This document shows, in pieces, positions 1-64,000 of a stretch of DNA of 64,000 nt (its first letter is position 1; each line of letters starts with the position of its first letter). The notes under the pieces are model-generated. The model saw only the letters and a list, made by a program, of their open reading frames with translations. It had not been told where the DNA came from and made no database searches. A program made the position numbers and the translations under genes. The DNA comes from Paraburkholderia megapolitana. Lineage in GTDB: Bacteria > Pseudomonadota > Gammaproteobacteria > Burkholderiales > Burkholderiaceae. The DNA lies in contig NZ_CP041745.1 in the NCBI RefSeq assembly GCF_007556815.1, forward strand, positions 1,054,001 to 1,118,000. Direction: 5' to 3'.

Positions 1-1
1 G

Positions 2-931
2 CGGCAGGGTGATGCGCGACACATCTTCGTGCGAGCTGATATCTGTGATCGGGCAGCACTCGATGCGCTATTCGCCGAGCATAAGCCGCGTGCAGTGCTG
101 CACTTCGCGGCCGAAAGTCATGTCGATCGGTCCATTCACGGTCCGGCCGATTTCGTGCAGACCAACGTGGTCGGCACATTTACGCTGCTTGAAGCCACGC
201 GCGCATACTGGAATACGCTAGGCGACGATGATAAGGCGGCATTTCGCTTCCTGCATGTGTCGACCGATGAGGTGTTCGGTTCGCTGTCGAGCACCGACCC
301 GCAATTCTCGGAAACGACGTCCTATGCGCCGAATAGTCCGTACTCCGCAACTAAAGCGGGTTCCGATCATCTGGTTCGCGCATACCATCACACGTACGGC
401 TTGCCGACACTGACGACGAACTGTTCGAACAACTACGGTCCCTACCAGTTTCCGGAGAAACTGATTCCACTGATCATCGCCAACGCGCTGGGCGGCAAAC
501 CTCTACCCGTGTATGGCGATGGTCAGAATGTGCGCGACTGGTTGTATGTCGGCGATCACTGCAGCGCGATCCGCGAGGTTCTTGCGCGCGGCGCATCGGG
601 CGAGACGTACAACGTGGGCGGCTGGAACGAGAAGAAGAATCTTGAAGTCGTGCACACCCTGTGCGACCTGCTCGATGAGCTTCGTCCGAAGGCTGCGGGC
701 TCGTATCGCGATCAGATCACGTATGTGACCGATCGCCCGGGCCACGATCGCCGTTATGCAATCGATGCCCGCAAGCTCGAACGCGAACTCGGCTGGAAGC
801 CAGCTGAAACCTTTGAGACCGGTCTGAAAAAGACAGTGCAGTGGTATCTCGACAATCAGGAGTGGGTCGACGAAGTGGTATCTGGCGACTACCGCAAATG
901 GGTCGAGACGAACTACGCGCAGCGCGCGTAA
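2..931 (+). CDS. rfbB: dTDP-glucose 4,6-dehydratase RfbB (RmlB), 5' end outside window
   Basis: Converts dTDP-D-glucose to dTDP-4-keto-6-deoxy-D-glucose, step 2 of dTDP-L-rhamnose synthesis in the cytoplasm. The frame is open from the left edge of the window, so about 309 of the usual roughly 350 residues are present and only the N-terminal NAD-binding loop is missing. Visible landmarks are [10 protein letters not shown], the catalytic TDE in STDEVFG, YSATK with the active-site Tyr and Lys, and [17 protein letters not shown], all typical of RmlB. A GTG at 29 is internal and is not the start. rfbA follows after 10 bases and the four rml genes form one operon. Product assignment is very secure. 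Confidence 0.97.
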
Positions 932-941
932 AGGCAAAGTC

Positions 942-1823
942 ATGGCACGTAAGGGCATTATTCTCGCGGGTGGATCGGGCACGCGGCTCTATCCGATTAC
1001 ACATGTCGTCTCGAAGCAGCTGTTACCGGTGTACGACAAGCCGATGATCTACTATCCGCTGTCGACGCTGATGCTCGCGGGCATTCGTGACGTACTCGTT
1101 ATTTCCACGCCTGAAGACACGCCGCGCTTCCAGGCGATGCTTGGCGATGGCGCGCAATGGGGGATGAACCTGCAATATGCGGTACAGCCTTCTCCCGATG
1201 GGCTTGCACAGGCATTCATCATTGGGCGCGAGTTCATCGGTGCCGATCCGTCCGCGCTGATACTCGGCGACAACATTTTTCACGGCCATGATCTGGCGCG
1301 ACAGCTCGCAGCTGCCAGTGCTACGCACGACTGCGCGACAGTCTTTGCATACCATGTCAACGACCCCGAACGTTACGGCGTCGTGGAGTTCGACGATCAA
1401 TTCCGTGCGCTTTCCATTGAAGAGAAACCCGCGCGGCCGCGCTCGAACTATGCGGTGACGGGGCTCTACTTCTACGACAACGATGTCTGCGATATTGCAG
1501 CAGATATCAAACCTTCTCCGCGCGGAGAGCTCGAGATTACCGATGTCAATTCACGGTACCTGAGTGCGGGCAAGTTGCGTGTCGAGATGATGGGACGCGG
1601 CTATGCGTGGCTTGATACCGGAACGCACGATTCGTTGATCGAGGCTGCAACGTTCATTGCAACCTTGCAGAAACGGCAGGGGTTGGTGGTGGCGTGTCCC
1701 GAAGAGATCGCGTACCGGCACCGGTGGATCGACGCGGCGCAGGTGGAGCGGCTCGCAGCACCGCTTGCCAAGAATGGCTATGGCAAATATCTCATCAAGC
1801 TGCTTTCGGAACCCATTGCATGA
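942..1823 (+). CDS. rfbA: glucose-1-phosphate thymidylyltransferase RfbA (RmlA)
   Basis: Makes dTDP-glucose from glucose-1-phosphate and dTTP, the committing and normally feedback-controlled step of dTDP-rhamnose synthesis. The 293-residue protein has the full family length. Near the N-terminus are the nucleotide-binding GGSGTRLYP and the [17 protein letters not shown] segment, followed by the [10 protein letters not shown] sugar-binding region and [13 protein letters not shown] near the C-terminus. The ATG at 942 lies 10 bases after the rfbB stop. Its TGA overlaps the rfbC start codon in an ATGA junction, which points to translational coupling. Assignment is secure. Confidence 0.98.
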
Positions 1824-2371
1824 AGATCATTGTTACCCCAACGTCGCTACCCGAAGTCAAACTCATCGAGCCCAAAGTCTTTGGGGATGCGCGTGGCTTC
1901 TTTTTCGAAAGTTTCAACGCGCGGGAGTTTGCCGAAGGCGTCGGTGAACAGGTGGACTTCGTGCAAGACAATCATTCGCTATCGACACAGAACGTACTGC
2001 GAGGATTGCATTATCAGGTTGAACGACCGCAAGGAAAGCTCGTGCGAGTGGTGGCTGGCGAGGTGTTCGATGTCGCGGTCGACATCAGGGCAAGTTCGCC
2101 AAACTTCGGCAAATGGACCGGTGTGCGACTAAGCGCCGAGAACAAGCGACAGCTGTGGATTCCAGCAGGATTTGCGCACGGGTTCCTCGTATTGTCCGAG
2201 CGCGCGGAGTTCCTCTATAAAACGACGGACTACTGGCTCCCGGAGTACGAGCGCTGCCTCGTGTGGAATGACGCGCAGGTAGGTATCGAATGGCCCATCG
2301 ACGGTGAGCCGGTGTTAGCGGCAAAAGACGCAGCGGGTAAGACGCTTGCAGAAGCCGAACACTATGCTTGA
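1820..2371 (+). CDS. rfbC: dTDP-4-dehydrorhamnose 3,5-epimerase RfbC (RmlC)
   Basis: Epimerises C3 and C5 of dTDP-4-keto-6-deoxyglucose, the third rhamnose step. The product is 183 residues, the normal size of this cupin epimerase. The catalytic-His segment VLRGLHYQ and the later [11 protein letters not shown] stretch are intact. The reading frame is open further upstream, but the ATG at 1820 is the right start because it overlaps the rfbA stop (ATGA) and gives the conserved N-terminus [20 protein letters not shown]. The 3' end overlaps the likely rfbD start by a few bases. Confidence 0.97.
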
Positions 2372-3280
2372 AGAGACGACGTCGATGCGTGAGGAACGGG
2401 TTATCTTGCTCACAGGCTCGACGGGCCAGGTTGGCTTTGAACTGGTCCGTAGTTTGCAGGGATTGGGGAAAGTCGTTGTGACTGGCCGCAACAGCCTGAA
2501 TCTTGCTGATACAGCGCAGATTCGCGACACCGTGCGGACACTCAAGCCGGCGCTGATCGTGAACCCCGCGGCGTACACTGAAGTCGACAAAGCCGAGGCC
2601 GACGTGGTGTCGGCAACGCAGCTTAATGTCGATGCCCCCGCGTGCTGGCTGAGGAAGCAAAGCGCCTGGGCGCCGCGCTTGTGCATTATTCGACTGACTA
2701 CGTTTTCGATGGAACGAAGACCACGGCCTATGTCGAACAGGACGAGGCAAATCCGCAGAACGTTTATGGACGCACCAAGCGTGCGGGCGAACAGGCGATC
2801 ATCGAGTCCGGCTGCGCGCATCTGATCTTTCGCACCAGTTGGGTGTATGGGACGCGCGGCAAGAACTTTCTGCTAACCATGCTGCGCCTCGGCGCGCAGC
2901 GTAGCGAGTTGAGCGTGGTGGACGATCAATATGGTGCTCCGACATGGGCTAACACCATTGCCGCGCTGACTTCGAACGTGCTTGCACAGGCGGTAAGAGG
3001 AAGTGCAGCGGATTGGGATAACTGGTGGTCGTCATACTCGGGCATCTATCACCTGACAGCATCGGGCGAGACAAGTTGGCATCAGTTCGCGCAGGCCATT
3101 TTCGAACTGTCCGATCTGGCGACGAAACCGCTAGTCAAACCGATTCCTGCCGCTTCCTATCCCACGGCAGCCATAAGGCCGGCCAATTCCCGCCTTTCGA
3201 ACGACAAGCTCGCCGACGTATTCGGAGTTCGCGCGCCGGATTGGCGCGACGCGTTGCGCCTTTGCATGGCAACGCGGTGA
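2364..3280 (+). pseudogene. rfbD: dTDP-4-dehydrorhamnose reductase RfbD (RmlD), interrupted by a one-base frameshift
   Basis: The family reduces dTDP-4-keto-rhamnose to dTDP-L-rhamnose. The first frame carries the nucleotide-binding LLTGSTGQVGFELVRSL and NPAAYTEVDKAEAD and reads through NVDAP. The protein then continues in the next frame from about 2642 with VLAEEAKRLGAALVHYSTDY, the active-site YGRTK and RTSWVYGTRGKNF, to a stop at 3280. One base is missing beside a run of five C (2635-2639). Restoring a C would give an uninterrupted protein of normal length with NVDAPRVLAEEA. Both halves are otherwise well conserved, so the lesion is very recent, a sequencing error in the homopolymer, or a slippage switch. 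The start could also be the ATG at 2385. Confidence 0.9.
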
Positions 3281-3333
3281 CGCGTGAGCAGGTGCGCGAA
3301 GGCGCGTCACCTATTCAAAACTGATGCAGGAGT

Positions 3334-3927
3334 ATGAAGATGCCGGGTCGCGAGCGTGTTCGTGTGATAGCACGAGAGACATTGTCGAGTGAACGACGAC
3401 GGTTGGAAAAGCTGACTTTCGAATACGATCGCAGCGACGGCAGCACGCAGCAGCTCACCAATGAGATCTACCACATAGACGATGGGGCCGCAGGGCTGCT
3501 CTATGACGTTGAGCGCCGTACCGTTGTGCTTGTGCGGCAGTTCCGTTTGCCCGCGTACCTGCAAGGGGCGAGTGGATTCACGCTCGAAGCGGCAGCTGGT
3601 TTTCTCGACGGTGTTTCGCCGGAAGAGCGTGTGCGCGAGGAGATCATGGAGGAGGCCGGATATCGTGTGGCTTCGGCGAAGAAGGTGTTCGAGGCGTTGA
3701 TGGTGCCGGGTTGTATGACCCACACGGTGCATTGTTTCGTTGCACCGTATACGCCGGCGGACAGGATTGCAGCGGGTGGCGGACTACTGGAAGAGGGCGA
3801 AGATATTTCCGTGATCGAACTATCAATCGACGATGCGTTGACGATGATCGAGAGCGGTGAGATTGTTGATGCCAAGACGATCATGTTGTTGCAGTACGCG
3901 CAGCTGCGTCTTTTTGGCAAGTCTTGA
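3334..3927 (+). CDS. Nudix hydrolase, NudK/ADP-ribose pyrophosphatase type (nucleoside-diphosphate sugar pyrophosphatase)
   Basis: Predicted cytoplasmic pyrophosphatase cleaving a nucleoside diphosphate sugar such as GDP-mannose or ADP-ribose. The 197 residues match the GDP-mannose pyrophosphatase/YffH group in length. A beta-rich N-terminal half (FEYDRSDGS, LVRQFRLPAYL) precedes a Nudix box whose core reads EEIMEEAGY, within AAGFLDGVSPEERVREEIME. The first position of the usual REUxEE core is Glu here, as the corresponding residue also varies in other NudK-type proteins. It sits 53 bases after rfbD in the same direction, so it may trim or recycle nucleotide sugars of the locus. The substrate cannot be read from sequence alone. 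Confidence 0.85.
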   Translation: MKMPGRERVRVIARETLSSERRRLEKLTFEYDRSDGSTQQLTNEIYHIDDGAAGLLYDVERRTVVLVRQFRLPAYLQGASGFTLEAAAGFLDGVSPEERVREEIMEEAGYRVASAKKVFEALMVPGCMTHTVHCFVAPYTPADRIAAGGGLLEEGEDISVIELSIDDALTMIESGEIVDAKTIMLLQYAQLRLFGKS

Positions 3928-4325
3928 TTGTGCGGTCATCCGGTCGGAAGCATCAATTGCACGGGCTGATTTTGCTCGCGCTCGCGCTGGCAGACTTTAC
4001 GTAGTAGCTACACGAACGTCCCGGTCCGGGTCAACCCCGACGCGTTGACAATGCCATATATGTGCGGGATACTCCCCGGGCGATAAATTTGGGATGCCTT
4101 TTCTTTCAGAATGCCTCCGCTTCAAACCTTTGGGTCAGTTCGTAGAAGTAGCAGTAGCGGGCTTGCTGCGCCCGCAGCAACGAACGACAAGCGAAGGAGC
4201 GCAGTCGCCAACTGCAGCAGGTCAGGGCGGGCGGCACGTCAATGCGTGGCACACGCCATGCTCTGTTTGCTCCATTCAAAGTTGAACAACACAGCCTGGC
4301 AGGCTGATCTTTCGAGTTCTCGAGT
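3928..4325. other. non-coding gap between the Nudix gene and wzm
   Basis: No convincing gene lies in these 398 bases; the short open frames have no recognisable product. The stretch contains the candidate sigma-70 promoter at 4045-4073 and otherwise looks like a long leader for wzm. Confidence 0.6.
4045..4073 (+). promoter_or_regulatory. candidate sigma-70 promoter for wzm-wzt
   Basis: A perfect -35 hexamer TTGACA (4045-4050) is followed by a 17-base spacer and GATACT (4068-4073), a four-of-six match to the -10 consensus. It lies about 250 bases upstream of the wzm start, which would leave a long untranslated leader. No transcript data are available. Confidence 0.45.
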
Positions 4326-5114
4326 GTGAAGTATTTGATCGCGTTAAATGACGTCCGTGATGGTATCCGTAGCCGCGAACTGTGGCTCGCCCTTGGCATG
4401 CAGGACATTCGCCAGCGCTATCGCCGCTCGATGCTGGGGCCGTTCTGGCTGACCATTAGCATGGGCGTCATGATCGGCGCTATGGGGCCGTTGTACGGAG
4501 CGCTGTTCGGATATAGCGCTGCGGTCTTCATTCCCCACCTTGCGCTTGGGTTGATCTTTTGGGGTTTCATTGCTGGGCAGATCAGCGACTTCGGAGAGGC
4601 GTTCTCGAATTCGACGAATTATCTGCGGCAAATGAAGCTGCCGCTTTCCATGTTCGTGCTTCGGGTGATGTGTCGACACTCGATCATCCTTGCGCACAAT
4701 ATTCTCGTCTTTGTCGTGGTCTGGGCAATTTTGCCGGTCCATCTGAATGCGAACCTGCTGGTTCTGCCATTCGCGGTACTTCTTGTGCTGGCCAATATCT
4801 TCTGGATCGGCGTCATCACCAGTATCTTTTGTACGCGGTACCGCGACATGCAACCGGTGATCGGTAACCTGGTGCAGGTTATGTTCTTCGTCACACCGAT
4901 TATCTGGAGGGCGGAACAGCTCTCCCCCGCGCGGCAACACCTGATTCACCTCAATCCGTTCTTCTATCTTCTGGAACTCTTGCGGGAGCCGTTGCTTGGC
5001 ATGATGCCGGCGCCTGCAATCTGGCTTCGCGCCGCGGGGATGGCAGTGGTTGGAATTGCGGTGGCGCTGTATATGCTCGGCAAGCTCCGGCATCGCGTTA
5101 CATATTGGCTTTGA
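4326..5114 (+). CDS. wzm: polysaccharide ABC transporter permease Wzm
   Basis: Inner-membrane channel subunit that exports the completed undecaprenyl-linked polysaccharide to the periplasm together with Wzt. The 262-residue protein begins with a soluble segment, then has about six hydrophobic helices, and contains the family signature around LWLALGMQDIRQRYRRSMLG and FNSTNYLRQMKLP-like positions (FSNSTNYLRQMKLPLS). The C-terminal loop NPFFYLLELLREPLLG is also typical of ABC-2 type O-antigen permeases. Translation starts at GTG 4326. wzt follows after 12 bases. The pair indicates an ABC-dependent rather than Wzy-dependent polymer, so chain length is set in the cytoplasm. Confidence 0.95.
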   Translation: MKYLIALNDVRDGIRSRELWLALGMQDIRQRYRRSMLGPFWLTISMGVMIGAMGPLYGALFGYSAAVFIPHLALGLIFWGFIAGQISDFGEAFSNSTNYLRQMKLPLSMFVLRVMCRHSIILAHNILVFVVVWAILPVHLNANLLVLPFAVLLVLANIFWIGVITSIFCTRYRDMQPVIGNLVQVMFFVTPIIWRAEQLSPARQHLIHLNPFFYLLELLREPLLGMMPAPAIWLRAAGMAVVGIAVALYMLGKLRHRVTYWL

Positions 5115-5126
5115 CGGAGCGTTCGA

Positions 5127-5828
5127 ATGCATATTTCTCTTGAGAACGTGACCGTACGGTTTCCCATTTACGATGCGAAGCAGCGATCGTTCAAGCGTGC
5201 GGTGATGGCGGCCGCGACGGGCGGTCAATTTGTTGGCAAGTCTGGGCACACCGTCGTAGAGGCGCTGCACGATATCAATCTGGAGATTGCCGAGGGCGAT
5301 CGGATAGCGTTGCTTGGCGATAACGGGGCGGGCAAAACGACCTTGCTGCGTGTGCTAGCAGGGGTGTACCACCCTGATGAAGGTTCCGTTCGCGTGCAGG
5401 GCCGCGTGACCAGTTTGCTGGATTCGATGCTGGGTATGGATCTCGAGTCCACCGGCTACGAAAACATGTATCTGCGCGGACTCTTCCTTGGTCTCAAGGC
5501 TAAGCAGATTGCAGCGCTAGCGGACGAGATTGCGGAGTTTAGCGAGCTTGGCGATTTTCTGAATGTGCCGGTGCGCACGTATTCGTCCGGGATGACGCTG
5601 CGTCTGGCGTTTTCGATTTCTACGATCATCAAGCCCGAAGTCTTGCTGATGGATGAGTGGATGAGCGTCGGTGATGAACACTTTAAGCACAAGGCGGAGC
5701 AACGTCTTGAGCAGTTCATTAGCGATGCTGGAATCCTCGTGATTGCGACGCATGACTCTGGGTTGGCGGATCGTCTTGCGACTCGGCGCGTCACGATGGC
5801 GCATGGAAGGATTGCTGCGGTTGAGTGA
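5127..5828 (+). CDS. wzt: polysaccharide ABC transporter ATP-binding protein Wzt, short form
   Basis: ATPase subunit energising Wzm. Landmarks are Walker A GDNGAGKT (residues 64-71), the variant signature YSSGMTLRLAF seen in Wzt/KpsT proteins in place of LSGGQ, Walker B EVLLMDEW and the switch histidine in IATHDSG. The protein is only 233 residues and stops straight after the nucleotide-binding domain. It lacks the C-terminal carbohydrate-binding domain with which long Wzt proteins recognise a capped non-reducing end. That suggests export without a terminal cap, as in capsule-type or galactan-type systems. This is an inference from length. Confidence 0.95.
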   Translation: MHISLENVTVRFPIYDAKQRSFKRAVMAAATGGQFVGKSGHTVVEALHDINLEIAEGDRIALLGDNGAGKTTLLRVLAGVYHPDEGSVRVQGRVTSLLDSMLGMDLESTGYENMYLRGLFLGLKAKQIAALADEIAEFSELGDFLNVPVRTYSSGMTLRLAFSISTIIKPEVLLMDEWMSVGDEHFKHKAEQRLEQFISDAGILVIATHDSGLADRLATRRVTMAHGRIAAVE

Positions 5829-6037
5829 TGCTGGTGTTGCCTTGGTTGCGGCGAATGCACTCATGTTTTGCAGATTACGCTTGGTGAATCGTCTGATTGA
5901 TTTTAGCCGCTGCCATTGCTTGCTATGTGAGTCCGCCGCATCACCTGTGCGGCGGATATCTAAACCGGGTTGAACCTTATCCCCCGGCCGCCCATACAAT
6001 TCTTAAGACCTGTCACATTCAATTAATTTCAGGATAC

Positions 6038-7075
6038 TCATACGGTACCTGTCCTGCTCGAAGAGACTTCTGATCTGCTGCCCGAAATGAGATGCCTCAA
6101 TTGTGGCTCTATCTTATTCATTAGAGTTGATCCAATATAATAAGAAATCGATACAATTAAAACGATGCAAATGATCAAAACATTCCCATTTCGAATCGAT
6201 GCTTCCGAAGACAACCAGTAGAGAAGAGGCGGATGTAGCAGGTACAAGGGATATGACATATCACCGAGCCATTTTATACATTTATTTATTTTATCGTTCT
6301 TGATGTGAATTTCATTCGATAGATAAACAAGCGCAGCTGTAGCTGCAACTGTGACCGATGCGAGTGGCAGATGATCACCCATATCAAACATTATTACTGG
6401 CAGAATCAGCATGAGCGCGAAATTGATTTTCGTCGGCGCTCTGTAAAATGAAAATCCCGTCATCCATGCCCATGCAAGGAGGAGGAAATCCAAGCCAAGC
6501 GGCATATGTGAATCACCGACCAAATAGCCCTTTGATCTCATATAGATCATCAAAGCGGCGAAAGACAATCCGATCAGAACGGATGTCCATTTGACGCTGT
6601 ATCGAATTAGTACTATGGCGAGCATGTAGCACCACCATTCGACAGAGAGCGACCAGACAGCGCCGTCACCGCTTACCGACTGAGTGAGCGTCCCCTGCAT
6701 CATAAAGACGTTGCTGAGAATTGTTTGCCAGTTGCTTAGTACTATCACTTGACCCAGAGGAAGGTGCAGCGGGTGTGGCAGCAGGACAATTGTTGAAAAT
6801 AAAAGCGCAACGATGTAAGTCGGATATATGCGTCGCACTCGGCGCCAGAAATAGCCGCTGGGTTTCGATATAAGGCTCGCGGCGATGCTGTATCCACTGA
6901 TCATGAAGAATCCGAATACTGCGGGGTATCCGGTATTCCCTACATGCCTCCACAAGAAATATCCGGGGGCCACGATACCAGAATGCGTTATAACGACGCA
7001 CAAGGCTAATACAAAGCGTAGTCCAGCGAGGACAGTCCACTGTGAGTTGGGTTTATTTGGGGGTATCAATTGCAT
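6038..7075 (-). CDS. acyltransferase-3 family membrane protein, probable polysaccharide O-acetyltransferase
   Basis: A 345-residue polytopic inner-membrane protein of the OafA/NodX-type acyltransferase 3 family, which move acetyl groups onto exported sugars. The N-terminal signature is visible: LAGLRFVLALCVVITHSG with the catalytic His, then FGFFMISGYSIAASL, RRIYPTYIVALLF and GAVWSLSVEWWCYML. About ten hydrophobic helices follow. The gene opposes wzt, is clearly richer in A/T than the rml and wzm/wzt genes, and probably arrived as part of the serotype-specific core. No periplasmic SGNH domain is fused. The acceptor sugar is unknown. Confidence 0.88.
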   Translation of the reverse strand: MQLIPPNKPNSQWTVLAGLRFVLALCVVITHSGIVAPGYFLWRHVGNTGYPAVFGFFMISGYSIAASLISKPSGYFWRRVRRIYPTYIVALLFSTIVLLPHPLHLPLGQVIVLSNWQTILSNVFMMQGTLTQSVSGDGAVWSLSVEWWCYMLAIVLIRYSVKWTSVLIGLSFAALMIYMRSKGYLVGDSHMPLGLDFLLLAWAWMTGFSFYRAPTKINFALMLILPVIMFDMGDHLPLASVTVAATAALVYLSNEIHIKNDKINKCIKWLGDMSYPLYLLHPPLLYWLSSEASIRNGNVLIICIVLIVSISYYIGSTLMNKIEPQLRHLISGSRSEVSSSRTGTV

Positions 7076-7420
7076 CCTCGTAAAATTTCATGCGTCTTCT
7101 GAGATGTAGATCTCTCTGCCGAACCGTAGCACGAAACGTGTTCCACGCGAACCCTCATCTCATGCGCGCTGTGCTATTTGCCGAGCAGTCGCCACACGAC
7201 GAACCAGCGTGCTGTGAAGCCTTGGTTCTCCGTGGGCGCGCCTCATGTTGCGTTTGAGTGTACGTAATCTGGGGTTATCTTTTTGCAATCCCTATCGGTG
7301 CGCTGGAAGTGGTGTTGCATCAGCAAAAAAATAGCCGCACGCGGGCTGTGTCGCGGTTGCCGCAGTTTTTCTCTCGATCTCGTCGTGTGTAACGGTGAAA
7401 TTAATCAGACAAATTCAATC
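7076..7420. other. non-coding stretch upstream of the acyltransferase gene
   Basis: No supported gene. It should hold the promoter of the minus-strand acyltransferase and the worn-out start of the adjacent pseudogene, but no clear -35/-10 pair or signal peptide could be picked out. Confidence 0.5.
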
Positions 7421-8041
7421 AACCGGAAATTCATCTACGTAGCCGCTTCGGTTGGAAACATCTACAGGTACGCAGTCAATGCGGCGACCGGATCCTTAAT
7501 GCCCCGGATAAGTGCGCTTGCAGCAGGCTCTGCTAGTGCGACCACGGCTAACCCCCATAGGCAGGACCGTCTATGCGGCGAGTAGCATTACCATCGGCTA
7601 TCCAGGTTCCGGCAATGACGGTATCTCCGCCTGGTCGATCGATCAGACAACGGGCGCATTCACCCCAATCGAGACTATCGGAAAAGGTATCGGGTACACC
7701 AGCATCGAGGTCAACGCTGCTGGGACACTCGTACACGCTGGGACCTTCGATCTGGTCCAAGGTGGAATCAATACCTACGCCGTCGATTCGATAAGCGGCG
7801 CACTTGGGCCCGTCGCCGGTAACCCCTTGCAGGGGGCGTATCTTACGAGACTGCTTCGATCTCAATGTAGGGATCGTTCATGTACGTTGTAGCCGTCGCT
7901 GACATGGTGGGCTACACCCTAAACAAGAGCGCTGGCGCCCTGGCGGCCGGTCCCCGGGAGTCCTTTTGCGCAAGTGTCGTGGCCAGTGGTGGGAACCGCG
8001 ACGCTCAATATGTACGAACGCTAAACACGGAATTGTCGTAG
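7421..8041 (+). pseudogene. remnant of a YVTN/6-phosphogluconolactonase-type beta-propeller gene
   Basis: Four recognisable propeller blades remain, each with the pattern aromatic-x-V/I-D/N-x-x-T/S-G-A/S-L/F: IYRYAVNAATGSLMP, ISAWSIDQTTGAFTPI, INTYAVDSISGALGPV and VGYTLNKSAGALAAG. They lie in two different frames. The first runs from 7421 to about 7555, the second and third continue in the next frame to about 7850, and the fourth returns to the original frame and ends at a stop at 8039-8041. At least two indels are therefore needed, and the N-terminus and remaining blades are missing. Intact relatives are secreted or periplasmic seven-bladed propellers of uncertain role. No functional product is expected. 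Confidence 0.75.
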
Positions 8042-8758
8042 TGTCGCGACCTTCTCGACGTGGATGACTCAAGTATGGAGATCGCGCATAACTGCCGGGT
8101 GATGGACAGCGGTTGCGCGCAACCGGTGTAGGATTGTTGCGGTGATAGAGGACTTTCGATCTAAGCGGTACCAGCCCTATAATGAGCGCTTGTCCAATTT
8201 CACATTTGTGCCATGCGCGGAACGCTGTCTGGTTCGCTGGCGATACTGGTTTATTGTGGCCATCATCAACATCAACACCGGCAGCGAGAGTCGATATCTT
8301 GTCGCGCAGACACGCCGTGTTTGATGGGCGATCGCATAGTTGGCTGTCTTGGTGCGCTACATTCCATCACACGGGCTTCGCCTGCTGGGCCGCACCAATA
8401 GGTTCTGCCGCAGGAAGGCATGGCTAGTACGAAGCACAGTAAGCTGATAGGTGCCGAGCTGTACGTTTCGTCCGGACTACAATTCGCTCGCCAGCTGGGA
8501 CAACATGCTCGTCGATGCTCAGACATTACCGTTGCCTAACAGTCATAGGGAATAGCAAAGACCGGAGCCAGTCTTGATGTTATATATGTTGTGTGAGATT
8601 GAAAATGGGATTGAAGGTGTGCAAAAGACTATCTAGAGCCTGTTGAAAAGAGCGCTGTGGTGAAGAGCCGCAGATAGTTCGAATGGAAAATTGATGTTCC
8701 GCTGGAAGGCTAATAGCCAATATTAAGTGAGCGAAAATGACTGCTGGCGAAGATTTAT
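8042..8758. other. non-coding, apparently decayed DNA
   Basis: No frame here has a recognisable product, and short frames on both strands conflict with one another. Base composition falls towards the right, into the acyltransferase gene at 8759. It probably includes eroded gene debris continuous with the propeller remnant, but nothing specific can be named. Confidence 0.55.
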
Positions 8759-9850
8759 ATGAGTAGAGGTTATAAAAATTTGCCCTCACTGACTGGAGGG
8801 CGCGGAGTTGCAGCTCTGTTAGTTGCCGTTCACCACGGTTGCTTGACTTGGGGTGGTGCACTAGTGCCCATCGGCAACGTCGGCTGGCTTGGGGTCACGT
8901 ATTTCTTTATATTATCGGGTTTCGTATTGACGTGGGCATTTTCTCCCGATAGATCCTATCGAGAATTTATTTTATACCGCATTGCACGAATCTACCCGCT
9001 GCATCTCGTTACCTTGTTGGTTTCACTCGCGTTCTTTGCAATATTTGGCCATGCATTAGGGGGCTATATAGGGACCCGAGTCGGCACGGTTACTCAATTT
9101 TTCCTGATTCATGATTTTGTGCCGGGGCACCCCGAGATAAGGCAGTCATGGAACGGAGTTTCGTGGTCGTTAAGTGCAGAGTTTTTCTTTTATCTATTGG
9201 CTCCATGGTTTATATCGAGGCTGAATCGTATAAAAGAAGAGAATTTAATCAGAATCGGGCAAGCGCTATATTTCCTGCATTTGACGATTGGTGTTGTTGC
9301 GAGTAGCTTTCAGTTCCCGCAGGTGCTGGATTTTATGCAATATCATCCCATTGCATACATGCCAACCTTCATTTATGGGATTGTTGCGGCTATCTTTATT
9401 CAAAGAGGGTTTGAGTTTTCACCAAACACTGGTACAAAATTGATGTTGTTTGTTCCAATCTTCTTCTATGTTTACCATAACGAAGTGCGTAACGCCATTG
9501 TGATGATTGATTTGTGCACCCCCGCATTTCTGGCAATTATCATTGGAGGTGCGACAGATGATTTGAAGGGGAAGCGGACCATTTTGAGTCATGGCCTGAT
9601 AGAGAAGATCGGAGAAGCGTCCTTTTCACTGTATATGACGCACGCGTTGCTTCTGGGTGTCATGGCCGCGGTATTCCATAAATTTGGAATGGAATCTCAT
9701 CCGTCGTTGAAAATATTGATTTTCTTGATTTGTAGCCTGCTGTTGTCCCGTTTGGTTTATCTGTGGGTGGAGCTTCCGTCACGTAAATGGTTTCTCGTTG
9801 TGGTTGGTCTAGGTCGCTCGAAGAAACAGGTACTCTATAGTGCCAAATGA
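8759..9850 (+). CDS. acyltransferase-3 family membrane protein, probable polysaccharide O-acetyltransferase
   Basis: A 363-residue polytopic protein of the acyltransferase 3 family, distinct from the one at 6038-7075. The N-terminus reads LPSLTGGRGVAALLVAVHHG with the family's Arg and catalytic His, then GVTYFFILSGFVLTWAF, LYRIARIYPLHLVTLLV and NGVSWSLSAEFFFYLLAP. These motifs resemble the sugar acetyltransferase branch of the family. About ten membrane helices are evident. The DNA is AT-rich (many ATA and TTT codons), unlike the rml or rfbFGH genes, which suggests separate acquisition. It is likely to modify the exported polymer or a lipid-linked intermediate. The substrate is unknown. Confidence 0.88.
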   Translation: MSRGYKNLPSLTGGRGVAALLVAVHHGCLTWGGALVPIGNVGWLGVTYFFILSGFVLTWAFSPDRSYREFILYRIARIYPLHLVTLLVSLAFFAIFGHALGGYIGTRVGTVTQFFLIHDFVPGHPEIRQSWNGVSWSLSAEFFFYLLAPWFISRLNRIKEENLIRIGQALYFLHLTIGVVASSFQFPQVLDFMQYHPIAYMPTFIYGIVAAIFIQRGFEFSPNTGTKLMLFVPIFFYVYHNEVRNAIVMIDLCTPAFLAIIIGGATDDLKGKRTILSHGLIEKIGEASFSLYMTHALLLGVMAAVFHKFGMESHPSLKILIFLICSLLLSRLVYLWVELPSRKWFLVVVGLGRSKKQVLYSAK

Positions 9851-10164
9851 GTTTCTGCTAACGCGACAGGGAGCCGGAGGAGAATTTACCAGCGCGATCT
9901 TGCGGGAGCGCCGTTTGTGCACGACAGTAACATCGCCGTCGTACGTGCGAAGAGCGTGTCTAGGGCGAGAAAAGCCAACGGCGGCCGGATTTTCCGTGCA
10001 TCGCGCTGGCCCCCTCATCAATGATTGACGCGGTACACCCACTTATCATGCGCTTGCGCATCCATCTGAATAGTCGGCTAGTCCTCGAGTGTCGAGGTTC
10101 TAGACCGACCGTGCCGAGCGAGTGCGCATCTCAGGGCGCGCAATTGACGCAGAGTCAAGCCTGA
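9851..10164. other. non-coding gap
   Basis: Nothing recognisable lies in these 314 bases between two convergent genes. No clear terminator hairpin with a T-run was found. Confidence 0.5.
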
Positions 10165-11829
10165 TTACGCCCCGTCGATAAGAGGAGGTAAGGATGACAT
10201 CTGCTGCGTCACATAACGACTCACCCTATCGCACAACTCCTTTCTGTCGTTTGACACGAACAATATGGGGGCACGTTGAGTTGTGATGTCCAACAATGAA
10301 AGATCCACTCCGTGGAGGACAGCCATATACTGACCGTTTGCCTCGTGAATATCGTAGCCCCATAATTCGCCCCCACCAACGATTGCAAGAGCTTTATAGT
10401 ATAAATTGCGTGCCTTCGCGGTAGGTTGAAGCACAAATTTACTTTGATCAGCACCGTCCAGGCTTGAGCCTGAAATTCCTATATATTCAGCAATGCTCCG
10501 CCCGTGATGAATAGGATCGGAGATTAATTCTTCGTACGATATTTTGTATGGAGAGAGTCCGTTCTTGTTGAAAAAATCAAGAAAGAATTTCTCCGCATTC
10601 AAAAGAAAATTGATTTTATCTAAAATGGAATCCCTGGATATGTAGTGAAACGTCTCGTCATGTCGCGAATTGGAGAAATTGTGCCAAACGCCGGTCTCTA
10701 TCGATATTTGATAAGAGATTGCTTGAGCGAGGATATCATTCCTCCAGATATATATATGTCGCCAGTTTTTGACGGAAGCGAAAAACTCGGGTTCCTCCTG
10801 AAAGCGCTCTGATTCAATTTCAACTCCAAATGCCCCATTCTCCGAATGTAATCTGGACATGAGGAAATCTTCATATGAAGAGGAAATATCCGAGAATGCA
10901 AGAGAAAAAGTTCTCAACACATCTGGGACAAAATGCTCTCCAGGAAACCCTAGCTTACCCGTGCCAGCCAGAATTTCGGTAAGCAACGTAGATCCCGAGC
11001 GTGGGATCATGAAAATGCAATATTTTAAAGATGCATTTTTCTCGTTCTTTAAAATAAACTCGATTAATTCCTTGGGGGAGCGCCGGAATTGCGATTTTAT
11101 ATATTCGATTGGCAGAGTCCATTCCTTTTCGAACAAGGCGACTCTTTCGGTTACTTCGACCTCAGGTGGCGAAATTTCACGAGGCACAAAAGTAGTGTTC
11201 GAGTAAAAATCAATGATCTCACGTTCGTCGAAACCGGAGGCGTGATCATCGTATCTAAGTTCCGGATTTCCAGTCGCTTCATTACATCTAATAATCGTAT
11301 ATTGAATAAAGCTTCGACATGAGACGGTTTGATTTTCCTTTTTAGTGTTTATCGAAAAATCAATAAAACCTGCAGTGCTTAATCTCAGGAACGCTGAGTA
11401 TCTAGGGTTCGCTGCAGGTTCCGATATACTCTCCTCCCAGAGTCGTTTCCCATTTGCACAGACCGTGACGACGTATTCCCCTTCAAATGTCGTGGGGGTA
11501 AACGAGATTGCTACGAAGTAAGTGCCAGGCGATGAAATGAGAACCCGAGCAGCCATTGTTTCAAACGCGTGAGAAACCAGCACTGTTCGATGAGGTGGGA
11601 TTGGGACAAGCTCGTAGGTAGTAAGCGCGCTCCCGAAGCTAGTAGCCGCAAATCCGGTTCCGTCTTGAGGGCGGCTGGCCAGGTGTGGAGCGTACCAGCG
11701 CTTGATCCCTTGCTCAGTAAATGTATATTTTCGAAGAGGGGAAAAGAAATAATCCCCAACTTTTTCACCATATTGAGTTAAAAAGGTATCACTCGCATAT
11801 GGAGGAAGCTTCGATATTTGATTTTCCAT
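10165..11829 (-). CDS. Stf0-type sulfotransferase with an added N-terminal beta-rich domain
   Basis: The C-terminal half (about residues 265-500 of 554) is a PAPS-dependent sulfotransferase. The 5'-phosphosulfate loop is IPRSGSTLL (residues 275-283), followed by TGKLGFPGEHF, and the arrangement resembles Stf0 trehalose sulfotransferases. Residues 1-240 match nothing I recognise. They are rich in alternating hydrophobic residues (YFVAISFTPTTFEGEYVVTV, FLRLSTAGFIDFSI) and look like a beta-sandwich, perhaps a carbohydrate-binding module. No signal peptide is present, so it is cytoplasmic. The gene is AT-rich like its neighbours. In an O-antigen locus the simplest role is sulfation of a sugar residue before export. 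Family assignment is fairly firm and the substrate is open. Confidence 0.8.
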   Translation of the reverse strand: MENQISKLPPYASDTFLTQYGEKVGDYFFSPLRKYTFTEQGIKRWYAPHLASRPQDGTGFAATSFGSALTTYELVPIPPHRTVLVSHAFETMAARVLISSPGTYFVAISFTPTTFEGEYVVTVCANGKRLWEESISEPAANPRYSAFLRLSTAGFIDFSINTKKENQTVSCRSFIQYTIIRCNEATGNPELRYDDHASGFDEREIIDFYSNTTFVPREISPPEVEVTERVALFEKEWTLPIEYIKSQFRRSPKELIEFILKNEKNASLKYCIFMIPRSGSTLLTEILAGTGKLGFPGEHFVPDVLRTFSLAFSDISSSYEDFLMSRLHSENGAFGVEIESERFQEEPEFFASVKNWRHIYIWRNDILAQAISYQISIETGVWHNFSNSRHDETFHYISRDSILDKINFLLNAEKFFLDFFNKNGLSPYKISYEELISDPIHHGRSIAEYIGISGSSLDGADQSKFVLQPTAKARNLYYKALAIVGGGELWGYDIHEANGQYMAVLHGVDLSLLDITTQRAPILFVSNDRKELCDRVSRYVTQQMSSLPPLIDGA

Positions 11830-12422
11830 TTCGCTTAAAGATGAGCTTCAATTTAACAAAAATCGATCTGCAATTAGCAGAGGCCTCAGGGTCCGGATGC
11901 GATCCCAGCTTTTAGCTGGAACCGCCAAAGTGGACGTGTCATCGATTGCGTCTTGAGTATCTTCGCGAAGTATGCCTCATCCGGAGTCCGACCTACAAAA
12001 TGCAGTAAGAACCTGATCAGATGCGCGGGGCACGATCGCAGATCGGGGGCAAAAACACCCCTCATCAATCGTACTTGATCGATGAGCTGGAGCCGTGCTT
12101 GTCCTCGTGTCGTAACATTTCAGCTCGTTACGAAGGAGCAGTCCACTACGCTAATCGAGCGCCATGACATGTTTGCCGCCACTGCATACGATTTCGGCAG
12201 GAAGTCGACGAGAGGTGTGTCATGGCTTTCCTAAAGCTTCCTCTGAGGTCGTTGAATGGATACGATTAATGAAAACGTAACCTGGCCGTTCGCCGGTCAA
12301 TCAGCAAGTAGGTCCGGCACTGCTGCATTCAGATGGCGAACGGTCCAGTTGTCTATTCTCTATCGGCAATGCTTGGGTATTCGTATTCCAAGACGATTGC
12401 GCGCGGTACTTTCTACATCGCA
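11830..12422. other. non-coding stretch with a possible transposase fragment
   Basis: No intact gene in these 593 bases. The only suggestive item is the fragment at 11886-12068 on the minus strand. The remainder, including the 12240-12420 part that borders the glycosyltransferase gene, shows no product. Confidence 0.5.
11886..12068 (-). pseudogene. possible C-terminal remnant of an IS3-type transposase
   Basis: A short frame contains LHFVGRTPDEAYFAKI, which resembles the GRTPxExYF segment found near the C-terminus of IS3-family DDE integrase domains. No catalytic Asp-Asp-Glu region, inverted repeat or target duplication could be found nearby. If it is real it is the last trace of a deleted insertion sequence in the mosaic section of the locus. 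This call is tentative. Confidence 0.3.
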
Positions 12423-13907
12423 TCAAATCAACGCGGCCTTCAGTTTGCTTTTTAGTTTTCCGGGCAGGGCTGCTGCAATTTTGAACGCGATGCGATGACG
12501 ATAGAATCGTACAACCATGGTCGAAGTCAGCTTTCTCAAGAGAGTCTGCGGCCGGCCGGGTAGAACATTGATCGGATATATATCGCCGAAATACTTTGTC
12601 ACTTCAGTCAATTCATAGACGTCCATTTCTTCCTGGTTGAGAATTTCCCACGCCGGGCCGATAGCTGGTGCATCGATGAGTTTGTATGCGAGAAGATAAT
12701 CATCATTATCTTTAACACTGGACACTACATATCCACGGGGATGCAGTCGAACAAAGCGGTCACCCATCTGATTGACAATCAATGAGCCGAATCGAAGGGC
12801 GAGACTATCTACGCCAATTGCCTCGAATATAAGGCTGAGTTTATTGACAAAATCTTTTTCCGTTAAGGAATCGCAACCAGCATACAAATCACGCAGCATC
12901 TCGTTAGCGATGGCTTTTTCAGGGCATGTCCGACACAAAAAATCATAAGCCTCGTCGAATTCAGCCGAGGTCATTTTTTCTTCTTTCTTGAACCAGCCAT
13001 ATCGAATCTGAGCTACCAGATGAGAATACAGTTCATCGATCTGCCGACGAAGCAATGTGCCTTCCGAACACATTGAGCGCCGCACATCAGCATAGCTGTA
13101 TGCGTTTCTGTCTATCAGGAACCTAAATTGCCTGATTAACCCAAAGGTCCACGCATAGAATCGATAGGTCTTTGCAAGGCCCGAATATCGTTTCCACTCA
13201 CTATCGTCACCGGCGTGATATGCCTTACTTTCAATCTGACACAGATAGGATGAGAAATACTGCAGCGTCTCGTCGTGCAGTGTCGCCAACGTCGTCGTCA
13301 CATGCGAAAAGTGAGGACCGCAATTATCGATGATATCTTTCCATATCGTGCGATCCAGGCGTTTGCGCTCAAAGATCCAGGTGCCCATGCCTGTTGCGAT
13401 GAAGTTTATCCCGGTACTCATAACGAAACGCTTGTATGGCATCAATCCCTGATTCGCCAACATGTGCGTAGACGGGTGACTATTGGTCTTCCCGTTTTGA
13501 TCGATCCAGTTTGAATTGAAGTATGCCGCTGGGGCTGTCGGATTTTCTAGCCAGCTTGCCAGTCGTCGCAGCCCTTCAGGGAGGAATATTCTCTTGTCAC
13601 CGACAAGCCAGATGAAGTCGCCGTGAGCGTATGCGGATGCGGCGTAGGCCGATTCCTCCGCCGTAAGTTCGAAACGCTCGGAGCGCACGATCTTCAACTC
13701 CTGGAATCGCCCCCGGATGGTTTCGAGGCGGCTCTCGATGCGAGGATAATCGATTGGGGATAGAGGATCGGGATTCAAAAAAACAACGACCTCTGCACGC
13801 GCCAACATTGCGGGTGGCGCGTGGTTGACCAACGAATTCAGGCAGCGAAAGAGATTCTTCTCCTTTCCTGTTGTCGGAACAATCAAAGAAACCAACGGAC
13901 TTCCCAT
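12423..13907 (-). CDS. glycosyltransferase, GT-A/family-2-like
   Basis: A 494-residue cytoplasmic protein starting PLVSLIVPTTGKEKNLFRCL, the nucleotide-binding beta-alpha unit of GT2-like enzymes. AYAHGDFIWLVGDKRIFLPEG occupies the place of the metal-binding DxD loop, in altered form. The C-terminal 250 residues are helical and do not match a domain I know; they may bind the lipid-linked acceptor or a partner. The gene is last in the run of overlapping minus-strand genes that begins at rfbF, 33 bases after the ThDP enzyme. It is therefore the best candidate to transfer the unusual sugar made by that operon. Donor and acceptor are unknown. Confidence 0.75.
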   Translation of the reverse strand: MGSPLVSLIVPTTGKEKNLFRCLNSLVNHAPPAMLARAEVVVFLNPDPLSPIDYPRIESRLETIRGRFQELKIVRSERFELTAEESAYAASAYAHGDFIWLVGDKRIFLPEGLRRLASWLENPTAPAAYFNSNWIDQNGKTNSHPSTHMLANQGLMPYKRFVMSTGINFIATGMGTWIFERKRLDRTIWKDIIDNCGPHFSHVTTTLATLHDETLQYFSSYLCQIESKAYHAGDDSEWKRYSGLAKTYRFYAWTFGLIRQFRFLIDRNAYSYADVRRSMCSEGTLLRRQIDELYSHLVAQIRYGWFKKEEKMTSAEFDEAYDFLCRTCPEKAIANEMLRDLYAGCDSLTEKDFVNKLSLIFEAIGVDSLALRFGSLIVNQMGDRFVRLHPRGYVVSSVKDNDDYLLAYKLIDAPAIGPAWEILNQEEMDVYELTEVTKYFGDIYPINVLPGRPQTLLRKLTSTMVVRFYRHRIAFKIAAALPGKLKSKLKAALI

Positions 13908-13940
13908 GCTGCCATCCTCAATCTATGTTTAATTCGACGC

Positions 13941-15689
13941 TTACCGCGCCCAGCTCACATCCGCGATATCCGTCGAATACGGCTTACCGTTCTCATCAAA
14001 CTTCGTCATCACAGCCGGGCCGCGGTAACCGTCTTCTTCGACCGAGACATCGATCAGACGACGCGGAGCACCACTGTTCAGACTCGCTTCGAGTTGTTCC
14101 AGCGTGTCGCATTTCTCATAAGGCAGACCTGCAAGCTTCGCCAGCAGATCGAATTGCAACTCGTACAGTCCAGACGCCTTGGACGCACCAAATTCCTTAT
14201 TGAACGCACGCGCTTGCGATTTCATGATCGATTGATAGCCGCGGTTGTTCAGCACGATCACGGTAAGCGGAAGGTCCGGATTTGCCGCAAGCGTGAAGAG
14301 CTCCTGCACGTTCAACAGCAACCCACCGTCGCCTTCCAGGCACACCACGGGTTGCTTGAGCCCGGCCACCGCCCCAACTGCAGTCGGCAGCCCCAGGCCC
14401 ATCGAACCGAGCACATGTCCGGCCCATGCAAAGCTCGCGCCTTCGGTCGGCTTGAAGAACCGCGCAATGCCTTCGATTGCATAGCCGGATGCGGTAGGCA
14501 CCACATACTTGCCAACACGCGACCGGGACAACACGGTTGAGATTTGATACGTCGTCAGCCTAGGATTGCCGAATGCCGCCAGTTCGTCTTGCTGATCTTG
14601 CGCCTGCAACGTTTCGCAATTCGACAGCCACTCTTTGACATTGACCGTCGGTGCGCGAGTCAACAGGGCATCCACGACACCCGCAACGTTCACGTTAAAG
14701 AACGTGGTGTTCGTCATTCCCTCGTTCTTCGCGATTTCCTTTTCGTCCAGTTCCACGACGATACGCTTTGCGTTCTTGCCGTAGTTCTGCGGATTGAACG
14801 CAGTGGTCAGCAGGTCAAGGCGCGTACCGAGGAAAATCACTGCATCGGCCGACTGCATGATCTTGTTCGAATGCGTCGGTGCAAGGCCGCCAGCACAGCC
14901 GAAGTTCAGCTTGTGATCGTGCGCGAGCAGGTCGAAGCTTGCCCACGTGAACAGAGTCGGCACGCCGATCTTCTCAACCAGCTGCTTGATCGACGAACGG
15001 GAGATGCCAGCAATACGTAGCGCATTGCCGACCACCAGCACCGGTTGACGCGCGCCCTGCAACGCAGAAATGATGGCCGACACCGCCGCTTCCGGCACGT
15101 CGTGATCTTTGTGTACCGCGTCTGCGATCAGTGCGGCAATGTTCGCCAGTCGTGTTTCTGCATCGGGCACGGTCTCGGCTTGAACGTCGAGAGGGATGTC
15201 GATGAACACCGGTCCCTTACGACCCGAAACGGCCTGCGCCAGATTGGTCGCCAGCGTCGTGTCGTCGATCTCCGACGGCACGTAGCGGAACGCACACTTC
15301 GTGATCGGTTGCATCAGCTCGAGGTGGGGCGTTTCTTGCGCGCCACGGCTGCGTACACCGTGACCGTTGATGTCGGCACGCTTCACCTGACCGGCGAGCA
15401 CGAACATCGGCACCGAGTCATAGTAGGCGGAAGCCACCGACGTGATGGTGTTCGTCACACCCGGACCCGATGTCACGATGGCCAGACCCGGCGTCACGTA
15501 GTCCTTTGCCTTCGCATAGCCGTCAGCCGCGGCGGCTACTGCCTGCTCGTGGTTGCAATAAATCACACGCAGGTCGGGCGCTGCATCGGCTGCGCGATTG
15601 ATGTGCATCGCCATACCGCCGGTCAGGCAAAACGCGGTATCGGTGCCCAGCTTCTGGATGTTGGCAAGAATAAATTCAGCGACGTTCAT
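13941..15689 (-). CDS. ThDP-dependent carboligase, acetolactate synthase-like (possible YerE-type sugar-branching enzyme)
   Basis: A 582-residue ThDP enzyme with the full three-domain acetolactate-synthase fold. The activating Glu is E48 in NHEQAVAAAADGYAK, the middle domain has VLVVGNALRIAG, and the C-terminal ThDP motif runs from GDGGLLLN to LNNRGYQS. Housekeeping acetolactate synthase would be paired with a small regulatory subunit, which is absent. Instead it lies nine bases after a NeuB fusion gene, in an operon with rfbFGH. In yersiniose synthesis a related enzyme, YerE, adds the acetyl unit of pyruvate to C4 of CDP-3,6-dideoxy-4-ketoglucose. An equivalent carbon-carbon bond-forming role on a deoxysugar is the favoured inference. 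Other decarboxylase or ligase substrates remain possible. Confidence 0.82.
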   Translation of the reverse strand: MNVAEFILANIQKLGTDTAFCLTGGMAMHINRAADAAPDLRVIYCNHEQAVAAAADGYAKAKDYVTPGLAIVTSGPGVTNTITSVASAYYDSVPMFVLAGQVKRADINGHGVRSRGAQETPHLELMQPITKCAFRYVPSEIDDTTLATNLAQAVSGRKGPVFIDIPLDVQAETVPDAETRLANIAALIADAVHKDHDVPEAAVSAIISALQGARQPVLVVGNALRIAGISRSSIKQLVEKIGVPTLFTWASFDLLAHDHKLNFGCAGGLAPTHSNKIMQSADAVIFLGTRLDLLTTAFNPQNYGKNAKRIVVELDEKEIAKNEGMTNTTFFNVNVAGVVDALLTRAPTVNVKEWLSNCETLQAQDQQDELAAFGNPRLTTYQISTVLSRSRVGKYVVPTASGYAIEGIARFFKPTEGASFAWAGHVLGSMGLGLPTAVGAVAGLKQPVVCLEGDGGLLLNVQELFTLAANPDLPLTVIVLNNRGYQSIMKSQARAFNKEFGASKASGLYELQFDLLAKLAGLPYEKCDTLEQLEASLNSGAPRRLIDVSVEEDGYRGPAVMTKFDENGKPYSTDIADVSWAR

Positions 15690-15698
15690 GATGGCGTT

Positions 15699-17600
15699 CT
15701 AGTTAAGCTTGGTGAGGAAATCCAGCGCGTGCCAGAATCCGGCACCATGGTCTTTGTGGCCCTGCCACACTTCGGGGATAAAGCTGACTGACGGATAAGC
15801 CGAAATCTTCTTCCATGTCTGCGGCCAGTTGACATCGCCGGTGCCGATCACCACACCCTCGCCATTCACGCCGAGCGCGTCAGCGACGTGCAGGTGCACG
15901 CTATGGGGCAGCAGCTTCGCCAGGGCGTCCTGGAAGTCCAGGCCGAAATGACTGCAGGTCATCTGCAGGTGCGACAGGTCGGTACACAGGCGCAGGTTCA
16001 GTTCCTTGGCCTTTTGAGCCAGCTCATCCGGCATCATAAAGATGTTCTGATGGCGTTGGCCGCCGAAGTGCCACGGGAACGGTGCCATGTTTTGCGGCGT
16101 CAGTTCGGTGGAACCGAAATCGATTTTCGCGCATGACTCGACGAAGCGGTCGTACAGTTCGGCGCGATGCGCGAGCGGGAAGGGCGCGTCCATCGAGAAT
16201 CCGCCCACGTTCGCAACGATCAGCGCCGAATCGGCCGCCGGGAAGAAGCTGCGAATCTGTTCGGTGACTTCAACCACACGTTTGAGGTTGTCGATCGAGC
16301 GTTGGCGATAGGCCAGGTCGTCGGCGGTAAGGTCGAGCAACTCGCTGTTTTCGAACAGTTCGGGCGCGTGAACGACTAGGCGCTTGCAGTTGCTTTCCTT
16401 CAGGTACTTCGACGGTGTCAGCGACATGTCGCGATACGACAGGTGGAATTCCCAGAGGTCCGGATCGATCATGCTCACATACTGATCGAAGTCGTGATAA
16501 CGAACCGGCACGCCCCAGTACCCTGGGAACTGATACGTGCGCTTGACCGTCTTCTGCGCAGTCAGATCGCCCTCATACAGGAAGTCGCCGATACGGATAT
16601 CACGGTGCGCGACTTTGCCCAGCAACTCGGGCAACCGGTAAGGGGCCAACCCCTGGCCTGGGCTCGCCACGCGCAGGCTTTCTTCGGTGAACGTCTCACC
16701 GTGCTTGATTGCGCGAGCGGCAATGACGCTCTTGCTCAGATTTTCTCGGTTCAGCAGTTCACCCTGGCTCGCGAGACGTCCTGGGCCGGTCCAGGGCAAT
16801 GCCTGTTCGACCTGCCGGATGCCATCCACCAGGAACTTGAATTCCGCGGGTTCGAGACTTGCCGCGTGATCGGGGCCTTCCATGCTGCGGTCGAGCGTGA
16901 TGTGCCGTTCGACGACCTTCGCACCAAGTGCGACGGCCGCGATCGTCACAGCCACACCGCGCTCATGACCGGAATAGCCGATGACGCTGTGAATTTCCTG
17001 CAGACGCTTGATATAGCCGAGGTGAATATCGCCTTCCGGTGCGGGATAGGCGCTATTGCAGTGGAGCAGTACAAACGGCACGCCAAGGCTCTTGACGAGT
17101 TTCGCGGCTGCCTCGATCTCCGGCTCAAACGACATGCCGGTCGACAGGACCAGCGGCTTGCCCAGGCTGGCTGCCTTACGGATCAGGTAGGGGTTCGTCA
17201 GATCGGCCGATGCCAGCTTCAGCGCAGGCACGTCGAACTCCGCCAGAACATCGACGCTCGGCTCGTCCCACGGCGTGCACATGTACGCGATATTCTTCTG
17301 CGTGCAGTAGTCGCGCATCTCGCGGTGCTCGTCATTCGTCAGCTCGACCTTGTTCAGAAGGTCTTGAATGTACTCGACGCCGAGATCTTCCGAGCCTTCT
17401 TCGCCAGGTGCCGTCCGGTAGAGCGCGGCGCGGTTTCTGAGCTGGAATTTGACGCAATCCGCACCGGCTTCGATCGATGCGTCCACCAGTTTTTTCGCAA
17501 GCTCAACGCTGCCGTTATGATTGTTGCCAATCTCAGAGATCACGAACGTACGCGGACCCCCGACAGTGAACTCGCCAATCTTGAATGTCGATTCGTTCAT
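15699..17600 (-). CDS. NeuB-family synthase fused to an SAF domain and a xylose-isomerase-like TIM barrel
   Basis: A three-part protein of 633 residues. Residues 1-285 are a NeuB/SpsE PEP-dependent sugar-acid synthase, with SEIGNNHNGS, ADCVKFQ, IGYSGHERG and ERHITLDRSMEGPDH all present. Residues 288-348 form the antifreeze-like SAF domain (RAIKHGETFTEESLRVASPG). Residues 355-633 are a second TIM barrel of the AP-endonuclease-2/xylose isomerase superfamily, with likely metal ligands in VVHAPE, CTDLSHLQM and HLHVADALG. The start at 17600 gives an ATGA overlap with the kinase gene, although the frame is open to 17618. Ordinary sialic acid synthases stop after SAF, at about 340-350 residues. Predicted reaction: condensation of PEP with an aldose, plus an isomerase/epimerase step by the extra barrel. 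The product is unknown. Confidence 0.88.
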   Translation of the reverse strand: MNESTFKIGEFTVGGPRTFVISEIGNNHNGSVELAKKLVDASIEAGADCVKFQLRNRAALYRTAPGEEGSEDLGVEYIQDLLNKVELTNDEHREMRDYCTQKNIAYMCTPWDEPSVDVLAEFDVPALKLASADLTNPYLIRKAASLGKPLVLSTGMSFEPEIEAAAKLVKSLGVPFVLLHCNSAYPAPEGDIHLGYIKRLQEIHSVIGYSGHERGVAVTIAAVALGAKVVERHITLDRSMEGPDHAASLEPAEFKFLVDGIRQVEQALPWTGPGRLASQGELLNRENLSKSVIAARAIKHGETFTEESLRVASPGQGLAPYRLPELLGKVAHRDIRIGDFLYEGDLTAQKTVKRTYQFPGYWGVPVRYHDFDQYVSMIDPDLWEFHLSYRDMSLTPSKYLKESNCKRLVVHAPELFENSELLDLTADDLAYRQRSIDNLKRVVEVTEQIRSFFPAADSALIVANVGGFSMDAPFPLAHRAELYDRFVESCAKIDFGSTELTPQNMAPFPWHFGGQRHQNIFMMPDELAQKAKELNLRLCTDLSHLQMTCSHFGLDFQDALAKLLPHSVHLHVADALGVNGEGVVIGTGDVNWPQTWKKISAYPSVSFIPEVWQGHKDHGAGFWHALDFLTKLN

Positions 17601-18964
17601 GCTACTTTGGTTCTCCACGATGTAACGCCCTCTTGTTCGAAACGGATGGTGCTCAGCGTGCAGCCGTGCGCCTTGAGCGCTGCGCTGACCGCGGAGCGGA
17701 AGCGCGGTTGCACGTAGAACAGGAAGAAACCGCCACCCCCTGCGCCCAGTAATTTTCCGCCTGATGCACCCGCGTCCAGCGCGGCTTTGTAGATTGTATC
17801 CAGCGTGTTGCCGCTGATCGCACTAGATAGCCCGTGCTTGATCGTCCACGCTTCATGCAGACTGGTGCCGAAATCGTTGAGGTCGCCACGAATCAGATGC
17901 TTGTGCATGCGCCGGCACAAATCCACCATGTCGAGCAGTTGCTGGCTACGATCGACATTGTTATTGAAGTCTTCGCGTTGCTGCTTATGAATCTTGCCTG
18001 AGTTGTGCTCGATACCGGTATTGCACAGCACCAGGCACTCTTCCAGTTCGTTGCTGGTCGCCGGCTCGAGGCGCAGCGAATGCACGAGATTGCGCTTGCC
18101 GTCGAACTCGATCAGGTTAAACCCGCCAAAGGCCGACGCATACTGATCCTGCCAGCCGCCGGAGATGGCGTAGCAGAGCCGCTCTGCCTGGAACGCCAGT
18201 TCGGCAATTTCGTAGGTGCTCCATTTGTCCAGTCGCAACTCGTTGAATGCCGCGACTACGCTTGTTGCCACGGCTGACGAGCCGCCGAGGCCGGAGCCCA
18301 CCGGGAAGTCGGAGTGCACAAACAGGTCGAAGCCGAAGTCCGGACGGATGACCGAAACTACCGAGGACAGAAGTCCTTTGTCCGGGTTGTCCAGCAGAGC
18401 GCGCAGCGACGGATAGTGTTCATGCCGATCGATGTCATGAGAAATGACATTGATCTCGGGACCCGCGGAAGGGATCAATGTTGCGTGTGCATACAACGCG
18501 ATCGACGCGTTCAGAACGACACCGCCGTTCTTCATGAAGTAATACGTGAGATCGGTTCCGCCGCCGGAGAAGCTGATGCGGACCGGCGCGCGGGCACGCG
18601 AGAGCACCGCCACCTCTTTCGCGGGCGGAAAGAAATCCGGGGTCGCGAACTCCACCAGCTTGCCGAGTTCATCAAGCAGAGGCACTGCGTTATAGCCAAT
18701 GTCGAACAGCTTCAACAGTTCTTCGCGCGAGGTCCCGTGGGGCAGGGCGTGGAACTTGCGGTTCATGCACTCGTGAACCGGGGTCGACGTTTGTCCACCG
18801 CCCACCAGGAAGCGTCGGATATCGCCATTGGTCAGGACGCCGACGAGGACGTTCTCGGCGTCGACCACGAGCGCAATTTGCGTCGGCCCACGTTCGATGG
18901 CGGCAATCGCGTCGACGACGGGTTGGTCGTGTTTGACAACAAGATCTTTGAAGTGGTCTTTCAT
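17597..18964 (-). CDS. GHMP sugar kinase (HddA-like) with N-terminal CBS domain pair
   Basis: Residues 1-115 form a CBS pair (PTQIALVVDAENVLVGVLTNGDIRRFLVG-type beta-alpha units), normally an adenine-nucleotide sensor. From about residue 123 a GHMP kinase begins with RARAPVRISFSGGGTDLTYY, carries the ATP loop GSGLGGSSAVATSV and ends with GASGGKLLGAGGGGFFLFY, the pattern of D-glycero-alpha-D-manno-heptose 7-phosphate kinases. That enzyme makes heptose 1,7-bisphosphate. gmhA, gmhB and a nucleotidyltransferase in the same window supply the other steps. It starts inside the stop of the nucleotidyltransferase gene (TAATG) and overlaps the NeuB fusion by four bases. A CBS-kinase fusion is unusual and could regulate flux by energy charge. 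Confidence 0.85.
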   Translation of the reverse strand: MKDHFKDLVVKHDQPVVDAIAAIERGPTQIALVVDAENVLVGVLTNGDIRRFLVGGGQTSTPVHECMNRKFHALPHGTSREELLKLFDIGYNAVPLLDELGKLVEFATPDFFPPAKEVAVLSRARAPVRISFSGGGTDLTYYFMKNGGVVLNASIALYAHATLIPSAGPEINVISHDIDRHEHYPSLRALLDNPDKGLLSSVVSVIRPDFGFDLFVHSDFPVGSGLGGSSAVATSVVAAFNELRLDKWSTYEIAELAFQAERLCYAISGGWQDQYASAFGGFNLIEFDGKRNLVHSLRLEPATSNELEECLVLCNTGIEHNSGKIHKQQREDFNNNVDRSQQLLDMVDLCRRMHKHLIRGDLNDFGTSLHEAWTIKHGLSSAISGNTLDTIYKAALDAGASGGKLLGAGGGGFFLFYVQPRFRSAVSAALKAHGCTLSTIRFEQEGVTSWRTKVA

Positions 18965-19653
18965 TACAGTTTCCGCACACCGTGTTCACGAATGAGTTTC
19001 AAGCTGTCTGGCGTGCCAATATCCAGGAACGGTCCCTCGTACACCTGCGCTGTCAGGAGCTTTTGCGCGATCAGTGCAGGGATGATGACCTGTTCCATGG
19101 ATAACGTCTCGACAGGGAAATCGGACAGATTGCGCGTATGCAAACCGTAGACGCCGGCGCTGATCAGCCCCGGACCGGTCTTGCCTTTCTCGGTGATCGC
19201 CTGAACCTGACGGTCCTCGTTGAATTGCACAGCGCCATACCGTTCGCAATCGTCGATCGGGGTCACGACGATCGAAGGCGGCGCAGCCTCTGCAGCGGCG
19301 CGATAGGCGGTGGCGTCCAGATAAGTGTCCGCATTCAGCGCGATAAACGGGCCTTCATACCGAAGCTCGGACAGCGCATACAAAATGGCGCCGCCGGTTC
19401 CCATCGGGGACGGCTCGCGCACGATGGCAACTTTGCGCGCAGGGTCGGAGGGCAGGTTCGTCACCACCTCTTCGACCTGTTCGGACTGGTAATGGGTACA
19501 AAAAACGAGGTCATGAATGCCGGCCATGGCGAGCTGTTCGATGACAAAGGAAAGGAACGGGCGCCCGTCGATATCGGCTACCGCCTTCTGCGATGCGCCA
19601 ATCACGCTACGCAGGCGAGTGCCTAGTCCTCCACACAGTATCAGCGCTTTCAT
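18964..19653 (-). CDS. sugar-1-phosphate nucleotidyltransferase, HddC-like
   Basis: A 229-residue NTP-transferase with LILCGGLGTRLRSVIGASQK at the N-terminus and FIALNADTYLD as the metal-binding loop. EGPFLDIGTPDSLKLIRE at the C-terminus is typical of HddC/RfbF-type proteins. The likely reaction is activation of D-glycero-alpha-D-manno-heptose 1-phosphate to GDP-heptose, since the kinase gene follows directly. The nucleotide and sugar are inferred from neighbours, not from specificity residues. The start at 19653 overlaps the stop of the upstream SDR gene (ATGA); an alternative ATG lies 18 bases earlier. Confidence 0.85.
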   Translation of the reverse strand: MKALILCGGLGTRLRSVIGASQKAVADIDGRPFLSFVIEQLAMAGIHDLVFCTHYQSEQVEEVVTNLPSDPARKVAIVREPSPMGTGGAILYALSELRYEGPFIALNADTYLDATAYRAAAEAAPPSIVVTPIDDCERYGAVQFNEDRQVQAITEKGKTGPGLISAGVYGLHTRNLSDFPVETLSMEQVIIPALIAQKLLTAQVYEGPFLDIGTPDSLKLIREHGVRKL

Positions 19654-20720
19654 GAGTTTTTCGAAGACCAAAGAGCAGTGTTGAGAATCGCCTGCGGTAA
19701 TGCGGTCCAGACGTCGAGGCCGAGTTCGCTGCGCGCTTCGTCGATCGACGGAATGTATCGGTTGCCGGCGCCTGGACTGTTGCTGGCACCCTCGACAATT
19801 ACTGTCTTGGCGGGCGCCAGCGTGGCAATCACCTGGCGCGCCAGCTCGGCGATCGTGACTTCATGATCGGAGCCCACGTTGTAGATGCCGCGATTGCGCC
19901 CGTTCAACAGCAGATGGTTTAGCCAGACCGCGAGATCGGCTGCGTAGAGATACGACCTGACGCCTTTGCCATCGCCGCGAATCACGATTTGATCCTGCGT
20001 CAGCGCGTCGCGAATGAAGTTGCCGATCGCAAAATGTCCGTCGAGAGGCAGACCCGCACCGACAAATGCGAAGCATCGGGCAATCACGACTTCACATGCG
20101 TTCTCATGCGCATGGATTGCACCGAGCAGCTCCATCACGCGCTTGCCTTCGCCATACGCACTGCCGACTTCCATCGTCGAAGGCGCATTTCTTGACGACT
20201 CGAGCAACCGCGGTGTGTCGACGGACTGCCCGCCATACGCGCCACCCGAACTTACCAGCAGCACGCGCTTTGCCCCGCACGCTTTAGCGCATGCAAGGAT
20301 GCGCTCGGTGCCGCGCACGATCGAGTTCAGCAGGAGAGCCGGCGACCTGCCTGCAGCCGCCGACGTGTCGGTCGCTGCATGGATGACGTAATCGACGGAT
20401 TGCTCGGGAAAAACGAAGTCCTGGATGTCGCCGACGATCCACTGCAACCATTCGGCGTCCGCGACCCACGGATGTTTGCGCTTGAAGCTCTGCGGGTCGC
20501 GGGAGATGGCCAGCACACGGAACTGCATGTTGCGGGTCTTTCTCAGCCATTCGAATAGCGCAAGGATCCACGCACCAAAAAAACCGGTCGCACCAGAGAC
20601 GAGGATTGTCTTGCCGTCGATGTCGTGGCAATCGATATGCGCCGTCAGTCTTGCGAAGTCGGAACTTGCAATCTCAAAAAACGGGCGCTGCGATGCCTGC
20701 ATCTCATTGGGCGACGTCAT
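19650..20720 (-). CDS. extended SDR, NAD-dependent epimerase/dehydratase (candidate CDP-dideoxysugar synthase/reductase)
   Basis: A 356-residue extended short-chain dehydrogenase. The nucleotide loop is VSGATGFFGAWIL, the catalytic Ser lies in LVSSGGAYGG and the Tyr/Lys pair in SAYGEGK. The C-terminal half has YNVGSDHEVTIAELA, as in sugar-nucleotide SDRs. It starts two bases after rfbH, the position occupied by rfbJ (abequose synthase) or the paratose synthase in enterobacterial dideoxyhexose operons. It may therefore reduce the C4 ketone of a CDP-3,6-dideoxyhexulose, or act like YerF on a branched derivative. The protein is longer than abequose synthase (about 300 residues), so the exact reaction is open. 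Confidence 0.8.
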   Translation of the reverse strand: MTSPNEMQASQRPFFEIASSDFARLTAHIDCHDIDGKTILVSGATGFFGAWILALFEWLRKTRNMQFRVLAISRDPQSFKRKHPWVADAEWLQWIVGDIQDFVFPEQSVDYVIHAATDTSAAAGRSPALLLNSIVRGTERILACAKACGAKRVLLVSSGGAYGGQSVDTPRLLESSRNAPSTMEVGSAYGEGKRVMELLGAIHAHENACEVVIARCFAFVGAGLPLDGHFAIGNFIRDALTQDQIVIRGDGKGVRSYLYAADLAVWLNHLLLNGRNRGIYNVGSDHEVTIAELARQVIATLAPAKTVIVEGASNSPGAGNRYIPSIDEARSELGLDVWTALPQAILNTALWSSKNS

Positions 20721-20722
20721 AC

Positions 20723-22066
20723 TCAGAATCCGATGCCGAGATAATTTTCGATCTTCGTTGCAACGTACTCGAGGTGCTCGCTCGTCAATCCTGGGTAAAT
20801 GCCGAGCCAGAAAGTTTGATTCATGACGATGTCGCTGTTGGTCAGATCGCCAACCACGCGATAATTCCGGCCGAGCATGTAAGGCTGACGCGTCAGGTTG
20901 CCCGCAAACAGAAGGCGGGTGCCGACCTTGTTCTGGTCGAGGTAAGTCAGCAACTCGAGGCGGCTAACAGGAGCATTGTCCTTCAGCGTGATCGGGAAAC
21001 CGAACCAGGACGGATCGGAGTTCGGCGTGGCATGCGGCAGCAGCAGGAATTCTTCGCAGCTTGCGAGGCGCGCCTTCAGGAAATCGAAGTTGGCGCGGCG
21101 CTTTGCGATGAAGTCGTCGATCCGGTCGAGCTGTGAAAGCGCACACGCGGCCTGCATGTCGGTGATCTTCAGGTTGTAGCCGAGATGCGAATACGTGTAT
21201 TTGTGGTCGTATCCTTCCGGCAGATTCCCGAGCTTCCAGCAGAAGCGCTTGTTACACGTGTTGTCCTTGCCCGGGGCGCAATAGCAGTCGCGGCCCCAGT
21301 CGCGGAACGATTCCGCGATCATCTTCAGATCGGGGTCGTTCATGAACACTGCGCCGCCTTCGCCCATCGTAATGTGGTGCGCAGGGTAGAAGCTCAGTGT
21401 GCCGATGTCGCCGAATGTGCCGACCTTCTGCCCGTTGTACGTCGCGCCGAGCGCATCGCAGCAGTCTTCGATTAGCCACAGGTTGTGCCGCGTGCAGATG
21501 TCCTTGATCACGCCGAGGTTGTACGGATTACCCAGCGTATGGGCCAGCATGATGGCCTTGGTCTTGCTGGAAAGCGCAGCCTCGATCTTCGATGCATCGA
21601 TGTTGTAGGTGCCGAGTTCGACGTCGACGAAGACCGGCACGGCGCCGAACTGCAGAATCGGATTGACCGTAGTCGGGAATCCCGCTGCTACGCCGATCAC
21701 TTCGTCGCCCGGCAGAATGGCGCGCTCGCCGAGCTTCGGCGATGTCAGCGTGCTGAATGCAACCAGATTGGCAGAGGAGCCCGAATTAACGGTGATCAGA
21801 TGATTGACGCCGAGATATTGGGCAAGGCGTTTTTCGAACTCGTCGTTAAAGCGCCCGGTTGTCAGCCAGCCGTCAAGCGACGCCTCCACCATGTTGCGCA
21901 GTTCCGGTGCGCCAATCACCTTGCCCGACGGCGGAATGGTCGTCTGGCCCGCTACGAAAGGTTTGTCTGCGTAGGCAAGCGCAGCATATTCGTCAACCAG
22001 TGCCGCGATCTTTCGGCGCAGTTCGGCTTGTGCCTGTTTGCCGGAGTCGATGATTTCGATAGCCAT
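20723..22066 (-). CDS. rfbH: CDP-4-keto-6-deoxyglucose 3-dehydrase RfbH (E1)
   Basis: PMP- and iron-sulfur-dependent enzyme that removes the 3-hydroxyl of CDP-4-keto-6-deoxyglucose on the way to 3,6-dideoxyhexoses. The 447-residue protein has the aminotransferase fold, but the usual PLP-lysine position is occupied by His in [16 protein letters not shown] (H230/H231), the hallmark of E1. The [2Fe-2S] cysteines are visible as C261-x-C263-x7-C271, plus C276. The N-terminal segment and length agree with Salmonella RfbH. It lies between rfbG (27-base gap) and the SDR gene (2-base gap). Its reductase partner E3 (RfbI/AscD) is not encoded in this window. Confidence 0.96.
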
Positions 22067-22093
22067 AATGGGAGGACCTTGTAGGAATCTTGA

Positions 22094-23194
22094 TTACTTG
22101 TTCGCTGCGCGTTGTTGCGCCGCGACTGAATAGTGTTGAATTTGCGCGAGGCAGACTTGCTGCATGTTTTCGCCGCCGGTCTTCGCGCGATGCCATGCAA
22201 CCGTTGCCTCAACCGCCGTGGGCAAATTCCAGCTCGGAACCCAGCCCAGGTATTGTTTGGCTTTAGAGCAATCTAGCTTCAGGAAGTTGGCTTCGTGGGG
22301 TTGTTCTGCGCCATCCTGTTGCCAGCGAGCCGACTCGCCCCATTGCTCGATGACGAGCTCGACGACTTCTCGCACGCTGCGCGCGTCGGTATCGTTGGGG
22401 CCGAAGTTCCAGCCGCCGTTGAAGGCAGTACCCTGTTGTGCGAGGGCCTGCGCCAATACCAGATAGCCCGATACGGGTTCCAGTGCGTGCTGCCACGGGC
22501 GCACGGCACCGGGGTTGCGGATCATCAACGGCACGCCTTTCTGGAATGCAGCAATGGCATCCGGAACCAGTCGGTCTGCAGACCAGTCGCCTCCGCCAAT
22601 CACATTGCCTGCTCTTCCAGACGCGATGGCTACACCGTGGTCTGCATAACGTGCGGCCGGAAAGAACGATTCGCGGTAAGCGGCCGTCACCAGCTCCGCG
22701 CAGCCCTTGCTATTGCTGTACGGATCATGTCCGCCCATCGGCTCGTTTTCGCGGTAGCCCCAGGGCCACTCGTTGTTCTGATAGCACTTGTCGGAGGTCA
22801 CCATGACGGCGGCACGCACCGAGTCGCACTGCCGGATCGCGTCGAGTACATGGACGGTGCCCATGACATTGGTCGCGTACGTTTCAACCGGCTCTGCATA
22901 CGAATAGCGCACGAGAGCCTGCGCTGCCATATGAATTACGACATCGGGACGGAACTTGACCATTGCGGCCGTCAGTTTCTCCCGGTCGCAAACATCGCCG
23001 AAGTGATTTTGCTCAAGCGTAGCGAGCACACCAGCTGTGTCGAAAAGACTCGGCTGCGTGTTGGGCTGCAGCGCATAGCCGGCCACTTTGGCACCCATGG
23101 ACGCCAGCCACAGCGACATCCAGCCACCCTTGAAACCGGTATGGCCGGTCAGGAACACGCGTTTGCCTTGCCAGAACGCCGGATCAACGACCAT
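22094..23194 (-). CDS. rfbG: CDP-glucose 4,6-dehydratase RfbG
   Basis: Oxidoreductive dehydration of CDP-D-glucose to CDP-4-keto-6-deoxyglucose, supplying RfbH. The 366-residue extended SDR shows the family N-terminus FWQGKRVFLTGHTGFKGGW, the catalytic VTSDKCYQN, and DPYSNSKGCAEL containing the Tyr and Lys. The YALQPNT segment typical of RfbG is also present. The frame is open to 23236, but the ATG at 23194, three bases from the rfbF stop, gives the conserved N-terminus. Assignment is secure. Confidence 0.96.
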   Translation of the reverse strand: MVVDPAFWQGKRVFLTGHTGFKGGWMSLWLASMGAKVAGYALQPNTQPSLFDTAGVLATLEQNHFGDVCDREKLTAAMVKFRPDVVIHMAAQALVRYSYAEPVETYATNVMGTVHVLDAIRQCDSVRAAVMVTSDKCYQNNEWPWGYRENEPMGGHDPYSNSKGCAELVTAAYRESFFPAARYADHGVAIASGRAGNVIGGGDWSADRLVPDAIAAFQKGVPLMIRNPGAVRPWQHALEPVSGYLVLAQALAQQGTAFNGGWNFGPNDTDARSVREVVELVIEQWGESARWQQDGAEQPHEANFLKLDCSKAKQYLGWVPSWNLPTAVEATVAWHRAKTGGENMQQVCLAQIQHYSVAAQQRAANK

Positions 23195-23196
23195 CG

Positions 23197-23964
23197 TCAC
23201 TCCCACGTTTTCCACGGTGCGTTGCCCGACGTCCACAACTCTTCGAGGTGGTTTTTGTCGCGCAGTGTGTCCATGGGCTGCCAGAAGCCGGGATGAAAGT
23301 AGGCCTGCAGTTGATCGCTTTTCGCGAGGGCTTCGAGCGGTTGCCGCTCCCAGAGCGTTTCGTCCGCTTCGATGAGATCGATAGCGGACGGCTGCAGTAC
23401 AAAGAACCCGCCGTTGATCCAGCCACCGTCGCCGGTCGGCTTTTCGACGAATGAGCGCACTTGTGTGCCGTTCAGTTCAAGCGCTCCGAACCGGCCCGGA
23501 GGCTGAACGGCAGTCATCGTCGCCTGCTTGCCATGCGCGCGATGGAAGGCGAGCAGATCAGTGATGTTGACGGAGCCAACGCCATCGCCGTACGTCATGC
23601 AAAAATCGCCGTCGATATAATCGCGTACACGGCGAAGACGGCCGCCAGTCTGCGTTGTCTCGCCGGTGTCGACGAGCGTCACGCGCCACGGTTCGGCCTT
23701 TTTCTGATGGACTTCCAGGGAGTTTTTTGCCAGGTCGATCGTTACGTCGGACATGTGCAAGAAATAGTTGGCGAAGTATTCCTTGATCAGATACCCTTTG
23801 TAGCCGCAACAAACAATAAAATCAGTCAAGCCATGTGCGGCATAGATCTTCATGATGTGCCACAAGATCGGCTTGCCGCCGACTTCGACCATTGGCTTCG
23901 GTCGGACAGACGTTTCTTCCGAAATTCGGGTCCCGAGACCCCCTGCAAGCAGTACAACTTTCAT
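23197..23964 (-). CDS. rfbF: glucose-1-phosphate cytidylyltransferase RfbF
   Basis: Makes CDP-glucose from CTP and glucose-1-phosphate, first step of the CDP-deoxysugar branch. The 255-residue protein begins [20 protein letters not shown] with the nucleotide-binding GGxGTR, then [19 protein letters not shown], and has [14 protein letters not shown] as the metal site. It is the first gene of a long minus-strand operon (rfbF, rfbG, rfbH, SDR, nucleotidyltransferase, kinase, NeuB fusion, ThDP enzyme, glycosyltransferase) in which nearly every junction overlaps or is within a few tens of bases. A GAGGAG ribosome site lies 12 bases before the ATG. Confidence 0.97.
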
Positions 23965-24590
23965 CTAGGCTCAGCTCCTCGGAAATAATGATTTGGGGCA
24001 GTCCCGCAGTGACCGGTCACGCTAACAAGCGATGCACATCGCCAAAATAAAAGTGGTCACGATCGGCGCGACGATAGTGGTTTCAAAAACCGGGCACCCT
24101 GTGATAAAGCCGTATCAGAAGATGCCTGATTGTACGATTAGAGTTCTGGGCCTCAAAGGAACGTTAGATATCGTTGCAAATGACCGAGGAAGTTACAGGT
24201 TATCGAGGCGGCGAAGCCCTTGAGTTCAGGGGTAAGGCCTGACGACGGCGACATGCGCACTGGTTCGGGTTGCACCGTCCAATATTGACGCACACGCGCG
24301 ATGATTGACATCGGGGAGGGCATCCCGACCGATGAGCGTCCTGCTGCATAGGGCTGAAAACGCTGCGGCCAAGATTCGCAAATATTGTAAATTGTGTAAC
24401 TGAGCTAACCAAAACGTGCGCTGGCAATGCACGTGCTAACCCGAGATCATACCGCAGAGGCAAGCAGGGGTGAAGCGTTTCCGGGCAAGAGAGGGATGCC
24501 CCGATCGTTTCCGGTCAGGGCGCCGAGCCTGAAGCGCGTCAGGACGGTTTGTGGGCTTGCGGACAACGCCCGCAAGCCGGCGCATGAAAG
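23965..24590. other. non-coding gap upstream of the rfbF operon
   Basis: No gene is supported in these 626 bases. The gap should hold the promoter of the nine-gene minus-strand operon, but no strong -35/-10 pair stood out. A 12-base perfect palindrome GTGACCGGTCAC lies at 24009-24020, about 45 bases upstream of the rfbF start, and could be a regulator site. A hairpin at 24554-24578 lies just beyond gmhA. Confidence 0.5.
24554..24578 (-). terminator. hairpin downstream of gmhA
   Basis: A 9-bp perfect stem (GGCTTGCGG / CCGCAAGCC) with a 7-base loop starts 13 bases after the gmhA stop on the minus strand. No run of T follows, so it may be a weak intrinsic terminator or a 3'-end-stabilising hairpin. 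Confidence 0.45.
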
Positions 24591-25211
24591 TCAGTGCGCT
24601 GCTTCTACGGGAAACATCGCCAGTTCAACCGCTTCGCACACACTGTGTGCCAGCAGGATATGCAACTCCTGGATCGTGCTCGTGCGGCTGCCGGGAGCAA
24701 CCAATGCGTAGTCCGCGAGCGTTGCGGCTTCGCCGCCACCAAAGCCCGTAAAGACGATCGACTTCACTCCAGCCTGTTTGCACACCTGCAACGCAGACAG
24801 GATGTTCTTCGATTTTCCGGATGTCGTGATGCCCAGAAACACGTCATTGGGCTTCAACTTCGCGATCAATTGTCTGGAAAATACGTGTTCGTACCCGTAG
24901 TCATTACCGATGGCGGTAAGAATGGACGTATCTGTTGTCAGGGATTCTGCCGGGAGGGGATTTCTGTCCCGCGCGAGCCTACTGACGAATTCCGCGGCGA
25001 GGTGTTGGGAGTCTGCAGCGGAGCCACCGTTGCCAGCGATATAAAGTCGACCACCTGCCTTGTAGCAGTCGATTACATGCGATGCCGCTTTCGAAAAGGT
25101 TTCGAGTAAGCGCGCGTCGTTGAGCAGCGCTTCTTTCGCGCGGATGGATTGGGCTGTATTGGTTTGTAGAATATCTACGGGGCTGGAGGGGCTTGTCATA
25201 GCATTAGTCAT
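24591..25211 (-). CDS. gmhA: sedoheptulose 7-phosphate isomerase GmhA (phosphoheptose isomerase)
   Basis: Converts sedoheptulose 7-phosphate to D-glycero-D-manno-heptose 7-phosphate, the entry step of heptose synthesis. The 206-residue SIS-domain protein shows LYIAGNGGSAADSQHLAAEF, LTAIGNDYGYEHVF and GITTSGKSKNI, with STIQELHILLAH containing the conserved Glu and His near the C-terminus. This is the paralogue type found in capsule and O-antigen loci. It stands alone between two non-coding gaps, but the locus also encodes an HddA-like kinase, GmhB and an HddC-like transferase, which complete a nucleotide-heptose pathway. Confidence 0.94.
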   Translation of the reverse strand: MTNAMTSPSSPVDILQTNTAQSIRAKEALLNDARLLETFSKAASHVIDCYKAGGRLYIAGNGGSAADSQHLAAEFVSRLARDRNPLPAESLTTDTSILTAIGNDYGYEHVFSRQLIAKLKPNDVFLGITTSGKSKNILSALQVCKQAGVKSIVFTGFGGGEAATLADYALVAPGSRTSTIQELHILLAHSVCEAVELAMFPVEAAH

Positions 25212-25597
25212 TGGTTGATTGCGCGGTTGTCGTTAGAAAATGTGCGGTGGCTCTCGGATCAGAGTGGGTCAAAGCGCAAAAACTTGCGCCCGCATAGGGT
25301 CTGTTGCGGCACCGGAGGCTTTGACGCGGAGAGTGGGTCTGTTGTGTTTCGCCGTCTTCCAGGGCGCCCACTGACCGCATGCACAATTAGTGGCGGGGCA
25401 TATCGTGCCACTCCGGGCGGCGTAATGTGGGCCGTGCTCGCCAATATTGCGTGATTGTACGACCTGGGTGGCTCGTCGCATAGATGAGCCGTTGTATCGA
25501 ATCGTTAGCGGCTGGGCAAGACTGGTGCCTCATATCAATCAGGTTGAGCCACCTCGACACGCGATCGAACGCTAGTCTCTCAGGCCTCTATGTTCGA
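25212..25597. other. non-coding gap between gmhA and the methyltransferase gene
   Basis: No gene is supported in these 386 bases. It should contain the gmhA promoter, which could not be pinned down. Confidence 0.5.
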
Positions 25598-26812
25598 TTA
25601 TCGCCCGCCAGTGAAAACTGCTTTTAACGCCCGCAGCGGCGCTGTCAAGCGCCAGCTGGTCGACGCGTGCAGCGCGAGGACGCTGCCTTGTAGTTCATCG
25701 ATTCTTCCGTTGCGAGCGCGGAGTTGCTCGTCCTTGTCATGAAGCTGTCCGTTCAGGGCGGACAGTTGTTCGTCGATGGCGTGCAGTCTTTCCTCCTTGT
25801 CACGCAACGCCGTCTCGAGGGTATCGATACGGGCCTGTGCATTCGCAAATGGGGTCTCTTTGAGGGGCGTCGTATTGACCGCTTCTTCGCTGGATTCCCC
25901 TGCTGCACTGATCGCCGGCGCCGGAAAACGATAGACGAGATGCGGGTAGGCTTGTTCCGCATGCAATCCTGTCGCCTGAATCATTCCTTCGACCGCTTCC
26001 AGCGCACCGAGACATGTTGCTTGCAGGGGATCGTCGAATGCGAGGTAGCCACCGGAGGCATGCATCTTCGGCCGCACAACCTCAGTCGCAAACTTTACTG
26101 CAGAGTAGATATCGCAATCGATATGCGCGAGAGTGACGGCGTCGATCTTTTCGAGCAGCGCCGGCGCTGTCTGCTCGAACAAGCCCTGGACAGGGATCAG
26201 ATTGACCAATTGATTCTCTTGCGCAAATGTACGTAGCGCGTCAAGTGAGCTGTCCTTGAAGTCTCCCGCCATATGCAGGTCGCGTGCGGTATCCGTTTCA
26301 GGCATTCCCTCAAAGGTATCGAGCGCATAGACCTTGGCCTTCGTCTCGAGCCGACGCGCGATATTCGCCATGAAGATCGCCGAGCCACCCTTGTAGCTCC
26401 CGAATTCGACGATGTCGCCCTCGATACCGGCCAGGCCATACTTCAGGATCAGAAACAGATTCATGAGCTTGTGCTCGTCGACCACGGTCCAGCCCCGCGC
26501 CAACTCCATGCTCTCTTTGTAGATGGGATCCTGCGCGATCGCGGGCGCAATCCCCTCGGGTGACTGAAGTCCCCACGATCGCACGTAGCCGGCCGTCACA
26601 TTCCTGCCGGCGACAACACTGTTCGATGTGTTGATGTGAAGTTGACGGAGCGCGTGCTCGAGATCGGGCCCGTGAGTTTGATTTCTGAGGAGCGAGATTC
26701 CTGCGAGATGGAGATTCGTCATCCCTGCCAGTCTGGAAGTTGGTTCAAAAGGACTGCTCGGCACATGCCCAGATGTTCCGGCAGACGAGTAAGCAGCCGA
26801 TGAATTCGACAA
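25598..26812 (-). CDS. TylF-type SAM methyltransferase with C-terminal coiled coil
   Basis: The middle of the 404-residue protein is a macrocin-O-methyltransferase (TylF)-like class I domain: IEGDIVEFGSYKGGSAIFMA is the SAM loop, YALDTFEGMPETD follows it, and HIDCDIYSAVKFA and FDDPLQAT carry the acidic metal-binding residues. From about residue 312 a heptad-rich coiled coil (repeated DKEERLHA and DKDEQLRA) leads to the terminal ALHASTSWRLTAPLRALKAV. That SxSWRxTAPLR ending recurs in polysaccharide-locus glycosyltransferases and methyltransferases. It probably methylates a sugar hydroxyl of the polymer. In ABC-exported O-antigens a terminal methyl can stop elongation, with the coiled coil acting as a ruler. 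That role is speculative here because Wzt lacks a cap-binding domain. Confidence 0.85.
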   Translation of the reverse strand: MSNSSAAYSSAGTSGHVPSSPFEPTSRLAGMTNLHLAGISLLRNQTHGPDLEHALRQLHINTSNSVVAGRNVTAGYVRSWGLQSPEGIAPAIAQDPIYKESMELARGWTVVDEHKLMNLFLILKYGLAGIEGDIVEFGSYKGGSAIFMANIARRLETKAKVYALDTFEGMPETDTARDLHMAGDFKDSSLDALRTFAQENQLVNLIPVQGLFEQTAPALLEKIDAVTLAHIDCDIYSAVKFATEVVRPKMHASGGYLAFDDPLQATCLGALEAVEGMIQATGLHAEQAYPHLVYRFPAPAISAAGESSEEAVNTTPLKETPFANAQARIDTLETALRDKEERLHAIDEQLSALNGQLHDKDEQLRARNGRIDELQGSVLALHASTSWRLTAPLRALKAVFTGGR

Positions 26813-27192
26813 ACGCGTTCGTGAATACTAACACCATGACCGACAGACGTCCGGGTCGATGACCGGCGTCATACAGCATTGACAAAACGCTAAAACCTCA
26901 AGGCCGATTCTGTGAGCTTGAAGGTTCTTTTCGATCGATTCGAGAGCAATTTCACGTAAGCGACAGCTTGATCACCACGGAAACAAGATGAACTGGTATT
27001 GATTCGAAGATCTCGACAACAGCGAAAATTCCCCCTCAGCTTGAGCCTGATTGTCTAAAACAGATTACCCATCGGGTTCCTTACGATTTGCCGCCATTGT
27101 GGAGTGTCTTTCACTATGCAGTGTCGCTAATCGTCTTACTCGCAGTAGAATCGGATGCCCGGATGGTCCGGTACACAAAGGAGAGTTCCGAG
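26813..27192. other. non-coding gap
   Basis: No gene is supported in these 380 bases between the divergent methyltransferase gene and the small gene at 27193. It presumably holds promoters for both; none could be assigned with confidence. Confidence 0.5.
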
Positions 27193-27393
27193 ATGGGAAA
27201 ATTCGTTGGAAGCCAGGCTGTAAATATCGCAGTCGATATTGTTAGAGATGCTTTAAGAAGCGATGCTATCAAGCTGCTTGGTCCCATCAACAAGGACGAA
27301 GCAGAAGCGTGCGCAAAAGCCGATGCGAAATACCTGGCGACGCTACTCAACGAGGTTCATGAGCAAATAACCAATCCCCGTCCCCAAGGTTGA
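27193..27393 (+). CDS. small hypothetical protein, 66 residues
   Basis: A 66-residue protein, MGKFVGSQAVNIAVDIVRDA at the start, predicted to be largely helical, with charged residues spread throughout and no signal peptide or membrane helix. The start is supported by a near-perfect ribosome site AAAGGAGAG (27177-27185), seven bases before the ATG. The frame is open upstream, but that part has no such signal. It is read against the direction of its glycan-gene neighbours and matches no family I recognise. The good ribosome site and unbiased amino-acid composition make it a credible small gene. Confidence 0.5.
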   Translation: MGKFVGSQAVNIAVDIVRDALRSDAIKLLGPINKDEAEACAKADAKYLATLLNEVHEQITNPRPQG

Positions 27394-27591
27394 AGTTGTC
27401 GTCGCCGGTGGCCTTTTGAAACGAGCAATGCGCTCGAAAGGGACTTATATTTCGTCGTCGGTTGCAGCGGTTTCTGCTCACCGACGGTGGAGGTTGAAAG
27501 ACGACGTTCGTCAATTAAGGTACTTGTCCCGCAGATTGTCATACGGAGAGGCTTTGCGCCTGGCATGCATCGCCCTCGTTCCGGACGGTCC

Positions 27592-28635
27592 TCAAGGTCG
27601 ACTGATCAACAAAGACAGGCGGTGTCGCGCAAAATGCATCCCGCGCTTCAGCTCCCCATTCCATATCCTTCCCGTAAGAACGGCGCCCCATCCCCACAGA
27701 ATTGCAAGCGGTTTGGGCCAGGCGATAATCGGTGCGCAGAAAAACAGAAACGCCGCCCGATGGCCGAACTGTGTCTTGAAGCGTCGCAGCGTCGCAGGCG
27801 CGTTTCCGCCGCCGGACAGGCGTTGCCTTAGCAGGTTGAACGGGTAATAGCTGATCAGCATCTTGTTGCCCAGCCGATTGACTGCCTCGGGTTGCAATCC
27901 CGCTGGCTCATACGACTTCAGGATGTCGAAAAATTTTTCGACAAAAATCTCGGAAAAATCATAACCACCGGAGTTGGCCCGTTTGCACGCAAGGATGTAG
28001 TCAAGGACGTACGCGTTCAGACCTGCTCTAAGCGCTGGCAGGATGACAAGGTGTACCTGAACCAGATTGCTTCCGCAAAACACTCGCGCATCGATCTCGC
28101 GTTGCAGGTCCTTGTTGATAATGCAGGCGGATATGAATGTGACGAGCGAGCCGACTTCATACAGAAAGTCCGAGATGTCGGTGAAATCACGCCTGCCGCT
28201 GGTTCCGGTCGGTCGCTCCTTGACGAAATCGTGTTCGTATCCATACGCCTTCAAACAAACGACGCCGTAGTCGTTGCTTCGTAGCAGATCAACGACTTGT
28301 CGAAGTTTCCCGGGAAGATAAAGATCGTCATCGCCCAGAATCTGCACGTAGCGTCCCTGGGCGACATTGAAGCATTGCGCGATATTGGCATCGGACCCGA
28401 TGTTTTGCTCATTGCGTATCGAGCGGATGTTCAACCCTTGTTGACGGATCGCTTCTACGGTTGCCGCGGTGTGATCGGAGGAACAGTTGTCGGAAACAAC
28501 GATCTCCACTGAACCATCATCAAGCAGATCGAGGTCCGGCAGGAACTGGCGCAAACACAGTTCAACATACGCGGCGCGGTTGAACGTAGGGATAGCGATC
28601 GTAAGAAGGGGGCGAGTCGAGGCGCGAGTTTCCAT
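27592..28635 (-). CDS. family-2 glycosyltransferase (RfbV/abequosyltransferase-like)
   Basis: A 347-residue GT-A enzyme with LLTIAIPTFNRAAYVELCLR at the N-terminus, VSDNCSSDHTAATVE, and GRYVQILGDDDLYLPGKL containing the metal-binding DDD. The arrangement, and the internal stretch around LVTFISACIINKD, recall the dideoxyhexosyl transferases (RfbV type) of Salmonella O-antigens. That fits the presence of rfbFGH in the same locus. The C-terminus has an amphipathic or hydrophobic segment (RAAFLFFCAPIIAWP) that may dock on the membrane. It ends a two-gene unit with gmhB (5-base gap). Transfer of a CDP-dideoxysugar is an inference. Confidence 0.85.
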   Translation of the reverse strand: METRASTRPLLTIAIPTFNRAAYVELCLRQFLPDLDLLDDGSVEIVVSDNCSSDHTAATVEAIRQQGLNIRSIRNEQNIGSDANIAQCFNVAQGRYVQILGDDDLYLPGKLRQVVDLLRSNDYGVVCLKAYGYEHDFVKERPTGTSGRRDFTDISDFLYEVGSLVTFISACIINKDLQREIDARVFCGSNLVQVHLVILPALRAGLNAYVLDYILACKRANSGGYDFSEIFVEKFFDILKSYEPAGLQPEAVNRLGNKMLISYYPFNLLRQRLSGGGNAPATLRRFKTQFGHRAAFLFFCAPIIAWPKPLAILWGWGAVLTGRIWNGELKRGMHFARHRLSLLISRP

Positions 28636-28640
28636 GCTGT

Positions 28641-29183
28641 CTATCGGCCAGGTAGACGAAGATATGCAATGGCGTCGAGCGGAGACGCCACCTTGATCGC
28701 CGGCTGGTAGTTCGACTCATCGCCCATATAAAGCAACGTAGCCACTCCGGCTGCGCGTCCTGCATCCATGTCGGTCTTCTTGTCGCCAAGAAAGACAGAC
28801 TCGCCAAAGTCTATTTCATAGTCGCGCGCGGCCTGCAGCAGCATGCCCGGAGCGGGTTTGCGGCAAGCACATTCCTGACGATACTTACCGTCCCCATGTT
28901 CCGGGTGATGCGGGCAAAAGTAGACTCGTTCTATCGGTCCACCTGCCTCGGCGAACTTTTGAGTCACCCAGTTCATCAAGGTCCAGAAATCTTCCTCGGT
29001 GTAGTAGCCCCGGCCGATGCCCGCCTGGTTCGTTACGATAAACGTCTTGTATTCCCGACGCATCGCTTCGGTTACCAGTTCGAATATTCCGGGGATGAAC
29101 TCGAATTGATCCTGCCGATGCGTGTATCCGGAATCGACGTTGACCACGCCGTCCCGGTCAAGGAATAAAGCTCGCTGTTTCAT
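28641..29183 (-). CDS. gmhB: D-glycero-D-manno-heptose 1,7-bisphosphate 7-phosphatase GmhB
   Basis: Removes the 7-phosphate of heptose 1,7-bisphosphate. The 180-residue HAD phosphatase has the nucleophile motif LFLDRDGVVN, the second motif IVTNQAGIGRG, and the GmhB-specific zinc loop with Cys and His in FCPHHPEH and ECACRKPAPGM. FLGDKKTDMDAGRAAGV closes the active site. The ATG at 29183 gives the conserved MKQRALFLDRDGV start; an upstream extension to 29225 is unlikely. It precedes the RfbV-like transferase by five bases. With GmhA, the HddA-like kinase and the HddC-like transferase it completes activated-heptose synthesis. Confidence 0.94.
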   Translation of the reverse strand: MKQRALFLDRDGVVNVDSGYTHRQDQFEFIPGIFELVTEAMRREYKTFIVTNQAGIGRGYYTEEDFWTLMNWVTQKFAEAGGPIERVYFCPHHPEHGDGKYRQECACRKPAPGMLLQAARDYEIDFGESVFLGDKKTDMDAGRAAGVATLLYMGDESNYQPAIKVASPLDAIAYLRLPGR

Positions 29184-29537
29184 AGGGCATCTCTCTTCAC
29201 TCTTATCACGCGTGCCAGACCGCATCCTTCACGCGCTAGTCCAGTCGGGCATTACTCCGACGGCCCGACAGTCTAGCAGGTTGCCTTGTTGCTATCCGCG
29301 ACTGCCGGCCACCGGGGGCGCCCACACCCGGTTCGGGCGAGGCCCTCGTTGCGAGAATCTTCGTATGCACCCAATGGGCTAAAATACGCACGCTTACGGA
29401 GGGTCGGATGTTGTTTCCCCACGTAACAAAAGGAAAAGCTGGTTGTCCGACTCGCCTGTTTTGAGGAGACTGATGTCTCCGCCAGCGCGTCGTCGAAAAA
29501 CACAAGTGTCGCGACCCAGGCACGCTGCCTCGTTTAC
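29184..29537. other. divergent intergenic region
   Basis: No gene lies in these 354 bases between gmhB (minus) and the 29538 glycosyltransferase (plus). An AT-rich TAAAAT (29380-29385) could be a -10 element for the plus operon, but no well-spaced -35 was found. Confidence 0.45.
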
Positions 29538-30380
29538 ATGAATATTAGTGCGCTGATTTCCGAAGTCGAGGGTCTGTCCGTGTCTGTGGTCGTATATCGA
29601 CCGGACCCGGCGCAGTTGGCGCAAACGCTGGATAGTCTCGCGCTCGCATGCGACGCCCTGAGGGTGGCGAAACCCGGTGTTCCGATCGGCGTCTATATTG
29701 TCGATAACGGTGGCCTGCCGGACGATACCCCTTCGCTCGATGAGTTACGTGCCCACCAGTTGACATGCACGGTCATTGCGGGGCACGGCAACGTCGGTTA
29801 CGGGCGCGGGCACAACCTGGCGATCGACCGCACCGCCAGCCGCTATCACCTCGTGCTGAATCCCGACATCGACCTTGAGCGCGATTCGCTCGTGCAGGCG
29901 ATGGCGTTCCTCGACGAGCACCCGGAGGTGGGTCTGCTCACGCCGAGAATCGGCGATCACGAGGGCAGCATTCAGTACCTGTGCCGACGGTATCCGACGG
30001 TGCTCGACCTTTTTATCCGCGGTTTTTTGCCCGGCAGCGTGCGCAGGTTTTTCTCACGGCGACTGGCGCGCTACGAAATGCGTGACCTCATTAACGAACG
30101 CGACATCGTTTGGGATCCGCCGATTGTCAGCGGCTGTTTTATGCTGTTTCGAACGAGCGTGTTGAAAAAACTTGCTGGTTTTGATCCACGTTATTTTCTG
30201 TACTTTGAAGATTACGATTTGAGTTTGCGCACCCACGACGTGGCGCGTGTCGCGTATCTGCCCGCCGTTCGCGTGCAGCATCACGGTGGAGGCGCAGCGC
30301 GCAAAGGTTCGTCGCATATCAGGATGTTCGCGGCATCAGCGGTCAAGTTCTTTAACCGTTTCGGTTGGAAGCTCCTATGA
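29538..30380 (+). CDS. family-2 glycosyltransferase, rhamnosyltransferase (WbbL)-like
   Basis: A 280-residue GT2 enzyme. The N-terminus has SVSVVVYRPDPAQLAQTLDS, then IVDNGG, GHGNVGYGRGHNLAI, and LVLNPDIDLERDSL with the DxD metal loop. VSGCFMLFRTSVLKKLAGFD and FLYFEDYDLSLR supply the catalytic base region seen in WbbL-type rhamnosyltransferases. L-rhamnose from the rml operon is a plausible donor sugar. It is the first gene of a four-gene plus-strand operon whose remaining members overlap by four bases (ATGA) or lie within a few bases of each other. Donor assignment is an inference. Confidence 0.88.
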   Translation: MNISALISEVEGLSVSVVVYRPDPAQLAQTLDSLALACDALRVAKPGVPIGVYIVDNGGLPDDTPSLDELRAHQLTCTVIAGHGNVGYGRGHNLAIDRTASRYHLVLNPDIDLERDSLVQAMAFLDEHPEVGLLTPRIGDHEGSIQYLCRRYPTVLDLFIRGFLPGSVRRFFSRRLARYEMRDLINERDIVWDPPIVSGCFMLFRTSVLKKLAGFDPRYFLYFEDYDLSLRTHDVARVAYLPAVRVQHHGGGAARKGSSHIRMFAASAVKFFNRFGWKLL

Positions 30381-31333
30381 CACATGTCCTGGTGAGCGGC
30401 GCAAACGGCTTCGTCGGGCAAGTGTTGACGCGCGCGCTGGTTGACGCAGGTTGCAGCGTGACCGGGCTGGTCCGTCGCGCCGCCAGCTGTGCGGACGGCG
30501 TAGCGGAATGGGTTCACGGCGGCAAGGATTTCGCCGGCCTGGCCGATGTGTGGCCTCAGGGGTTGAGGCCGGACTGTGTCGTGCATCTTGCGGCCCGCGT
30601 TCATGTCATGCATGACGATGCCCTCGATCCCGACGCCGCGTTCCGCGCGACCAATGTCGAAGGTACATTGCGACTCGCGGCCGCGGCGCGGCAAAACGGC
30701 GCGCGACGCTTTGTGTTCGTCAGCAGCATTAAGGCGGTGGCTGAATCGGATGGCGGACGTCCGCTTCGCGAGGACGACGACGTGCGCGCCGAAGACGCTT
30801 ACGGGCGATCGAAGCGGGAAGCCGAGCAGGCGCTGATCCGCTATGGCGACGAGACGGGGCTCGACGTTGTGATCGTGCGCCCGCCGCTGGTGTATGGCCC
30901 GCAGGTACGCGCGAATTTCCTGCGTCTGATGGACGGTATCTGGCGTGGCATGCCTTTGCCGCTGGGTACGGTGAGAGCGAGGCGCAGTCTCGTCTACGTG
31001 GGCAATCTCGCGGATGCACTTGTGTGCTGCGCCACAGACCCTCGGGCGGCTCACCAGTGTTTTCATGTTGCCGATAGCGACGATTCGACAGTAGCGGAAC
31101 TCGCGCGCATGCTCGGCAGGCATTTGCAAAAGCCGGCGCGTCTGTTCCCCGTGCCAGTGGGCCTGCTTCAACTGGCGGGCCGACTGACCGGTCGTTTGCC
31201 GCAGATCGATCGTTTGATCGGAAGTTTGCAGGTTGATACGACACGGATTCGCACGGTTCTTGGCTGGCAGCCACGCTATTCAACCGACGACGGGCTCGCT
31301 GCAACAGCTCGCTGGTACCGCTCGACACATTGA
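30377..31333 (+). CDS. NAD-dependent epimerase/4-ketoreductase (WbpV/WbiG-like)
   Basis: A 318-residue extended SDR with VLVSGANGFVGQVLTRAL at the N-terminus, catalytic Ser in FVSSIKAVAES and the Tyr-Lys pair in DAYGRSKREAEQ. Relatives that sit beside a PNPT transferase and a WbpM-type dehydratase reduce UDP-4-keto-6-deoxy-GlcNAc at C4 to give UDP-QuiNAc or UDP-FucNAc. The same trio is present here, so it probably provides the first sugar of the O-unit. The ATG at 30377 overlaps the preceding stop (ATGA). The stereochemical outcome cannot be read from sequence. Confidence 0.87.
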   Translation: MTHVLVSGANGFVGQVLTRALVDAGCSVTGLVRRAASCADGVAEWVHGGKDFAGLADVWPQGLRPDCVVHLAARVHVMHDDALDPDAAFRATNVEGTLRLAAAARQNGARRFVFVSSIKAVAESDGGRPLREDDDVRAEDAYGRSKREAEQALIRYGDETGLDVVIVRPPLVYGPQVRANFLRLMDGIWRGMPLPLGTVRARRSLVYVGNLADALVCCATDPRAAHQCFHVADSDDSTVAELARMLGRHLQKPARLFPVPVGLLQLAGRLTGRLPQIDRLIGSLQVDTTRIRTVLGWQPRYSTDDGLAATARWYRSTH

Positions 31334-31341
31334 GACCGTTC

Positions 31342-32376
31342 ATGGCCACACAAGCTTTTATGGCGATCTCTCCTCAGCTCAGCGCAATACTTGCCGCGCT
31401 TGGTGCGGCATGCGTATGTGCCCTGATCCTGTCCATGCTGCTCAAGACCGGCCTGGCATGGCGTCTCGCCACCGACATTCCGAACGACCGTTCGCTGCAT
31501 GCTCGCCCCACGCCGCGAGTGGGTGGCTGGGGGATCGTCCCGGTATCTGTGCTGGCAATATTGATCGCGGCGCCCAGCCTGTGGTTCGCGGCGGCCGCAA
31601 CGGCTTTCCTCGCAGCGATATCGCAGATCGACGATCGCCGCGGGCTCCCTGCTCGGGTCAGGTTCGCCGCGCACCTGATCGCAGTAGTGGGACTCGTTGT
31701 CCTCTACCCAGCAGCGGTCTCGTGGTGGATGCTCGCCGCCTTGTCATTTTTAATGCTCTGGCTAGTCAATCTTTACAACTTCATGGACGGCGCAGACGGA
31801 CTTGCCGGCGGCATGACACTATTCGGCTTCTCCGGATATGCCGCTGCAGCGTTGATCAGCGCCCATCCGCTACCCGAACTGGCGCTGGCATCGGCGGCGG
31901 TAGCAGGAGCGGCAATCGGCTTCCTGCTGTTCAACTTCCACCCCGCACGTATCTTCCTGGGCGACGCAGGGTCCATCTCCACAGGCTTCCTGGCTGGCGC
32001 ATTCGGTTACTGGGGCTGGCTTCACGGCGTCTGGCCGATCTGGTTCCCGGTACTGGTGTTCTCGCCATTTATTACGGACGCTTCAATCACCCTTACAAGA
32101 CGTTTGTTGCGCGGTAAGAAATTTTGGCAAGCGCACCGGGAGCACTACTATCAACGTATGGTGCGCTCCGGCATTGGTCACGCCGGCACCGCTTGTGTTT
32201 GGTATCTCGTGATGGTTGTTGGCATAATGCTTGCTGTTTATGCACTCGACCGACCTTCGATTGTCCAGTGGAGTCTCGTTGCCACATGGATCGTTGCTTT
32301 GTGTTTGATGGGCGCGGCAGTCGATTTCCGCTGGCGTCGTTTCCAGTCAACACAGTCCGAACACTCTGAGGTATGA
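31342..32376 (+). CDS. undecaprenyl-phosphate sugar-1-phosphate transferase, PNPT/WecA-WbpL family (GT4-type)
   Basis: A 344-residue inner-membrane protein with about ten or eleven helices that transfers a HexNAc-1-phosphate to undecaprenyl phosphate to start O-unit assembly. Family marks are RSLHARPTPRVGGWGI in the first cytoplasmic loop, the Asp-rich NLYNFMDGADGLAGG, HPARIFLGDAGSIS and the late AHREHYYQRM loop. The ATG at 31342 is chosen. A TTG at 31330 overlapping the previous stop is an alternative. The stop overlaps the next gene in an ATGA junction. The likely donor is the UDP-6-deoxy-HexNAc made by its neighbours. Confidence 0.92.
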   Translation: MATQAFMAISPQLSAILAALGAACVCALILSMLLKTGLAWRLATDIPNDRSLHARPTPRVGGWGIVPVSVLAILIAAPSLWFAAAATAFLAAISQIDDRRGLPARVRFAAHLIAVVGLVVLYPAAVSWWMLAALSFLMLWLVNLYNFMDGADGLAGGMTLFGFSGYAAAALISAHPLPELALASAAVAGAAIGFLLFNFHPARIFLGDAGSISTGFLAGAFGYWGWLHGVWPIWFPVLVFSPFITDASITLTRRLLRGKKFWQAHREHYYQRMVRSGIGHAGTACVWYLVMVVGIMLAVYALDRPSIVQWSLVATWIVALCLMGAAVDFRWRRFQSTQSEHSEV

Positions 32377-34268
32377 CGCTGATGTTTAGATCCAGAGCCT
32401 CATGGCTGTCTTTCAGCGCTTTCCTTTTCGATGTCTGTGCGGTCGCCGCAGCGTGGCTGGTCGCCTACGTCATCCGCTTCAACGGCGTCATCCCGATCGA
32501 ATTTCGAATGGGGGCGGTGCACTCGTTGCTGTGGGTGCTGCCTGTGTATGCGGTGATGTTCCATATCTACGGCCTTTACCGCGGCATGTGGGTGTTCGCA
32601 AGTTTGCCGGACCTGATGCGGATTTCCAAAGCAGTCGTGTCGGGTGCGTTGATCGCGATGGTCGTTCTGGTGATGGTTCAGCCACATCCGATCGTTCCTC
32701 GCTCAGTACTGGTCGTCTCCCCCTTGCTGCTGTTTCTGGCAATGGGCGGCTCTCGCGCCCTCTACCGCGCGACCAAAGAGTTCTATCTATACGGTGGCCT
32801 CGTCGCGCAAGGCAAACCCGTCATCGTTCTGGGCGCAGGCCGTGCCGGCGCAAGCCTCGCTCGCGAACTGTCGCGCTCGAGCGAATGGCGCCTCGTCGGT
32901 CTACTGGACGATGACGTAGCCAAGCACGGCCGCGAAATCTACGGCTACAAGGTTTTAGGGCCCATCAGCGACCTTCCGCAACTCGCGGAGTCGATGAAAA
33001 CCGAGTACGCGATCATCGCGATCCCCTCTGCAACCGTCGAAGCACAGCGACGCGTAGCCACGCTGTGCGTCCGTGCGGGTGTCCGCGCGATGGTGCTGCC
33101 TGCATTGACGACGTTGACACAGGGCCAGGCGTTCCTCTCGCGTGTACGACACATTGACCTTGAAGATTTGCTGGGCCGCGATCCGGTGAAGATCGACACA
33201 CCGCACGTCGAGGCACTGCTGCGAAACAGGGTGGTAATGGTCACCGGGGCCGGCGGTTCGATCGGCTCGGAGCTGTGCCGCCAGATCCTGCGTTTCGAAC
33301 CTGCGCAGCTCATCGCCTACGATCTATCCGAATACGCGATGTACAAGCTCACCGAGGAATTGCACGAGCGCTACCAGGGCGTGTCGGTGATCCCGGTCAT
33401 TGGCGATGCCAAAGATTCGCTGCTGCTCGACCAGGTGCTGTCGCGCCACACCCCGCATATCGTGTTTCATGCAGCGGCCTACAAGCACGTTCCGTTGATG
33501 GAAGAGCAGAACGCGTGGCAAGCGGTACGCAACAACGTACTTGGTACCTACCGTGTGGCACGTGCTGCGATTCGCCATGACGTCCGACACTTCGTACTGA
33601 TTTCGACGGATAAGGCAGTCAACCCGACGAACGTGATGGGCGCGAGCAAACGCCTCGCCGAAATGGCCTGCCAGGCGCTGCAGCAAAGTAGCCAGCGCAC
33701 GCAGTTCGAGACAGTGCGCTTTGGAAACGTGCTGGGAAGCGCGGGTAGTGTGATTCCGAAGTTCCAGCAGCAGATCGCGAAGGGCGGCCCGGTTACTGTC
33801 ACGCACCCTGAGATCACGCGGTTCTTCATGACCATTCCCGAAGCCTCGCAACTGGTGTTGCAGGCATCGAGCATGGGGCACGGCGGTGAGATCTTCATCC
33901 TCGATATGGGGCAACCGGTCAAGATCGTCGACCTGGCTCGGGACCTGATCAAGCTGTACGGATTTAGCGAAGAGCAGATCCGGATCGTGTTTACCGGACT
34001 CCGCCCCGGAGAGAAGCTATACGAAGAGCTACTCGCCGACGATGAAACGACAACTCGCACACCTCATCCCAAACTGCGAATCGCGCAGGCACGGGAAGTA
34101 GCGGACAACCTGCTGGACGAATTGCTGCCGTGGTTGATGCAGCACCGCGTGCTGACCGTCGACGAGGTTCGTCGCGACCTACGGCGCTGGGTGCCGGAGT
34201 ATCAACCGACGCTCGCACCGCCGCTCCAGAGCATCACGCCAGTGACGGGGATTCGCGCGTTGAAGTAA
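32373..34268 (+). CDS. UDP-HexNAc 4,6-dehydratase, WbpM/CapD/WbiI-like membrane protein
   Basis: A 631-residue two-part protein. Four N-terminal membrane helices (residues 1-120) precede a first Rossmann unit (VIVLGAGRAGASLAREL). The C-terminal catalytic SDR follows, with VMVTGAGGSIGSELCRQI, LISTDKAVNPTNVMGASKR and TRFFMTIPEASQLVLQA. The residue usually Tyr is Met in VMGASK, the Ser-Met-Lys triad reported for WbpM. The reaction is conversion of UDP-GlcNAc to the 4-keto-6-deoxy sugar. It is the last gene of the plus-strand operon, and a strong terminator begins 28 bases later. Confidence 0.95.
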   Translation: MTLMFRSRASWLSFSAFLFDVCAVAAAWLVAYVIRFNGVIPIEFRMGAVHSLLWVLPVYAVMFHIYGLYRGMWVFASLPDLMRISKAVVSGALIAMVVLVMVQPHPIVPRSVLVVSPLLLFLAMGGSRALYRATKEFYLYGGLVAQGKPVIVLGAGRAGASLARELSRSSEWRLVGLLDDDVAKHGREIYGYKVLGPISDLPQLAESMKTEYAIIAIPSATVEAQRRVATLCVRAGVRAMVLPALTTLTQGQAFLSRVRHIDLEDLLGRDPVKIDTPHVEALLRNRVVMVTGAGGSIGSELCRQILRFEPAQLIAYDLSEYAMYKLTEELHERYQGVSVIPVIGDAKDSLLLDQVLSRHTPHIVFHAAAYKHVPLMEEQNAWQAVRNNVLGTYRVARAAIRHDVRHFVLISTDKAVNPTNVMGASKRLAEMACQALQQSSQRTQFETVRFGNVLGSAGSVIPKFQQQIAKGGPVTVTHPEITRFFMTIPEASQLVLQASSMGHGGEIFILDMGQPVKIVDLARDLIKLYGFSEEQIRIVFTGLRPGEKLYEELLADDETTTRTPHPKLRIAQAREVADNLLDELLPWLMQHRVLTVDEVRRDLRRWVPEYQPTLAPPLQSITPVTGIRALK

Positions 34269-34296
34269 CGAGTAGGCCCCGCTCACAGCGATAAAC

Positions 34297-34320
34297 AAAA
34301 AGGCGCTCACGCGCCTTTTT
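34297..34320. terminator. bidirectional intrinsic terminator
   Basis: A perfect 10-bp inverted repeat AAAAAGGCGC / GCGCCTTTTT with a four-base loop (TCAC). The flanking A-run and T-run make it work in both directions. It separates the convergent WbpM-like gene (plus) and PNPT gene (minus) and marks the end of the main O-antigen locus. Confidence 0.92.
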
Positions 34321-34325
34321 CGTTG

Positions 34326-35426
34326 CTACCCCCGCTTTTTTCGCACCACCAACCACCTTGGCACCCGAAACCGCACAATACTCACGTAAAGCCAGACATA
34401 CGTAAAAGCGAACACCACCACAAAGGCGAACAGATGCACCGTATGCCGCCAGAACAACGTCGCTGGAATCACAGCCACGAGACACAGTAGCCAAAGATAA
34501 GGCGAGGTAAGCGAATTCCGCTGCGTCAACTCCCGCGCTGTCCGCACGCCCACCGCCCAGCGCATCAGCCGCTTATAAACGAGCATATGCAGGTGCACAC
34601 CATCGGGTATCCCCGGTGAAATCCCCCGAATAAATTTCTTCCGGTAGATCGAGAAACACGTCTCGAAGATCGGGTACATGAACAGCAGTACCGGGTACCA
34701 CGCGGACACGTCGCGATTGCGCATCACCAGCATGATCGACAGTTCGGCCAGCATGAACCCGATGAAATAAGCGCCGCCGTCGCCAAGAAAGATCAGCCCG
34801 GCCGGAAAATTCCAGATGAAGAAGCCCATCACCGCGCCCATCATGATCAGCGACGCGGACAGCACGATCGGGTCCGATACCTGAAACGCGACATACGCAA
34901 GCGACGCGAACATCATGAACGCGACCATCGAGGCGAGCCCGTTGAAGCCGTCGATGATGTTGATCGCGTTAGCCAGCGCCGCGACCGCCAGCACGGTGAT
35001 CGCGCCGGAAATTACCGCATACGTGAGCAGGAAATCGAGCGGTGGCACGCTGATTCGCGTCACGGCGATATGCAGCAGGAAGTAGGCAAGCGCCGCTGCC
35101 ACCATCGTGCAGACGAGCCGCATGAGCGGCGAGACGCGCTTGGTCAGGTCTTCGACGAGGCCTGATGCGAACGCCGGCATGCCGCACGCCACCAGGCCGA
35201 GTATCCCCGCCGAAACAGCTGGATACGTGTGATGCAGCTGCACCGCCGAGACAATCAACCCAATCAGGATGCCGGTCCCGCCGATACGCGGCACGGGTCG
35301 CACGTGGAATTTTTGCACGCCGGCCAGATCGGTGTCGGTCGAAAATTTTTCGTGCAGATGCGCATAACGCACGATCAGCAGCGTGACCAGCAGCGAAACG
35401 ATAAATCCGAGCGCAAAACTAAGCAT
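34326..35426 (-). CDS. second PNPT-family undecaprenyl-phosphate glycosyl-1-phosphate transferase
   Basis: A 366-residue membrane protein with eleven or so helices. It contains KFHVRPVPRIGGTGILIGL, the Asp motif NAINIIDGFNGLASM, FPAGLIFLGDGGAYFIGF and GIPDGVHLHMLVYKR, where the HxH loop is typical of WecA-like enzymes. The ATG at 35426 (MLSFALGFIVSLLVTL) gives a family-length protein. The frame stays open far upstream only because it is antisense to the chemotaxis receptor. It is transcribed towards the O-antigen locus and shares its terminator. It could be the housekeeping initiating enzyme or serve another glycan. Confidence 0.9.
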   Translation of the reverse strand: MLSFALGFIVSLLVTLLIVRYAHLHEKFSTDTDLAGVQKFHVRPVPRIGGTGILIGLIVSAVQLHHTYPAVSAGILGLVACGMPAFASGLVEDLTKRVSPLMRLVCTMVAAALAYFLLHIAVTRISVPPLDFLLTYAVISGAITVLAVAALANAINIIDGFNGLASMVAFMMFASLAYVAFQVSDPIVLSASLIMMGAVMGFFIWNFPAGLIFLGDGGAYFIGFMLAELSIMLVMRNRDVSAWYPVLLFMYPIFETCFSIYRKKFIRGISPGIPDGVHLHMLVYKRLMRWAVGVRTARELTQRNSLTSPYLWLLCLVAVIPATLFWRHTVHLFAFVVVFAFTYVWLYVSIVRFRVPRWLVVRKKRG

Positions 35427-35639
35427 GAATGTGGCCGGCCAGTACGCAAACGCCAGATTATACAAACGAATCCCGACAAGTCCCCGATCGACAGGTGCCG
35501 GCGGCACGCAGGCAGACCAGCCGCCCTCATGGATATCCCCTATACACCCACCGCGCCCAAACGCCGATATCCCGCTCAGGGAGGCCGCGCCGGCAACCAC
35601 GCACCCCGCACGCAACCGATAGACCGCCACGGACCCATC

Positions 35640-37307
35640 ATGCTCAACAACCTCACCATTCGCGGTGGCCTGACCCTGATCATCTGCGTATTCGTCGCAT
35701 TTCTGCTGACGGTGATCGGAGTCGGCTACGGCGCACTGAAGCACACCAGCGACGGCCTGCGCGACCTGCAACGCAGCTCGGCCGCGCTCGCGTCGCTGAA
35801 GACGAGCTCCGAGAAGCTGCTGCAGGTGCGTCTCGCGCTCGGCAGCTACGAGACGCTGTTCAGCATCGGCAAGGACACCGACGGACTGCTCGAAGCCGCT
35901 CACACGATGCTGGTCGATTCGAACAAGGACTTCGGTACCTACGCGAGCGGTCCGTTCGCGAGTGCCGACGAGCAGAAGCTGGCCCAGGCGGTTGCGCAGG
36001 CCCGCGACGCACTCGTCAAGCAGGCAATCGAGCCCGAGCACAAAGCGCTCGTCGACAACGACTTCAACACGTTCCGCACGATCCAGGGCGAAACCGCCGA
36101 TCGCTACTACAAGGTCTACGCGAAGGCGATCGATGCCCTCGAGCATCTGCAAGCCGACGCCCAACGGCGCGACGCCGACGACATCGCCCAACGCTTCCGC
36201 ATCACGGGTCTGCTGTTTGCAGCGATTGGCGTGATCTCGCTCGTGGTTGGTGTGGTTGCGCGCGCAATGATGTCGGCGGCACTGGTCAAACCGGTCAAGC
36301 GCACGATCGCGCACTTCCAGAGCATTGCAGCAGGCGATCTGACGATCTCGGTCCGCACGCGTTCGCGCAACGAAATGGGGCAACTGCTCGGCGCGCTCGC
36401 GCACATGCGCGACGGGTTGGTCGACACGGTATCGAAGGTGCGTGGCAGTACCGGCGCAATCGCACACGGTGTAAAGGAAATCGCCGCGGGCAATCTGGAT
36501 CTGTCGCGCCGCACCGAGCAGCAGGCAGCGGCGCTCGAACGTACGGCGGCGAGCATTGAGGAGTTGTCGTCGACGGTGAAGCAGAACGCCGACAACGCGA
36601 AGGAGGGCAGTCGTCTCGCTCACGGCGCACTCGATACGGTCACGCGCGGCGGCGAGGTCGTCAACCGCGTAACGCAAACCATGGACGGCATCACCGAGTC
36701 GTCGCGCAAGGTCACCGAGATCACCGGAATGATCGAAGGCATCGCGTTCCAGACCAACATCCTCGCGTTGAACGCCGCGGTCGAGGCCGCTCGCGCCGGC
36801 GAGCAGGGTCGCGGTTTCGCGGTGGTGGCATCGGAGGTGCGCAGTCTCGCGCAGCGCTCGGCAACCGCCGCGAAAGAGATCAAGGAACTGCTCGGGCATT
36901 CGGCCGCACAGGTCGCGCAGGGCGCAGCGCTCGTCGTGCAGGCGGGCGGCACGATGAAAGACGCGATGCAGGCGGTGGAGCAGGTCACGAGCATCATGGC
37001 CGAAATCGAAGCGGCGGCGCGCGAGCAGAGTGCCGGCATCGAGCAGGTCAACCAGGCTATCACGCAGATCGATGAGGTGACGCAGAACAACGTCGCGCTC
37101 GTCGAGGAAGCGGCGGCCGCGGCGAAGTCGCTCGAAGAGCAGGCGGAGGTATTGCGGGAAGCCGTAGCGGTGTTTCGCATTGACCGGTCGGTCGTCGACT
37201 CCGAACCGGTGGTTTCCAAAGTGCCGAAGTTGCCGGAGCAAGCGGGTGCGATCGGGTACAGGCAACACCCGGCCCTCGAACATCAGACTGAAATCGTCAC
37301 CACCTGA
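35640..37307 (+). CDS. methyl-accepting chemotaxis protein (transducer)
   Basis: A 555-residue chemoreceptor. It has an N-terminal membrane helix (LTLIICVFVAFLLTVIGVGY), a four-helix-bundle-type periplasmic domain of about 150 residues and a second helix near residue 190 (ITGLLFAAIGVISLVVGVVA). A HAMP region is followed by the signalling domain whose hairpin tip reads EGIAFQTNILALNAAVEAAR. No C-terminal NWETF-type pentapeptide tether is present. The start at 35640 puts the first membrane helix next to the N-terminus; a longer open frame to 35229 lacks any such sense. No che genes are nearby, so this is an orphan receptor. The ligand is unknown. Confidence 0.94.
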   Translation: MLNNLTIRGGLTLIICVFVAFLLTVIGVGYGALKHTSDGLRDLQRSSAALASLKTSSEKLLQVRLALGSYETLFSIGKDTDGLLEAAHTMLVDSNKDFGTYASGPFASADEQKLAQAVAQARDALVKQAIEPEHKALVDNDFNTFRTIQGETADRYYKVYAKAIDALEHLQADAQRRDADDIAQRFRITGLLFAAIGVISLVVGVVARAMMSAALVKPVKRTIAHFQSIAAGDLTISVRTRSRNEMGQLLGALAHMRDGLVDTVSKVRGSTGAIAHGVKEIAAGNLDLSRRTEQQAAALERTAASIEELSSTVKQNADNAKEGSRLAHGALDTVTRGGEVVNRVTQTMDGITESSRKVTEITGMIEGIAFQTNILALNAAVEAARAGEQGRGFAVVASEVRSLAQRSATAAKEIKELLGHSAAQVAQGAALVVQAGGTMKDAMQAVEQVTSIMAEIEAAAREQSAGIEQVNQAITQIDEVTQNNVALVEEAAAAAKSLEEQAEVLREAVAVFRIDRSVVDSEPVVSKVPKLPEQAGAIGYRQHPALEHQTEIVTT

Positions 37308-37336
37308 ACACAGCTTCGTGCGACGTACGACCGCCG

Positions 37337-39673
37337 TCACGGATAGTCCGAGAAGCGCGACGTGGGCGCGTCGCTCGCCGGCAGTGGCGTATAGCCCGGT
37401 ACATTCGCACGAAACTGATCGAGCAGCCCGTTATCGATCTTTGAAAATCCTTTGAGCTGTAGTTGCATCAGAACCCGGGTGCCGGTGCTTGGCTCGGTCG
37501 TACTCGACGCGTTCGTATACTTTTCGAACGCGATGCTGACCGCCCAGCAATCGGCGTCGTACTGAAGACCAAGCAAGCCGGCAATCAACCGGTGCGTGAC
37601 CATGTCGTAGTTGATGCGCGCGACGCTCGACAGCTGGCGCGCGAGCGGCCACTGTTCCGAGACGATGAACTGGTTGACCGGTTCGTAATCGAGTGTCTCG
37701 TCTTCGCGCGTGTAGTGATAGGCGAAGTTCAACACCTCGCGGGTAGCGGGTGCCCAGCCGAACCCGACGGTCGCGCGCGACAGGTAGTGTTCGATTTCGT
37801 TGTACTGGACCGCCTGCTCGGCGCTGAAACCGGGGCCGATCTTGTACGACGCACCCACGATAATCCCGGTCCGGCTCATGTCGGAGATCGGCTCGCCGTC
37901 TACCAGCGTCACTTGCGGCGCCCGGAAATCGTATAGCTGTGCAACGGTGAAGCGTGCCTTCTCGTCGCCACTCGACGGATCGATCAGGCGGCTCGTCACC
38001 GCAGCGGTAATACGGCTCGCGTCCGCTACGCGGTCGCCGCCCACAAACGTGTTGTCGGTGAAGATCTCGGACAACCCAAAATCGGCTTCCGCCGTATCGA
38101 ACAGCGGTGCGAACTGCTGATTGCGATACGGTGTGTAGACGTAATAAAGCCGCGGTTCCAGCGTCTGGATGAACGCGTGTCCGAACAGCCGGACACTGCG
38201 CTCGAAGGTCATGCCCGAATCGAGACTCAACGTCGGCACGTTGAAGCTGAAGGTCTTCGGTTGCCCGGCCGGCGCATCGCTGCCTATCGACGACAGGTCG
38301 TAGTCGACGAAATGCCACTTCAGTTGCGGCGTAAAGAACCAGCCAGGCCGAACGATCGGATAGCTGATATACGGTGTGAAGGTGAAACGGTTGCCTTCGG
38401 TCACACCGGTTCCCGGCAACGTAAATCGCGTTGCATCGGCCTGGGTACCGAAGTCGAAACCATCCACGTTGTATTGCGAGTAGCGAACGTCTACCTGCGG
38501 TTCGCGGTTATACGTCGTGTCGGTCGAGAACGTCTGCCAGCGTTGCTCGCGTGCCAGTACGGACCACGGTCCGTTGTTGTAGGTGAGCCCGGCTTCCTGC
38601 TGATACAACGTGGTCGAACTGGTGGGGAAGGCGGTACCCGACGCAAGATCGGTTGTCACCGAGGCATCCGACACCCGGTTGTAATTGACGTACCCGGCGA
38701 GACCCGGGGCGATCGTCCAGTTCTGCACCACAGCGATCGAGTAACGGTTCGTCTTCGTGATCGCGTCGTCGGGCAGATACGCGACATCCATCGTGCCGGA
38801 AGACTTCGCAGTTAGATAGCGATAGTCGGCGCTCAACATTTCGCCGCGCTTCGACATATAGCGCGGTGTCAGCGTGAGATCGTAGTTCGGTGCGATGTTG
38901 AAGTAGTACGGCAACGCTATATCGATGCCGTTGGTTGAACCGATCGAAAACGTCGGCGGTAACAGACCGCTTTGCTGATCGTTGGAAAGCGGAAACGACA
39001 GCCACGGGCTCGCGAAGATCGGCACGCCCTGGAAGAACAGCACGCCATCGTGTGCGATGCCGTCGTCGGCGCCCTGGTCGATATTGAACTGCGACGCCTT
39101 CACGTACCACGCAGGCTGGCCGTCGCACGGGCACGTGGTGTAGGTCCCGTCATGTATTACCGATCGTTCGTTGTCGATCAGGTCGATGCGTTGCGCGCTG
39201 CCCCAACCGCCAGTCAGGCTGAAGCGATACTTCGGCACCGTCATGTAGCCTTCGTTTGCATCTACGCGCAGATGCGCCTCGGGTCCCGTAAACACGTCGC
39301 CGTCGTTCACGATCTGCACGGCTCCGTACGCGTCGGCCATGTCGCTGTCGAATGCGTAATGCACATAGTCGCCCTTGACCGCCGACGTGTAGCGTCGCAA
39401 TTCCGCGTTGCCCTTGAGCGCGAGATCGGTGTCAGTCGTAGCAGTCTCGCTGTTGCCCAATGTCAGCGTGGCAGCCTTCTGATTGGCGGGCAGTGAGTGT
39501 TCGGCGAGCTGCGGCGCAAGACGCAAGTCCCATTGACCACCGAGGGATTCCGGCGCTGCAGCTGTGCCCGTCAGTTGCGCATATACAGCCGGCGGCACCC
39601 AGCCTGCGGTGAGCAGCACGAGCGAAATCAGAGGTTTCAGACGAAAACCTCGCAGGGTGCTGCGCAGAGTCAA
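37337..39673 (-). CDS. lptD: LPS-assembly protein LptD (OstA/Imp) family
   Basis: Outer-membrane beta-barrel that inserts LPS into the outer leaflet. The 778 residues comprise a signal peptide (cleavage likely after VYA), an OstA-like N-terminal domain (about 70-200) with TCPCDGQPAWY, and the LptD barrel. Typical barrel segments are PPTFSIGSTNGIDIALPYYF, IQTLEPRLYYVYTPYRNQ and GLQYDADCWAV. Cysteines are few: C181, C183 and C709. The usual C-terminal Cys pair is a single Cys, and an N-terminal Cys is absent, so the disulfide pattern must differ from E. coli. The normal surA/pdxA neighbours are missing here, which suggests a second copy specialised for this envelope locus. The family call is firm; the paralogue status is inferred. 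Confidence 0.88.
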   Translation of the reverse strand: MTLRSTLRGFRLKPLISLVLLTAGWVPPAVYAQLTGTAAAPESLGGQWDLRLAPQLAEHSLPANQKAATLTLGNSETATTDTDLALKGNAELRRYTSAVKGDYVHYAFDSDMADAYGAVQIVNDGDVFTGPEAHLRVDANEGYMTVPKYRFSLTGGWGSAQRIDLIDNERSVIHDGTYTTCPCDGQPAWYVKASQFNIDQGADDGIAHDGVLFFQGVPIFASPWLSFPLSNDQQSGLLPPTFSIGSTNGIDIALPYYFNIAPNYDLTLTPRYMSKRGEMLSADYRYLTAKSSGTMDVAYLPDDAITKTNRYSIAVVQNWTIAPGLAGYVNYNRVSDASVTTDLASGTAFPTSSTTLYQQEAGLTYNNGPWSVLAREQRWQTFSTDTTYNREPQVDVRYSQYNVDGFDFGTQADATRFTLPGTGVTEGNRFTFTPYISYPIVRPGWFFTPQLKWHFVDYDLSSIGSDAPAGQPKTFSFNVPTLSLDSGMTFERSVRLFGHAFIQTLEPRLYYVYTPYRNQQFAPLFDTAEADFGLSEIFTDNTFVGGDRVADASRITAAVTSRLIDPSSGDEKARFTVAQLYDFRAPQVTLVDGEPISDMSRTGIIVGASYKIGPGFSAEQAVQYNEIEHYLSRATVGFGWAPATREVLNFAYHYTREDETLDYEPVNQFIVSEQWPLARQLSSVARINYDMVTHRLIAGLLGLQYDADCWAVSIAFEKYTNASSTTEPSTGTRVLMQLQLKGFSKIDNGLLDQFRANVPGYTPLPASDAPTSRFSDYP

Positions 39674-39782
39674 GATAAGTGTCGAACGATGTGCGATTCA
39701 AACCAGACGGCGTGAGACCGGCGTTGTGATGGTTCGGGCGAGGGCGCCCGAAATGCTCGACTGGACGGCGAGCGTTGCGGGA

Positions 39783-39977
39783 TCAAATGCGCGGTCTATC
39801 TTCCATGTGCGACGAATAAGCATGAAGCCTGTCGTCGGACACCGCGTTGGCCTCGCGGTAACCCGAGACCGTCAGCGTGCTATGCGTGGAGATCGAGGCC
39901 AGGAACGCGGAGTACACCGGAGCGGAACTGACCTTCAGCACCGCGGCAAGTACACAAGGGGTGAGGAATGATTTCAT
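39783..39977 (-). CDS. possible small exported protein, 64 residues
   Basis: A 64-residue frame beginning MKSFLTPCVLAAVLKVSSAP, which resembles a short signal sequence like those of small periplasmic DUF4148-type Burkholderia proteins. The rest is polar and matches no family I recognise. A GAGG ribosome-site-like sequence lies about 14 bases before the ATG. It may be a frame-damaged remnant of such a small secreted protein. Weak evidence. Confidence 0.3.
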   Translation of the reverse strand: MKSFLTPCVLAAVLKVSSAPVYSAFLASISTHSTLTVSGYREANAVSDDRLHAYSSHMEDRPRI

Positions 39978-40455
39978 GATGACTGTCTGACCTCGCTGTA
40001 GCAGGAAGGGGCAGTCTCACGATAGCCGATGGTGTTCGTTGGTTTGTTACTGTCGTCTCGCTGTTCTTTACAGGATTTGTCATTGGGTTGGAGGAATTGT
40101 GCAGGAGCGGCGGATCGAACGCGTATGAGCACTCGTTTGCGTAACGGGCGCAAGACGGCGTTACGAATATCAAGGTTCGGAAATTTTTCGACGGCTGTAA
40201 GCGTTGGGAAGGATGCAATGCCGAATCGCGGTGAGAAGGCGTTGTTACTCACTATGTGAACGCGATTACCTGGACACACAGACAGATATCCCGATTCCAT
40301 TGCACACAGCCAGATCGATCCCTATACTGCTTGCTGTTTGTAAGCAAGCCTCCGGCAGAGAGAAATATGGGGTTGTCTCCTGTGGTGACCGATCGCGGCT
40401 GAGCTGGCAAATCCACTCCTCGCCCGATCAACTTTTGTACTTCCGCCTGAATAGA
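39978..40455. other. intergenic region upstream of the Gtr-like cassette
   Basis: No supported gene in these 478 bases. A candidate promoter for the plus-strand cassette is at 40300-40328. The 109 bases between lptD and the small frame at 39783 also contain nothing definite. Confidence 0.5.
40300..40328 (+). promoter_or_regulatory. candidate sigma-70 promoter for the gtrB-like gene
   Basis: TTGCAC (40300-40305), a 17-base spacer and TATACT (40323-40328), a five-of-six -10 match, lie about 130 bases upstream of the glycosyltransferase start at 40456. The -35 matches only in its TTG. Confidence 0.4.
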
Positions 40456-41394
40456 ATGACCGCATCGTCCACCTGTCGAATCGCAGTCCTGATTCCTTGC
40501 CTCAACGAAGCCCTGACCGTTCCGAATGTGATTCGCGACTTCAGAGAGGCGTTGCCAGGCGCAGAGGTCTTTGTCTTCGATAACAACTCCACGGATAAAA
40601 CCATCGAAGTGGCGCGGGCGGCTGGTGCGACAGTACGCAAGGTTCCGCTGCGAGGTAAGGGCAACGTCATTCGGCGCATGTTCGCGGACGTGGATGCGGA
40701 TATCTATGTGTTGGTCGATGGTGACGATACCTACGACGCTCGCGTTGCACCCAGGATGGTTTCGGCGCTAATCGACGACAGTCTGGACATGGTTGTGGGA
40801 ACCCGTATCAGCCAGGAGCAGTGTGCCTATCGATTCGGTCATCGGTTCGGCAATGTTGCGCTGACCCGCTGCGTCTCGTCGATTTTCGGCAGAACATTTA
40901 CGGACATGCTTTCGGGCTTTCGCGTTTTCTCCCGGCGCTATGTCAAGTCGTTCCCCGCGCACGCGTCTGGCTTCGAAACTGAAACCGAGCTAACGGTCCA
41001 CGCACTGGAACTGAGGATGCCTGTATCCGAAGTCGTCACAGCATACCGGTCGCGCCCGGAGGGTTCGTGCAGCAAGCTGAATACTTACCGGGACGGCTTT
41101 CGTATTCTCGTCACTATCGTCAAGCTGCTGAAGTCGGAAAAGCCGTTTGCCTTCTTCGCCTCGGGCTCGTTGTTGTGTGTGCTCGTTTCGGTCTTACTGG
41201 CTATTCCGCTGCTGGAGACGTACGTGGAGACCGGGCTCGTGCCGCGCCTTCCCACGGCATTGATGTGCGTGGCACTCGTGCTGTTCGGCGGCATCCTGCT
41301 GACTTGCGGCATGGTCCTCGACACGGTCACGCACGGAAGGGCCGAGGCCAAGCGTCTGGCTTACCTCGCTGTTCCCGGGCCAGGCCGCTCGTGA
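40456..41394 (+). CDS. GtrB-like undecaprenyl-phosphate glycosyltransferase
   Basis: A 312-residue GT2 enzyme related to bactoprenol glucosyltransferase GtrB and dolichol-phosphate mannosyltransferases. It has RIAVLIPCLNEALTVPNVI, FVFDNNSTDKTIEVARAA, IYVLVDGDDTYDA with the DxD, and TDMLSGFRVFSRR. Two C-terminal membrane helices follow (FASGSLLCVLVSVLLAIPLL and ALMCVALVLFGGILLTCGMV), as in GtrB. It should load one sugar onto undecaprenyl phosphate at the cytoplasmic face. The ATG at 40456 gives the canonical N-terminus; the open frame before it is not coding. The stop overlaps the GTG start of the next gene. Confidence 0.9.
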   Translation: MTASSTCRIAVLIPCLNEALTVPNVIRDFREALPGAEVFVFDNNSTDKTIEVARAAGATVRKVPLRGKGNVIRRMFADVDADIYVLVDGDDTYDARVAPRMVSALIDDSLDMVVGTRISQEQCAYRFGHRFGNVALTRCVSSIFGRTFTDMLSGFRVFSRRYVKSFPAHASGFETETELTVHALELRMPVSEVVTAYRSRPEGSCSKLNTYRDGFRILVTIVKLLKSEKPFAFFASGSLLCVLVSVLLAIPLLETYVETGLVPRLPTALMCVALVLFGGILLTCGMVLDTVTHGRAEAKRLAYLAVPGPGRS

Positions 41395-41777
41395 TCGGCA
41401 GTCAATTCATCCGGTTTGCCATTGCCGGCGTGATCGGTTTCGTTGTCGACGCGTCCGTTCTCTACCTCGCGCTAGCCTGTGGGCTTGGCCTGTTCGCGGG
41501 GCGGGCCGTTTCATTCATCGCAGCGGTCTGGGTAACGTGGCGTATCAACCGGCGGCATACCTTTCGCGAGCGCGCCGAGAGGTCCGCATGGGTCGAATGG
41601 TGGCGCTATCTTCTGTCCATGCTCGGGGGCGCCAGCGTGAACTACGCGACTTACTCGGCTGTCGTGCTCATCGTGCATGGCTGGCGACTTGTTCCCCTGA
41701 TTGCTGTGGCTTGCGGGTCGGTCGCGGGACTGTTTGTTAACTTCTTTGCCGCGAAGCGCTGGGCATTCAAGAAATAG
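41391..41777 (+). CDS. GtrA-like flippase
   Basis: A 128-residue protein with four membrane helices, the size and layout of GtrA, which is thought to flip undecaprenyl-phosphate-linked sugar to the periplasm. Signatures are RFAIAGVIGFVVDASVLYLA near the N-terminus, WVTWRINRRHTFRER between helices 2 and 3, and VAGLFVNFFAAKRWAFKK at the end. The GTG at 41391 overlaps the gtrB-like stop (GTGA), a common arrangement for this pair. Confidence 0.92.
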   Translation: MIGSQFIRFAIAGVIGFVVDASVLYLALACGLGLFAGRAVSFIAAVWVTWRINRRHTFRERAERSAWVEWWRYLLSMLGGASVNYATYSAVVLIVHGWRLVPLIAVACGSVAGLFVNFFAAKRWAFKK

Positions 41778-41804
41778 TTCGACACATCACTGCGGTAAAA
41801 CCAG

Positions 41805-43478
41805 ATGAACACACACTTCACGGCATGCCGGAACGGGCTCTTCCGGACACGGATGAACAGCCGTCGGTCTCTACTGATCGCGTGCTGGATTGTGCCGTTG
41901 ATATACGGCGTCTATTCAGTAATGCAGGGTGCGGATTCGAACTGGGATATCCGCAACTATCATCTTTATAACGCTTTCGCGCTGCTCCACGGAAAGATAG
42001 CGATCGATCTGGCGCCGGCGGGAATGCAGAGTTACTTCAACCCGTTGCTGGATGTTCCGTATTACCTGATGTCGATGCACCTGCCGGCGATGCTGGTGGG
42101 ATTCATCATGGGTGTGGTGCACGGTCTCAACTTTGTCGTGCTCCTGGGAATATGCCGTCTGACGCTTGTCGATCTGCCGGAACACGAGCGGAACAGGACG
42201 TCATTCTGGCTCGCACTCGCAGGTTGCCTTACCGCAAACTTCATGTCGGCCATAGGCAACTCGATGGGCGACAACACTACTTCGCTCTTCAGCCTCGGGG
42301 CGCTGCTTGTCGTCATGACGGTCTGGCCGCGGTTGGCCGAGGTGAGGACGCGTGTCCTTTTGGTCATCGCAATCGGCGGGATCATCTCTGGGCTGGGGGC
42401 GGGACTCAAGCTCACGACTGTCGTGTATTCGGTCGCTTTGTGCGTGGGACTGTTGTTTGCGCCGATATCGGCGACAGCTCGTCTGCGCGTCGCGTTTACC
42501 TTCGGGGTTGGCGTACTTCTCGGTATAGCGGCAACGGGGGGGTATTGGTTCGTGGAGATGTGGCGCCTGTATGGGAACCCGCTTTATCCACAATACAGCT
42601 CCATTTTCCCAAGCGCACTGACGTCGAGCGTTGGAGTGGTCGACACGCGGTGGTTCCCCAAGAGCCTCTGGGAAGCCTTGATTTTTCCGTTCGTATTCTC
42701 ACTCAACCCTTTCCGCGTCGGGCAGGCAAGGCTACATCAAGGCATCTGGGCCGTTGCATACGTCATCTTCTGGTGTTGGGTGATCGTGGCTTTTGTGCGT
42801 AGTCGCAAGGGTGCGCTTACGACGAGCCTCGCCCCTGCCGCGCGTTACGTTGTCGCGTATGTTGCCATTGGGTATCTCGTGTGGATGATGCTGTTCAGTA
42901 TCCAGCGGTATCTGGTGGCAATCGAGTTGTGTGTTCCCCTCTTCATCTATCTTCTGCTCACACAGTTGTTTGCCTATCGCGTCGCGCGTCATTTGACCAG
43001 GGCGTTGCTGGTGGTCTGCACGACTGTTGTTCTGGTTGGAGGCGCCCACTCGTGGGGGCATGATGCGTGGGCGCAGAGGATGTTCGAGGTGGATGTGCCA
43101 CCGCTTCCCGAACCTCGGACGACGACGGTGCTGCTCACCGCAGGCGATCCACCGCTCGGCTGGCTGGTGCCGATGTTCCCCGACACGGTCGCATTCGCAA
43201 CGACCAGGTCGGCGTTTCCCCAGGCTCGACCGGCGTACGACAACAAGATTCACGACATCGTCCGGCAGCGAGGCGGTCCTGTGTACGCGCTAATCCCAGG
43301 TTACTGGTCCGACGGCCAGGCAGATGCAGCGAAGGATGCAGCGGAACTCGTCGATTCGGGTCAGGCGTTGGCTGACTACGGCTTTTTGCTTGACGTTGGC
43401 TCATGTAAGACTTTTCTTGCGCATATCGGCAGGGGTGTCTATCCGTATCAGTGGTGTCGTATCTCCAGCACGAGGTGA
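41805..43478 (+). CDS. large GT-C-like integral membrane protein (putative periplasmic O-antigen glycosyltransferase)
   Basis: A 557-residue polytopic protein with about ten to twelve membrane helices and a soluble C-terminal tail of roughly 120 residues. The first periplasmic loop carries acidic residues in GADSNWDIRNYHLYNAFALL, in the place of the catalytic acidic motif of GT-C enzymes. It is 27 bases behind the GtrA-like gene. In Gtr systems the third, variable gene transfers the flipped sugar onto O-antigen, and this protein fits that position and topology. No close family could be named, so specificity is unknown. A second start at residue 17 (MNSRRSLLIACW) would put the first helix closer to the N-terminus. 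Confidence 0.78.
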   Translation: MNTHFTACRNGLFRTRMNSRRSLLIACWIVPLIYGVYSVMQGADSNWDIRNYHLYNAFALLHGKIAIDLAPAGMQSYFNPLLDVPYYLMSMHLPAMLVGFIMGVVHGLNFVVLLGICRLTLVDLPEHERNRTSFWLALAGCLTANFMSAIGNSMGDNTTSLFSLGALLVVMTVWPRLAEVRTRVLLVIAIGGIISGLGAGLKLTTVVYSVALCVGLLFAPISATARLRVAFTFGVGVLLGIAATGGYWFVEMWRLYGNPLYPQYSSIFPSALTSSVGVVDTRWFPKSLWEALIFPFVFSLNPFRVGQARLHQGIWAVAYVIFWCWVIVAFVRSRKGALTTSLAPAARYVVAYVAIGYLVWMMLFSIQRYLVAIELCVPLFIYLLLTQLFAYRVARHLTRALLVVCTTVVLVGGAHSWGHDAWAQRMFEVDVPPLPEPRTTTVLLTAGDPPLGWLVPMFPDTVAFATTRSAFPQARPAYDNKIHDIVRQRGGPVYALIPGYWSDGQADAAKDAAELVDSGQALADYGFLLDVGSCKTFLAHIGRGVYPYQWCRISSTR

Positions 43479-43498
43479 CGAAGCAGGAGGCGCTTCGC

Positions 43499-43523
43499 GA
43501 ACCGGGCTCATCGGGCCCGGTTC
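43499..43523. terminator. hairpin between convergent genes
   Basis: A 9-bp stem GAACCGGGC / GCCCGGTTC with a seven-base loop lies between the ends of the membrane-protein gene (plus) and the VOC gene (minus). It has no T-run, so termination would be of the GC-hairpin type. Confidence 0.5.
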
Positions 43524-43547
43524 ACGCGAGCAATCACATACAGGCCA

Positions 43548-44051
43548 CTAAGCCTGATAACTAGCGTCCGCCACCACCGTCTCAAGACTACTCAGATCCT
43601 TGGTCTTAGGATCGAATATCTTCGAGAACACTTCATCGTGGTTCTTGAACGCCTTGAACTCGAGCGCATTGCCTGAAGGGTCGACGACGAACATCGTCGC
43701 GTGCTCGCCCGGCATGCCCGCCATGCGAACGTGCGGCGGATCGAAGAACGGATAGTTCTGCGTCTTGATGCGCTCAGCCATGTCGCCCCACGTTTGCCGG
43801 TCGAGATTCAGACCGAAGTGCGGCACGATGACTTTCTCGTTATGAAATTTCGATTCGAACATCGCGGGCGTCCGGTCATAACTTTGCGGCGCGATATGCA
43901 GCACCAGATGATGGCCGTAGAAGTTGAAGTCGATGAAGTTGTCGGTAGAGCGTCCTTCGTGTCCGCCCAGCACGTCGCGATAGAACTGTCGTGATGCTTC
44001 GAGATCGGTGACGGGTATGGCGAGATGGAACTGCGTGTGAATCTGTTTCAT
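43548..44051 (-). CDS. VOC-family metalloprotein (glyoxalase/dioxygenase-like)
   Basis: A 167-residue vicinal-oxygen-chelate protein. HTQFHLAIPVTDLEASRQFY opens the first beta-alpha-beta-beta-beta module and VPHFGLNLDRQTW the second. The candidate metal ligands H9, H78 and E131 (in NALEFKAF) are all present. The ATG at 44051 gives a standard family N-terminus; the frame is open upstream but that part has no similarity. It lies 23 bases after the diiron-protein gene and is probably in its operon. Substrates of such proteins range from aromatic diols to antibiotics, so none is proposed. Confidence 0.88.
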   Translation of the reverse strand: MKQIHTQFHLAIPVTDLEASRQFYRDVLGGHEGRSTDNFIDFNFYGHHLVLHIAPQSYDRTPAMFESKFHNEKVIVPHFGLNLDRQTWGDMAERIKTQNYPFFDPPHVRMAGMPGEHATMFVVDPSGNALEFKAFKNHDEVFSKIFDPKTKDLSSLETVVADASYQA

Positions 44052-44074
44052 GTGAGGGCTCCGCAGTAGAAGAT

Positions 44075-44938
44075 CTAGGAAAGCGCGACGCTGTCCGCTG
44101 CGCCGACAGGCGCGGCTTGCAGCTGGAAGTTGCAGGAGGGAGCGACTCGCGTGCGTTTGACGTCGGTGGAGCGAATGGACGCAAAAATGTTGCTCCAGAA
44201 AAGTCCCCACGAGGTCATGCTCTCCTGGTAACCACGACCAAGGTCCGTCACCGCGTCGCCGCCTTGCTGAATGATTTCCTCGTTGATGAGCTGGCGCGTT
44301 CGGAGCCGGTGTTCGATATCGTGCTCGCCGATATGCAGGTCCCAGAACTTCCAGTCGATGGACGCGCGGTTCTGCTGGACATACGGATTCTTGATGACGT
44401 GTTCGTACAGTTTCGCCAGATAGATCTGGCACACACATTCGCCACCCATCCCGCGCAATCCGACCGCATAGGCGTTGCTCGTGTTGTTGTTGACGAGTTT
44501 TGTCCGGGTTCCGTCGAGCATGTCGATGTTGTCGGCGAGCGCCAGCGTATCCAGTTCTTCGTTCTGGCTACACAGGCTTCTCAGAAAGTCGTCGTAGAGC
44601 CGCGGATGCGCGCCGGCAGGATCGCCGCGGCCCAGTTCGTCGAACAGGACATCGGCCATGAAGCTGCGCAGCTTGCCGTCTTTGAGGCGCGCAACCAGGA
44701 TCGCGATATCCGGAATGTAGTAGACGGTGAAGTAGCGGTACTGGATGAGGATGGCGTTGAGCTGCTCGGGGCTGGCGGTTTCGACGAATGAAAAAAGCTC
44801 GCCTGCACGTTCGACAGTCTGTTCCTGCAGGGTGTCCGCCATGCGCCAGAACTGATCCGCATTCTCGGAGCTCCAGCTGATATCGGTTTTATGCACAGTA
44901 AATACCTCGCTTCTGATTCCATGCGCGCGAACGGACAT
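44075..44938 (-). CDS. haem-oxygenase-like diiron (HDO-type) iron-containing redox enzyme
   Basis: A 287-residue all-helical protein of the iron-containing redox/TenA-PqqC-like superfamily. The characteristic DELGRGDPAGAHPRLYDDFL supplies Glu101 and His111, GGECVCQIYLAKLYEH supplies Glu167, and DLHIGEHDIEHRLR supplies a second cluster of Asp/His ligands around residues 200-210. This pattern fits members of this superfamily that oxidise or cleave amino- or fatty-acid-like substrates. It precedes the VOC gene on the same strand, and a 552-base gap separates it from the LysR gene. Superfamily placement is good; the reaction is unknown. Confidence 0.8.
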   Translation of the reverse strand: MSVRAHGIRSEVFTVHKTDISWSSENADQFWRMADTLQEQTVERAGELFSFVETASPEQLNAILIQYRYFTVYYIPDIAILVARLKDGKLRSFMADVLFDELGRGDPAGAHPRLYDDFLRSLCSQNEELDTLALADNIDMLDGTRTKLVNNNTSNAYAVGLRGMGGECVCQIYLAKLYEHVIKNPYVQQNRASIDWKFWDLHIGEHDIEHRLRTRQLINEEIIQQGGDAVTDLGRGYQESMTSWGLFWSNIFASIRSTDVKRTRVAPSCNFQLQAAPVGAADSVALS

Positions 44939-45490
44939 TTATTTTCTTGGTGGCGGGCATGGGAGCGTTGTTTGACACAATACGCATCGACGAATCGATA
45001 CGCTGACAGGGGAAATTAAAATTTGAATTGGAATTGATTGTTCGTTGAGGATTCTCCTTGCCGGTTGATTGAGGGGTGAGAACTTATAAACGGCCAGGGA
45101 AAAGAGGAGCAACCAAGGGAAATACGACGCGCAGCGTGGATCGTGCGCTGGGTCGAGCCCGCGTGCGAAGGTTGGCGGTACCGAGCGGCACCTTTACGTC
45201 TCCTTGTTTTTTGATTGAGGCGATCACGACAGGTGAAGCGGTTTTATGATTCGCGCATAAGACCGTTTTAATCGCGTCGACTGATTGCCGCAGTATAGTA
45301 ATCGACGAGAGGATTGTTAATTTTAATTTGAACGATGACTGATTGCGTGCGCAAATCAGATCGCTGCATCGCCTTTTTAATGTGGGTAAGTTAATTCGTG
45401 AGGCATATTCGGCGGCTACATCGAGTGCCGTGAATAAGCGGTGAGTCGCGGTGATAGCGTGGCATCGTGTGACGCCAGACGATGGTCCTG
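44939..45490. other. AT-rich non-coding region
   Basis: No gene is supported in these 552 bases. The stretch is markedly AT-richer than its surroundings, with several TTAAAATT-like blocks, and should contain the promoter of the diiron-protein/VOC pair. No defined element could be assigned. Confidence 0.5.
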
Positions 45491-46384
45491 TTACCGCCGT
45501 CGCTCCTCGATCATCCCCTCGATCAACGTCGCCAGTTCATCGGCGGCCGGGTCGCAGATCCCCGACGAGCGATGCAGTTCGAGATCGGCCGGCGGCAGTG
45601 GCGGCAATCCTTCGTCTTCGCCAAGCACGCGCCAGTTCGGCGGCAACGTGCAGCGATCGATGATCGTCACCGCGGCACCATGATTCACGGCGATCTTGAT
45701 ACCGGTCGGGCTCTGGCTCGTATAGACCACGTGACACGGACGATCGAGCGCGGCCAGTGCTTCTAGACCGCGCTGCCGGTAGCAGCAGGTCTCGGGAAAC
45801 AACGCGAGCGGCACCGGCGCCGCTTTATCCAGCGCGAAGTCCCGATGCGCGGCCCACACCACGTCTTCGCTACCGAGATGCCGGCCGCCCGTTTGCGTGC
45901 CGTGCCGTACGACGAGCGCCAGATCCAGTTCGCCTGCCTGCAGGCGTTCGAGCAGTTCGAGCGACATCCGGCAATGAATATGCGGCCGCACGTCCGGCCG
46001 CAGCGCGTAAAACTTCTTTAGCAGATCGGGTAGCCACAATTCCGCATAGTCCTCCGGTAGTCCAAAGCGGATCACGCCCTCGCGTCGGCCCCGATTCAGT
46101 GCGGCGATAGCGTCGTTTTGCACCTGAATAATGCGCCGCGCGTGAATCAGGAAATTCTCCCCATCACGCGATAACGACAGGCGCCGGCTATTGCGCAGAA
46201 ACACGTGCGTCTCGAGTCGCTCTTCGAGCGTGCGAATGCGCAGGCTGATAGTGGACTGCGTGCGGTGCAGCTGTTTCGCGGCGGCCGTAAAGCCGCCGCT
46301 GTCGACCACCGCAACGAATGCGCGCAGCAGTTCGGGGTCGAGCGCACTGAGCCGTGACCAATCGGGTTCGCTCATCGCAGCCAT
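45491..46384 (-). CDS. LysR-family transcriptional regulator
   Basis: A 297-residue LysR regulator. The winged helix-turn-helix occupies residues 15-72 (LLRAFVAVVDSGGFTAAAKQ, then LHRTQSTISLRIRTLE), followed by a PBP-like effector domain with VIRFGLPEDYAE and ELLERLQAGELDLALVV. It is divergent from the 2-oxoglutarate dioxygenase gene and faces a 126-base intergenic region that carries a T-N11-A palindrome. It most likely controls the dioxygenase / M24 / binding-protein operon, and possibly the diiron/VOC pair behind it. A start nine bases later (second Met) is equally possible. Confidence 0.93.
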   Translation of the reverse strand: MAAMSEPDWSRLSALDPELLRAFVAVVDSGGFTAAAKQLHRTQSTISLRIRTLEERLETHVFLRNSRRLSLSRDGENFLIHARRIIQVQNDAIAALNRGRREGVIRFGLPEDYAELWLPDLLKKFYALRPDVRPHIHCRMSLELLERLQAGELDLALVVRHGTQTGGRHLGSEDVVWAAHRDFALDKAAPVPLALFPETCCYRQRGLEALAALDRPCHVVYTSQSPTGIKIAVNHGAAVTIIDRCTLPPNWRVLGEDEGLPPLPPADLELHRSSGICDPAADELATLIEGMIEERRR

Positions 46385-46442
46385 CGGAATTACTCGCTTT
46401 CCAGAAGAAATTGGCGAACAAAAGATGAAGCGTCACTAACGG

Positions 46443-46457
46443 ATCGCGATTCGCGAT
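46443..46457. promoter_or_regulatory. candidate LysR-type binding site
   Basis: A 15-base palindrome ATCGCGA-T-TCGCGAT containing the LysR signature T-N11-A. It lies between the divergent lysR (about 59 bases upstream of its start) and the dioxygenase gene (54 bases upstream), the usual place for an autoregulatory and activating site. Confidence 0.5.
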
Positions 46458-46510
46458 ACCTCACACCCTTCATCGATCCGCCATCCATACCGGAACCGGG
46501 AGCTAATATC

Positions 46511-47398
46511 GTGCCAGTCAGTCCTGCCCTTGCCGATGCCGAATGCAGCGATCTCGGCGATATCGTCGACGCCGAGCGTTTTCCGTTGCATGAACCGGAC
46601 GGTCCGCGCATGCGCGAGCTGATCGAGAGTTGTCGTGCGCGTCTTGCTGAAACGGGCAGCGCCGTGTTGCACGGTTTTCTGCGTCCGGCGGCACTCGCCC
46701 AGGCGCGCGACGAAGGTGTCGCACTCGCCCACAAGACCTACTTTTCGAGCCGCCGCGTCAACGCGTATTTCACTGCCGACGATCCCTCTCTCCCCGAAGG
46801 CGATCCGCGGCGCGTCTTCATGGACCGCACCAGCGGCTTCGTCACACGCGATGTGATTCCCGCCGACGCGATCATTCATCGCATCTATGTCGCACACGCG
46901 ATGAAGCGTTTCGTTGCTGCATGTCTTGACGAAGCGCGCATCTGGGAATACGCGGACCCATATGCGGGGCTCGTGCAGAACGTGATGCCGCCGGGCACTC
47001 AGCAGCCGTGGCACTACGACACGAACGAATTCATCGTGTCGATGATGACGCAGCAGCCGGAGGCCGGCGGCGATTTCGAATATTGCCCGGGTATCCGCTC
47101 GCCGGAGGGAGAGAACTACGGCGAAGTCGGACGTATCGTGCGCGGCGAGACGCGCGCACCGATCAACGTGATCACGCTGCAGCCGGGCGACCTGCAACTG
47201 TTCAAGGGACGGTTCTCGCTGCATCGCGTGACGCAGGTGGAGGGTTCGATCGAACGTCATACAGCGATCTTCGCGTACTCGAAGAAGCCTGGCGTGATTG
47301 GGCGGCTGGAGCGTACGCGCCAGCTCTACGGGCGCGTTTCCGAAATGCATCTCGAAGCCGAGCAACGGCTCGTGCGTGCGGACAACTTGGTCGACTGA
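46511..47398 (+). CDS. 2-oxoglutarate/Fe(II)-dependent dioxygenase, phytanoyl-CoA hydroxylase-like
   Basis: A 295-residue cupin-type dioxygenase. The facial triad is H168-x-D170 (QQPWHYDTNEF) and H238 (FSLHRVTQ), and R249 in ERHTAIFAY is suitable to bind 2-oxoglutarate. The Asp of HxD is present, so this is a hydroxylase rather than a halogenase of the HxG type. Translation starts at GTG 46511, seven bases after GGGAG. It heads a plus-strand unit with an M24 enzyme (34-base gap) and a betaine-type binding protein. A free amino acid or quaternary-amine substrate would fit the neighbours, but this is not shown. Confidence 0.88.
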   Translation: MPVSPALADAECSDLGDIVDAERFPLHEPDGPRMRELIESCRARLAETGSAVLHGFLRPAALAQARDEGVALAHKTYFSSRRVNAYFTADDPSLPEGDPRRVFMDRTSGFVTRDVIPADAIIHRIYVAHAMKRFVAACLDEARIWEYADPYAGLVQNVMPPGTQQPWHYDTNEFIVSMMTQQPEAGGDFEYCPGIRSPEGENYGEVGRIVRGETRAPINVITLQPGDLQLFKGRFSLHRVTQVEGSIERHTAIFAYSKKPGVIGRLERTRQLYGRVSEMHLEAEQRLVRADNLVD

Positions 47399-47432
47399 CC
47401 TTCACCTTATTAAATAAACCCCCGCAGACACC

Positions 47433-48659
47433 ATGACCTTACTTCGCCCAACTCATCTTCCCGAAGACTGCGAACCGACTGCAGAGGAGATCGCGCAGAT
47501 CCAGCGCGACCGGCTCGCTGCAGTGCGCCGTGAGCTAAAGAAGCGCGACCTGACCGCAGCCGTGTTGTTCGATCCCACTCACATGCGCTATGCGACAGGC
47601 TCGCGCAACATGCAGGTCTACTCGATGCGCAATCCGGCGCGCTATGTGTTTGTGCCGGCCGAAGGCAAGGTCGTGCTGTTCGAGTATGCCGGCTGCGATT
47701 TTCTGGCCGACGGTCTCGATACCGTCGACGAAGTGCGGCCGGCGACTGCGATTTCCTATTACTTCTGCGACGACATGCTCGGTCGCGTGACCGAGCGCTG
47801 GGCCGACGAAATCGATGAGCTGGTGCGGCAATCGGGTGGCGGCAAACGCCTTGCAATCGAAAGTGCGACCTCGGCGGCGGCGTTTGCACTGCAAGCGCGC
47901 GGTTACCAGATCTCCGACGCCCAGGAGCCACTGGAACGCGCGCGTGCGATCAAGGTACCCAACGAGATCAAGATGATCCGCTCGTCGCTGCGCGCAGCCG
48001 AAGAGGGCGTGCGCAAACTCGAGGCGGCACTGGTGCCGGGCATCAGCGAGAACGAGCTGTGGTCGCATCTGCACAAACACATCATTGAGACCGACGGCGA
48101 CTATGTCGAAACACGTTTGATCAGTTCGGGCCCGCGTACCAACCCCTGGTTCCAGGAAAGCAGCCCGCGCAAGATTCAGGCGGGGGAACTCGTCGGTCTC
48201 GATACCGATGTGGTGGGACGCTTCGGCTACTACGCCGACTTCTCACGCACGTTCCTGTGCGGCGACGGACCGGCGACAGCCGCGCAGAAGAACCTGTATC
48301 GCCTCGCCTACGAGCAGGTGCATTCGAACATGGAGAACGTACGTGCCGGCACGACGTTTCAGGAGTTCATTGCGAAAGCGTGGAAGATCCCCGGGCCGTA
48401 TCAGGCACGACGTTACTTCGCGCTCGCACACGGCGTCGGTATGACCGGCGAATATCCGTACATCGTGCATCGCGAGGACAACGAGGCGAAAGGCTATGAC
48501 GGTGTGATCGAACCAGGCATGACGCTGTGCATCGAGAGCTACATCGGTCACGAAGACGGTGGCGAAGGCGTGAAGCTCGAAGAGCAGGTGTATGTGCGCG
48601 ACGACGGCCGCGTCGAGCTGCTGTCCGACTATCCGTTCGAAGCGCGTCTGCTTGCTTAA
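47433..48659 (+). CDS. M24 (creatinase/aminopeptidase P-fold) metalloenzyme, DddP-like
   Basis: A 408-residue two-domain M24 protein. The metal ligands are D257 and D259 in GLDTDVVG, D269 in YYADFSRTF, H333 in AHGVGM, E368 in CIESY and E383 in KLEEQVY. As I recall the DMSP lyase DddP, its ligands have the same spacing (2, 10, 64, 35, 15). The N-terminal NMQVYSMRNPARYVFVP also resembles that group. However, the residue six places after the His is Gly here (HGVGMTGE), where DddP is reported to use a catalytic Asp. It may therefore be a hydrolase or lyase of another small amine or sulfonium compound. A Xaa-Pro peptidase is the conservative alternative. Confidence 0.85.
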   Translation: MTLLRPTHLPEDCEPTAEEIAQIQRDRLAAVRRELKKRDLTAAVLFDPTHMRYATGSRNMQVYSMRNPARYVFVPAEGKVVLFEYAGCDFLADGLDTVDEVRPATAISYYFCDDMLGRVTERWADEIDELVRQSGGGKRLAIESATSAAAFALQARGYQISDAQEPLERARAIKVPNEIKMIRSSLRAAEEGVRKLEAALVPGISENELWSHLHKHIIETDGDYVETRLISSGPRTNPWFQESSPRKIQAGELVGLDTDVVGRFGYYADFSRTFLCGDGPATAAQKNLYRLAYEQVHSNMENVRAGTTFQEFIAKAWKIPGPYQARRYFALAHGVGMTGEYPYIVHREDNEAKGYDGVIEPGMTLCIESYIGHEDGGEGVKLEEQVYVRDDGRVELLSDYPFEARLLA

Positions 48660-48696
48660 CGGCGCGTGCGAGCGCGTTCCTTTCCTGGAAATCATC

Positions 48697-49557
48697 ATGA
48701 CCACACTGTTCAGGCGAGCGCTGCTCGCACTGTATCTGCTCGCCATACCGGTTGCGGGTTCGTTTGCCGCCGACCGCACGATATCGATCGGCGTCAACAA
48801 CTGGGCGGAGAACATCGCCGTCGCGAATCTGTGGAAGGTACTGCTCACACAGAGGGGCTATACGGTGAATCTGCAGTCGGGCGACAAGGCGATCATCTAC
48901 AGCGGTGTTGCGCAACGCAAGCTCGATCTCACGTTCGAGGTCTGGTTACCTTCCGCCGATGCCGCGCCGTACGACAGCGTGAAGACGCGTGTGGAGAAGA
49001 TCGGCCCGTGGTTCGACAAGGCACAGCTCGGTCTCGCGGTGCCGGACTACGTGAAGATCGATAGCGTCGATCAGTTGAACGCGAGCAGCGGCCAGTTTCT
49101 CCATGACGGCAAACCGACGATCTTCGGCATCGAACCCGGCAGCGGCTTGATGAAGCTCACCGCAAAAGCGAAGGTCGACTATGCGCTCGATTACGCGGTG
49201 CTGCCTTCGTCGGAAGCTGCGATGTTGCTTGCGCTGCAGCGTGCCGGGAAGCGCCAGGAGCCGATCGTCGTTACGCTGTGGAATCCGCACTGGGTGTGGG
49301 CGAAAGAGAAACTGCATTACCTGAAAGACCCGAAGGGGACGTTCGGTACACCGGACGCGATCTATGCGATTGCTGCGTCGAACCTGAGTGCTACGTGGCC
49401 GGACGTGTCGCGCTGGTTGCATCAATGGAAGATGGACGACCAGACGCTCGGCGATCTGATGAACGAGATTCGGAGTGCCGGTGATACGCAGCCGGAGAAG
49501 GGGGCTGCGTTGTGGATCGCGAAGAATCAGGGGGTGGTTGGGCAGTGGTTGAAGTAG
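48697..49557 (+). CDS. glycine betaine/choline-type ABC transporter substrate-binding protein (OpuAC/ProX family)
   Basis: A 286-residue periplasmic binding protein. A cleavable signal peptide (ALLALYLLAIPVAGSFAADR) precedes an OpuAC domain with ISIGVNNWAENIAVANLW, FEVWLPSAD, GIEPGSGLMKL and VTLWNPHWVWA. The Trp residues there suit an aromatic cage for a quaternary cation. It follows the M24 gene by 37 bases. No permease or ATPase gene is present, so it must use a transporter encoded elsewhere. It gives the best hint that the operon handles a betaine-like compound. Confidence 0.9.
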   Translation: MTTLFRRALLALYLLAIPVAGSFAADRTISIGVNNWAENIAVANLWKVLLTQRGYTVNLQSGDKAIIYSGVAQRKLDLTFEVWLPSADAAPYDSVKTRVEKIGPWFDKAQLGLAVPDYVKIDSVDQLNASSGQFLHDGKPTIFGIEPGSGLMKLTAKAKVDYALDYAVLPSSEAAMLLALQRAGKRQEPIVVTLWNPHWVWAKEKLHYLKDPKGTFGTPDAIYAIAASNLSATWPDVSRWLHQWKMDDQTLGDLMNEIRSAGDTQPEKGAALWIAKNQGVVGQWLK

Positions 49558-49590
49558 GTGGGGGAGGTATCAGCGGTGCGGGTTTGCATC

Positions 49591-49633
49591 GCCAGGGCAA
49601 TTGTGCAGCAGCCTGCTGCACAATTGCCCTGGC
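49591..49633. repeat. 21-bp perfect inverted repeat between convergent genes
   Basis: The arms 49591-49611 and 49613-49633 are perfectly complementary around a single central base; each contains GCCAGGGCAATTGTGCAGCA or its complement. It lies between the binding-protein gene (plus, ends 49557) and the molybdenum hydroxylase gene (minus, ends 49676). There is no T-run. It could act as a two-way terminator hairpin or mRNA stabiliser. Confidence 0.85.
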
Positions 49634-49675
49634 GCCGGCCAAACCTGCGCCAGCGCACATGCTCATATCAGTCAA

Positions 49676-51886
49676 TCAGGCACTCTTCTCCGCCTCCCCC
49701 GGAAACGGCAACACATGAATCCGCTTCCCCGTAGCCGCAAAAATCGCATTCGCCACCGCAGGCCCAACCGGCGCAACCCCGGGCTCCCCGACACCGGTCG
49801 GCGCTTCGCCCGATTGCACGATATGCACCTCGACCTTCGGCATCTCCGACATCCGCAGCACCTGGTAGGTGTCGAAGTTATTCTGTTCGACCCGACCATC
49901 CTTCAACGTAATCGCACTGTGCAGCGCGGCGCCCAGGCCGAAACCGATACCGCCTTCCATCTGCGCGGTAATGATGTCGGGATTGATCGGCGTGCCGCAA
50001 TCCACCGCACAGACAACGCGCTCCACTTTCACGTTGCCGTCCTTGTCGACGGAGACTTCCGCGACCTGGGCGACAAACGTCTTGAACGCTTCGGCCACTG
50101 CAATGCCGCGGCCGCGTCCTTTCGGTAACGGCGTAGCCGGATCCCAACCGGCTTTCTGCGCCGCGAGTTCAAGCACGGCCCGCATACGCGGTTCTTCCGC
50201 AAGCAGATCGCGGCGAAACACGAACGGGTCCTTGCCCGCGGCGTGTGCGGCTTCGTCGATGAACGCCTCCACCGCGAACGCTGTGTGCGAACTGCCGACC
50301 ACGCGCCACCACAACACCGGCACACCGGTCTTCGTCGTCGTCAGTTCGACGGAGAGGTTAGGAATCGCATAGGCGATGTTCGCAGCACCTTCGACGGACG
50401 TCGCGTCGATCCCATCCTTGATCATGCCGGCGGCGAACGGCGTGCCGGCGATGATCGACTGACCGACAATCCTGTGCCGCCAGCCCACCAGCTTGCCGTC
50501 GGCGCTCAGTCCGGCGTCGAGCTTGTGGAAATACATCGGCCGATAGAGACCGCCGTGGATGTCATCCTCGCGCGTCCATTGCAGCTTGACCGGCGTGCCG
50601 TTTGCACCGAGCGCTTTCGCAATCGACACAGCCTCGACGATGTAGTCCGACCAGACGTTCGCGCGTCGTCCGAAACTTCCGCCGGCATACAGCGTGTGTA
50701 TCTTCACCTGCTGCGGGTCGAGCCCTGCCGTGCGCGCGGCGTTGCCCTGGTCGACGGTCTGGAACTGGTCGCCGGCCCAGATCTCGCAGCTGTCGGCGGT
50801 GAGCTTGACGACGGCATCGAGCGGTTCCATCGGTGCATGCGCGAGGTAGGGGAACGAGTAGGTCGCGGAGACCTTCTTCGCCGCGCCCGCCAGCGCCTGC
50901 GTCGCATCGCCGACCTTCTTCGCGGATGCGCCTGGCTTTTCGGCGAGCTGCCGGTACTCGCTCATGATCGCGTCGGAGCTACGCTTCTCGGCCTTCGTAT
51001 CGTCCCACTCGACCTTCAGCGCATCGCGGCCCTGTTTCGCCGCCCAGAAGCCCTTCGCAACCACCGCGACACCGCCCGGCACCTGCACGACCGAAACGAC
51101 ACCAGGCACGGCCTTCGCCGCCGATGCATCGAACGATTTAACCGTCGCGCCGAACAGCGGCGGCCGTTGCAGCAGCGCGACCAGCATGCCGGGAAACGTT
51201 ACGTCGAGTGTGAACTGCGCAGTGCCGTTGGTTTTCGGCGGCACGTCGACGCGTGGTAGCTGCTGGCCGATCAGACGAAAATCCTGCGGCGACTTGAGCG
51301 TGACCTTGTCCGGCACCGGCAAACGGGCCGCCGCCGACGCAAGCGAGCCATACGTCGCCGTACGGTTACTGGCCGTGTGATGAACGCTGCCGTCGCGCGT
51401 CGTCAATTCGGTAGCGGGCACCTGCCACTGCGCGGCCGCAGCCGATACCAGCATCGCACGCGCTTTCGCGCCGGCTTCACGCATCTGCATCCACGAGTTG
51501 GCCATCGCCGAGCTGCCGCCTGTGCCCTGGATCGTGCCGAACGCGAGATTCGCGTAGCGCTTCGCATCGGCGGGCGCGCTTTCGACACGTACGTCCTGCC
51601 AGTTCGCATCGAGTTCTTCGGCGAGGATCGTCGCGAGGCCGGTGTACGCACCCTGGCCCATTTCGACGTGCTTGGCGATGATCGTGATGCTGTTATCGGG
51701 CGCCACGCGCACGAACGCATTCGGTACGAACTCCGCGTTGGGCAGCGTGGCGGCGAGTGCGCGGCGGCCGGTGCCCACCCACTCGAAGCCAACGATCAAA
51801 CCCACTGCGGCGACAGTGCCGGTTGCTTTCAGAAAAGTCCGGCGGGACGGGCGCACCACATCCTTGAGATCGAGATCGGTCGTCAT
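49676..51886 (-). CDS. molybdopterin-binding subunit of an isoquinoline 1-oxidoreductase/aldehyde oxidase-type hydroxylase (IorB-like)
   Basis: A 736-residue xanthine-oxidase-family large subunit. The N-terminus carries a twin-arginine signal ([20 protein letters not shown]), so the folded enzyme is exported or anchored at the periplasmic face. Molybdopterin-site segments include [29 protein letters not shown] and [19 protein letters not shown], with [20 protein letters not shown] near the C-terminus containing the conserved catalytic Glu. The iron-sulfur subunit gene lies directly upstream. No FAD subunit is present, which agrees with the Ior-type enzymes that pass electrons to cytochrome c or the quinone pool. 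The substrate may be an aldehyde or N-heterocycle. Confidence 0.93.
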
Positions 51887-51889
51887 GGC

Positions 51890-52351
51890 TCAGACCTTCA
51901 AGGTAGCGGCGGCTTCGTGGATGGCCGCACGAATGCGGTTGTAGGTCGCACAGCGGCACAGGTTGCCGCTCATCGCGCTGTCGATATCGGCGTCGGTCGG
52001 TGTCGCATTGCGTTCGAGCAAAGCGGTCGCGGACATGATCTGTCCGGACTGACAGTACCCGCACTGCGGCACCTGCAGCTTGATCCACGCGGCCTGGATC
52101 GCTTTGGCGGGCGCGCTGGTAATGCCTTCAATCGTCGTGATGCGCTTGCCGGCCACCGCAGCGAGCGGCAGCACGCACGAACGCGTGGCCTCGCCCTCCA
52201 GGTGAACCGTGCACGCGCCGCATTGCGCCATGCCGCAGCCGAACTTCGTGCCGTGCAGGCCGGCGTCCTCGCGGATCGCCCAGAGCAGTGGGGTAGTGGG
52301 ATCGGCATCGAGCGTGATGTTCTTGCCGTTCAGGACAAACGATGTGGACAT
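51890..52351 (-). CDS. [2Fe-2S] subunit of the molybdenum hydroxylase (IorA-like)
   Basis: A 153-residue protein with two [2Fe-2S] clusters. The plant-ferredoxin-type cysteines are in [19 protein letters not shown] and TRSC, and the C-terminal cluster in [12 protein letters not shown] and GNLCRCATY. The ATG at 52351 is preceded by GGAGAGAG; upstream open frame is not used. It is three bases before the large-subunit gene. It shuttles electrons from the molybdenum site and is transcribed divergently from the AraC-type regulator. Confidence 0.95.
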
Positions 52352-52438
52352 GAACTCTCTCCGTGGGGGAAAGCCCGGACTTGGCGCCGGGTGTAGGCGG
52401 GAGTGTGAAGGACGGCGCGCCGTTGTGCTTACACAATC

Positions 52439-52466
52439 CTGCAAAAATATTGAACAATGCTGCAAA
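52439..52466. promoter_or_regulatory. direct repeats, candidate AraC-family operator
   Basis: Two copies of CTGCAAA (52439-52445 and 52460-52466) are spaced 21 bases apart, two helical turns. They lie between the divergent araC-type gene and the iorAB-like genes. Tandem half-sites on one face are the usual target of AraC-family dimers. Confidence 0.45.
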
Positions 52467-52531
52467 TCCGGCGGGCGGATGCGGGTGGTCCGCTGGGGAT
52501 TCAGTATGCTCAATGTCCTCAACCGATTTCA

Positions 52532-53581
52532 ATGCGTATGGAACAGAATGCCTCGTGGTTCGATGCTTCGGCATCGCGCGAAACGGCCCGCCGCGAACTG
52601 GCCGCGCTCATCGGTCGCTTCGCGCCCTGCGACGGCGGCCATCAGACGGCGATTCCCTCGCTGTCGTTCTACCGCTGTTCGGCGCCCGTCGATCTCGGCT
52701 GCGGCGTTTCGCACTCGGCATTCGTGTTCGCAGCCCAGGGCGCCAAGCGGGTGGTGGTCGCGGGGCACGCGTATCAGTACGATCACCTGCATTGCCTTGT
52801 GACGTCCGTCGACCTGCCGACGATGTCGCAAGTGACCCGAGCGTCCGCCGCCGAGCCTTATCTGTGCATGAAGCTTGCACTCGATCCACAACGCATCGTC
52901 GAGCTGGCGGCGCAGTTGCATCTGCCGGAGCCGGAGGCCGTGCCGGCGGAAGAGGGGATCGCAGTGGGTCTGTTGTCGACACCCGTTTTCGATACCGCAC
53001 TACGGCTCGCCCGATTGCTCGATACTCCTGGCGACATCCCGATCCTCGCACCGCTCATCGAGAAGGAATTGCTCTACCGGTTGATGACGAGCGAGATGGG
53101 AACGCGCTTGCGACACGTGGCCGTGACCGGCAGCCAGACATACCGGATCGCGCGGGCAATCGAATGGATCCAGCATCACTACACCGAGCCGCTACGGGTG
53201 GAGACGCTCGCGCAGCAGGTCAACATGAGCGTGTCGTCGCTGCATCATCACTTCAAGAACGTCACGACGTTGAGCCCGCTGCAGTATCAGAAGCAACTGC
53301 GGTTGCATGAGGCGCGGCGGTTGTTGCTCAGGCACAGCGGGGATGTCCGCTCGGTGGCGATCAGGGTGGGTTACGACAGTCCTTCGCAGTTCAGCCGCGA
53401 ATACAGCCGGCTGTTCGGGGCGCCGCCGCTACGGGATGTTGCGCAATTCAGGCGCGGGAACGGGTCGGCGATGAGCGAGGCGAGTGAGACGACCGAGGTG
53501 CGCGAGGCCATCCAGGACGATTCCGTCGACGAAAAGACTGGGGGTATTCCCTCATATTCCGTGTTAACCCTCGATCATTGA
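52532..53581 (+). CDS. AraC-family transcriptional regulator
   Basis: A 349-residue regulator with an N-terminal AraC_N-type cupin domain (LSFYRCSAPVDLGCGVSHSA, MKLALDPQRIVELAAQL) and a C-terminal pair of helix-turn-helix units. The latter read RVETLAQQVNMSVSSLHHHF and SVAIRVGYDSPSQFSREYSR. Such regulators often sense aldehydes or similar reactive small molecules and activate a divergent oxidoreductase operon, here the iorAB-like genes. The start at 52532 (MRMEQNASWF) is chosen; the frame is open upstream, but that part overlaps the candidate operator. Confidence 0.92.
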   Translation: MRMEQNASWFDASASRETARRELAALIGRFAPCDGGHQTAIPSLSFYRCSAPVDLGCGVSHSAFVFAAQGAKRVVVAGHAYQYDHLHCLVTSVDLPTMSQVTRASAAEPYLCMKLALDPQRIVELAAQLHLPEPEAVPAEEGIAVGLLSTPVFDTALRLARLLDTPGDIPILAPLIEKELLYRLMTSEMGTRLRHVAVTGSQTYRIARAIEWIQHHYTEPLRVETLAQQVNMSVSSLHHHFKNVTTLSPLQYQKQLRLHEARRLLLRHSGDVRSVAIRVGYDSPSQFSREYSRLFGAPPLRDVAQFRRGNGSAMSEASETTEVREAIQDDSVDEKTGGIPSYSVLTLDH

Positions 53582-53606
53582 AGCCCCCCGCTGTCCTCTC
53601 TATGAT
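53578..53606 (+). promoter_or_regulatory. candidate sigma-70 promoter of the TRAP operon
   Basis: TTGAAG (53578-53583), a 17-base spacer and TATGAT (53601-53606, five of six matches). The -35 overlaps the end of the AraC-type gene. Predicted transcription would begin near 53613, just before the LacI-type operator. Confidence 0.6.
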
Positions 53607-53619
53607 GAGTCAAACGGTT

Positions 53620-53637
53620 TGGTAGAACGTTTTACAA
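53620..53637. promoter_or_regulatory. LacI-family operator
   Basis: TGGTAGAACGTTTTACAA is an 18-base imperfect palindrome (14 of 18 positions symmetric) with the central CG typical of LacI/GalR operators. It begins about seven bases after the predicted transcription start and 19 bases before the dctP-like ATG. The operon encodes its own LacI-type repressor. Confidence 0.65.
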
Positions 53638-53655
53638 AACATAGGAGACACCGTC

Positions 53656-54675
53656 ATGCAGGTCACCCGTCGCCGTTTTATCCAGAGCGCGACAGCCGCT
53701 GCCGCGGCGCTGTCGGTGCCGGCGATCGGCCGCGCGAGCGCGCCCATCGCGCTGCGCTTCTCGTCGACGATGACGGCCGACGGTAACTCCGCGCATTACA
53801 TCTGGTACCAGCGCTTCGCCGAGAACCTGAAGAAAAGCGTCGGCGAGCAGATCCGCGTCGACTTCTTCGCGAACGGGCAACTGGGCAAGGAAGCCGACGT
53901 CGTGCAGCAGGTCAGGCTCGGTTCAATCGACATGATGATTACGGGCAGTTCGATCTGGGCGACCGCGTTGCCCGAACTCGCACTGCTCGATCTCGGCTTT
54001 CTGTTCGACGACTATGCGCACGTTGCCCGTGCGGTGGACGGTGGCGTGGCCGGCGTCTACGACAATCTGTTGCAAACGCGCACCGGTTGTTCGGTGATCG
54101 GCTGGGGCTCGCACTTCAACGGTCGCAGCGTGTACACGAAGCCCGCGATCAAAAATCTCGCGCAGCTAAAGAACGTCAAGCTGCGCGTGCTGCCCACTCA
54201 GGCGTTTGTCGAAACGTTCAAGCTGATGGGCGCGATCCCGACGCCGATTGCATTCAACGAGGTTTACACGGCGGTGCAGACCGGCGTGGTGGAGGGCTTC
54301 GAACACGACGCGGCGAGCGTGCTGTCGAACAAGTTGAACGAGGTCGTGCGGAACAGCTGGCAGACCAATCATCTGTTCAGTCCGTGCATCGTCGTGATCG
54401 GTAAGCGTGGTCTCGCGAAAATTCCCGCACCGCTGCAACAACCGTTTCGTGCCGCAGCCAGCGAGGCGAGCCTGTATCAGCGCAAGGAAGCCGTCACCAA
54501 GGGCGCCGACGCGCTCGCGACGCTGCAAAAGCAGGGCATGACTTTCTACCCGATGGCGACCGCGGAGCGCGACACCGTGCGCAAGATGATGCGCGATCAG
54601 TTGTGGGTGCCGTTCACGCGCACGTATCCGGTGACCGCGCCGGTGCTGGCCGCGATCGACAAGACTCGCGCATAA
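53656..54675 (+). CDS. TRAP transporter substrate-binding protein, DctP family
   Basis: A 339-residue periplasmic solute receptor. The N-terminus is a twin-arginine-type signal (TRRRFIQSATAAAAALSVPA), and the mature part shows FANGQLGKEADVVQQVRLGS and the carboxylate-binding-Arg region LKNVKLRVLPTQAFVETFKL. GAIPTPIAFNEVYTAVQTGV follows, as in DctP/SiaP proteins. A TAGGAGA ribosome site lies seven bases before the ATG. It is the first gene of a five-gene operon and delivers an organic acid to the membrane component 16 bases downstream. The ligand is unknown but should carry a carboxylate. Confidence 0.95.
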   Translation: MQVTRRRFIQSATAAAAALSVPAIGRASAPIALRFSSTMTADGNSAHYIWYQRFAENLKKSVGEQIRVDFFANGQLGKEADVVQQVRLGSIDMMITGSSIWATALPELALLDLGFLFDDYAHVARAVDGGVAGVYDNLLQTRTGCSVIGWGSHFNGRSVYTKPAIKNLAQLKNVKLRVLPTQAFVETFKLMGAIPTPIAFNEVYTAVQTGVVEGFEHDAASVLSNKLNEVVRNSWQTNHLFSPCIVVIGKRGLAKIPAPLQQPFRAAASEASLYQRKEAVTKGADALATLQKQGMTFYPMATAERDTVRKMMRDQLWVPFTRTYPVTAPVLAAIDKTRA

Positions 54676-54691
54676 CCACGGGAGTCGGGAC

Positions 54692-56632
54692 ATGAACGAA
54701 TCACTGAGTCAGATGCGCGGCGTCGGCCTGCGTGACGAAGCGAGCGAGGCAAGCGGCACGCACGGCGCAACGTCGGGCACCTGGAGTTTCGGCGCAGGCG
54801 GCTTCGTCGGCCGCACGCTCGCCGCGCTGTGCGTTCTGGTCGAGCGACTGTGCGCGGTGGTGCTCGCACTCGACGTGCTGGTCGTCTTCGTGTCGGTGAT
54901 CCTGCGTTACTTCGTTCATCACCCGGTCGACTGGGCCGAGGAAATCGCGGGCGACCTGATGGTGATGCTGGTGTTTCTCGGCGGCGCGACGGTGCTCGCG
55001 CGCGGCCAGCATGTGCACATCGATTTCTTTCGCGGCTTGCTGCCCGCAGCCTGGCGGCGGGCGGCTACGCAGACCGGCAGCTGGATCGTCGCCGGTACTG
55101 CTGGAGGGCTTGCGTGGTCGGCGTGGCAACTGCTCGGCGATGCGGCAAACGTCACCACGCCGATGGGCCTGCCGCAATGGATCGGTGTGTTGCCGGTGCT
55201 GCTGGGCGCACTGTTGATGACGGCCGTCGGCATCGCGAACGCCGTGCGCGGCGCAACGCGGGGCACATGGTTCACGCTAGCCGGCTGCTGCGCGATCGTC
55301 GCTGCGGTATATGGATGGAATACGCTGTTCGACGCGTACGCAATTGCGCCGTGGGTACTGCTGCTCGCGGGCTTTGCAGGCAGCCTCGCGGTCGGCGTAC
55401 CGATCGCCTTCGTGCTTGCTCTCGCCGCACTGCTGTTCTTCATCAGCGAACCGAGCCTGCCGATGATCATCTATTCGCAACAGGTGATGGCCGGCATCGA
55501 CCACTTCGTGCTGCTCGCCATTCCGTTCTTCGTGCTGGCGGGCCTGCTGATGGAAGCGAACGGCATGTCGGCGCGCTTGATCGAATTGCTGGTGCGCATC
55601 TTCGGCCGCGTGCGCGGTTCGATGAACCTGATTGCGATTCTTGCCACCGCGTTCTTCTCCGGCGTGTCGGGCTCGAAGCTTGCCGATATCGCGGCGGTCG
55701 GCGGGATCGTCGTGCCGGCCGTGCGTCGCACACGTCAGGATGCGAACGAAACGGCGGCTGTGCTCGCGGCATCGGCGGTGATGGCCGAAACGATTCCGCC
55801 GTGCATCAACATGATCATCATCGGCTTTGTCGCGGACATCTCGATCGGCGGGCTGTTTCTCGCGGGCATCGTGCCTGCCATCGTGATGGCGCTCGCGCTG
55901 TCGACGATGGTCGTGATCTTCGGCAAGAAGATCGATCCGCGCGCCGCGTTTCCCGCGCGTACGCCGTTGCTGCGGTTGCTTGGCGGCGCGCTGGTCGCAC
56001 TCGTGATGGTCGTGATGATCGGCAAGGGCGTGACATCGGGTGTCGCTACTTCGACCGAGGTATCGGCGTTCGCGGTGGTGTACGCGCTTGTCGTAGGTGG
56101 CCTTGCGTTTCGCGAACTCACGGTGCGTTCCGTCGCGCGTTTGTTTGTGCGTGCTTCATCGATGGCGGCGGGCATTCTCTTTATCGTCGCGGCGGCCTCG
56201 GGCGTTGCCTATGCGCTGACCGTCATGCAGATCCCAGCGCTGCTGTCGGCCACTATGCTGACGCTTGCACACGACTACGGCAGCGTCGCGTTTCTCGGTG
56301 TGTCGGTGCTGATCATGATCGTGTTCGGCGCGGTGCTCGAAGGCGCGCCCGCGTTGATTATCTTCGGACCGTTGCTGGTGCCGATCGCCGTACAACTCGG
56401 CATCAATCCGCTGCACTTCGGCACGATCGCGGTGACCGCGATGGGGCTCGGCCTGTTCGCGCCGCCGTTCGGCCTCGGGCTTTTCGCAACCTGCGCGATG
56501 ACAGGCACGCGCGGTGAAGACGTGGCGCGCCACATGCTCAAGTACCTCGCACTATTGGCCGTGATGCTCGCGTTACTGGTACTGGTGCCGTCGATTTCGC
56601 TGTGGCTGCCACGGCATTTCAACATGGCTTGA
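54692..56632 (+). CDS. TRAP transporter fused DctQ-DctM membrane protein
   Basis: A 646-residue fusion of the small (DctQ) and large (DctM) TRAP permease subunits. About 200 N-terminal residues contain four helices, with HHPVDWAEEIAGDLMVMLVF and GGATVLARGQHVHIDFFRGL as DctQ marks. The DctM part (GVPIAFVLALAALLFFI, GVSGSKLADIAAVG, ETIPPCINMIIIGFVAD, FAPPFGLGLFATCAMTG) has roughly twelve helices. It drives sodium- or proton-coupled uptake of the DctP ligand. Natural QM fusions are known, as in sialic acid SiaQM, so it is complete. Confidence 0.95.
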   Translation: MNESLSQMRGVGLRDEASEASGTHGATSGTWSFGAGGFVGRTLAALCVLVERLCAVVLALDVLVVFVSVILRYFVHHPVDWAEEIAGDLMVMLVFLGGATVLARGQHVHIDFFRGLLPAAWRRAATQTGSWIVAGTAGGLAWSAWQLLGDAANVTTPMGLPQWIGVLPVLLGALLMTAVGIANAVRGATRGTWFTLAGCCAIVAAVYGWNTLFDAYAIAPWVLLLAGFAGSLAVGVPIAFVLALAALLFFISEPSLPMIIYSQQVMAGIDHFVLLAIPFFVLAGLLMEANGMSARLIELLVRIFGRVRGSMNLIAILATAFFSGVSGSKLADIAAVGGIVVPAVRRTRQDANETAAVLAASAVMAETIPPCINMIIIGFVADISIGGLFLAGIVPAIVMALALSTMVVIFGKKIDPRAAFPARTPLLRLLGGALVALVMVVMIGKGVTSGVATSTEVSAFAVVYALVVGGLAFRELTVRSVARLFVRASSMAAGILFIVAAASGVAYALTVMQIPALLSATMLTLAHDYGSVAFLGVSVLIMIVFGAVLEGAPALIIFGPLLVPIAVQLGINPLHFGTIAVTAMGLGLFAPPFGLGLFATCAMTGTRGEDVARHMLKYLALLAVMLALLVLVPSISLWLPRHFNMA

Positions 56633-56667
56633 CCTGGAAACCCCGTACGCAAAGAGACAGACAACCT

Positions 56668-57753
56668 ATGGCAACCGACAGGACCACGGCAACGATTCAC
56701 GATGTCGCCGCGCTCGCCGGCGTATCGACGAGTTCGGTATCGAACGTGCTGAACGGCCGTACCGACAAACTGAGCGCCCAGACATGGTCGCGTGTCGAAG
56801 ACGCGATCCGCACGCTGTCGTTCAGTCCGAACCGCGTGGCGCGCCAGCTGAAAACCGGCCACACACCGATGCTTGGACTATTGGTGCCCTCCACGGCCAA
56901 TCCGATGTACGGCCAGCTCGCGCTGAACATCGAAGCGGCTGCACAGCGACGCTTCAACTACCGGCTGCTGCTCGGCAACACGCATCGCGACAAGCAGCAG
57001 GAAGCGCGCATGTTCGACGATTTGCTGTCGTTCGGCGTGCGCGCCGTGATCGTGATTTCGTCGCTCGACGACGAACGTCACCTCGAAAAAGCGGTGTCGC
57101 GCGGCCTCGCGGTGGTCAGCTACGACCGCGGCGCGGGCGGCGATACGCACTCGCGCGTCGATCACATGTCGCCCGACAACTATCAGGCCGGCTATCTTGC
57201 CGCCGATCACCTGATTAGCCACGGCCACCGCCAGCTCGCGTTTCTGCTGCCGCACGGCAAGACCGTTAGCCGTGGCGAGAAGATCGAGGGTTTTCGCGAG
57301 CGTGTGTCCTTGTGCCCGGGCGCGTCCTATTCGGCGAGCGTGGTCGAAGGGCAGGTGTCGGAAGCGTTTGGCGACTCCGAACTGGCGGATCTCGGCTTCG
57401 CGATGGCGAGCCAGGTCGCCGCGCTGCGACCGATGCCGACCGGCATCGTGACCGTCAACGACATGCTCGCAATCGGCCTGATGTCGGGCCTGACGCGGCT
57501 CGGGCTGCGCGTGCCGGAAGACGTCTCGGTGATCGGCATGGATGGCCTGCAGGTGTCGGGGTTCGTCAATCCGGGGCTGACGTCGGTGGCGATGCCGCTC
57601 GCGGAAATGGCCGATGCGATGGTCGAGCGGGCCATCCAGCGCTCGACCAACCCGGATCTGCCGCCATCCGATTTTCTCTTTCAACCCGTTCTGATCGCGC
57701 GCCAGTCGGTTGCTGCGCCGGCTCGCGCCAGAAAGACTGCCACTACGCTATGA
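56668..57753 (+). CDS. LacI-family transcriptional repressor
   Basis: A 361-residue LacI/GalR regulator. The helix-turn-helix and hinge read TIHDVAALAGVSTSSVSNVL and NRVARQLKTGHTPMLGLLVP, and the ligand-binding core has PSTANPMYGQLALNIEAAAQ and GFVNPGLTSVAMPLAEMADA. The ATG at 56668 follows AAAGAGACAGACAACCT and starts the protein just ahead of the DNA-binding domain. Its stop overlaps the next start (ATGA). It lies inside the operon it is likely to control; the palindrome at 53620-53637 is its probable operator. The inducer should be the TRAP substrate or a metabolite of it. Confidence 0.95.
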   Translation: MATDRTTATIHDVAALAGVSTSSVSNVLNGRTDKLSAQTWSRVEDAIRTLSFSPNRVARQLKTGHTPMLGLLVPSTANPMYGQLALNIEAAAQRRFNYRLLLGNTHRDKQQEARMFDDLLSFGVRAVIVISSLDDERHLEKAVSRGLAVVSYDRGAGGDTHSRVDHMSPDNYQAGYLAADHLISHGHRQLAFLLPHGKTVSRGEKIEGFRERVSLCPGASYSASVVEGQVSEAFGDSELADLGFAMASQVAALRPMPTGIVTVNDMLAIGLMSGLTRLGLRVPEDVSVIGMDGLQVSGFVNPGLTSVAMPLAEMADAMVERAIQRSTNPDLPPSDFLFQPVLIARQSVAAPARARKTATTL

Positions 57754-58772
57754 CCCGGATCTATCTGACGCATACCCCCGATGCGTTGAAAAACTACTAC
57801 GGCGCCCGCGCGCTTGCGCAACTGCGCGCGCTCGGCGACGTGACGCTCAATCCGCACGGACGGCTGCTCACGCTCGACGAGTTTGTCGACGTCGCGGCCG
57901 GACATGACATCGTTGTCGCGAGTCGCGACGCCGCGGCGCCCGCGGCGTTCTTCGAGCGGTTGCCGGACCTCGTCGCGATCTGTCGTGTCGCCGTGGATAT
58001 CCGCAACATCGATGTCGAGGCGGCGAGCCGGCACGGCGTGCTCGTTACGCGAGCGACGCCGGGCTTCGACACGTCGGTGGCGGAATGGGTCGTCGGTGCG
58101 ATGATCGATTTGAGTCGCGGGCTTAGTGCATCGGCGGCAGCCTACTGGCAGCAGCGCGCACCCGCGATTGCGATGGGACGGGAGTTGCGGGCCTCGACGC
58201 TCGGCATCGTGGGCTATGGTTTTATCGGGCGACGTCTTGCGCGGCTCGCGCGAGCGCTCGATATGTCGGTGCGTGTCTACGATCCGCACGCGACGATCGA
58301 CGACACGGATGTCGAAGCGGCTTCGTTCGACGACGTGCTCGTGCATAGCGATTACGTCGTCTGCCTCGCACCCGCCGTGCCGGAGACTGCGAATCTGTTT
58401 GGCCGCGCTGCGTTTGCGCGGATGCAGCCCGAGGCGTTCTTCATCAATGCGTCGCGCGGCGAACTCGTCGACGACGACGCGCTGATCGACGCATTGGATC
58501 GAAGCGTTATCAAGGGCGCCGCCATCGATGTCGGCCGTGCGACCGACCAGATGCCGGCCGCAGTGCTTGCGGCCCATCCGAAAGTCGTAGCGACGCCGCA
58601 CGTCGGCGGCCTCACGCCACCCGCAATCGAACATCAAGCGATGGATACCGTCGAACAGGTCCGCGCGCTCGTCGAGGGCCGGCTGCCTGCGCACGCGGTC
58701 AATGCGGAGCACGCGACGCGGCTCGCGCGCCTGACTGGCTTTTCTAACACTGCGCAGGGAGCGCGCCAATGA
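57750..58772 (+). CDS. D-isomer-specific 2-hydroxyacid dehydrogenase family protein
   Basis: A 340-residue NAD(P)-dependent enzyme related to D-3-phosphoglycerate and hydroxypyruvate dehydrogenases. TLGIVGYGFIGRRLARLARA binds the cofactor, NASRGELVDDDAL carries the catalytic Arg, and VATPHVGGLTPPAIE the catalytic His. The DVFxxEP segment that normally provides the catalytic Glu is altered to DVGRATDQMP, so an Asp may stand in. The ATG at 57750 overlaps the LacI stop. It probably oxidises or reduces the 2-hydroxy/2-keto acid derived from the imported substrate. Confidence 0.9.
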   Translation: MTRIYLTHTPDALKNYYGARALAQLRALGDVTLNPHGRLLTLDEFVDVAAGHDIVVASRDAAAPAAFFERLPDLVAICRVAVDIRNIDVEAASRHGVLVTRATPGFDTSVAEWVVGAMIDLSRGLSASAAAYWQQRAPAIAMGRELRASTLGIVGYGFIGRRLARLARALDMSVRVYDPHATIDDTDVEAASFDDVLVHSDYVVCLAPAVPETANLFGRAAFARMQPEAFFINASRGELVDDDALIDALDRSVIKGAAIDVGRATDQMPAAVLAAHPKVVATPHVGGLTPPAIEHQAMDTVEQVRALVEGRLPAHAVNAEHATRLARLTGFSNTAQGARQ

Positions 58773-59608
58773 GCACGACGTCTTCGAACCCGATGGCCGG
58801 CGCGTGCGACTGCCACGTGCATATCTACGAACTCGAACGCTACCCGCTTGCTGGCACTGCAACGTTCGCTCCACCGCAGGCTTCGTGGGCACAGTACGCG
58901 GCGGTACAGCGCAGTCTCGGTCTCACGCGCGCGGTTCTGGTTCAGCCGACGGGCTACGGTTTCGACAATCGCTGCCTGCTCGAAGCGCTCACGCTTGCCG
59001 ATGGCGCCGCGCGCGGCATCGTCGTGATTCGTCCCGATACACCTGCAGCGGAACTGCAGGCAATGCACGACGCCGGCGTACGTGGTGTGCGCTTCATGAT
59101 GATTCCGGGCGCGGGCGGCCTGCTCGGGTGGGGCGATCTCGAAGGACTTGCCGCGCGGATTGCGGAGTTCGGCTGGGTCATTAACCTGCAACTCGACGGG
59201 CGCGAGCTGCCGGACTATGCGGCGAAACTGCGCGCACTGCCGTGCAAGTTGTCGCTCGATCACACCGGCAAATTTCTCGAACCGGTCACACCGGAACATG
59301 CAGCGTTTCGCAGCCTGCTTGAGTTACTCGATGGCGGCAACACGTGGGTGAAAATCTCGGCGCCGTATGAGACGTCGCGCGTCGGTCCACCGCATTACGA
59401 CGACGTCAGCGCGCTGGCGCAGGCGCTTGCGGCCGCGCATCCCGAGCGTTGCCTGTGGGCGAGCAACTGGCCGCATCCGAACCGTAAGCCGGTCCCCGAC
59501 GACCACGCAATGCTCGACCTGCTGTCGCGATGGGCACCCGATCCAGCGGTGCGACGGACCATACTCGTCGACAATCCGGCATCGCTATACGGATTCGATA
59601 CGATCTGA
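58769..59608 (+). CDS. amidohydrolase-2 family hydrolase, 2-pyrone-4,6-dicarboxylate lactonase-like
   Basis: A 279-residue TIM-barrel amidohydrolase of the COG3618 group, which open lactones such as 2-pyrone-4,6-dicarboxylate or sugar lactones. It has CDCHVHIYELERYPL with HxH, LDHTGKF with the barrel-strand His, and CLWASNWPHPN. In the last motif the usual SD/TD acidic residue is Asn. Its start overlaps the dehydrogenase stop (ATGA), so the two enzymes act in one pathway: dehydrogenation of an acid or sugar acid, then lactone hydrolysis, or the reverse. It ends the TRAP operon. Confidence 0.9.
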   Translation: MSTTSSNPMAGACDCHVHIYELERYPLAGTATFAPPQASWAQYAAVQRSLGLTRAVLVQPTGYGFDNRCLLEALTLADGAARGIVVIRPDTPAAELQAMHDAGVRGVRFMMIPGAGGLLGWGDLEGLAARIAEFGWVINLQLDGRELPDYAAKLRALPCKLSLDHTGKFLEPVTPEHAAFRSLLELLDGGNTWVKISAPYETSRVGPPHYDDVSALAQALAAAHPERCLWASNWPHPNRKPVPDDHAMLDLLSRWAPDPAVRRTILVDNPASLYGFDTI

Positions 59609-59792
59609 TCCGCGCAAAAACTCGCTGTTTTGCGGCGCCCGCCGCGGCATGGCGATGTGCAGCGCACCATCGACGCGCCCGGCACAATCGGCGATCATAC
59701 GCGGCGGCCCGCGGCGAACCTGCGGCGCGCAGACTACCCTTATCCAGACGCAGGCCCGCTCACAGGTGGCCCGTCCAGGCACGGAGAACATC

Positions 59793-60440
59793 ATGTCGAA
59801 AGTGCGCGTTATGAGCTTCGCTGTTTCCATCGACGGTTACGGCGCCGGGCCGAACCAGGATCTGCAGAATCCGCTGGGCGTACGTGGTCCCGAGTTGATG
59901 GCGTGGTTCTTTCAGACGCGCGTCTGGCGCAAGATGCAGGGTCTCGACGGTGGAGAAACCGGCATCGATAACGAACTGGCCGAGCAGAGCATGTCCGGTA
60001 TGGGCGCGTGGATACTCGGGCGCAATATGTTCGGACCGGTTCGCGGCCCGTGGCCCGACGAAAACTGGAAAGGCTGGTGGGGCGACGAGCCGCCGTATCA
60101 CACGCCGACTTTCGTGCTGACGCACCACGCGCGCGCACCGCTCACGATGCAGGGCGGCACGGAGTTTCGCTTCGTTACCGAAGGAATTCACGCGGCGCTG
60201 GAGCAGGCGCGCGCGGCGGCGGGCGAGCGCGATATCCGCATCGGCGGGGGGGCGTCGGTGATCCGGCAGTATCTGCTTGCCGGTCTCATCGACGAGTTGC
60301 ATCTGGCTGTGCAGCCGGTTTTGTTGGGCTCCGGCGAAAGCCTGCTCGGCGGGATCGATATGCATGCGCTCGGTTACGAATGCAAACGTCACGTTGCGGG
60401 TGAACGTGCGATGCATGTGTTTATCGGCAGGCGTGCGTGA
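59793..60440 (+). CDS. dihydrofolate reductase-like (RibD C-terminal domain) protein
   Basis: A 215-residue protein of the RibD_C/DHFR-like family. The N-terminus VRVMSFAVSIDGYGAGPNQD is the NADPH-binding beta-alpha unit, GAWILGRNMFGPVRGPWPD the central part and ERDIRIGGGASVIRQYLLAG the second cofactor loop. IDELHLAVQPVLLGSGESLL closes the fold. Members include riboflavin-pathway reductases and uncharacterised reductases, so no substrate is proposed. The ATG at 59793 gives the conserved start. It stands alone, 184 bases after the TRAP operon, with its own presumed promoter. Confidence 0.88.
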   Translation: MSKVRVMSFAVSIDGYGAGPNQDLQNPLGVRGPELMAWFFQTRVWRKMQGLDGGETGIDNELAEQSMSGMGAWILGRNMFGPVRGPWPDENWKGWWGDEPPYHTPTFVLTHHARAPLTMQGGTEFRFVTEGIHAALEQARAAAGERDIRIGGGASVIRQYLLAGLIDELHLAVQPVLLGSGESLLGGIDMHALGYECKRHVAGERAMHVFIGRRA

Positions 60441-60816
60441 ATGGGATGATAAGCAGGGCGATCTAAGCGGGCACATGAGCGGCCATATGAGCGCGGCACT
60501 TGAATTGTGCGCCGCCGCGAAACCGGCCAACGACGCTTCCCACCCACGGCTACACGCGCTGCCGACAGACCACGCCCCACCGCTCCACCATTTCGCACCC
60601 ACTTCAGCCCGTCATACGCCTGTTTCATTCACGCACTCAAAGCAGGCCCCGGCGTCCTCCACCGGTTCGCCGCTGTTTGGAGCCCCGCTCCTGGAGCGAT
60701 CGCTTGGCCCGGCCCGCGCAGCGCTATATAAATTTGAAGATCGGAACAGACCGGGCGACGCTGCAGTGCAACCTGCGGAGTACGCCGGGCGGGACGAAAA
60801 CAAGGAGGGAGACGTT
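60441..60816. other. intergenic region upstream of alkB-like gene
   Basis: No gene is supported in these 376 bases. It holds the candidate promoter at 60704-60732 and a strong ribosome site just before 60817. Confidence 0.55.
60704..60732 (+). promoter_or_regulatory. candidate sigma-70 promoter of the alkB-like gene
   Basis: TTGGCC (60704-60709), a 17-base spacer and TATAAA (60727-60732, five of six matches) lie 85 bases upstream of the ATG at 60817. Confidence 0.45.
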
Positions 60817-61986
60817 ATGGCATCGACGCAAGCGGCACCGGCTCGTTGGGTTGACGGTAAGCGCTACCTGTGGCTTCTCGGCGCGCTGACCATCACGCTG
60901 CCGCTGCACGCGGCGCACCTCGCGCTGCTGACCGGCTGGCACATCTTCTGGTGGTTCGGTCCGATCTTCGTGTTCGGCATCATCCCGGTGCTCGACTATC
61001 TGATCGGCGACGACCCCAGCAATCCTCCCGATGAAGTCGTCCCCACACTAGAACGCGAGCGCTACTACCGGCGCATCGTCTACCTCGCGACATTGATCGA
61101 GTACATCTCGTTCTTCGGGGCGGTGTGGGTCGTCGGCACGCATGCGCTGACCTGGTACGACTACCTTGGCTTTGCGCTGTCGCTCGGTGCGGCCACCGGC
61201 GTGTCGATCAATACCGCGCACGAACTTGGCCACAAAACCGATCCGTTCGAGCGCTGGCTCGCGAAGATCACGCTTGCGCCGGTTGCATACGGCCACTTCT
61301 TCGTCGAACACAACCGCGGCCATCATGTGCGCGTCGCAACGCCGCCCGATCCGGCCAGCGCGCGCTACGGCGAATCGTTCTGGGCGTTTTTGCCGCGCAC
61401 GGTGCTCGGTAGCATTGGCTCGGCATGGCGGCTCGAAAAGCATCGCCTCGAGCGTCTCGGCAAGTCGCCGTGGAGCTGGCGCAACGAGGTGCTGCATTCA
61501 TGGGCGATGACCGTGGTGCTGTGGGGCGCGATGGTCGCGGTGTTCGGCAAACACGTGATTCCGTTTCTGCTGATCCAGGCCGCGTACGGTGCGTCGCTGC
61601 TCGAAGTGGTCAACTATCTGGAGCACTACGGGCTCGGTCGCAAGCGTCTTGCGAGCGGGCGCTACGAGCGCTGTATGCCCGAGCACTCGTGGAACAGCAA
61701 CCGCATCGTGACGAACCTGTTCCTGTATCAGTTGCAGCGTCACGCCGATCATCACGCGAATCCGACGCGCTCGTATCAGGCGCTGCGCCACTTCGACGGT
61801 GCGCCGCAACTGCCGTCCGGCTACGCGACGATGATCATGTTCGCGTACGTGCCGCCGCTGTGGTTCAAGGTGATGAACCCGCGCGTCGTCGCGCACTATC
61901 GCGGCAACATGGAGCAGTCGAATATCAAGCCGTCGATTCGCGAACGTGTGATCGCGCAGTTCGCGCAACCGGCGGGGCAGGGGTGA
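60817..61986 (+). CDS. alkB: alkane 1-monooxygenase (AlkB-type membrane diiron hydroxylase)
   Basis: A 389-residue inner-membrane hydroxylase of terminal alkane carbons. Six or so helices carry the conserved His boxes: NTAHELGHK, EHNRGHHVRVATP, LEVVNYLEHYGL and LQRHADHHANPTRSYQ, eight or more His in all for the diiron site. Electrons come from rubredoxin and rubredoxin reductase, neither of which is encoded here nor fused at the C-terminus. The start is fixed by AAGGAGGGAG, five bases before the ATG, although the frame is open to 60277. It is a single-gene unit between metabolic and polysaccharide genes. Confidence 0.95.
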   Translation: MASTQAAPARWVDGKRYLWLLGALTITLPLHAAHLALLTGWHIFWWFGPIFVFGIIPVLDYLIGDDPSNPPDEVVPTLERERYYRRIVYLATLIEYISFFGAVWVVGTHALTWYDYLGFALSLGAATGVSINTAHELGHKTDPFERWLAKITLAPVAYGHFFVEHNRGHHVRVATPPDPASARYGESFWAFLPRTVLGSIGSAWRLEKHRLERLGKSPWSWRNEVLHSWAMTVVLWGAMVAVFGKHVIPFLLIQAAYGASLLEVVNYLEHYGLGRKRLASGRYERCMPEHSWNSNRIVTNLFLYQLQRHADHHANPTRSYQALRHFDGAPQLPSGYATMIMFAYVPPLWFKVMNPRVVAHYRGNMEQSNIKPSIRERVIAQFAQPAGQG

Positions 61987-61989
61987 CGA

Positions 61990-63012
61990 CTACGCAAACC
62001 CCCGCGGATTCTGCTCCTGCCAGCGCCAGTGATCCGCGCACATCCGCTCGATCCCGAACGCCGCCCGCCAGCCGATAATCCGTTCCGCCGCCGCCGGGTC
62101 CGCATAGCACTGCGCAACATCGCCGGGCCGCCGCGCGGCAATCTCGTACGGCACCGGCCGACCCGACGCCTTCTCGAACGCGCGCACCACGTCGAGCACG
62201 CTATACCCCTGGCCCGTCCCGAGATTCACGACGAAGCTCGCATCGCGCGCAACCAGCGCATCGAGCGCCAGAAGGTGCCCGCGCGCCAGATCGACCACGT
62301 GGATGTAGTCACGCACGCCGGTGCCGTCCGGCGTGTCGTAGTCGCCGCCGAACACGCGTAGCTTCGCGAGCTTGCCGACCGCGACCTGCGCGACATACGG
62401 CATCAGGTTGTTCGGCACGCCGGACGGATCCTCGCCAATCAGGCCGCTTTCGTGCGCGCCGACCGGATTGAAATAGCGCAGCGTCGCGATGCGCCAGCTC
62501 GCATCCGATACTTCGAGATCGCGCAGGATCTGCTCGGCGATCAGCTTCGACTGTCCATACGGATTGGTGGCCGACAGCGGGAACGATTCATCGATCGGCG
62601 AGCTTTGCGGCACGCCATACACCGTTGCCGACGAACTGAACACAAACTGCCTGACGTTGCGCTCGTTCATCACGGCAAGCAGCACGAGCAGACTGTCGAT
62701 GTTGTTACGGTAGTACTCGATCGGTTTCGCAACCGATTCCCCCACGGCCTTCAGCGCCGCAAAGTGAATCGCACCGGTAATCGGATGTTTATCGAAGATC
62801 GCACGGAGCGCGGTTTCGTCGCGCGCATCGGTTTCGTAGAACGCGACCTGTTTGCCGGTAATCCGTTCGACGCGTGCAAGCGACTCGCGATTGCTGTTCA
62901 CGAGATTGTCGACCACCACGACGTCAAAACCGCCGTTCAACAACTCGACGCACGTGTGCGAGCCGATAAAACCCGCGCCGCCCGTCACCAGAATCGTGCC
63001 CTTCGTGGCCAT
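61990..63012 (-). CDS. galE: UDP-glucose 4-epimerase GalE
   Basis: Interconverts UDP-glucose and UDP-galactose, supplying galactose for glycans. The 340-residue extended SDR has ILVTGGAGFIGSHTCVELL, DNLVNSN, FSSSATVYGVPQ with the catalytic Ser, NPYGQSKLIAEQ with Tyr and Lys, and RYFNPVGAHESGLIGEDP. The ATG at 63012 is favoured by GGAG six bases upstream. An ATG at 63024, which overlaps the stop of the upstream glycosyltransferase gene (TAATG), would add four residues. The coupling suggests a second polysaccharide operon that extends beyond the right edge. Confidence 0.96.
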   Translation of the reverse strand: MATKGTILVTGGAGFIGSHTCVELLNGGFDVVVVDNLVNSNRESLARVERITGKQVAFYETDARDETALRAIFDKHPITGAIHFAALKAVGESVAKPIEYYRNNIDSLLVLLAVMNERNVRQFVFSSSATVYGVPQSSPIDESFPLSATNPYGQSKLIAEQILRDLEVSDASWRIATLRYFNPVGAHESGLIGEDPSGVPNNLMPYVAQVAVGKLAKLRVFGGDYDTPDGTGVRDYIHVVDLARGHLLALDALVARDASFVVNLGTGQGYSVLDVVRAFEKASGRPVPYEIAARRPGDVAQCYADPAAAERIIGWRAAFGIERMCADHWRWQEQNPRGFA

Positions 63013-63023
63013 GCTGTGCTCCA

Positions 63024-64000
63024 TTAGAGTGAGACGCCCGTCAAGTTTCGAATCAGGTCTGTATATCGCTCGACGACGGCCCGCTCGTCGAATTCCGCCG
63101 CGACTTTCTGCCGGCCGCGTTCGCCCATCTCGCGGCGCGCGGCGCCGCTCATGTCCAGCATCTGTGCCATTTTCTCTGCGAGGCTCGCTGCGCTCTTTGC
63201 TTCGCACAGCAATCCGTTGATACCGTTCGCTACCACTTCGCGACAACCGGGTACGTCAGTTGCGACGATCGGGCGGCCCATTGCCGCGGCTTCCATCAGC
63301 GTACGCGGCACGCCTTCTCGATACGACGGCAGCACGACGCAATCGGCGGCGGCGATGAACGGGCGCACGTCGTGCGCTTCGCCGCCGTACTCGATGACGC
63401 CCTCGCGCTCCCAGGCGGCCACTTCTTCACGCGAGATCGCGCTCGGGTTGTCGACGCCAACCGGTCCGAGCAACTGGAAGCGCGCATTCGGATAGCGTGC
63501 GCGCAGTTGCCGCGCGGCGTCGACATATTCTCCTACGCCTTTATCCCACAGCAAACGGCCAATTAATATGAACGTGACCTGATTGCTTTCGGGCATCGGC
63601 GTCGGCGCGAACTGCTCGAGGTCGACGCCTTCGCCGTGCAGCAGGCGTGCCCGCTCCGGGTGCACGAGCAGATGCTGATCGGTAAACGCGGCCATGTCGT
63701 CGCGATTCAAAAACCAGATTTCGCGAGGAAAGCGGAACGCGAAGCGGTACAGCTTCTTCGCAATCTGCGCAGTGCGGCTCGACTGAATGAAAACATAACC
63801 GAGCCCCGTCGTGACCGCGACCGACGCAACGCCCGCGAGCTTTGCCGCAATCGATCCGTAGATATTCGGCTTGATCGTGTAGTGAAACACGACATGCGGC
63901 CGGATCGCGCGATAGTGGCGATACAGCGCCCACAGCGTGCGCAGGTCGTCGCGCGGATTCGTACCCTTCGATGCAACCGGCAGATCGACGCAGCGGCAGC
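63024..64000 (-). CDS. family-4 glycosyltransferase (GT-B), 5' end outside window
   Basis: The reading frame is open to the window edge (LPVASKGTNPRDDLRTLWAL precedes VVFHYTIKPNIYGSIAAKLA), so at least 325 C-terminal residues are present and the true start lies to the right. The C-terminal GT4 domain has FILIGRLLWDKGVGEYVDAA, VLPSYREGVPRTLMEAAAMG and RPIVATDVPGCREVV, with the nucleotide-sugar-binding Glu in EGVPRTLMEA. It retains about 85% of a typical 380-residue enzyme. It precedes galE by one overlapping base and probably transfers Gal, Glc or a related sugar in a glycan operon continuing outside. Confidence 0.93.
   Translation of the reverse strand, partial: CRCVDLPVASKGTNPRDDLRTLWALYRHYRAIRPHVVFHYTIKPNIYGSIAAKLAGVASVAVTTGLGYVFIQSSRTAQIAKKLYRFAFRFPREIWFLNRDDMAAFTDQHLLVHPERARLLHGEGVDLEQFAPTPMPESNQVTFILIGRLLWDKGVGEYVDAARQLRARYPNARFQLLGPVGVDNPSAISREEVAAWEREGVIEYGGEAHDVRPFIAAADCVVLPSYREGVPRTLMEAAAMGRPIVATDVPGCREVVANGINGLLCEAKSAASLAEKMAQMLDMSGAARREMGERGRQKVAAEFDERAVVERYTDLIRNLTGVSL

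Follow-up and report, generated by a model that had tools for sequence, protein, structure and literature searches.

The operon analysed here, from the soil bacterium Paraburkholderia megapolitana, combines genes for a CDP-dideoxysugar with a NeuB-type synthase and a ThDP-dependent enzyme, and raises the question of whether these enzymes serve one sugar or several. All coordinates are positions in the window, a 64,000-nt stretch of NZ_CP041745.1.

Layout and gene content of the operon

An ORF check bears out the preliminary description of nine head-to-tail genes: every ORF was found in place on the minus strand, and together they span 12423–23964. The same description placed overlaps at most junctions, which is half right, since with start codons as called four of the eight junctions overlap (by 40, 22, 1 and 22 nt) and at the other four the genes stand 2 to 33 nt apart. 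Co-transcription of the nine genes is plausible. Much of the same gene set recurs in Pseudomonas, Herbaspirillum, Thiorhodococcus and others, and the combination is therefore beyond chance. Pfam backs the earlier domain calls (TPP_enzyme_N/M/C; NeuB, SAF and AP_endonuc_2; CBS and GHMP_N/C; NTP_transferase; DegT), except that the glycosyltransferase match of the last gene lies under the Pfam cut-off. The catalytic motifs are intact (GHMP motif, ThDP Glu, GDG..NN).

On their NCBIfam scores, three genes can be assigned with confidence: rfbF, glucose-1-phosphate cytidylyltransferase (23197–23964; TIGR02623, 474.6 bits, cut-off 300.25), rfbG, CDP-glucose 4,6-dehydratase (22094–23236; TIGR02622, 506.8 bits, cut-off 278.45), and rfbH, a 3-dehydrase of the E1 type (20723–22066; NF011936, 754.1 bits, cut-off 423). 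In RfbH, His replaces the PLP lysine and a Cys cluster is present (motifs [13 protein letters not shown] and [16 protein letters not shown]). At the level of family assignment, RfbH with an assumed reductase partner would give CDP-4-keto-3,6-dideoxyhexose; a DdhD/RfbI reductase is absent among the nine operon genes.

Curated NCBIfam scores are not reached by the NeuB-SAF-TIM, ThDP, GHMP and HddC-like genes. The extended SDR (epimerase/dehydratase/reductase; 19650–20720; PF01370) likewise reaches no NCBIfam equivalog. An SDR of the same ORF cluster is found in 38 of 80 NeuB-TIM loci, 35 of them in clade I of the tree described below. The HddC-like sugar-1-phosphate nucleotidyltransferase (18964–19671) has HddC as its best family (120.1 bits, cut-off 300), and the HddA-like CBS-GHMP sugar kinase (17597–18964; PF00571, PF00288 and PF08544) scores 224 with HddA (cut-off 600). 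The heptose activation claimed previously stands in so far as relatives of HddA and HddC are present; they are distant, both scoring below the cut-off, and the assignment to heptose is weak. The NeuB-SAF-TIM fusion (15699–17618; PF03102, PF08666 and PF01261) is predicted to join a PEP-dependent 3-deoxy-ulosonic acid synthase to an isomerase/epimerase-type TIM barrel; a sequence search of solved structures with the TIM domain alone returned nothing convincing. The operon ends with a GT2-like glycosyltransferase gene (12423–13907; PF00535, 20.1 bits, cut-off 23.3), with homologues at 51–67% in L002, L003, L004 and L006.

Two further genes on the same strand were omitted from the earlier coordinates. 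A gmhA-like phosphoheptose isomerase gene (24591–25211; PRK13936, 174.5 bits, below the cut-off of 276) lies 626 nt upstream of rfbF and is a probable supplier to the operon; a gmhA match occurs in 32 of 80 NeuB-TIM loci. The second encodes a gmhB-like heptose bisphosphate phosphatase (28641–29225; TIGR00213, 179.7 bits, above the cut-off of 149.6).

The ThDP protein (13941–15689), whose gene shares the operon with the rfbF, rfbG and rfbH genes for CDP-4-keto-3,6-dideoxyhexose, has the three-domain architecture of the decarboxylase superfamily (three TPP domains), with the catalytic Glu and a GDG-type ThDP motif. Its closest solved structure is 8rph (E 3.3e-59), presumably the YerE-like JanthE, judging from the CDG motif of 8rph. 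The trees, built without the L003 and L014 fragments, contain 8rph as the YerE-like reference in place of YerE itself. NeuB-linked ThDPs form one group in them (93/92), with moderate support and long branches, and this group sits within an assemblage with 8rph and 9 of 11 RfbFGH-linked ThDPs (100/99), placing the protein as a carboligase on the YerE-like side of the superfamily. Grouping with housekeeping acetolactate synthases would have spoken against the preliminary description, but the genome's own acetolactate synthase falls outside this assemblage (95/83).

NeuB-TIM and ThDP genes across genomes

NeuB-TIM genes fall into two clades on a quick tree, with the window in clade I; Pfam domains were examined in three representatives for the clade gene contents. 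Of the 31 clade II loci, 25 have a CTP_transf_3 gene, for a CMP-sugar synthetase, in the vicinity and none has a ThDP gene, whereas in clade I (49 loci) a ThDP gene is present in 43 and a CTP_transf_3 gene in one (L035), in a tally stricter than the tree labels, which also counted L063 (a 48-bit match) as synthetase-positive. L035, which branches inside clade I, lacks ThDP as well as RfbFGH, and its synthetase gene shares a gene row with NeuB-TIM. Because the swap maps to one deep split and one reversal (two changes when loci having neither gene are left aside), it does not represent many independent events. ThDP types A and B change at least five times on the NeuB tree, all inside the NeuB-linked ThDP group, with L003 typed as A on a fragment that contains a gap (20 N); an old duplication followed by losses could alternatively underlie this pattern.

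The swap recurs in a held-out set of 17 loci (27 fetched, 10 duplicates dropped), which were assigned to clades by percent identity to the window protein rather than by a new tree. Within the fetched stretches, clade-I-like loci have ThDP in 5/5 and CTP_transf_3 in 0/5, and clade-II-like loci have ThDP in 0/12 and CTP_transf_3 in 12/12. Four of the five clade-I-like loci belong to the genus of G001.

A 3-dehydrase-type RfbH accompanies 38 of the 49 clade I loci. Conserved linkage of NeuB-TIM, ThDP and RfbFGH, which the preliminary description had proposed to survey, is thus seen. Three loci (L014, L043 and L076) have ThDP and usable flanks, yet no RfbFGH was found near them; either the acceptor differs between loci or the genes are located elsewhere. 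ThDP is kept near NeuB-TIM in Pseudomonadota, in a cyanobacterium (L034) and in a verrucomicrobial bin (L007); plasmid and viral collections yielded little. In several Pseudomonas genomes the cluster sits in flagellar loci, and the system extends beyond the LPS and Burkholderia setting implied earlier.

The search for a synthetase was also made genome-wide. The window's genome (completeness 100, 3 contigs) has a single CTP_transf_3 gene, KdsB by reading, and the CTP_transf_3 search found no dedicated CMP-sugar synthetase partner for NeuB-TIM in it. In 11 of the 15 ThDP-positive genomes of clade I that were searched, any CTP_transf_3 match is KdsB-class or GlmU-like; three of the remaining four carry the extra gene in one gene row with a second NeuB. 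In G374, a CTP_transf_3 gene lies 9.5 kb from NeuB-TIM, adjoining its own NeuB and a NeuC-like gene; G008 also has one beyond the KdsB-class and GlmU-like matches, and G006 and G009 have two KdsB-class matches each. KdsB might activate an unusual acid, which would count against the absence of CMP activation.

Fourteen mapped active-site positions are identical in 81/81 NeuB-TIM sequences across both clades, which argues that the same acid is made in both. Residues E29, K57, K134, S137, S159, H218, H239 and D250, to which we assign PEP- and metal-binding roles, are kept in all 81. Three acceptor-side changes are equally invariant: the R314 equivalent is Ser, N184 is Ser and E134 is Asp. Arg314 of N-acetylneuraminate synthase is taken here to contact the N-acetyl group. 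The N-acetylneuraminate synthase family score is not reached by NeuB-SAF-TIM (NeuB_NnaB, 312.8 against 399.65), and Pfam detects no NeuC-like domain in the nine operon proteins. A sialic, pseudaminic or legionaminic acid was considered as the product and is disfavoured by the scores, the R314 change and the missing CMP-synthetase.

Proposed pathway and its alternatives

We see an even chance that the nine genes together produce a single branched higher-carbon deoxysugar for the O-polysaccharide, with the NeuB product serving as the ThDP donor. By family-level assignment, and with the assumed reductase, RfbF, RfbG and RfbH would convert glucose-1-phosphate to CDP-4-keto-3,6-dideoxyhexose. NeuB-TIM would condense PEP with a non-N-acetylated aldose to a 3-deoxy-2-ulosonic acid, that is, a 4-hydroxy-2-oxo acid; the aldose may be a heptose processed by the GmhA-, HddA- and HddC-like enzymes. 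This acid would not be CMP-activated. The ThDP enzyme would instead decarboxylate it and attach the resulting acyl chain to the CDP sugar at its C4 ketone, a step modelled on the ErwE proposal with shorter 4-hydroxy-2-oxo acids and drawn mainly from the exchange of CMP-synthetase and ThDP genes. The SDR, a candidate ketoreductase or epimerase, would reduce or epimerise the branched product, and the last gene would transfer it.

The clade swap, together with KdsB as the only synthetase-family gene of the genome, argues that the ulosonic acid probably escapes CMP activation here and goes to the ThDP enzyme as a keto-acid donor, the acceptor being CDP-4-keto-3,6-dideoxyhexose. The earlier claim that the NeuB-type and ThDP enzymes both form carbon–carbon bonds is strengthened and sharpened, in that the product of the first would probably be the donor of the second; pyruvate, named before as the donor, is probably not the natural one. 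More tentatively, the two enzymes may act in series, so that PEP, an aldose that is perhaps a heptose, and a CDP-ketosugar end up in a single branched sugar of up to about 15 carbons; this could be an undescribed monosaccharide class, present in Burkholderiaceae O-polysaccharides and on the flagella of Pseudomonas and other bacteria. An acid built from a heptose would be C10, longer than the C2 to C8 donors stated for YerE-like enzymes in the review PMC12247030. A full HddA is missing, with enough flank to see it, in 5 of 12 held-out clade II loci.

Somewhat unlikely, in our estimate, is that the operon serves two separate sugars linked only by a shared polysaccharide: a yersiniose-type C4-branched sugar (RfbFGH, ThDP with pyruvate, and SDR) and an ulosonic acid or heptose (NeuB-TIM, HddA-like and HddC-like). 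RfbFGH and ThDP do occur without NeuB-TIM in 11 of 37 fetched Burkholderiaceae RfbH loci, and in L154 and L155 a legionaminic-type set (LegB/LegC-like and NeuB, by reading) adjoins a ThDP locus of this kind, so adjacent gene sets need not serve the same sugar; yersiniose A is reported from a Burkholderia O-antigen (PMC4753412). Two sugars would, however, leave unexplained both the absence of a CMP-synthetase where ThDP occurs and the retention of ThDP in the three loci where RfbFGH was not found.

It is less probable still that RfbFGH makes an independent 3,6-dideoxyhexose and that the ThDP enzyme either turns the ulosonic acid into an aldehyde, by decarboxylation or chain shortening, or couples two units derived from heptose. 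NeuB-TIM is somewhat more tightly linked in clade I to ThDP (43/49) than to the 3-dehydrase RfbH (38/49), a gap owed partly to contig ends, and the SDR near NeuB-TIM in L014 and L076 could make another ketosugar acceptor; but most ThDP loci still have RfbFGH, and the characterised enzymes closest to the ThDP protein are YerE-like and accept ketones. It is very improbable that the ThDP gene encodes an acetolactate synthase, misplaced or paralogous, with no role in the sugar: although its best NCBIfam model is acetolactate synthase, the score (232.4 bits) falls short of the cut-off (538.35), and both the tree and the linkage to NeuB-TIM in three groups of bacteria disfavour this reading.

Relation to known systems

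If the proposed pathway is true, products of NeuB-type synthases have a second fate, as keto-acid donors for carbon–carbon bonds rather than as CMP-sugars; loci now labelled N-acetylneuraminate synthase plus acetolactate synthase would be explained, and there would be a genetic entry point to a group of unusual surface sugars and a natural enzyme for long-chain ketone carboligation. Judged from its genes, the system appears to be a variant of the YerE/erwiniose kind, undescribed as far as open-access literature searches show: no paper was found there combining NeuB, acetolactate synthase and rfbH, or flagellin glycosylation, Pseudomonas and acetolactate synthase, and the main text of the review PMC12247030 makes no mention of NeuB or ulosonic.

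With the nonulosonic acid pathways (sialic, legionaminic and pseudaminic) the system shares a NeuB-family PEP-dependent synthase and, in most of clade II, a CMP-sugar synthetase; it differs in that clade I mostly has ThDP instead, in the acceptor-side residues and in the lack of a NeuC-like domain. Relatives of all four families of the GDP-D-glycero-D-manno-heptose pathway (GmhA, HddA, GmhB and HddC) occur together here, although HddA, HddC and GmhA score below their cut-offs and the operon kinase is fused to a CBS domain.

In caryophyllose synthesis, a ThDP enzyme (MMAR_2332 of Mycobacterium marinum) with an ErwE-like donor preference is assigned to a long branched higher sugar, and section 2.1 of PMC12247030 does not describe NeuB-type donor synthesis for it. 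Yersiniose A synthesis in Yersinia pseudotuberculosis likewise combines CDP-4-keto-3,6-dideoxyglucose with a ThDP carboligase, YerE, which uses pyruvate (PMC12247030), whereas the present gene row adds NeuB-TIM, the GHMP kinase and the HddC-like gene; RfbFGH-type (ddh) and yerE homologues are reported together in Pseudomonas WCS417 (PMC4509608). According to PMC12247030, ErwE of Pectobacterium atrosepticum forms erwiniose on CDP-4-keto-3,6-dideoxyglucose, rejects pyruvate and prefers 4-hydroxy-2-oxo acids (4-hydroxy-2-oxo-butanoate to -hexanoate are named), as shown with an acceptor analogue. Erwiniose synthesis and the proposed pathway have in common a YerE-like ThDP enzyme by which a hydroxy-functionalised 2-oxo-acid chain is joined to the CDP-ketosugar. 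They differ in the source of the keto acid, which for the operon is predicted to be a PEP condensation of the NeuB type.

The nine-gene operon and its surroundings

All nine open reading frames of the preliminary description were found on the minus strand, between 12423 and 23964; they run rfbF, rfbG, rfbH, SDR, HddC-like, CBS-GHMP, NeuB-SAF-TIM, ThDP and glycosyltransferase, with successive junctions of -40, 27, 2, -22, -1, -22, 9 and 33 nt. The domain assignments are backed by Pfam and NCBIfam; of the nine proteins, RfbF, RfbG and RfbH alone reach curated NCBIfam scores. Upstream, on the same strand, lie two further genes, gmhA-like (24591-25211) and gmhB-like (28641-29225), of which only the second scores above its cut-off. 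Between them is a gene for a TylF/Methyltransf_24-type methyltransferase (25598-26812), which may be a modifier of the sugar. An Stf0-type sulfotransferase (10165-11829) is encoded directly downstream of the operon, in a stretch low in G+C (0.458). The rest of the window looks like an O-polysaccharide locus, with rml-type genes, an ABC exporter pair, and WecA-like, WbpM-like and galE genes assigned by reading.

Two clades of the NeuB-SAF-TIM fusion and their partner genes

Relatives of the NeuB-SAF-TIM fusion (NeuB-TIM), a predicted PEP-dependent 3-deoxy-ulosonic acid synthase, were sought in genome contigs with our alignment A1, and the best 80 loci of 389 relatives were analysed. The tree of these loci and the window (81 rows) divides into two clades, each with a support of 100, of which clade I contains the window. 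Among the 80 best loci, a CBS-GHMP match is present in 76 (in the four misses, NeuB lies within 1.2 kb of the contig start), an HddC match in 65 and a gmhA match in 32 (9 in clade I and 23 in clade II). The 14 mapped active-site positions are uniform across both clades, with the PEP and metal residues retained; where the Neisseria enzyme has E134, N184 and R314, 81/81 sequences have Asp, Ser and Ser. Fixed differences between the clades fall at 17 other positions. With active sites this uniform, the acid formed is probably identical or similar in the two clades, and its acceptor probably lacks the customary N-acetyl group. Two NeuB-SAF-TIM proteins, P0072 (749 residues) and P0089 (746 residues), have an extra CBS domain; in the window, CBS is fused to the kinase. 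A relative with 45% identity on an Ensifer canadensis plasmid (NZ_CP083371.1:902478-904325) is without an annotated gene in the annotation table used.

The clades differ in a partner gene, ThDP versus CTP_transf_3 (the CMP-sugar synthetase family). Of 49 clade I discovery loci, 43 have ThDP only, one (L035) CTP_transf_3 only and five neither; four of these five are on contigs shorter than 8 kb, and the fifth, L030, has 3.6 kb downstream. Of 31 clade II loci, none has ThDP, 25 have CTP_transf_3 and six have neither (L054, L056, L063, L066, L069 and L070, the stretch being full-length for L069). CTP_transf_3 was confirmed by Pfam in three representatives, including that of L035, which is nested within clade I and whose row comprises a methyltransferase (by reading), CTP_transf_3, pyruvyltransferase-like, HddC, HddA and NeuB-TIM genes. 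With loci having neither gene left out, this swap needs two changes between ThDP and CTP_transf_3 on the NeuB tree. The held-out set (27 loci, 17 after removal of 10 duplicates of discovery loci) comprised five clade-I-like (67-74% identity) and 12 clade-II-like loci (43-52%): ThDP occurs in 5/5 and 0/12, and CTP_transf_3, within the fetched stretches, in 0/5 and 12/12, the weakest being L184 (30% identity).

A PF02348 search of 25 genomes extended this comparison beyond the loci. The window's own genome has a single match, KdsB by reading. In 11 of 15 ThDP-positive clade I genomes, matches are confined to the KdsB class (at least 187 bits; two apiece in G006 and G009) or to weak, putative GlmU-like sequences (21-30 bits, open reading frames of 457-485 residues). 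The other four genomes (G004, G374, G1184 and G008) have an extra CTP_transf_3 gene, which in the first three shares a row with another NeuB-family gene; in G374 it lies 9.5 kb from the NeuB-TIM of locus L158, just beyond the fetched stretch, and is followed by a NeuB gene of its own and by a NeuC-like one. A CTP_transf_3 gene lies within 3 kb of NeuB-TIM in 9/9 clade II genomes searched, and at 3.6 kb in G010, the genome of L035.

At a threshold of E ≤ 1e-150, with starting genomes included, NeuB-TIM was counted in 7/399 genomes drawn from the order, 5/398 from the phylum, 17/298 from the genus of G001, and 1/151, 6/199 and 3/198 from three other groups. It is located between two flagellin-family genes in the Pseudomonas genomes G001, G002 and G005; such a gene lies within about 35 kb on the same contig in G003, G004, G007, G008 and G010, about 150 kb away in G009 and on another contig in G006, and a flagellin-family search of G011-G013 gave no match.

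The ThDP enzyme and its linkage to RfbFGH

The closest solved structure to the ThDP enzyme is 8rph (E 3.3e-59), with plant acetolactate synthase weaker (6e-52). From the CDG motif present in 8rph, which section 2.1 of PMC12247030 describes as special to the YerE-like enzyme JanthE, we infer that 8rph is JanthE. On the careful tree (58 rows, three distant own-genome rows excluded), the 43 NeuB-linked ThDP enzymes, from the window, 41 discovery loci and L158, form a single group (93/92). This group is nested in an assemblage (100/99) with 8rph and 9 of 11 ThDP enzymes from RfbFGH loci without NeuB-TIM; the remaining two branch just beyond it, and own-genome enzymes, including the IlvB-like L085, fall outside (95/83). 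A quick tree of all 61 rows left the grouping unchanged at lower support (83), and long branches were flagged in both trees.

By best match, ThDP type one occurs in the window, L001, L003, L004, L006, L034 and L076, type two (about 34% identical to the window's enzyme) in 35 loci and type three in two. Types one and two require at least five changes on the NeuB tree. Because the gene differs between loci yet remains inside one ThDP group, the pattern argues for a function that is needed; an old duplication with losses is an alternative explanation of it.

Of the 49 clade I loci, 38 encode RfbH of the 3-dehydrase type (His for Lys): a motif search identified 37, and L034 has a variant motif. 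One clade II locus, L050, encodes it about 8 kb off. The motif search of fetched stretches did not find it at six ThDP-positive clade I loci, with the upstream side cut by contig ends in L003, L027 and L042, and 6 to 10 kb of upstream sequence present in L014, L043 and L076. True RfbH occurs in 38/299 Burkholderiaceae genomes, and the 37 of these loci that were fetched (all except the window's own) include NeuB-TIM in one and ThDP without NeuB-TIM in 11. In this family, therefore, RfbFGH by itself is not rare, and its combination with NeuB-TIM is. Two RfbFGH and ThDP loci without NeuB-TIM have a DHQ-synthase-like gene, accompanied by an SDR in one (L129:11533-16226) and an HpcH/HpaI-like aldolase in the other (L152:1260-3850, 12197-14032); their product is possibly a carbocyclic branched sugar. 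In L154 and L155, the RfbFGH and ThDP locus is adjoined by genes read as a legionaminic-type set, which includes a NeuB of its own, so neighbouring genes can serve different sugars.

A predicted reaction series

The preliminary description had proposed a branched or chain-extended deoxysugar with carbon-carbon bonds formed by both the carboligase and the PEP-dependent synthase; its gene observations stand, and this interpretation is partly supported and now more specific. The row of genes, their families, the active-site residues, the swap and the one CTP_transf_3 gene of the window's genome are seen directly in the sequences, and the reaction steps are deduced from them. The ulosonic acid from NeuB-TIM would serve as the donor of the ThDP enzyme and the CDP-4-keto-3,6-dideoxyhexose as its acceptor, and the SDR would complete the product. 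We hold this series with roughly even confidence, since the swap amounts to two evolutionary changes and both the enzymes and the product are predicted from sequence.

The gmhA-, gmhB-, HddA- and HddC-like neighbours suggest a heptose as the aldose of NeuB-TIM. A full HddA-like gene is missing from the fetched stretches of 5/12 held-out clade II loci with NeuB-TIM and CMP-sugar synthetase (L161, L162, L163, L182 and L184), and a sixth locus without it, L167, is cut by a contig end; the heptose genes are thus not universal partners. By its chemistry, the NeuB product is a 4-hydroxy-2-oxo acid. An analogy for the proposed donor is offered by ErwE, which, according to section 2.1 of PMC12247030, does not use pyruvate and favours 4-hydroxy-2-oxo acids, the class to which the predicted NeuB-TIM product would belong.
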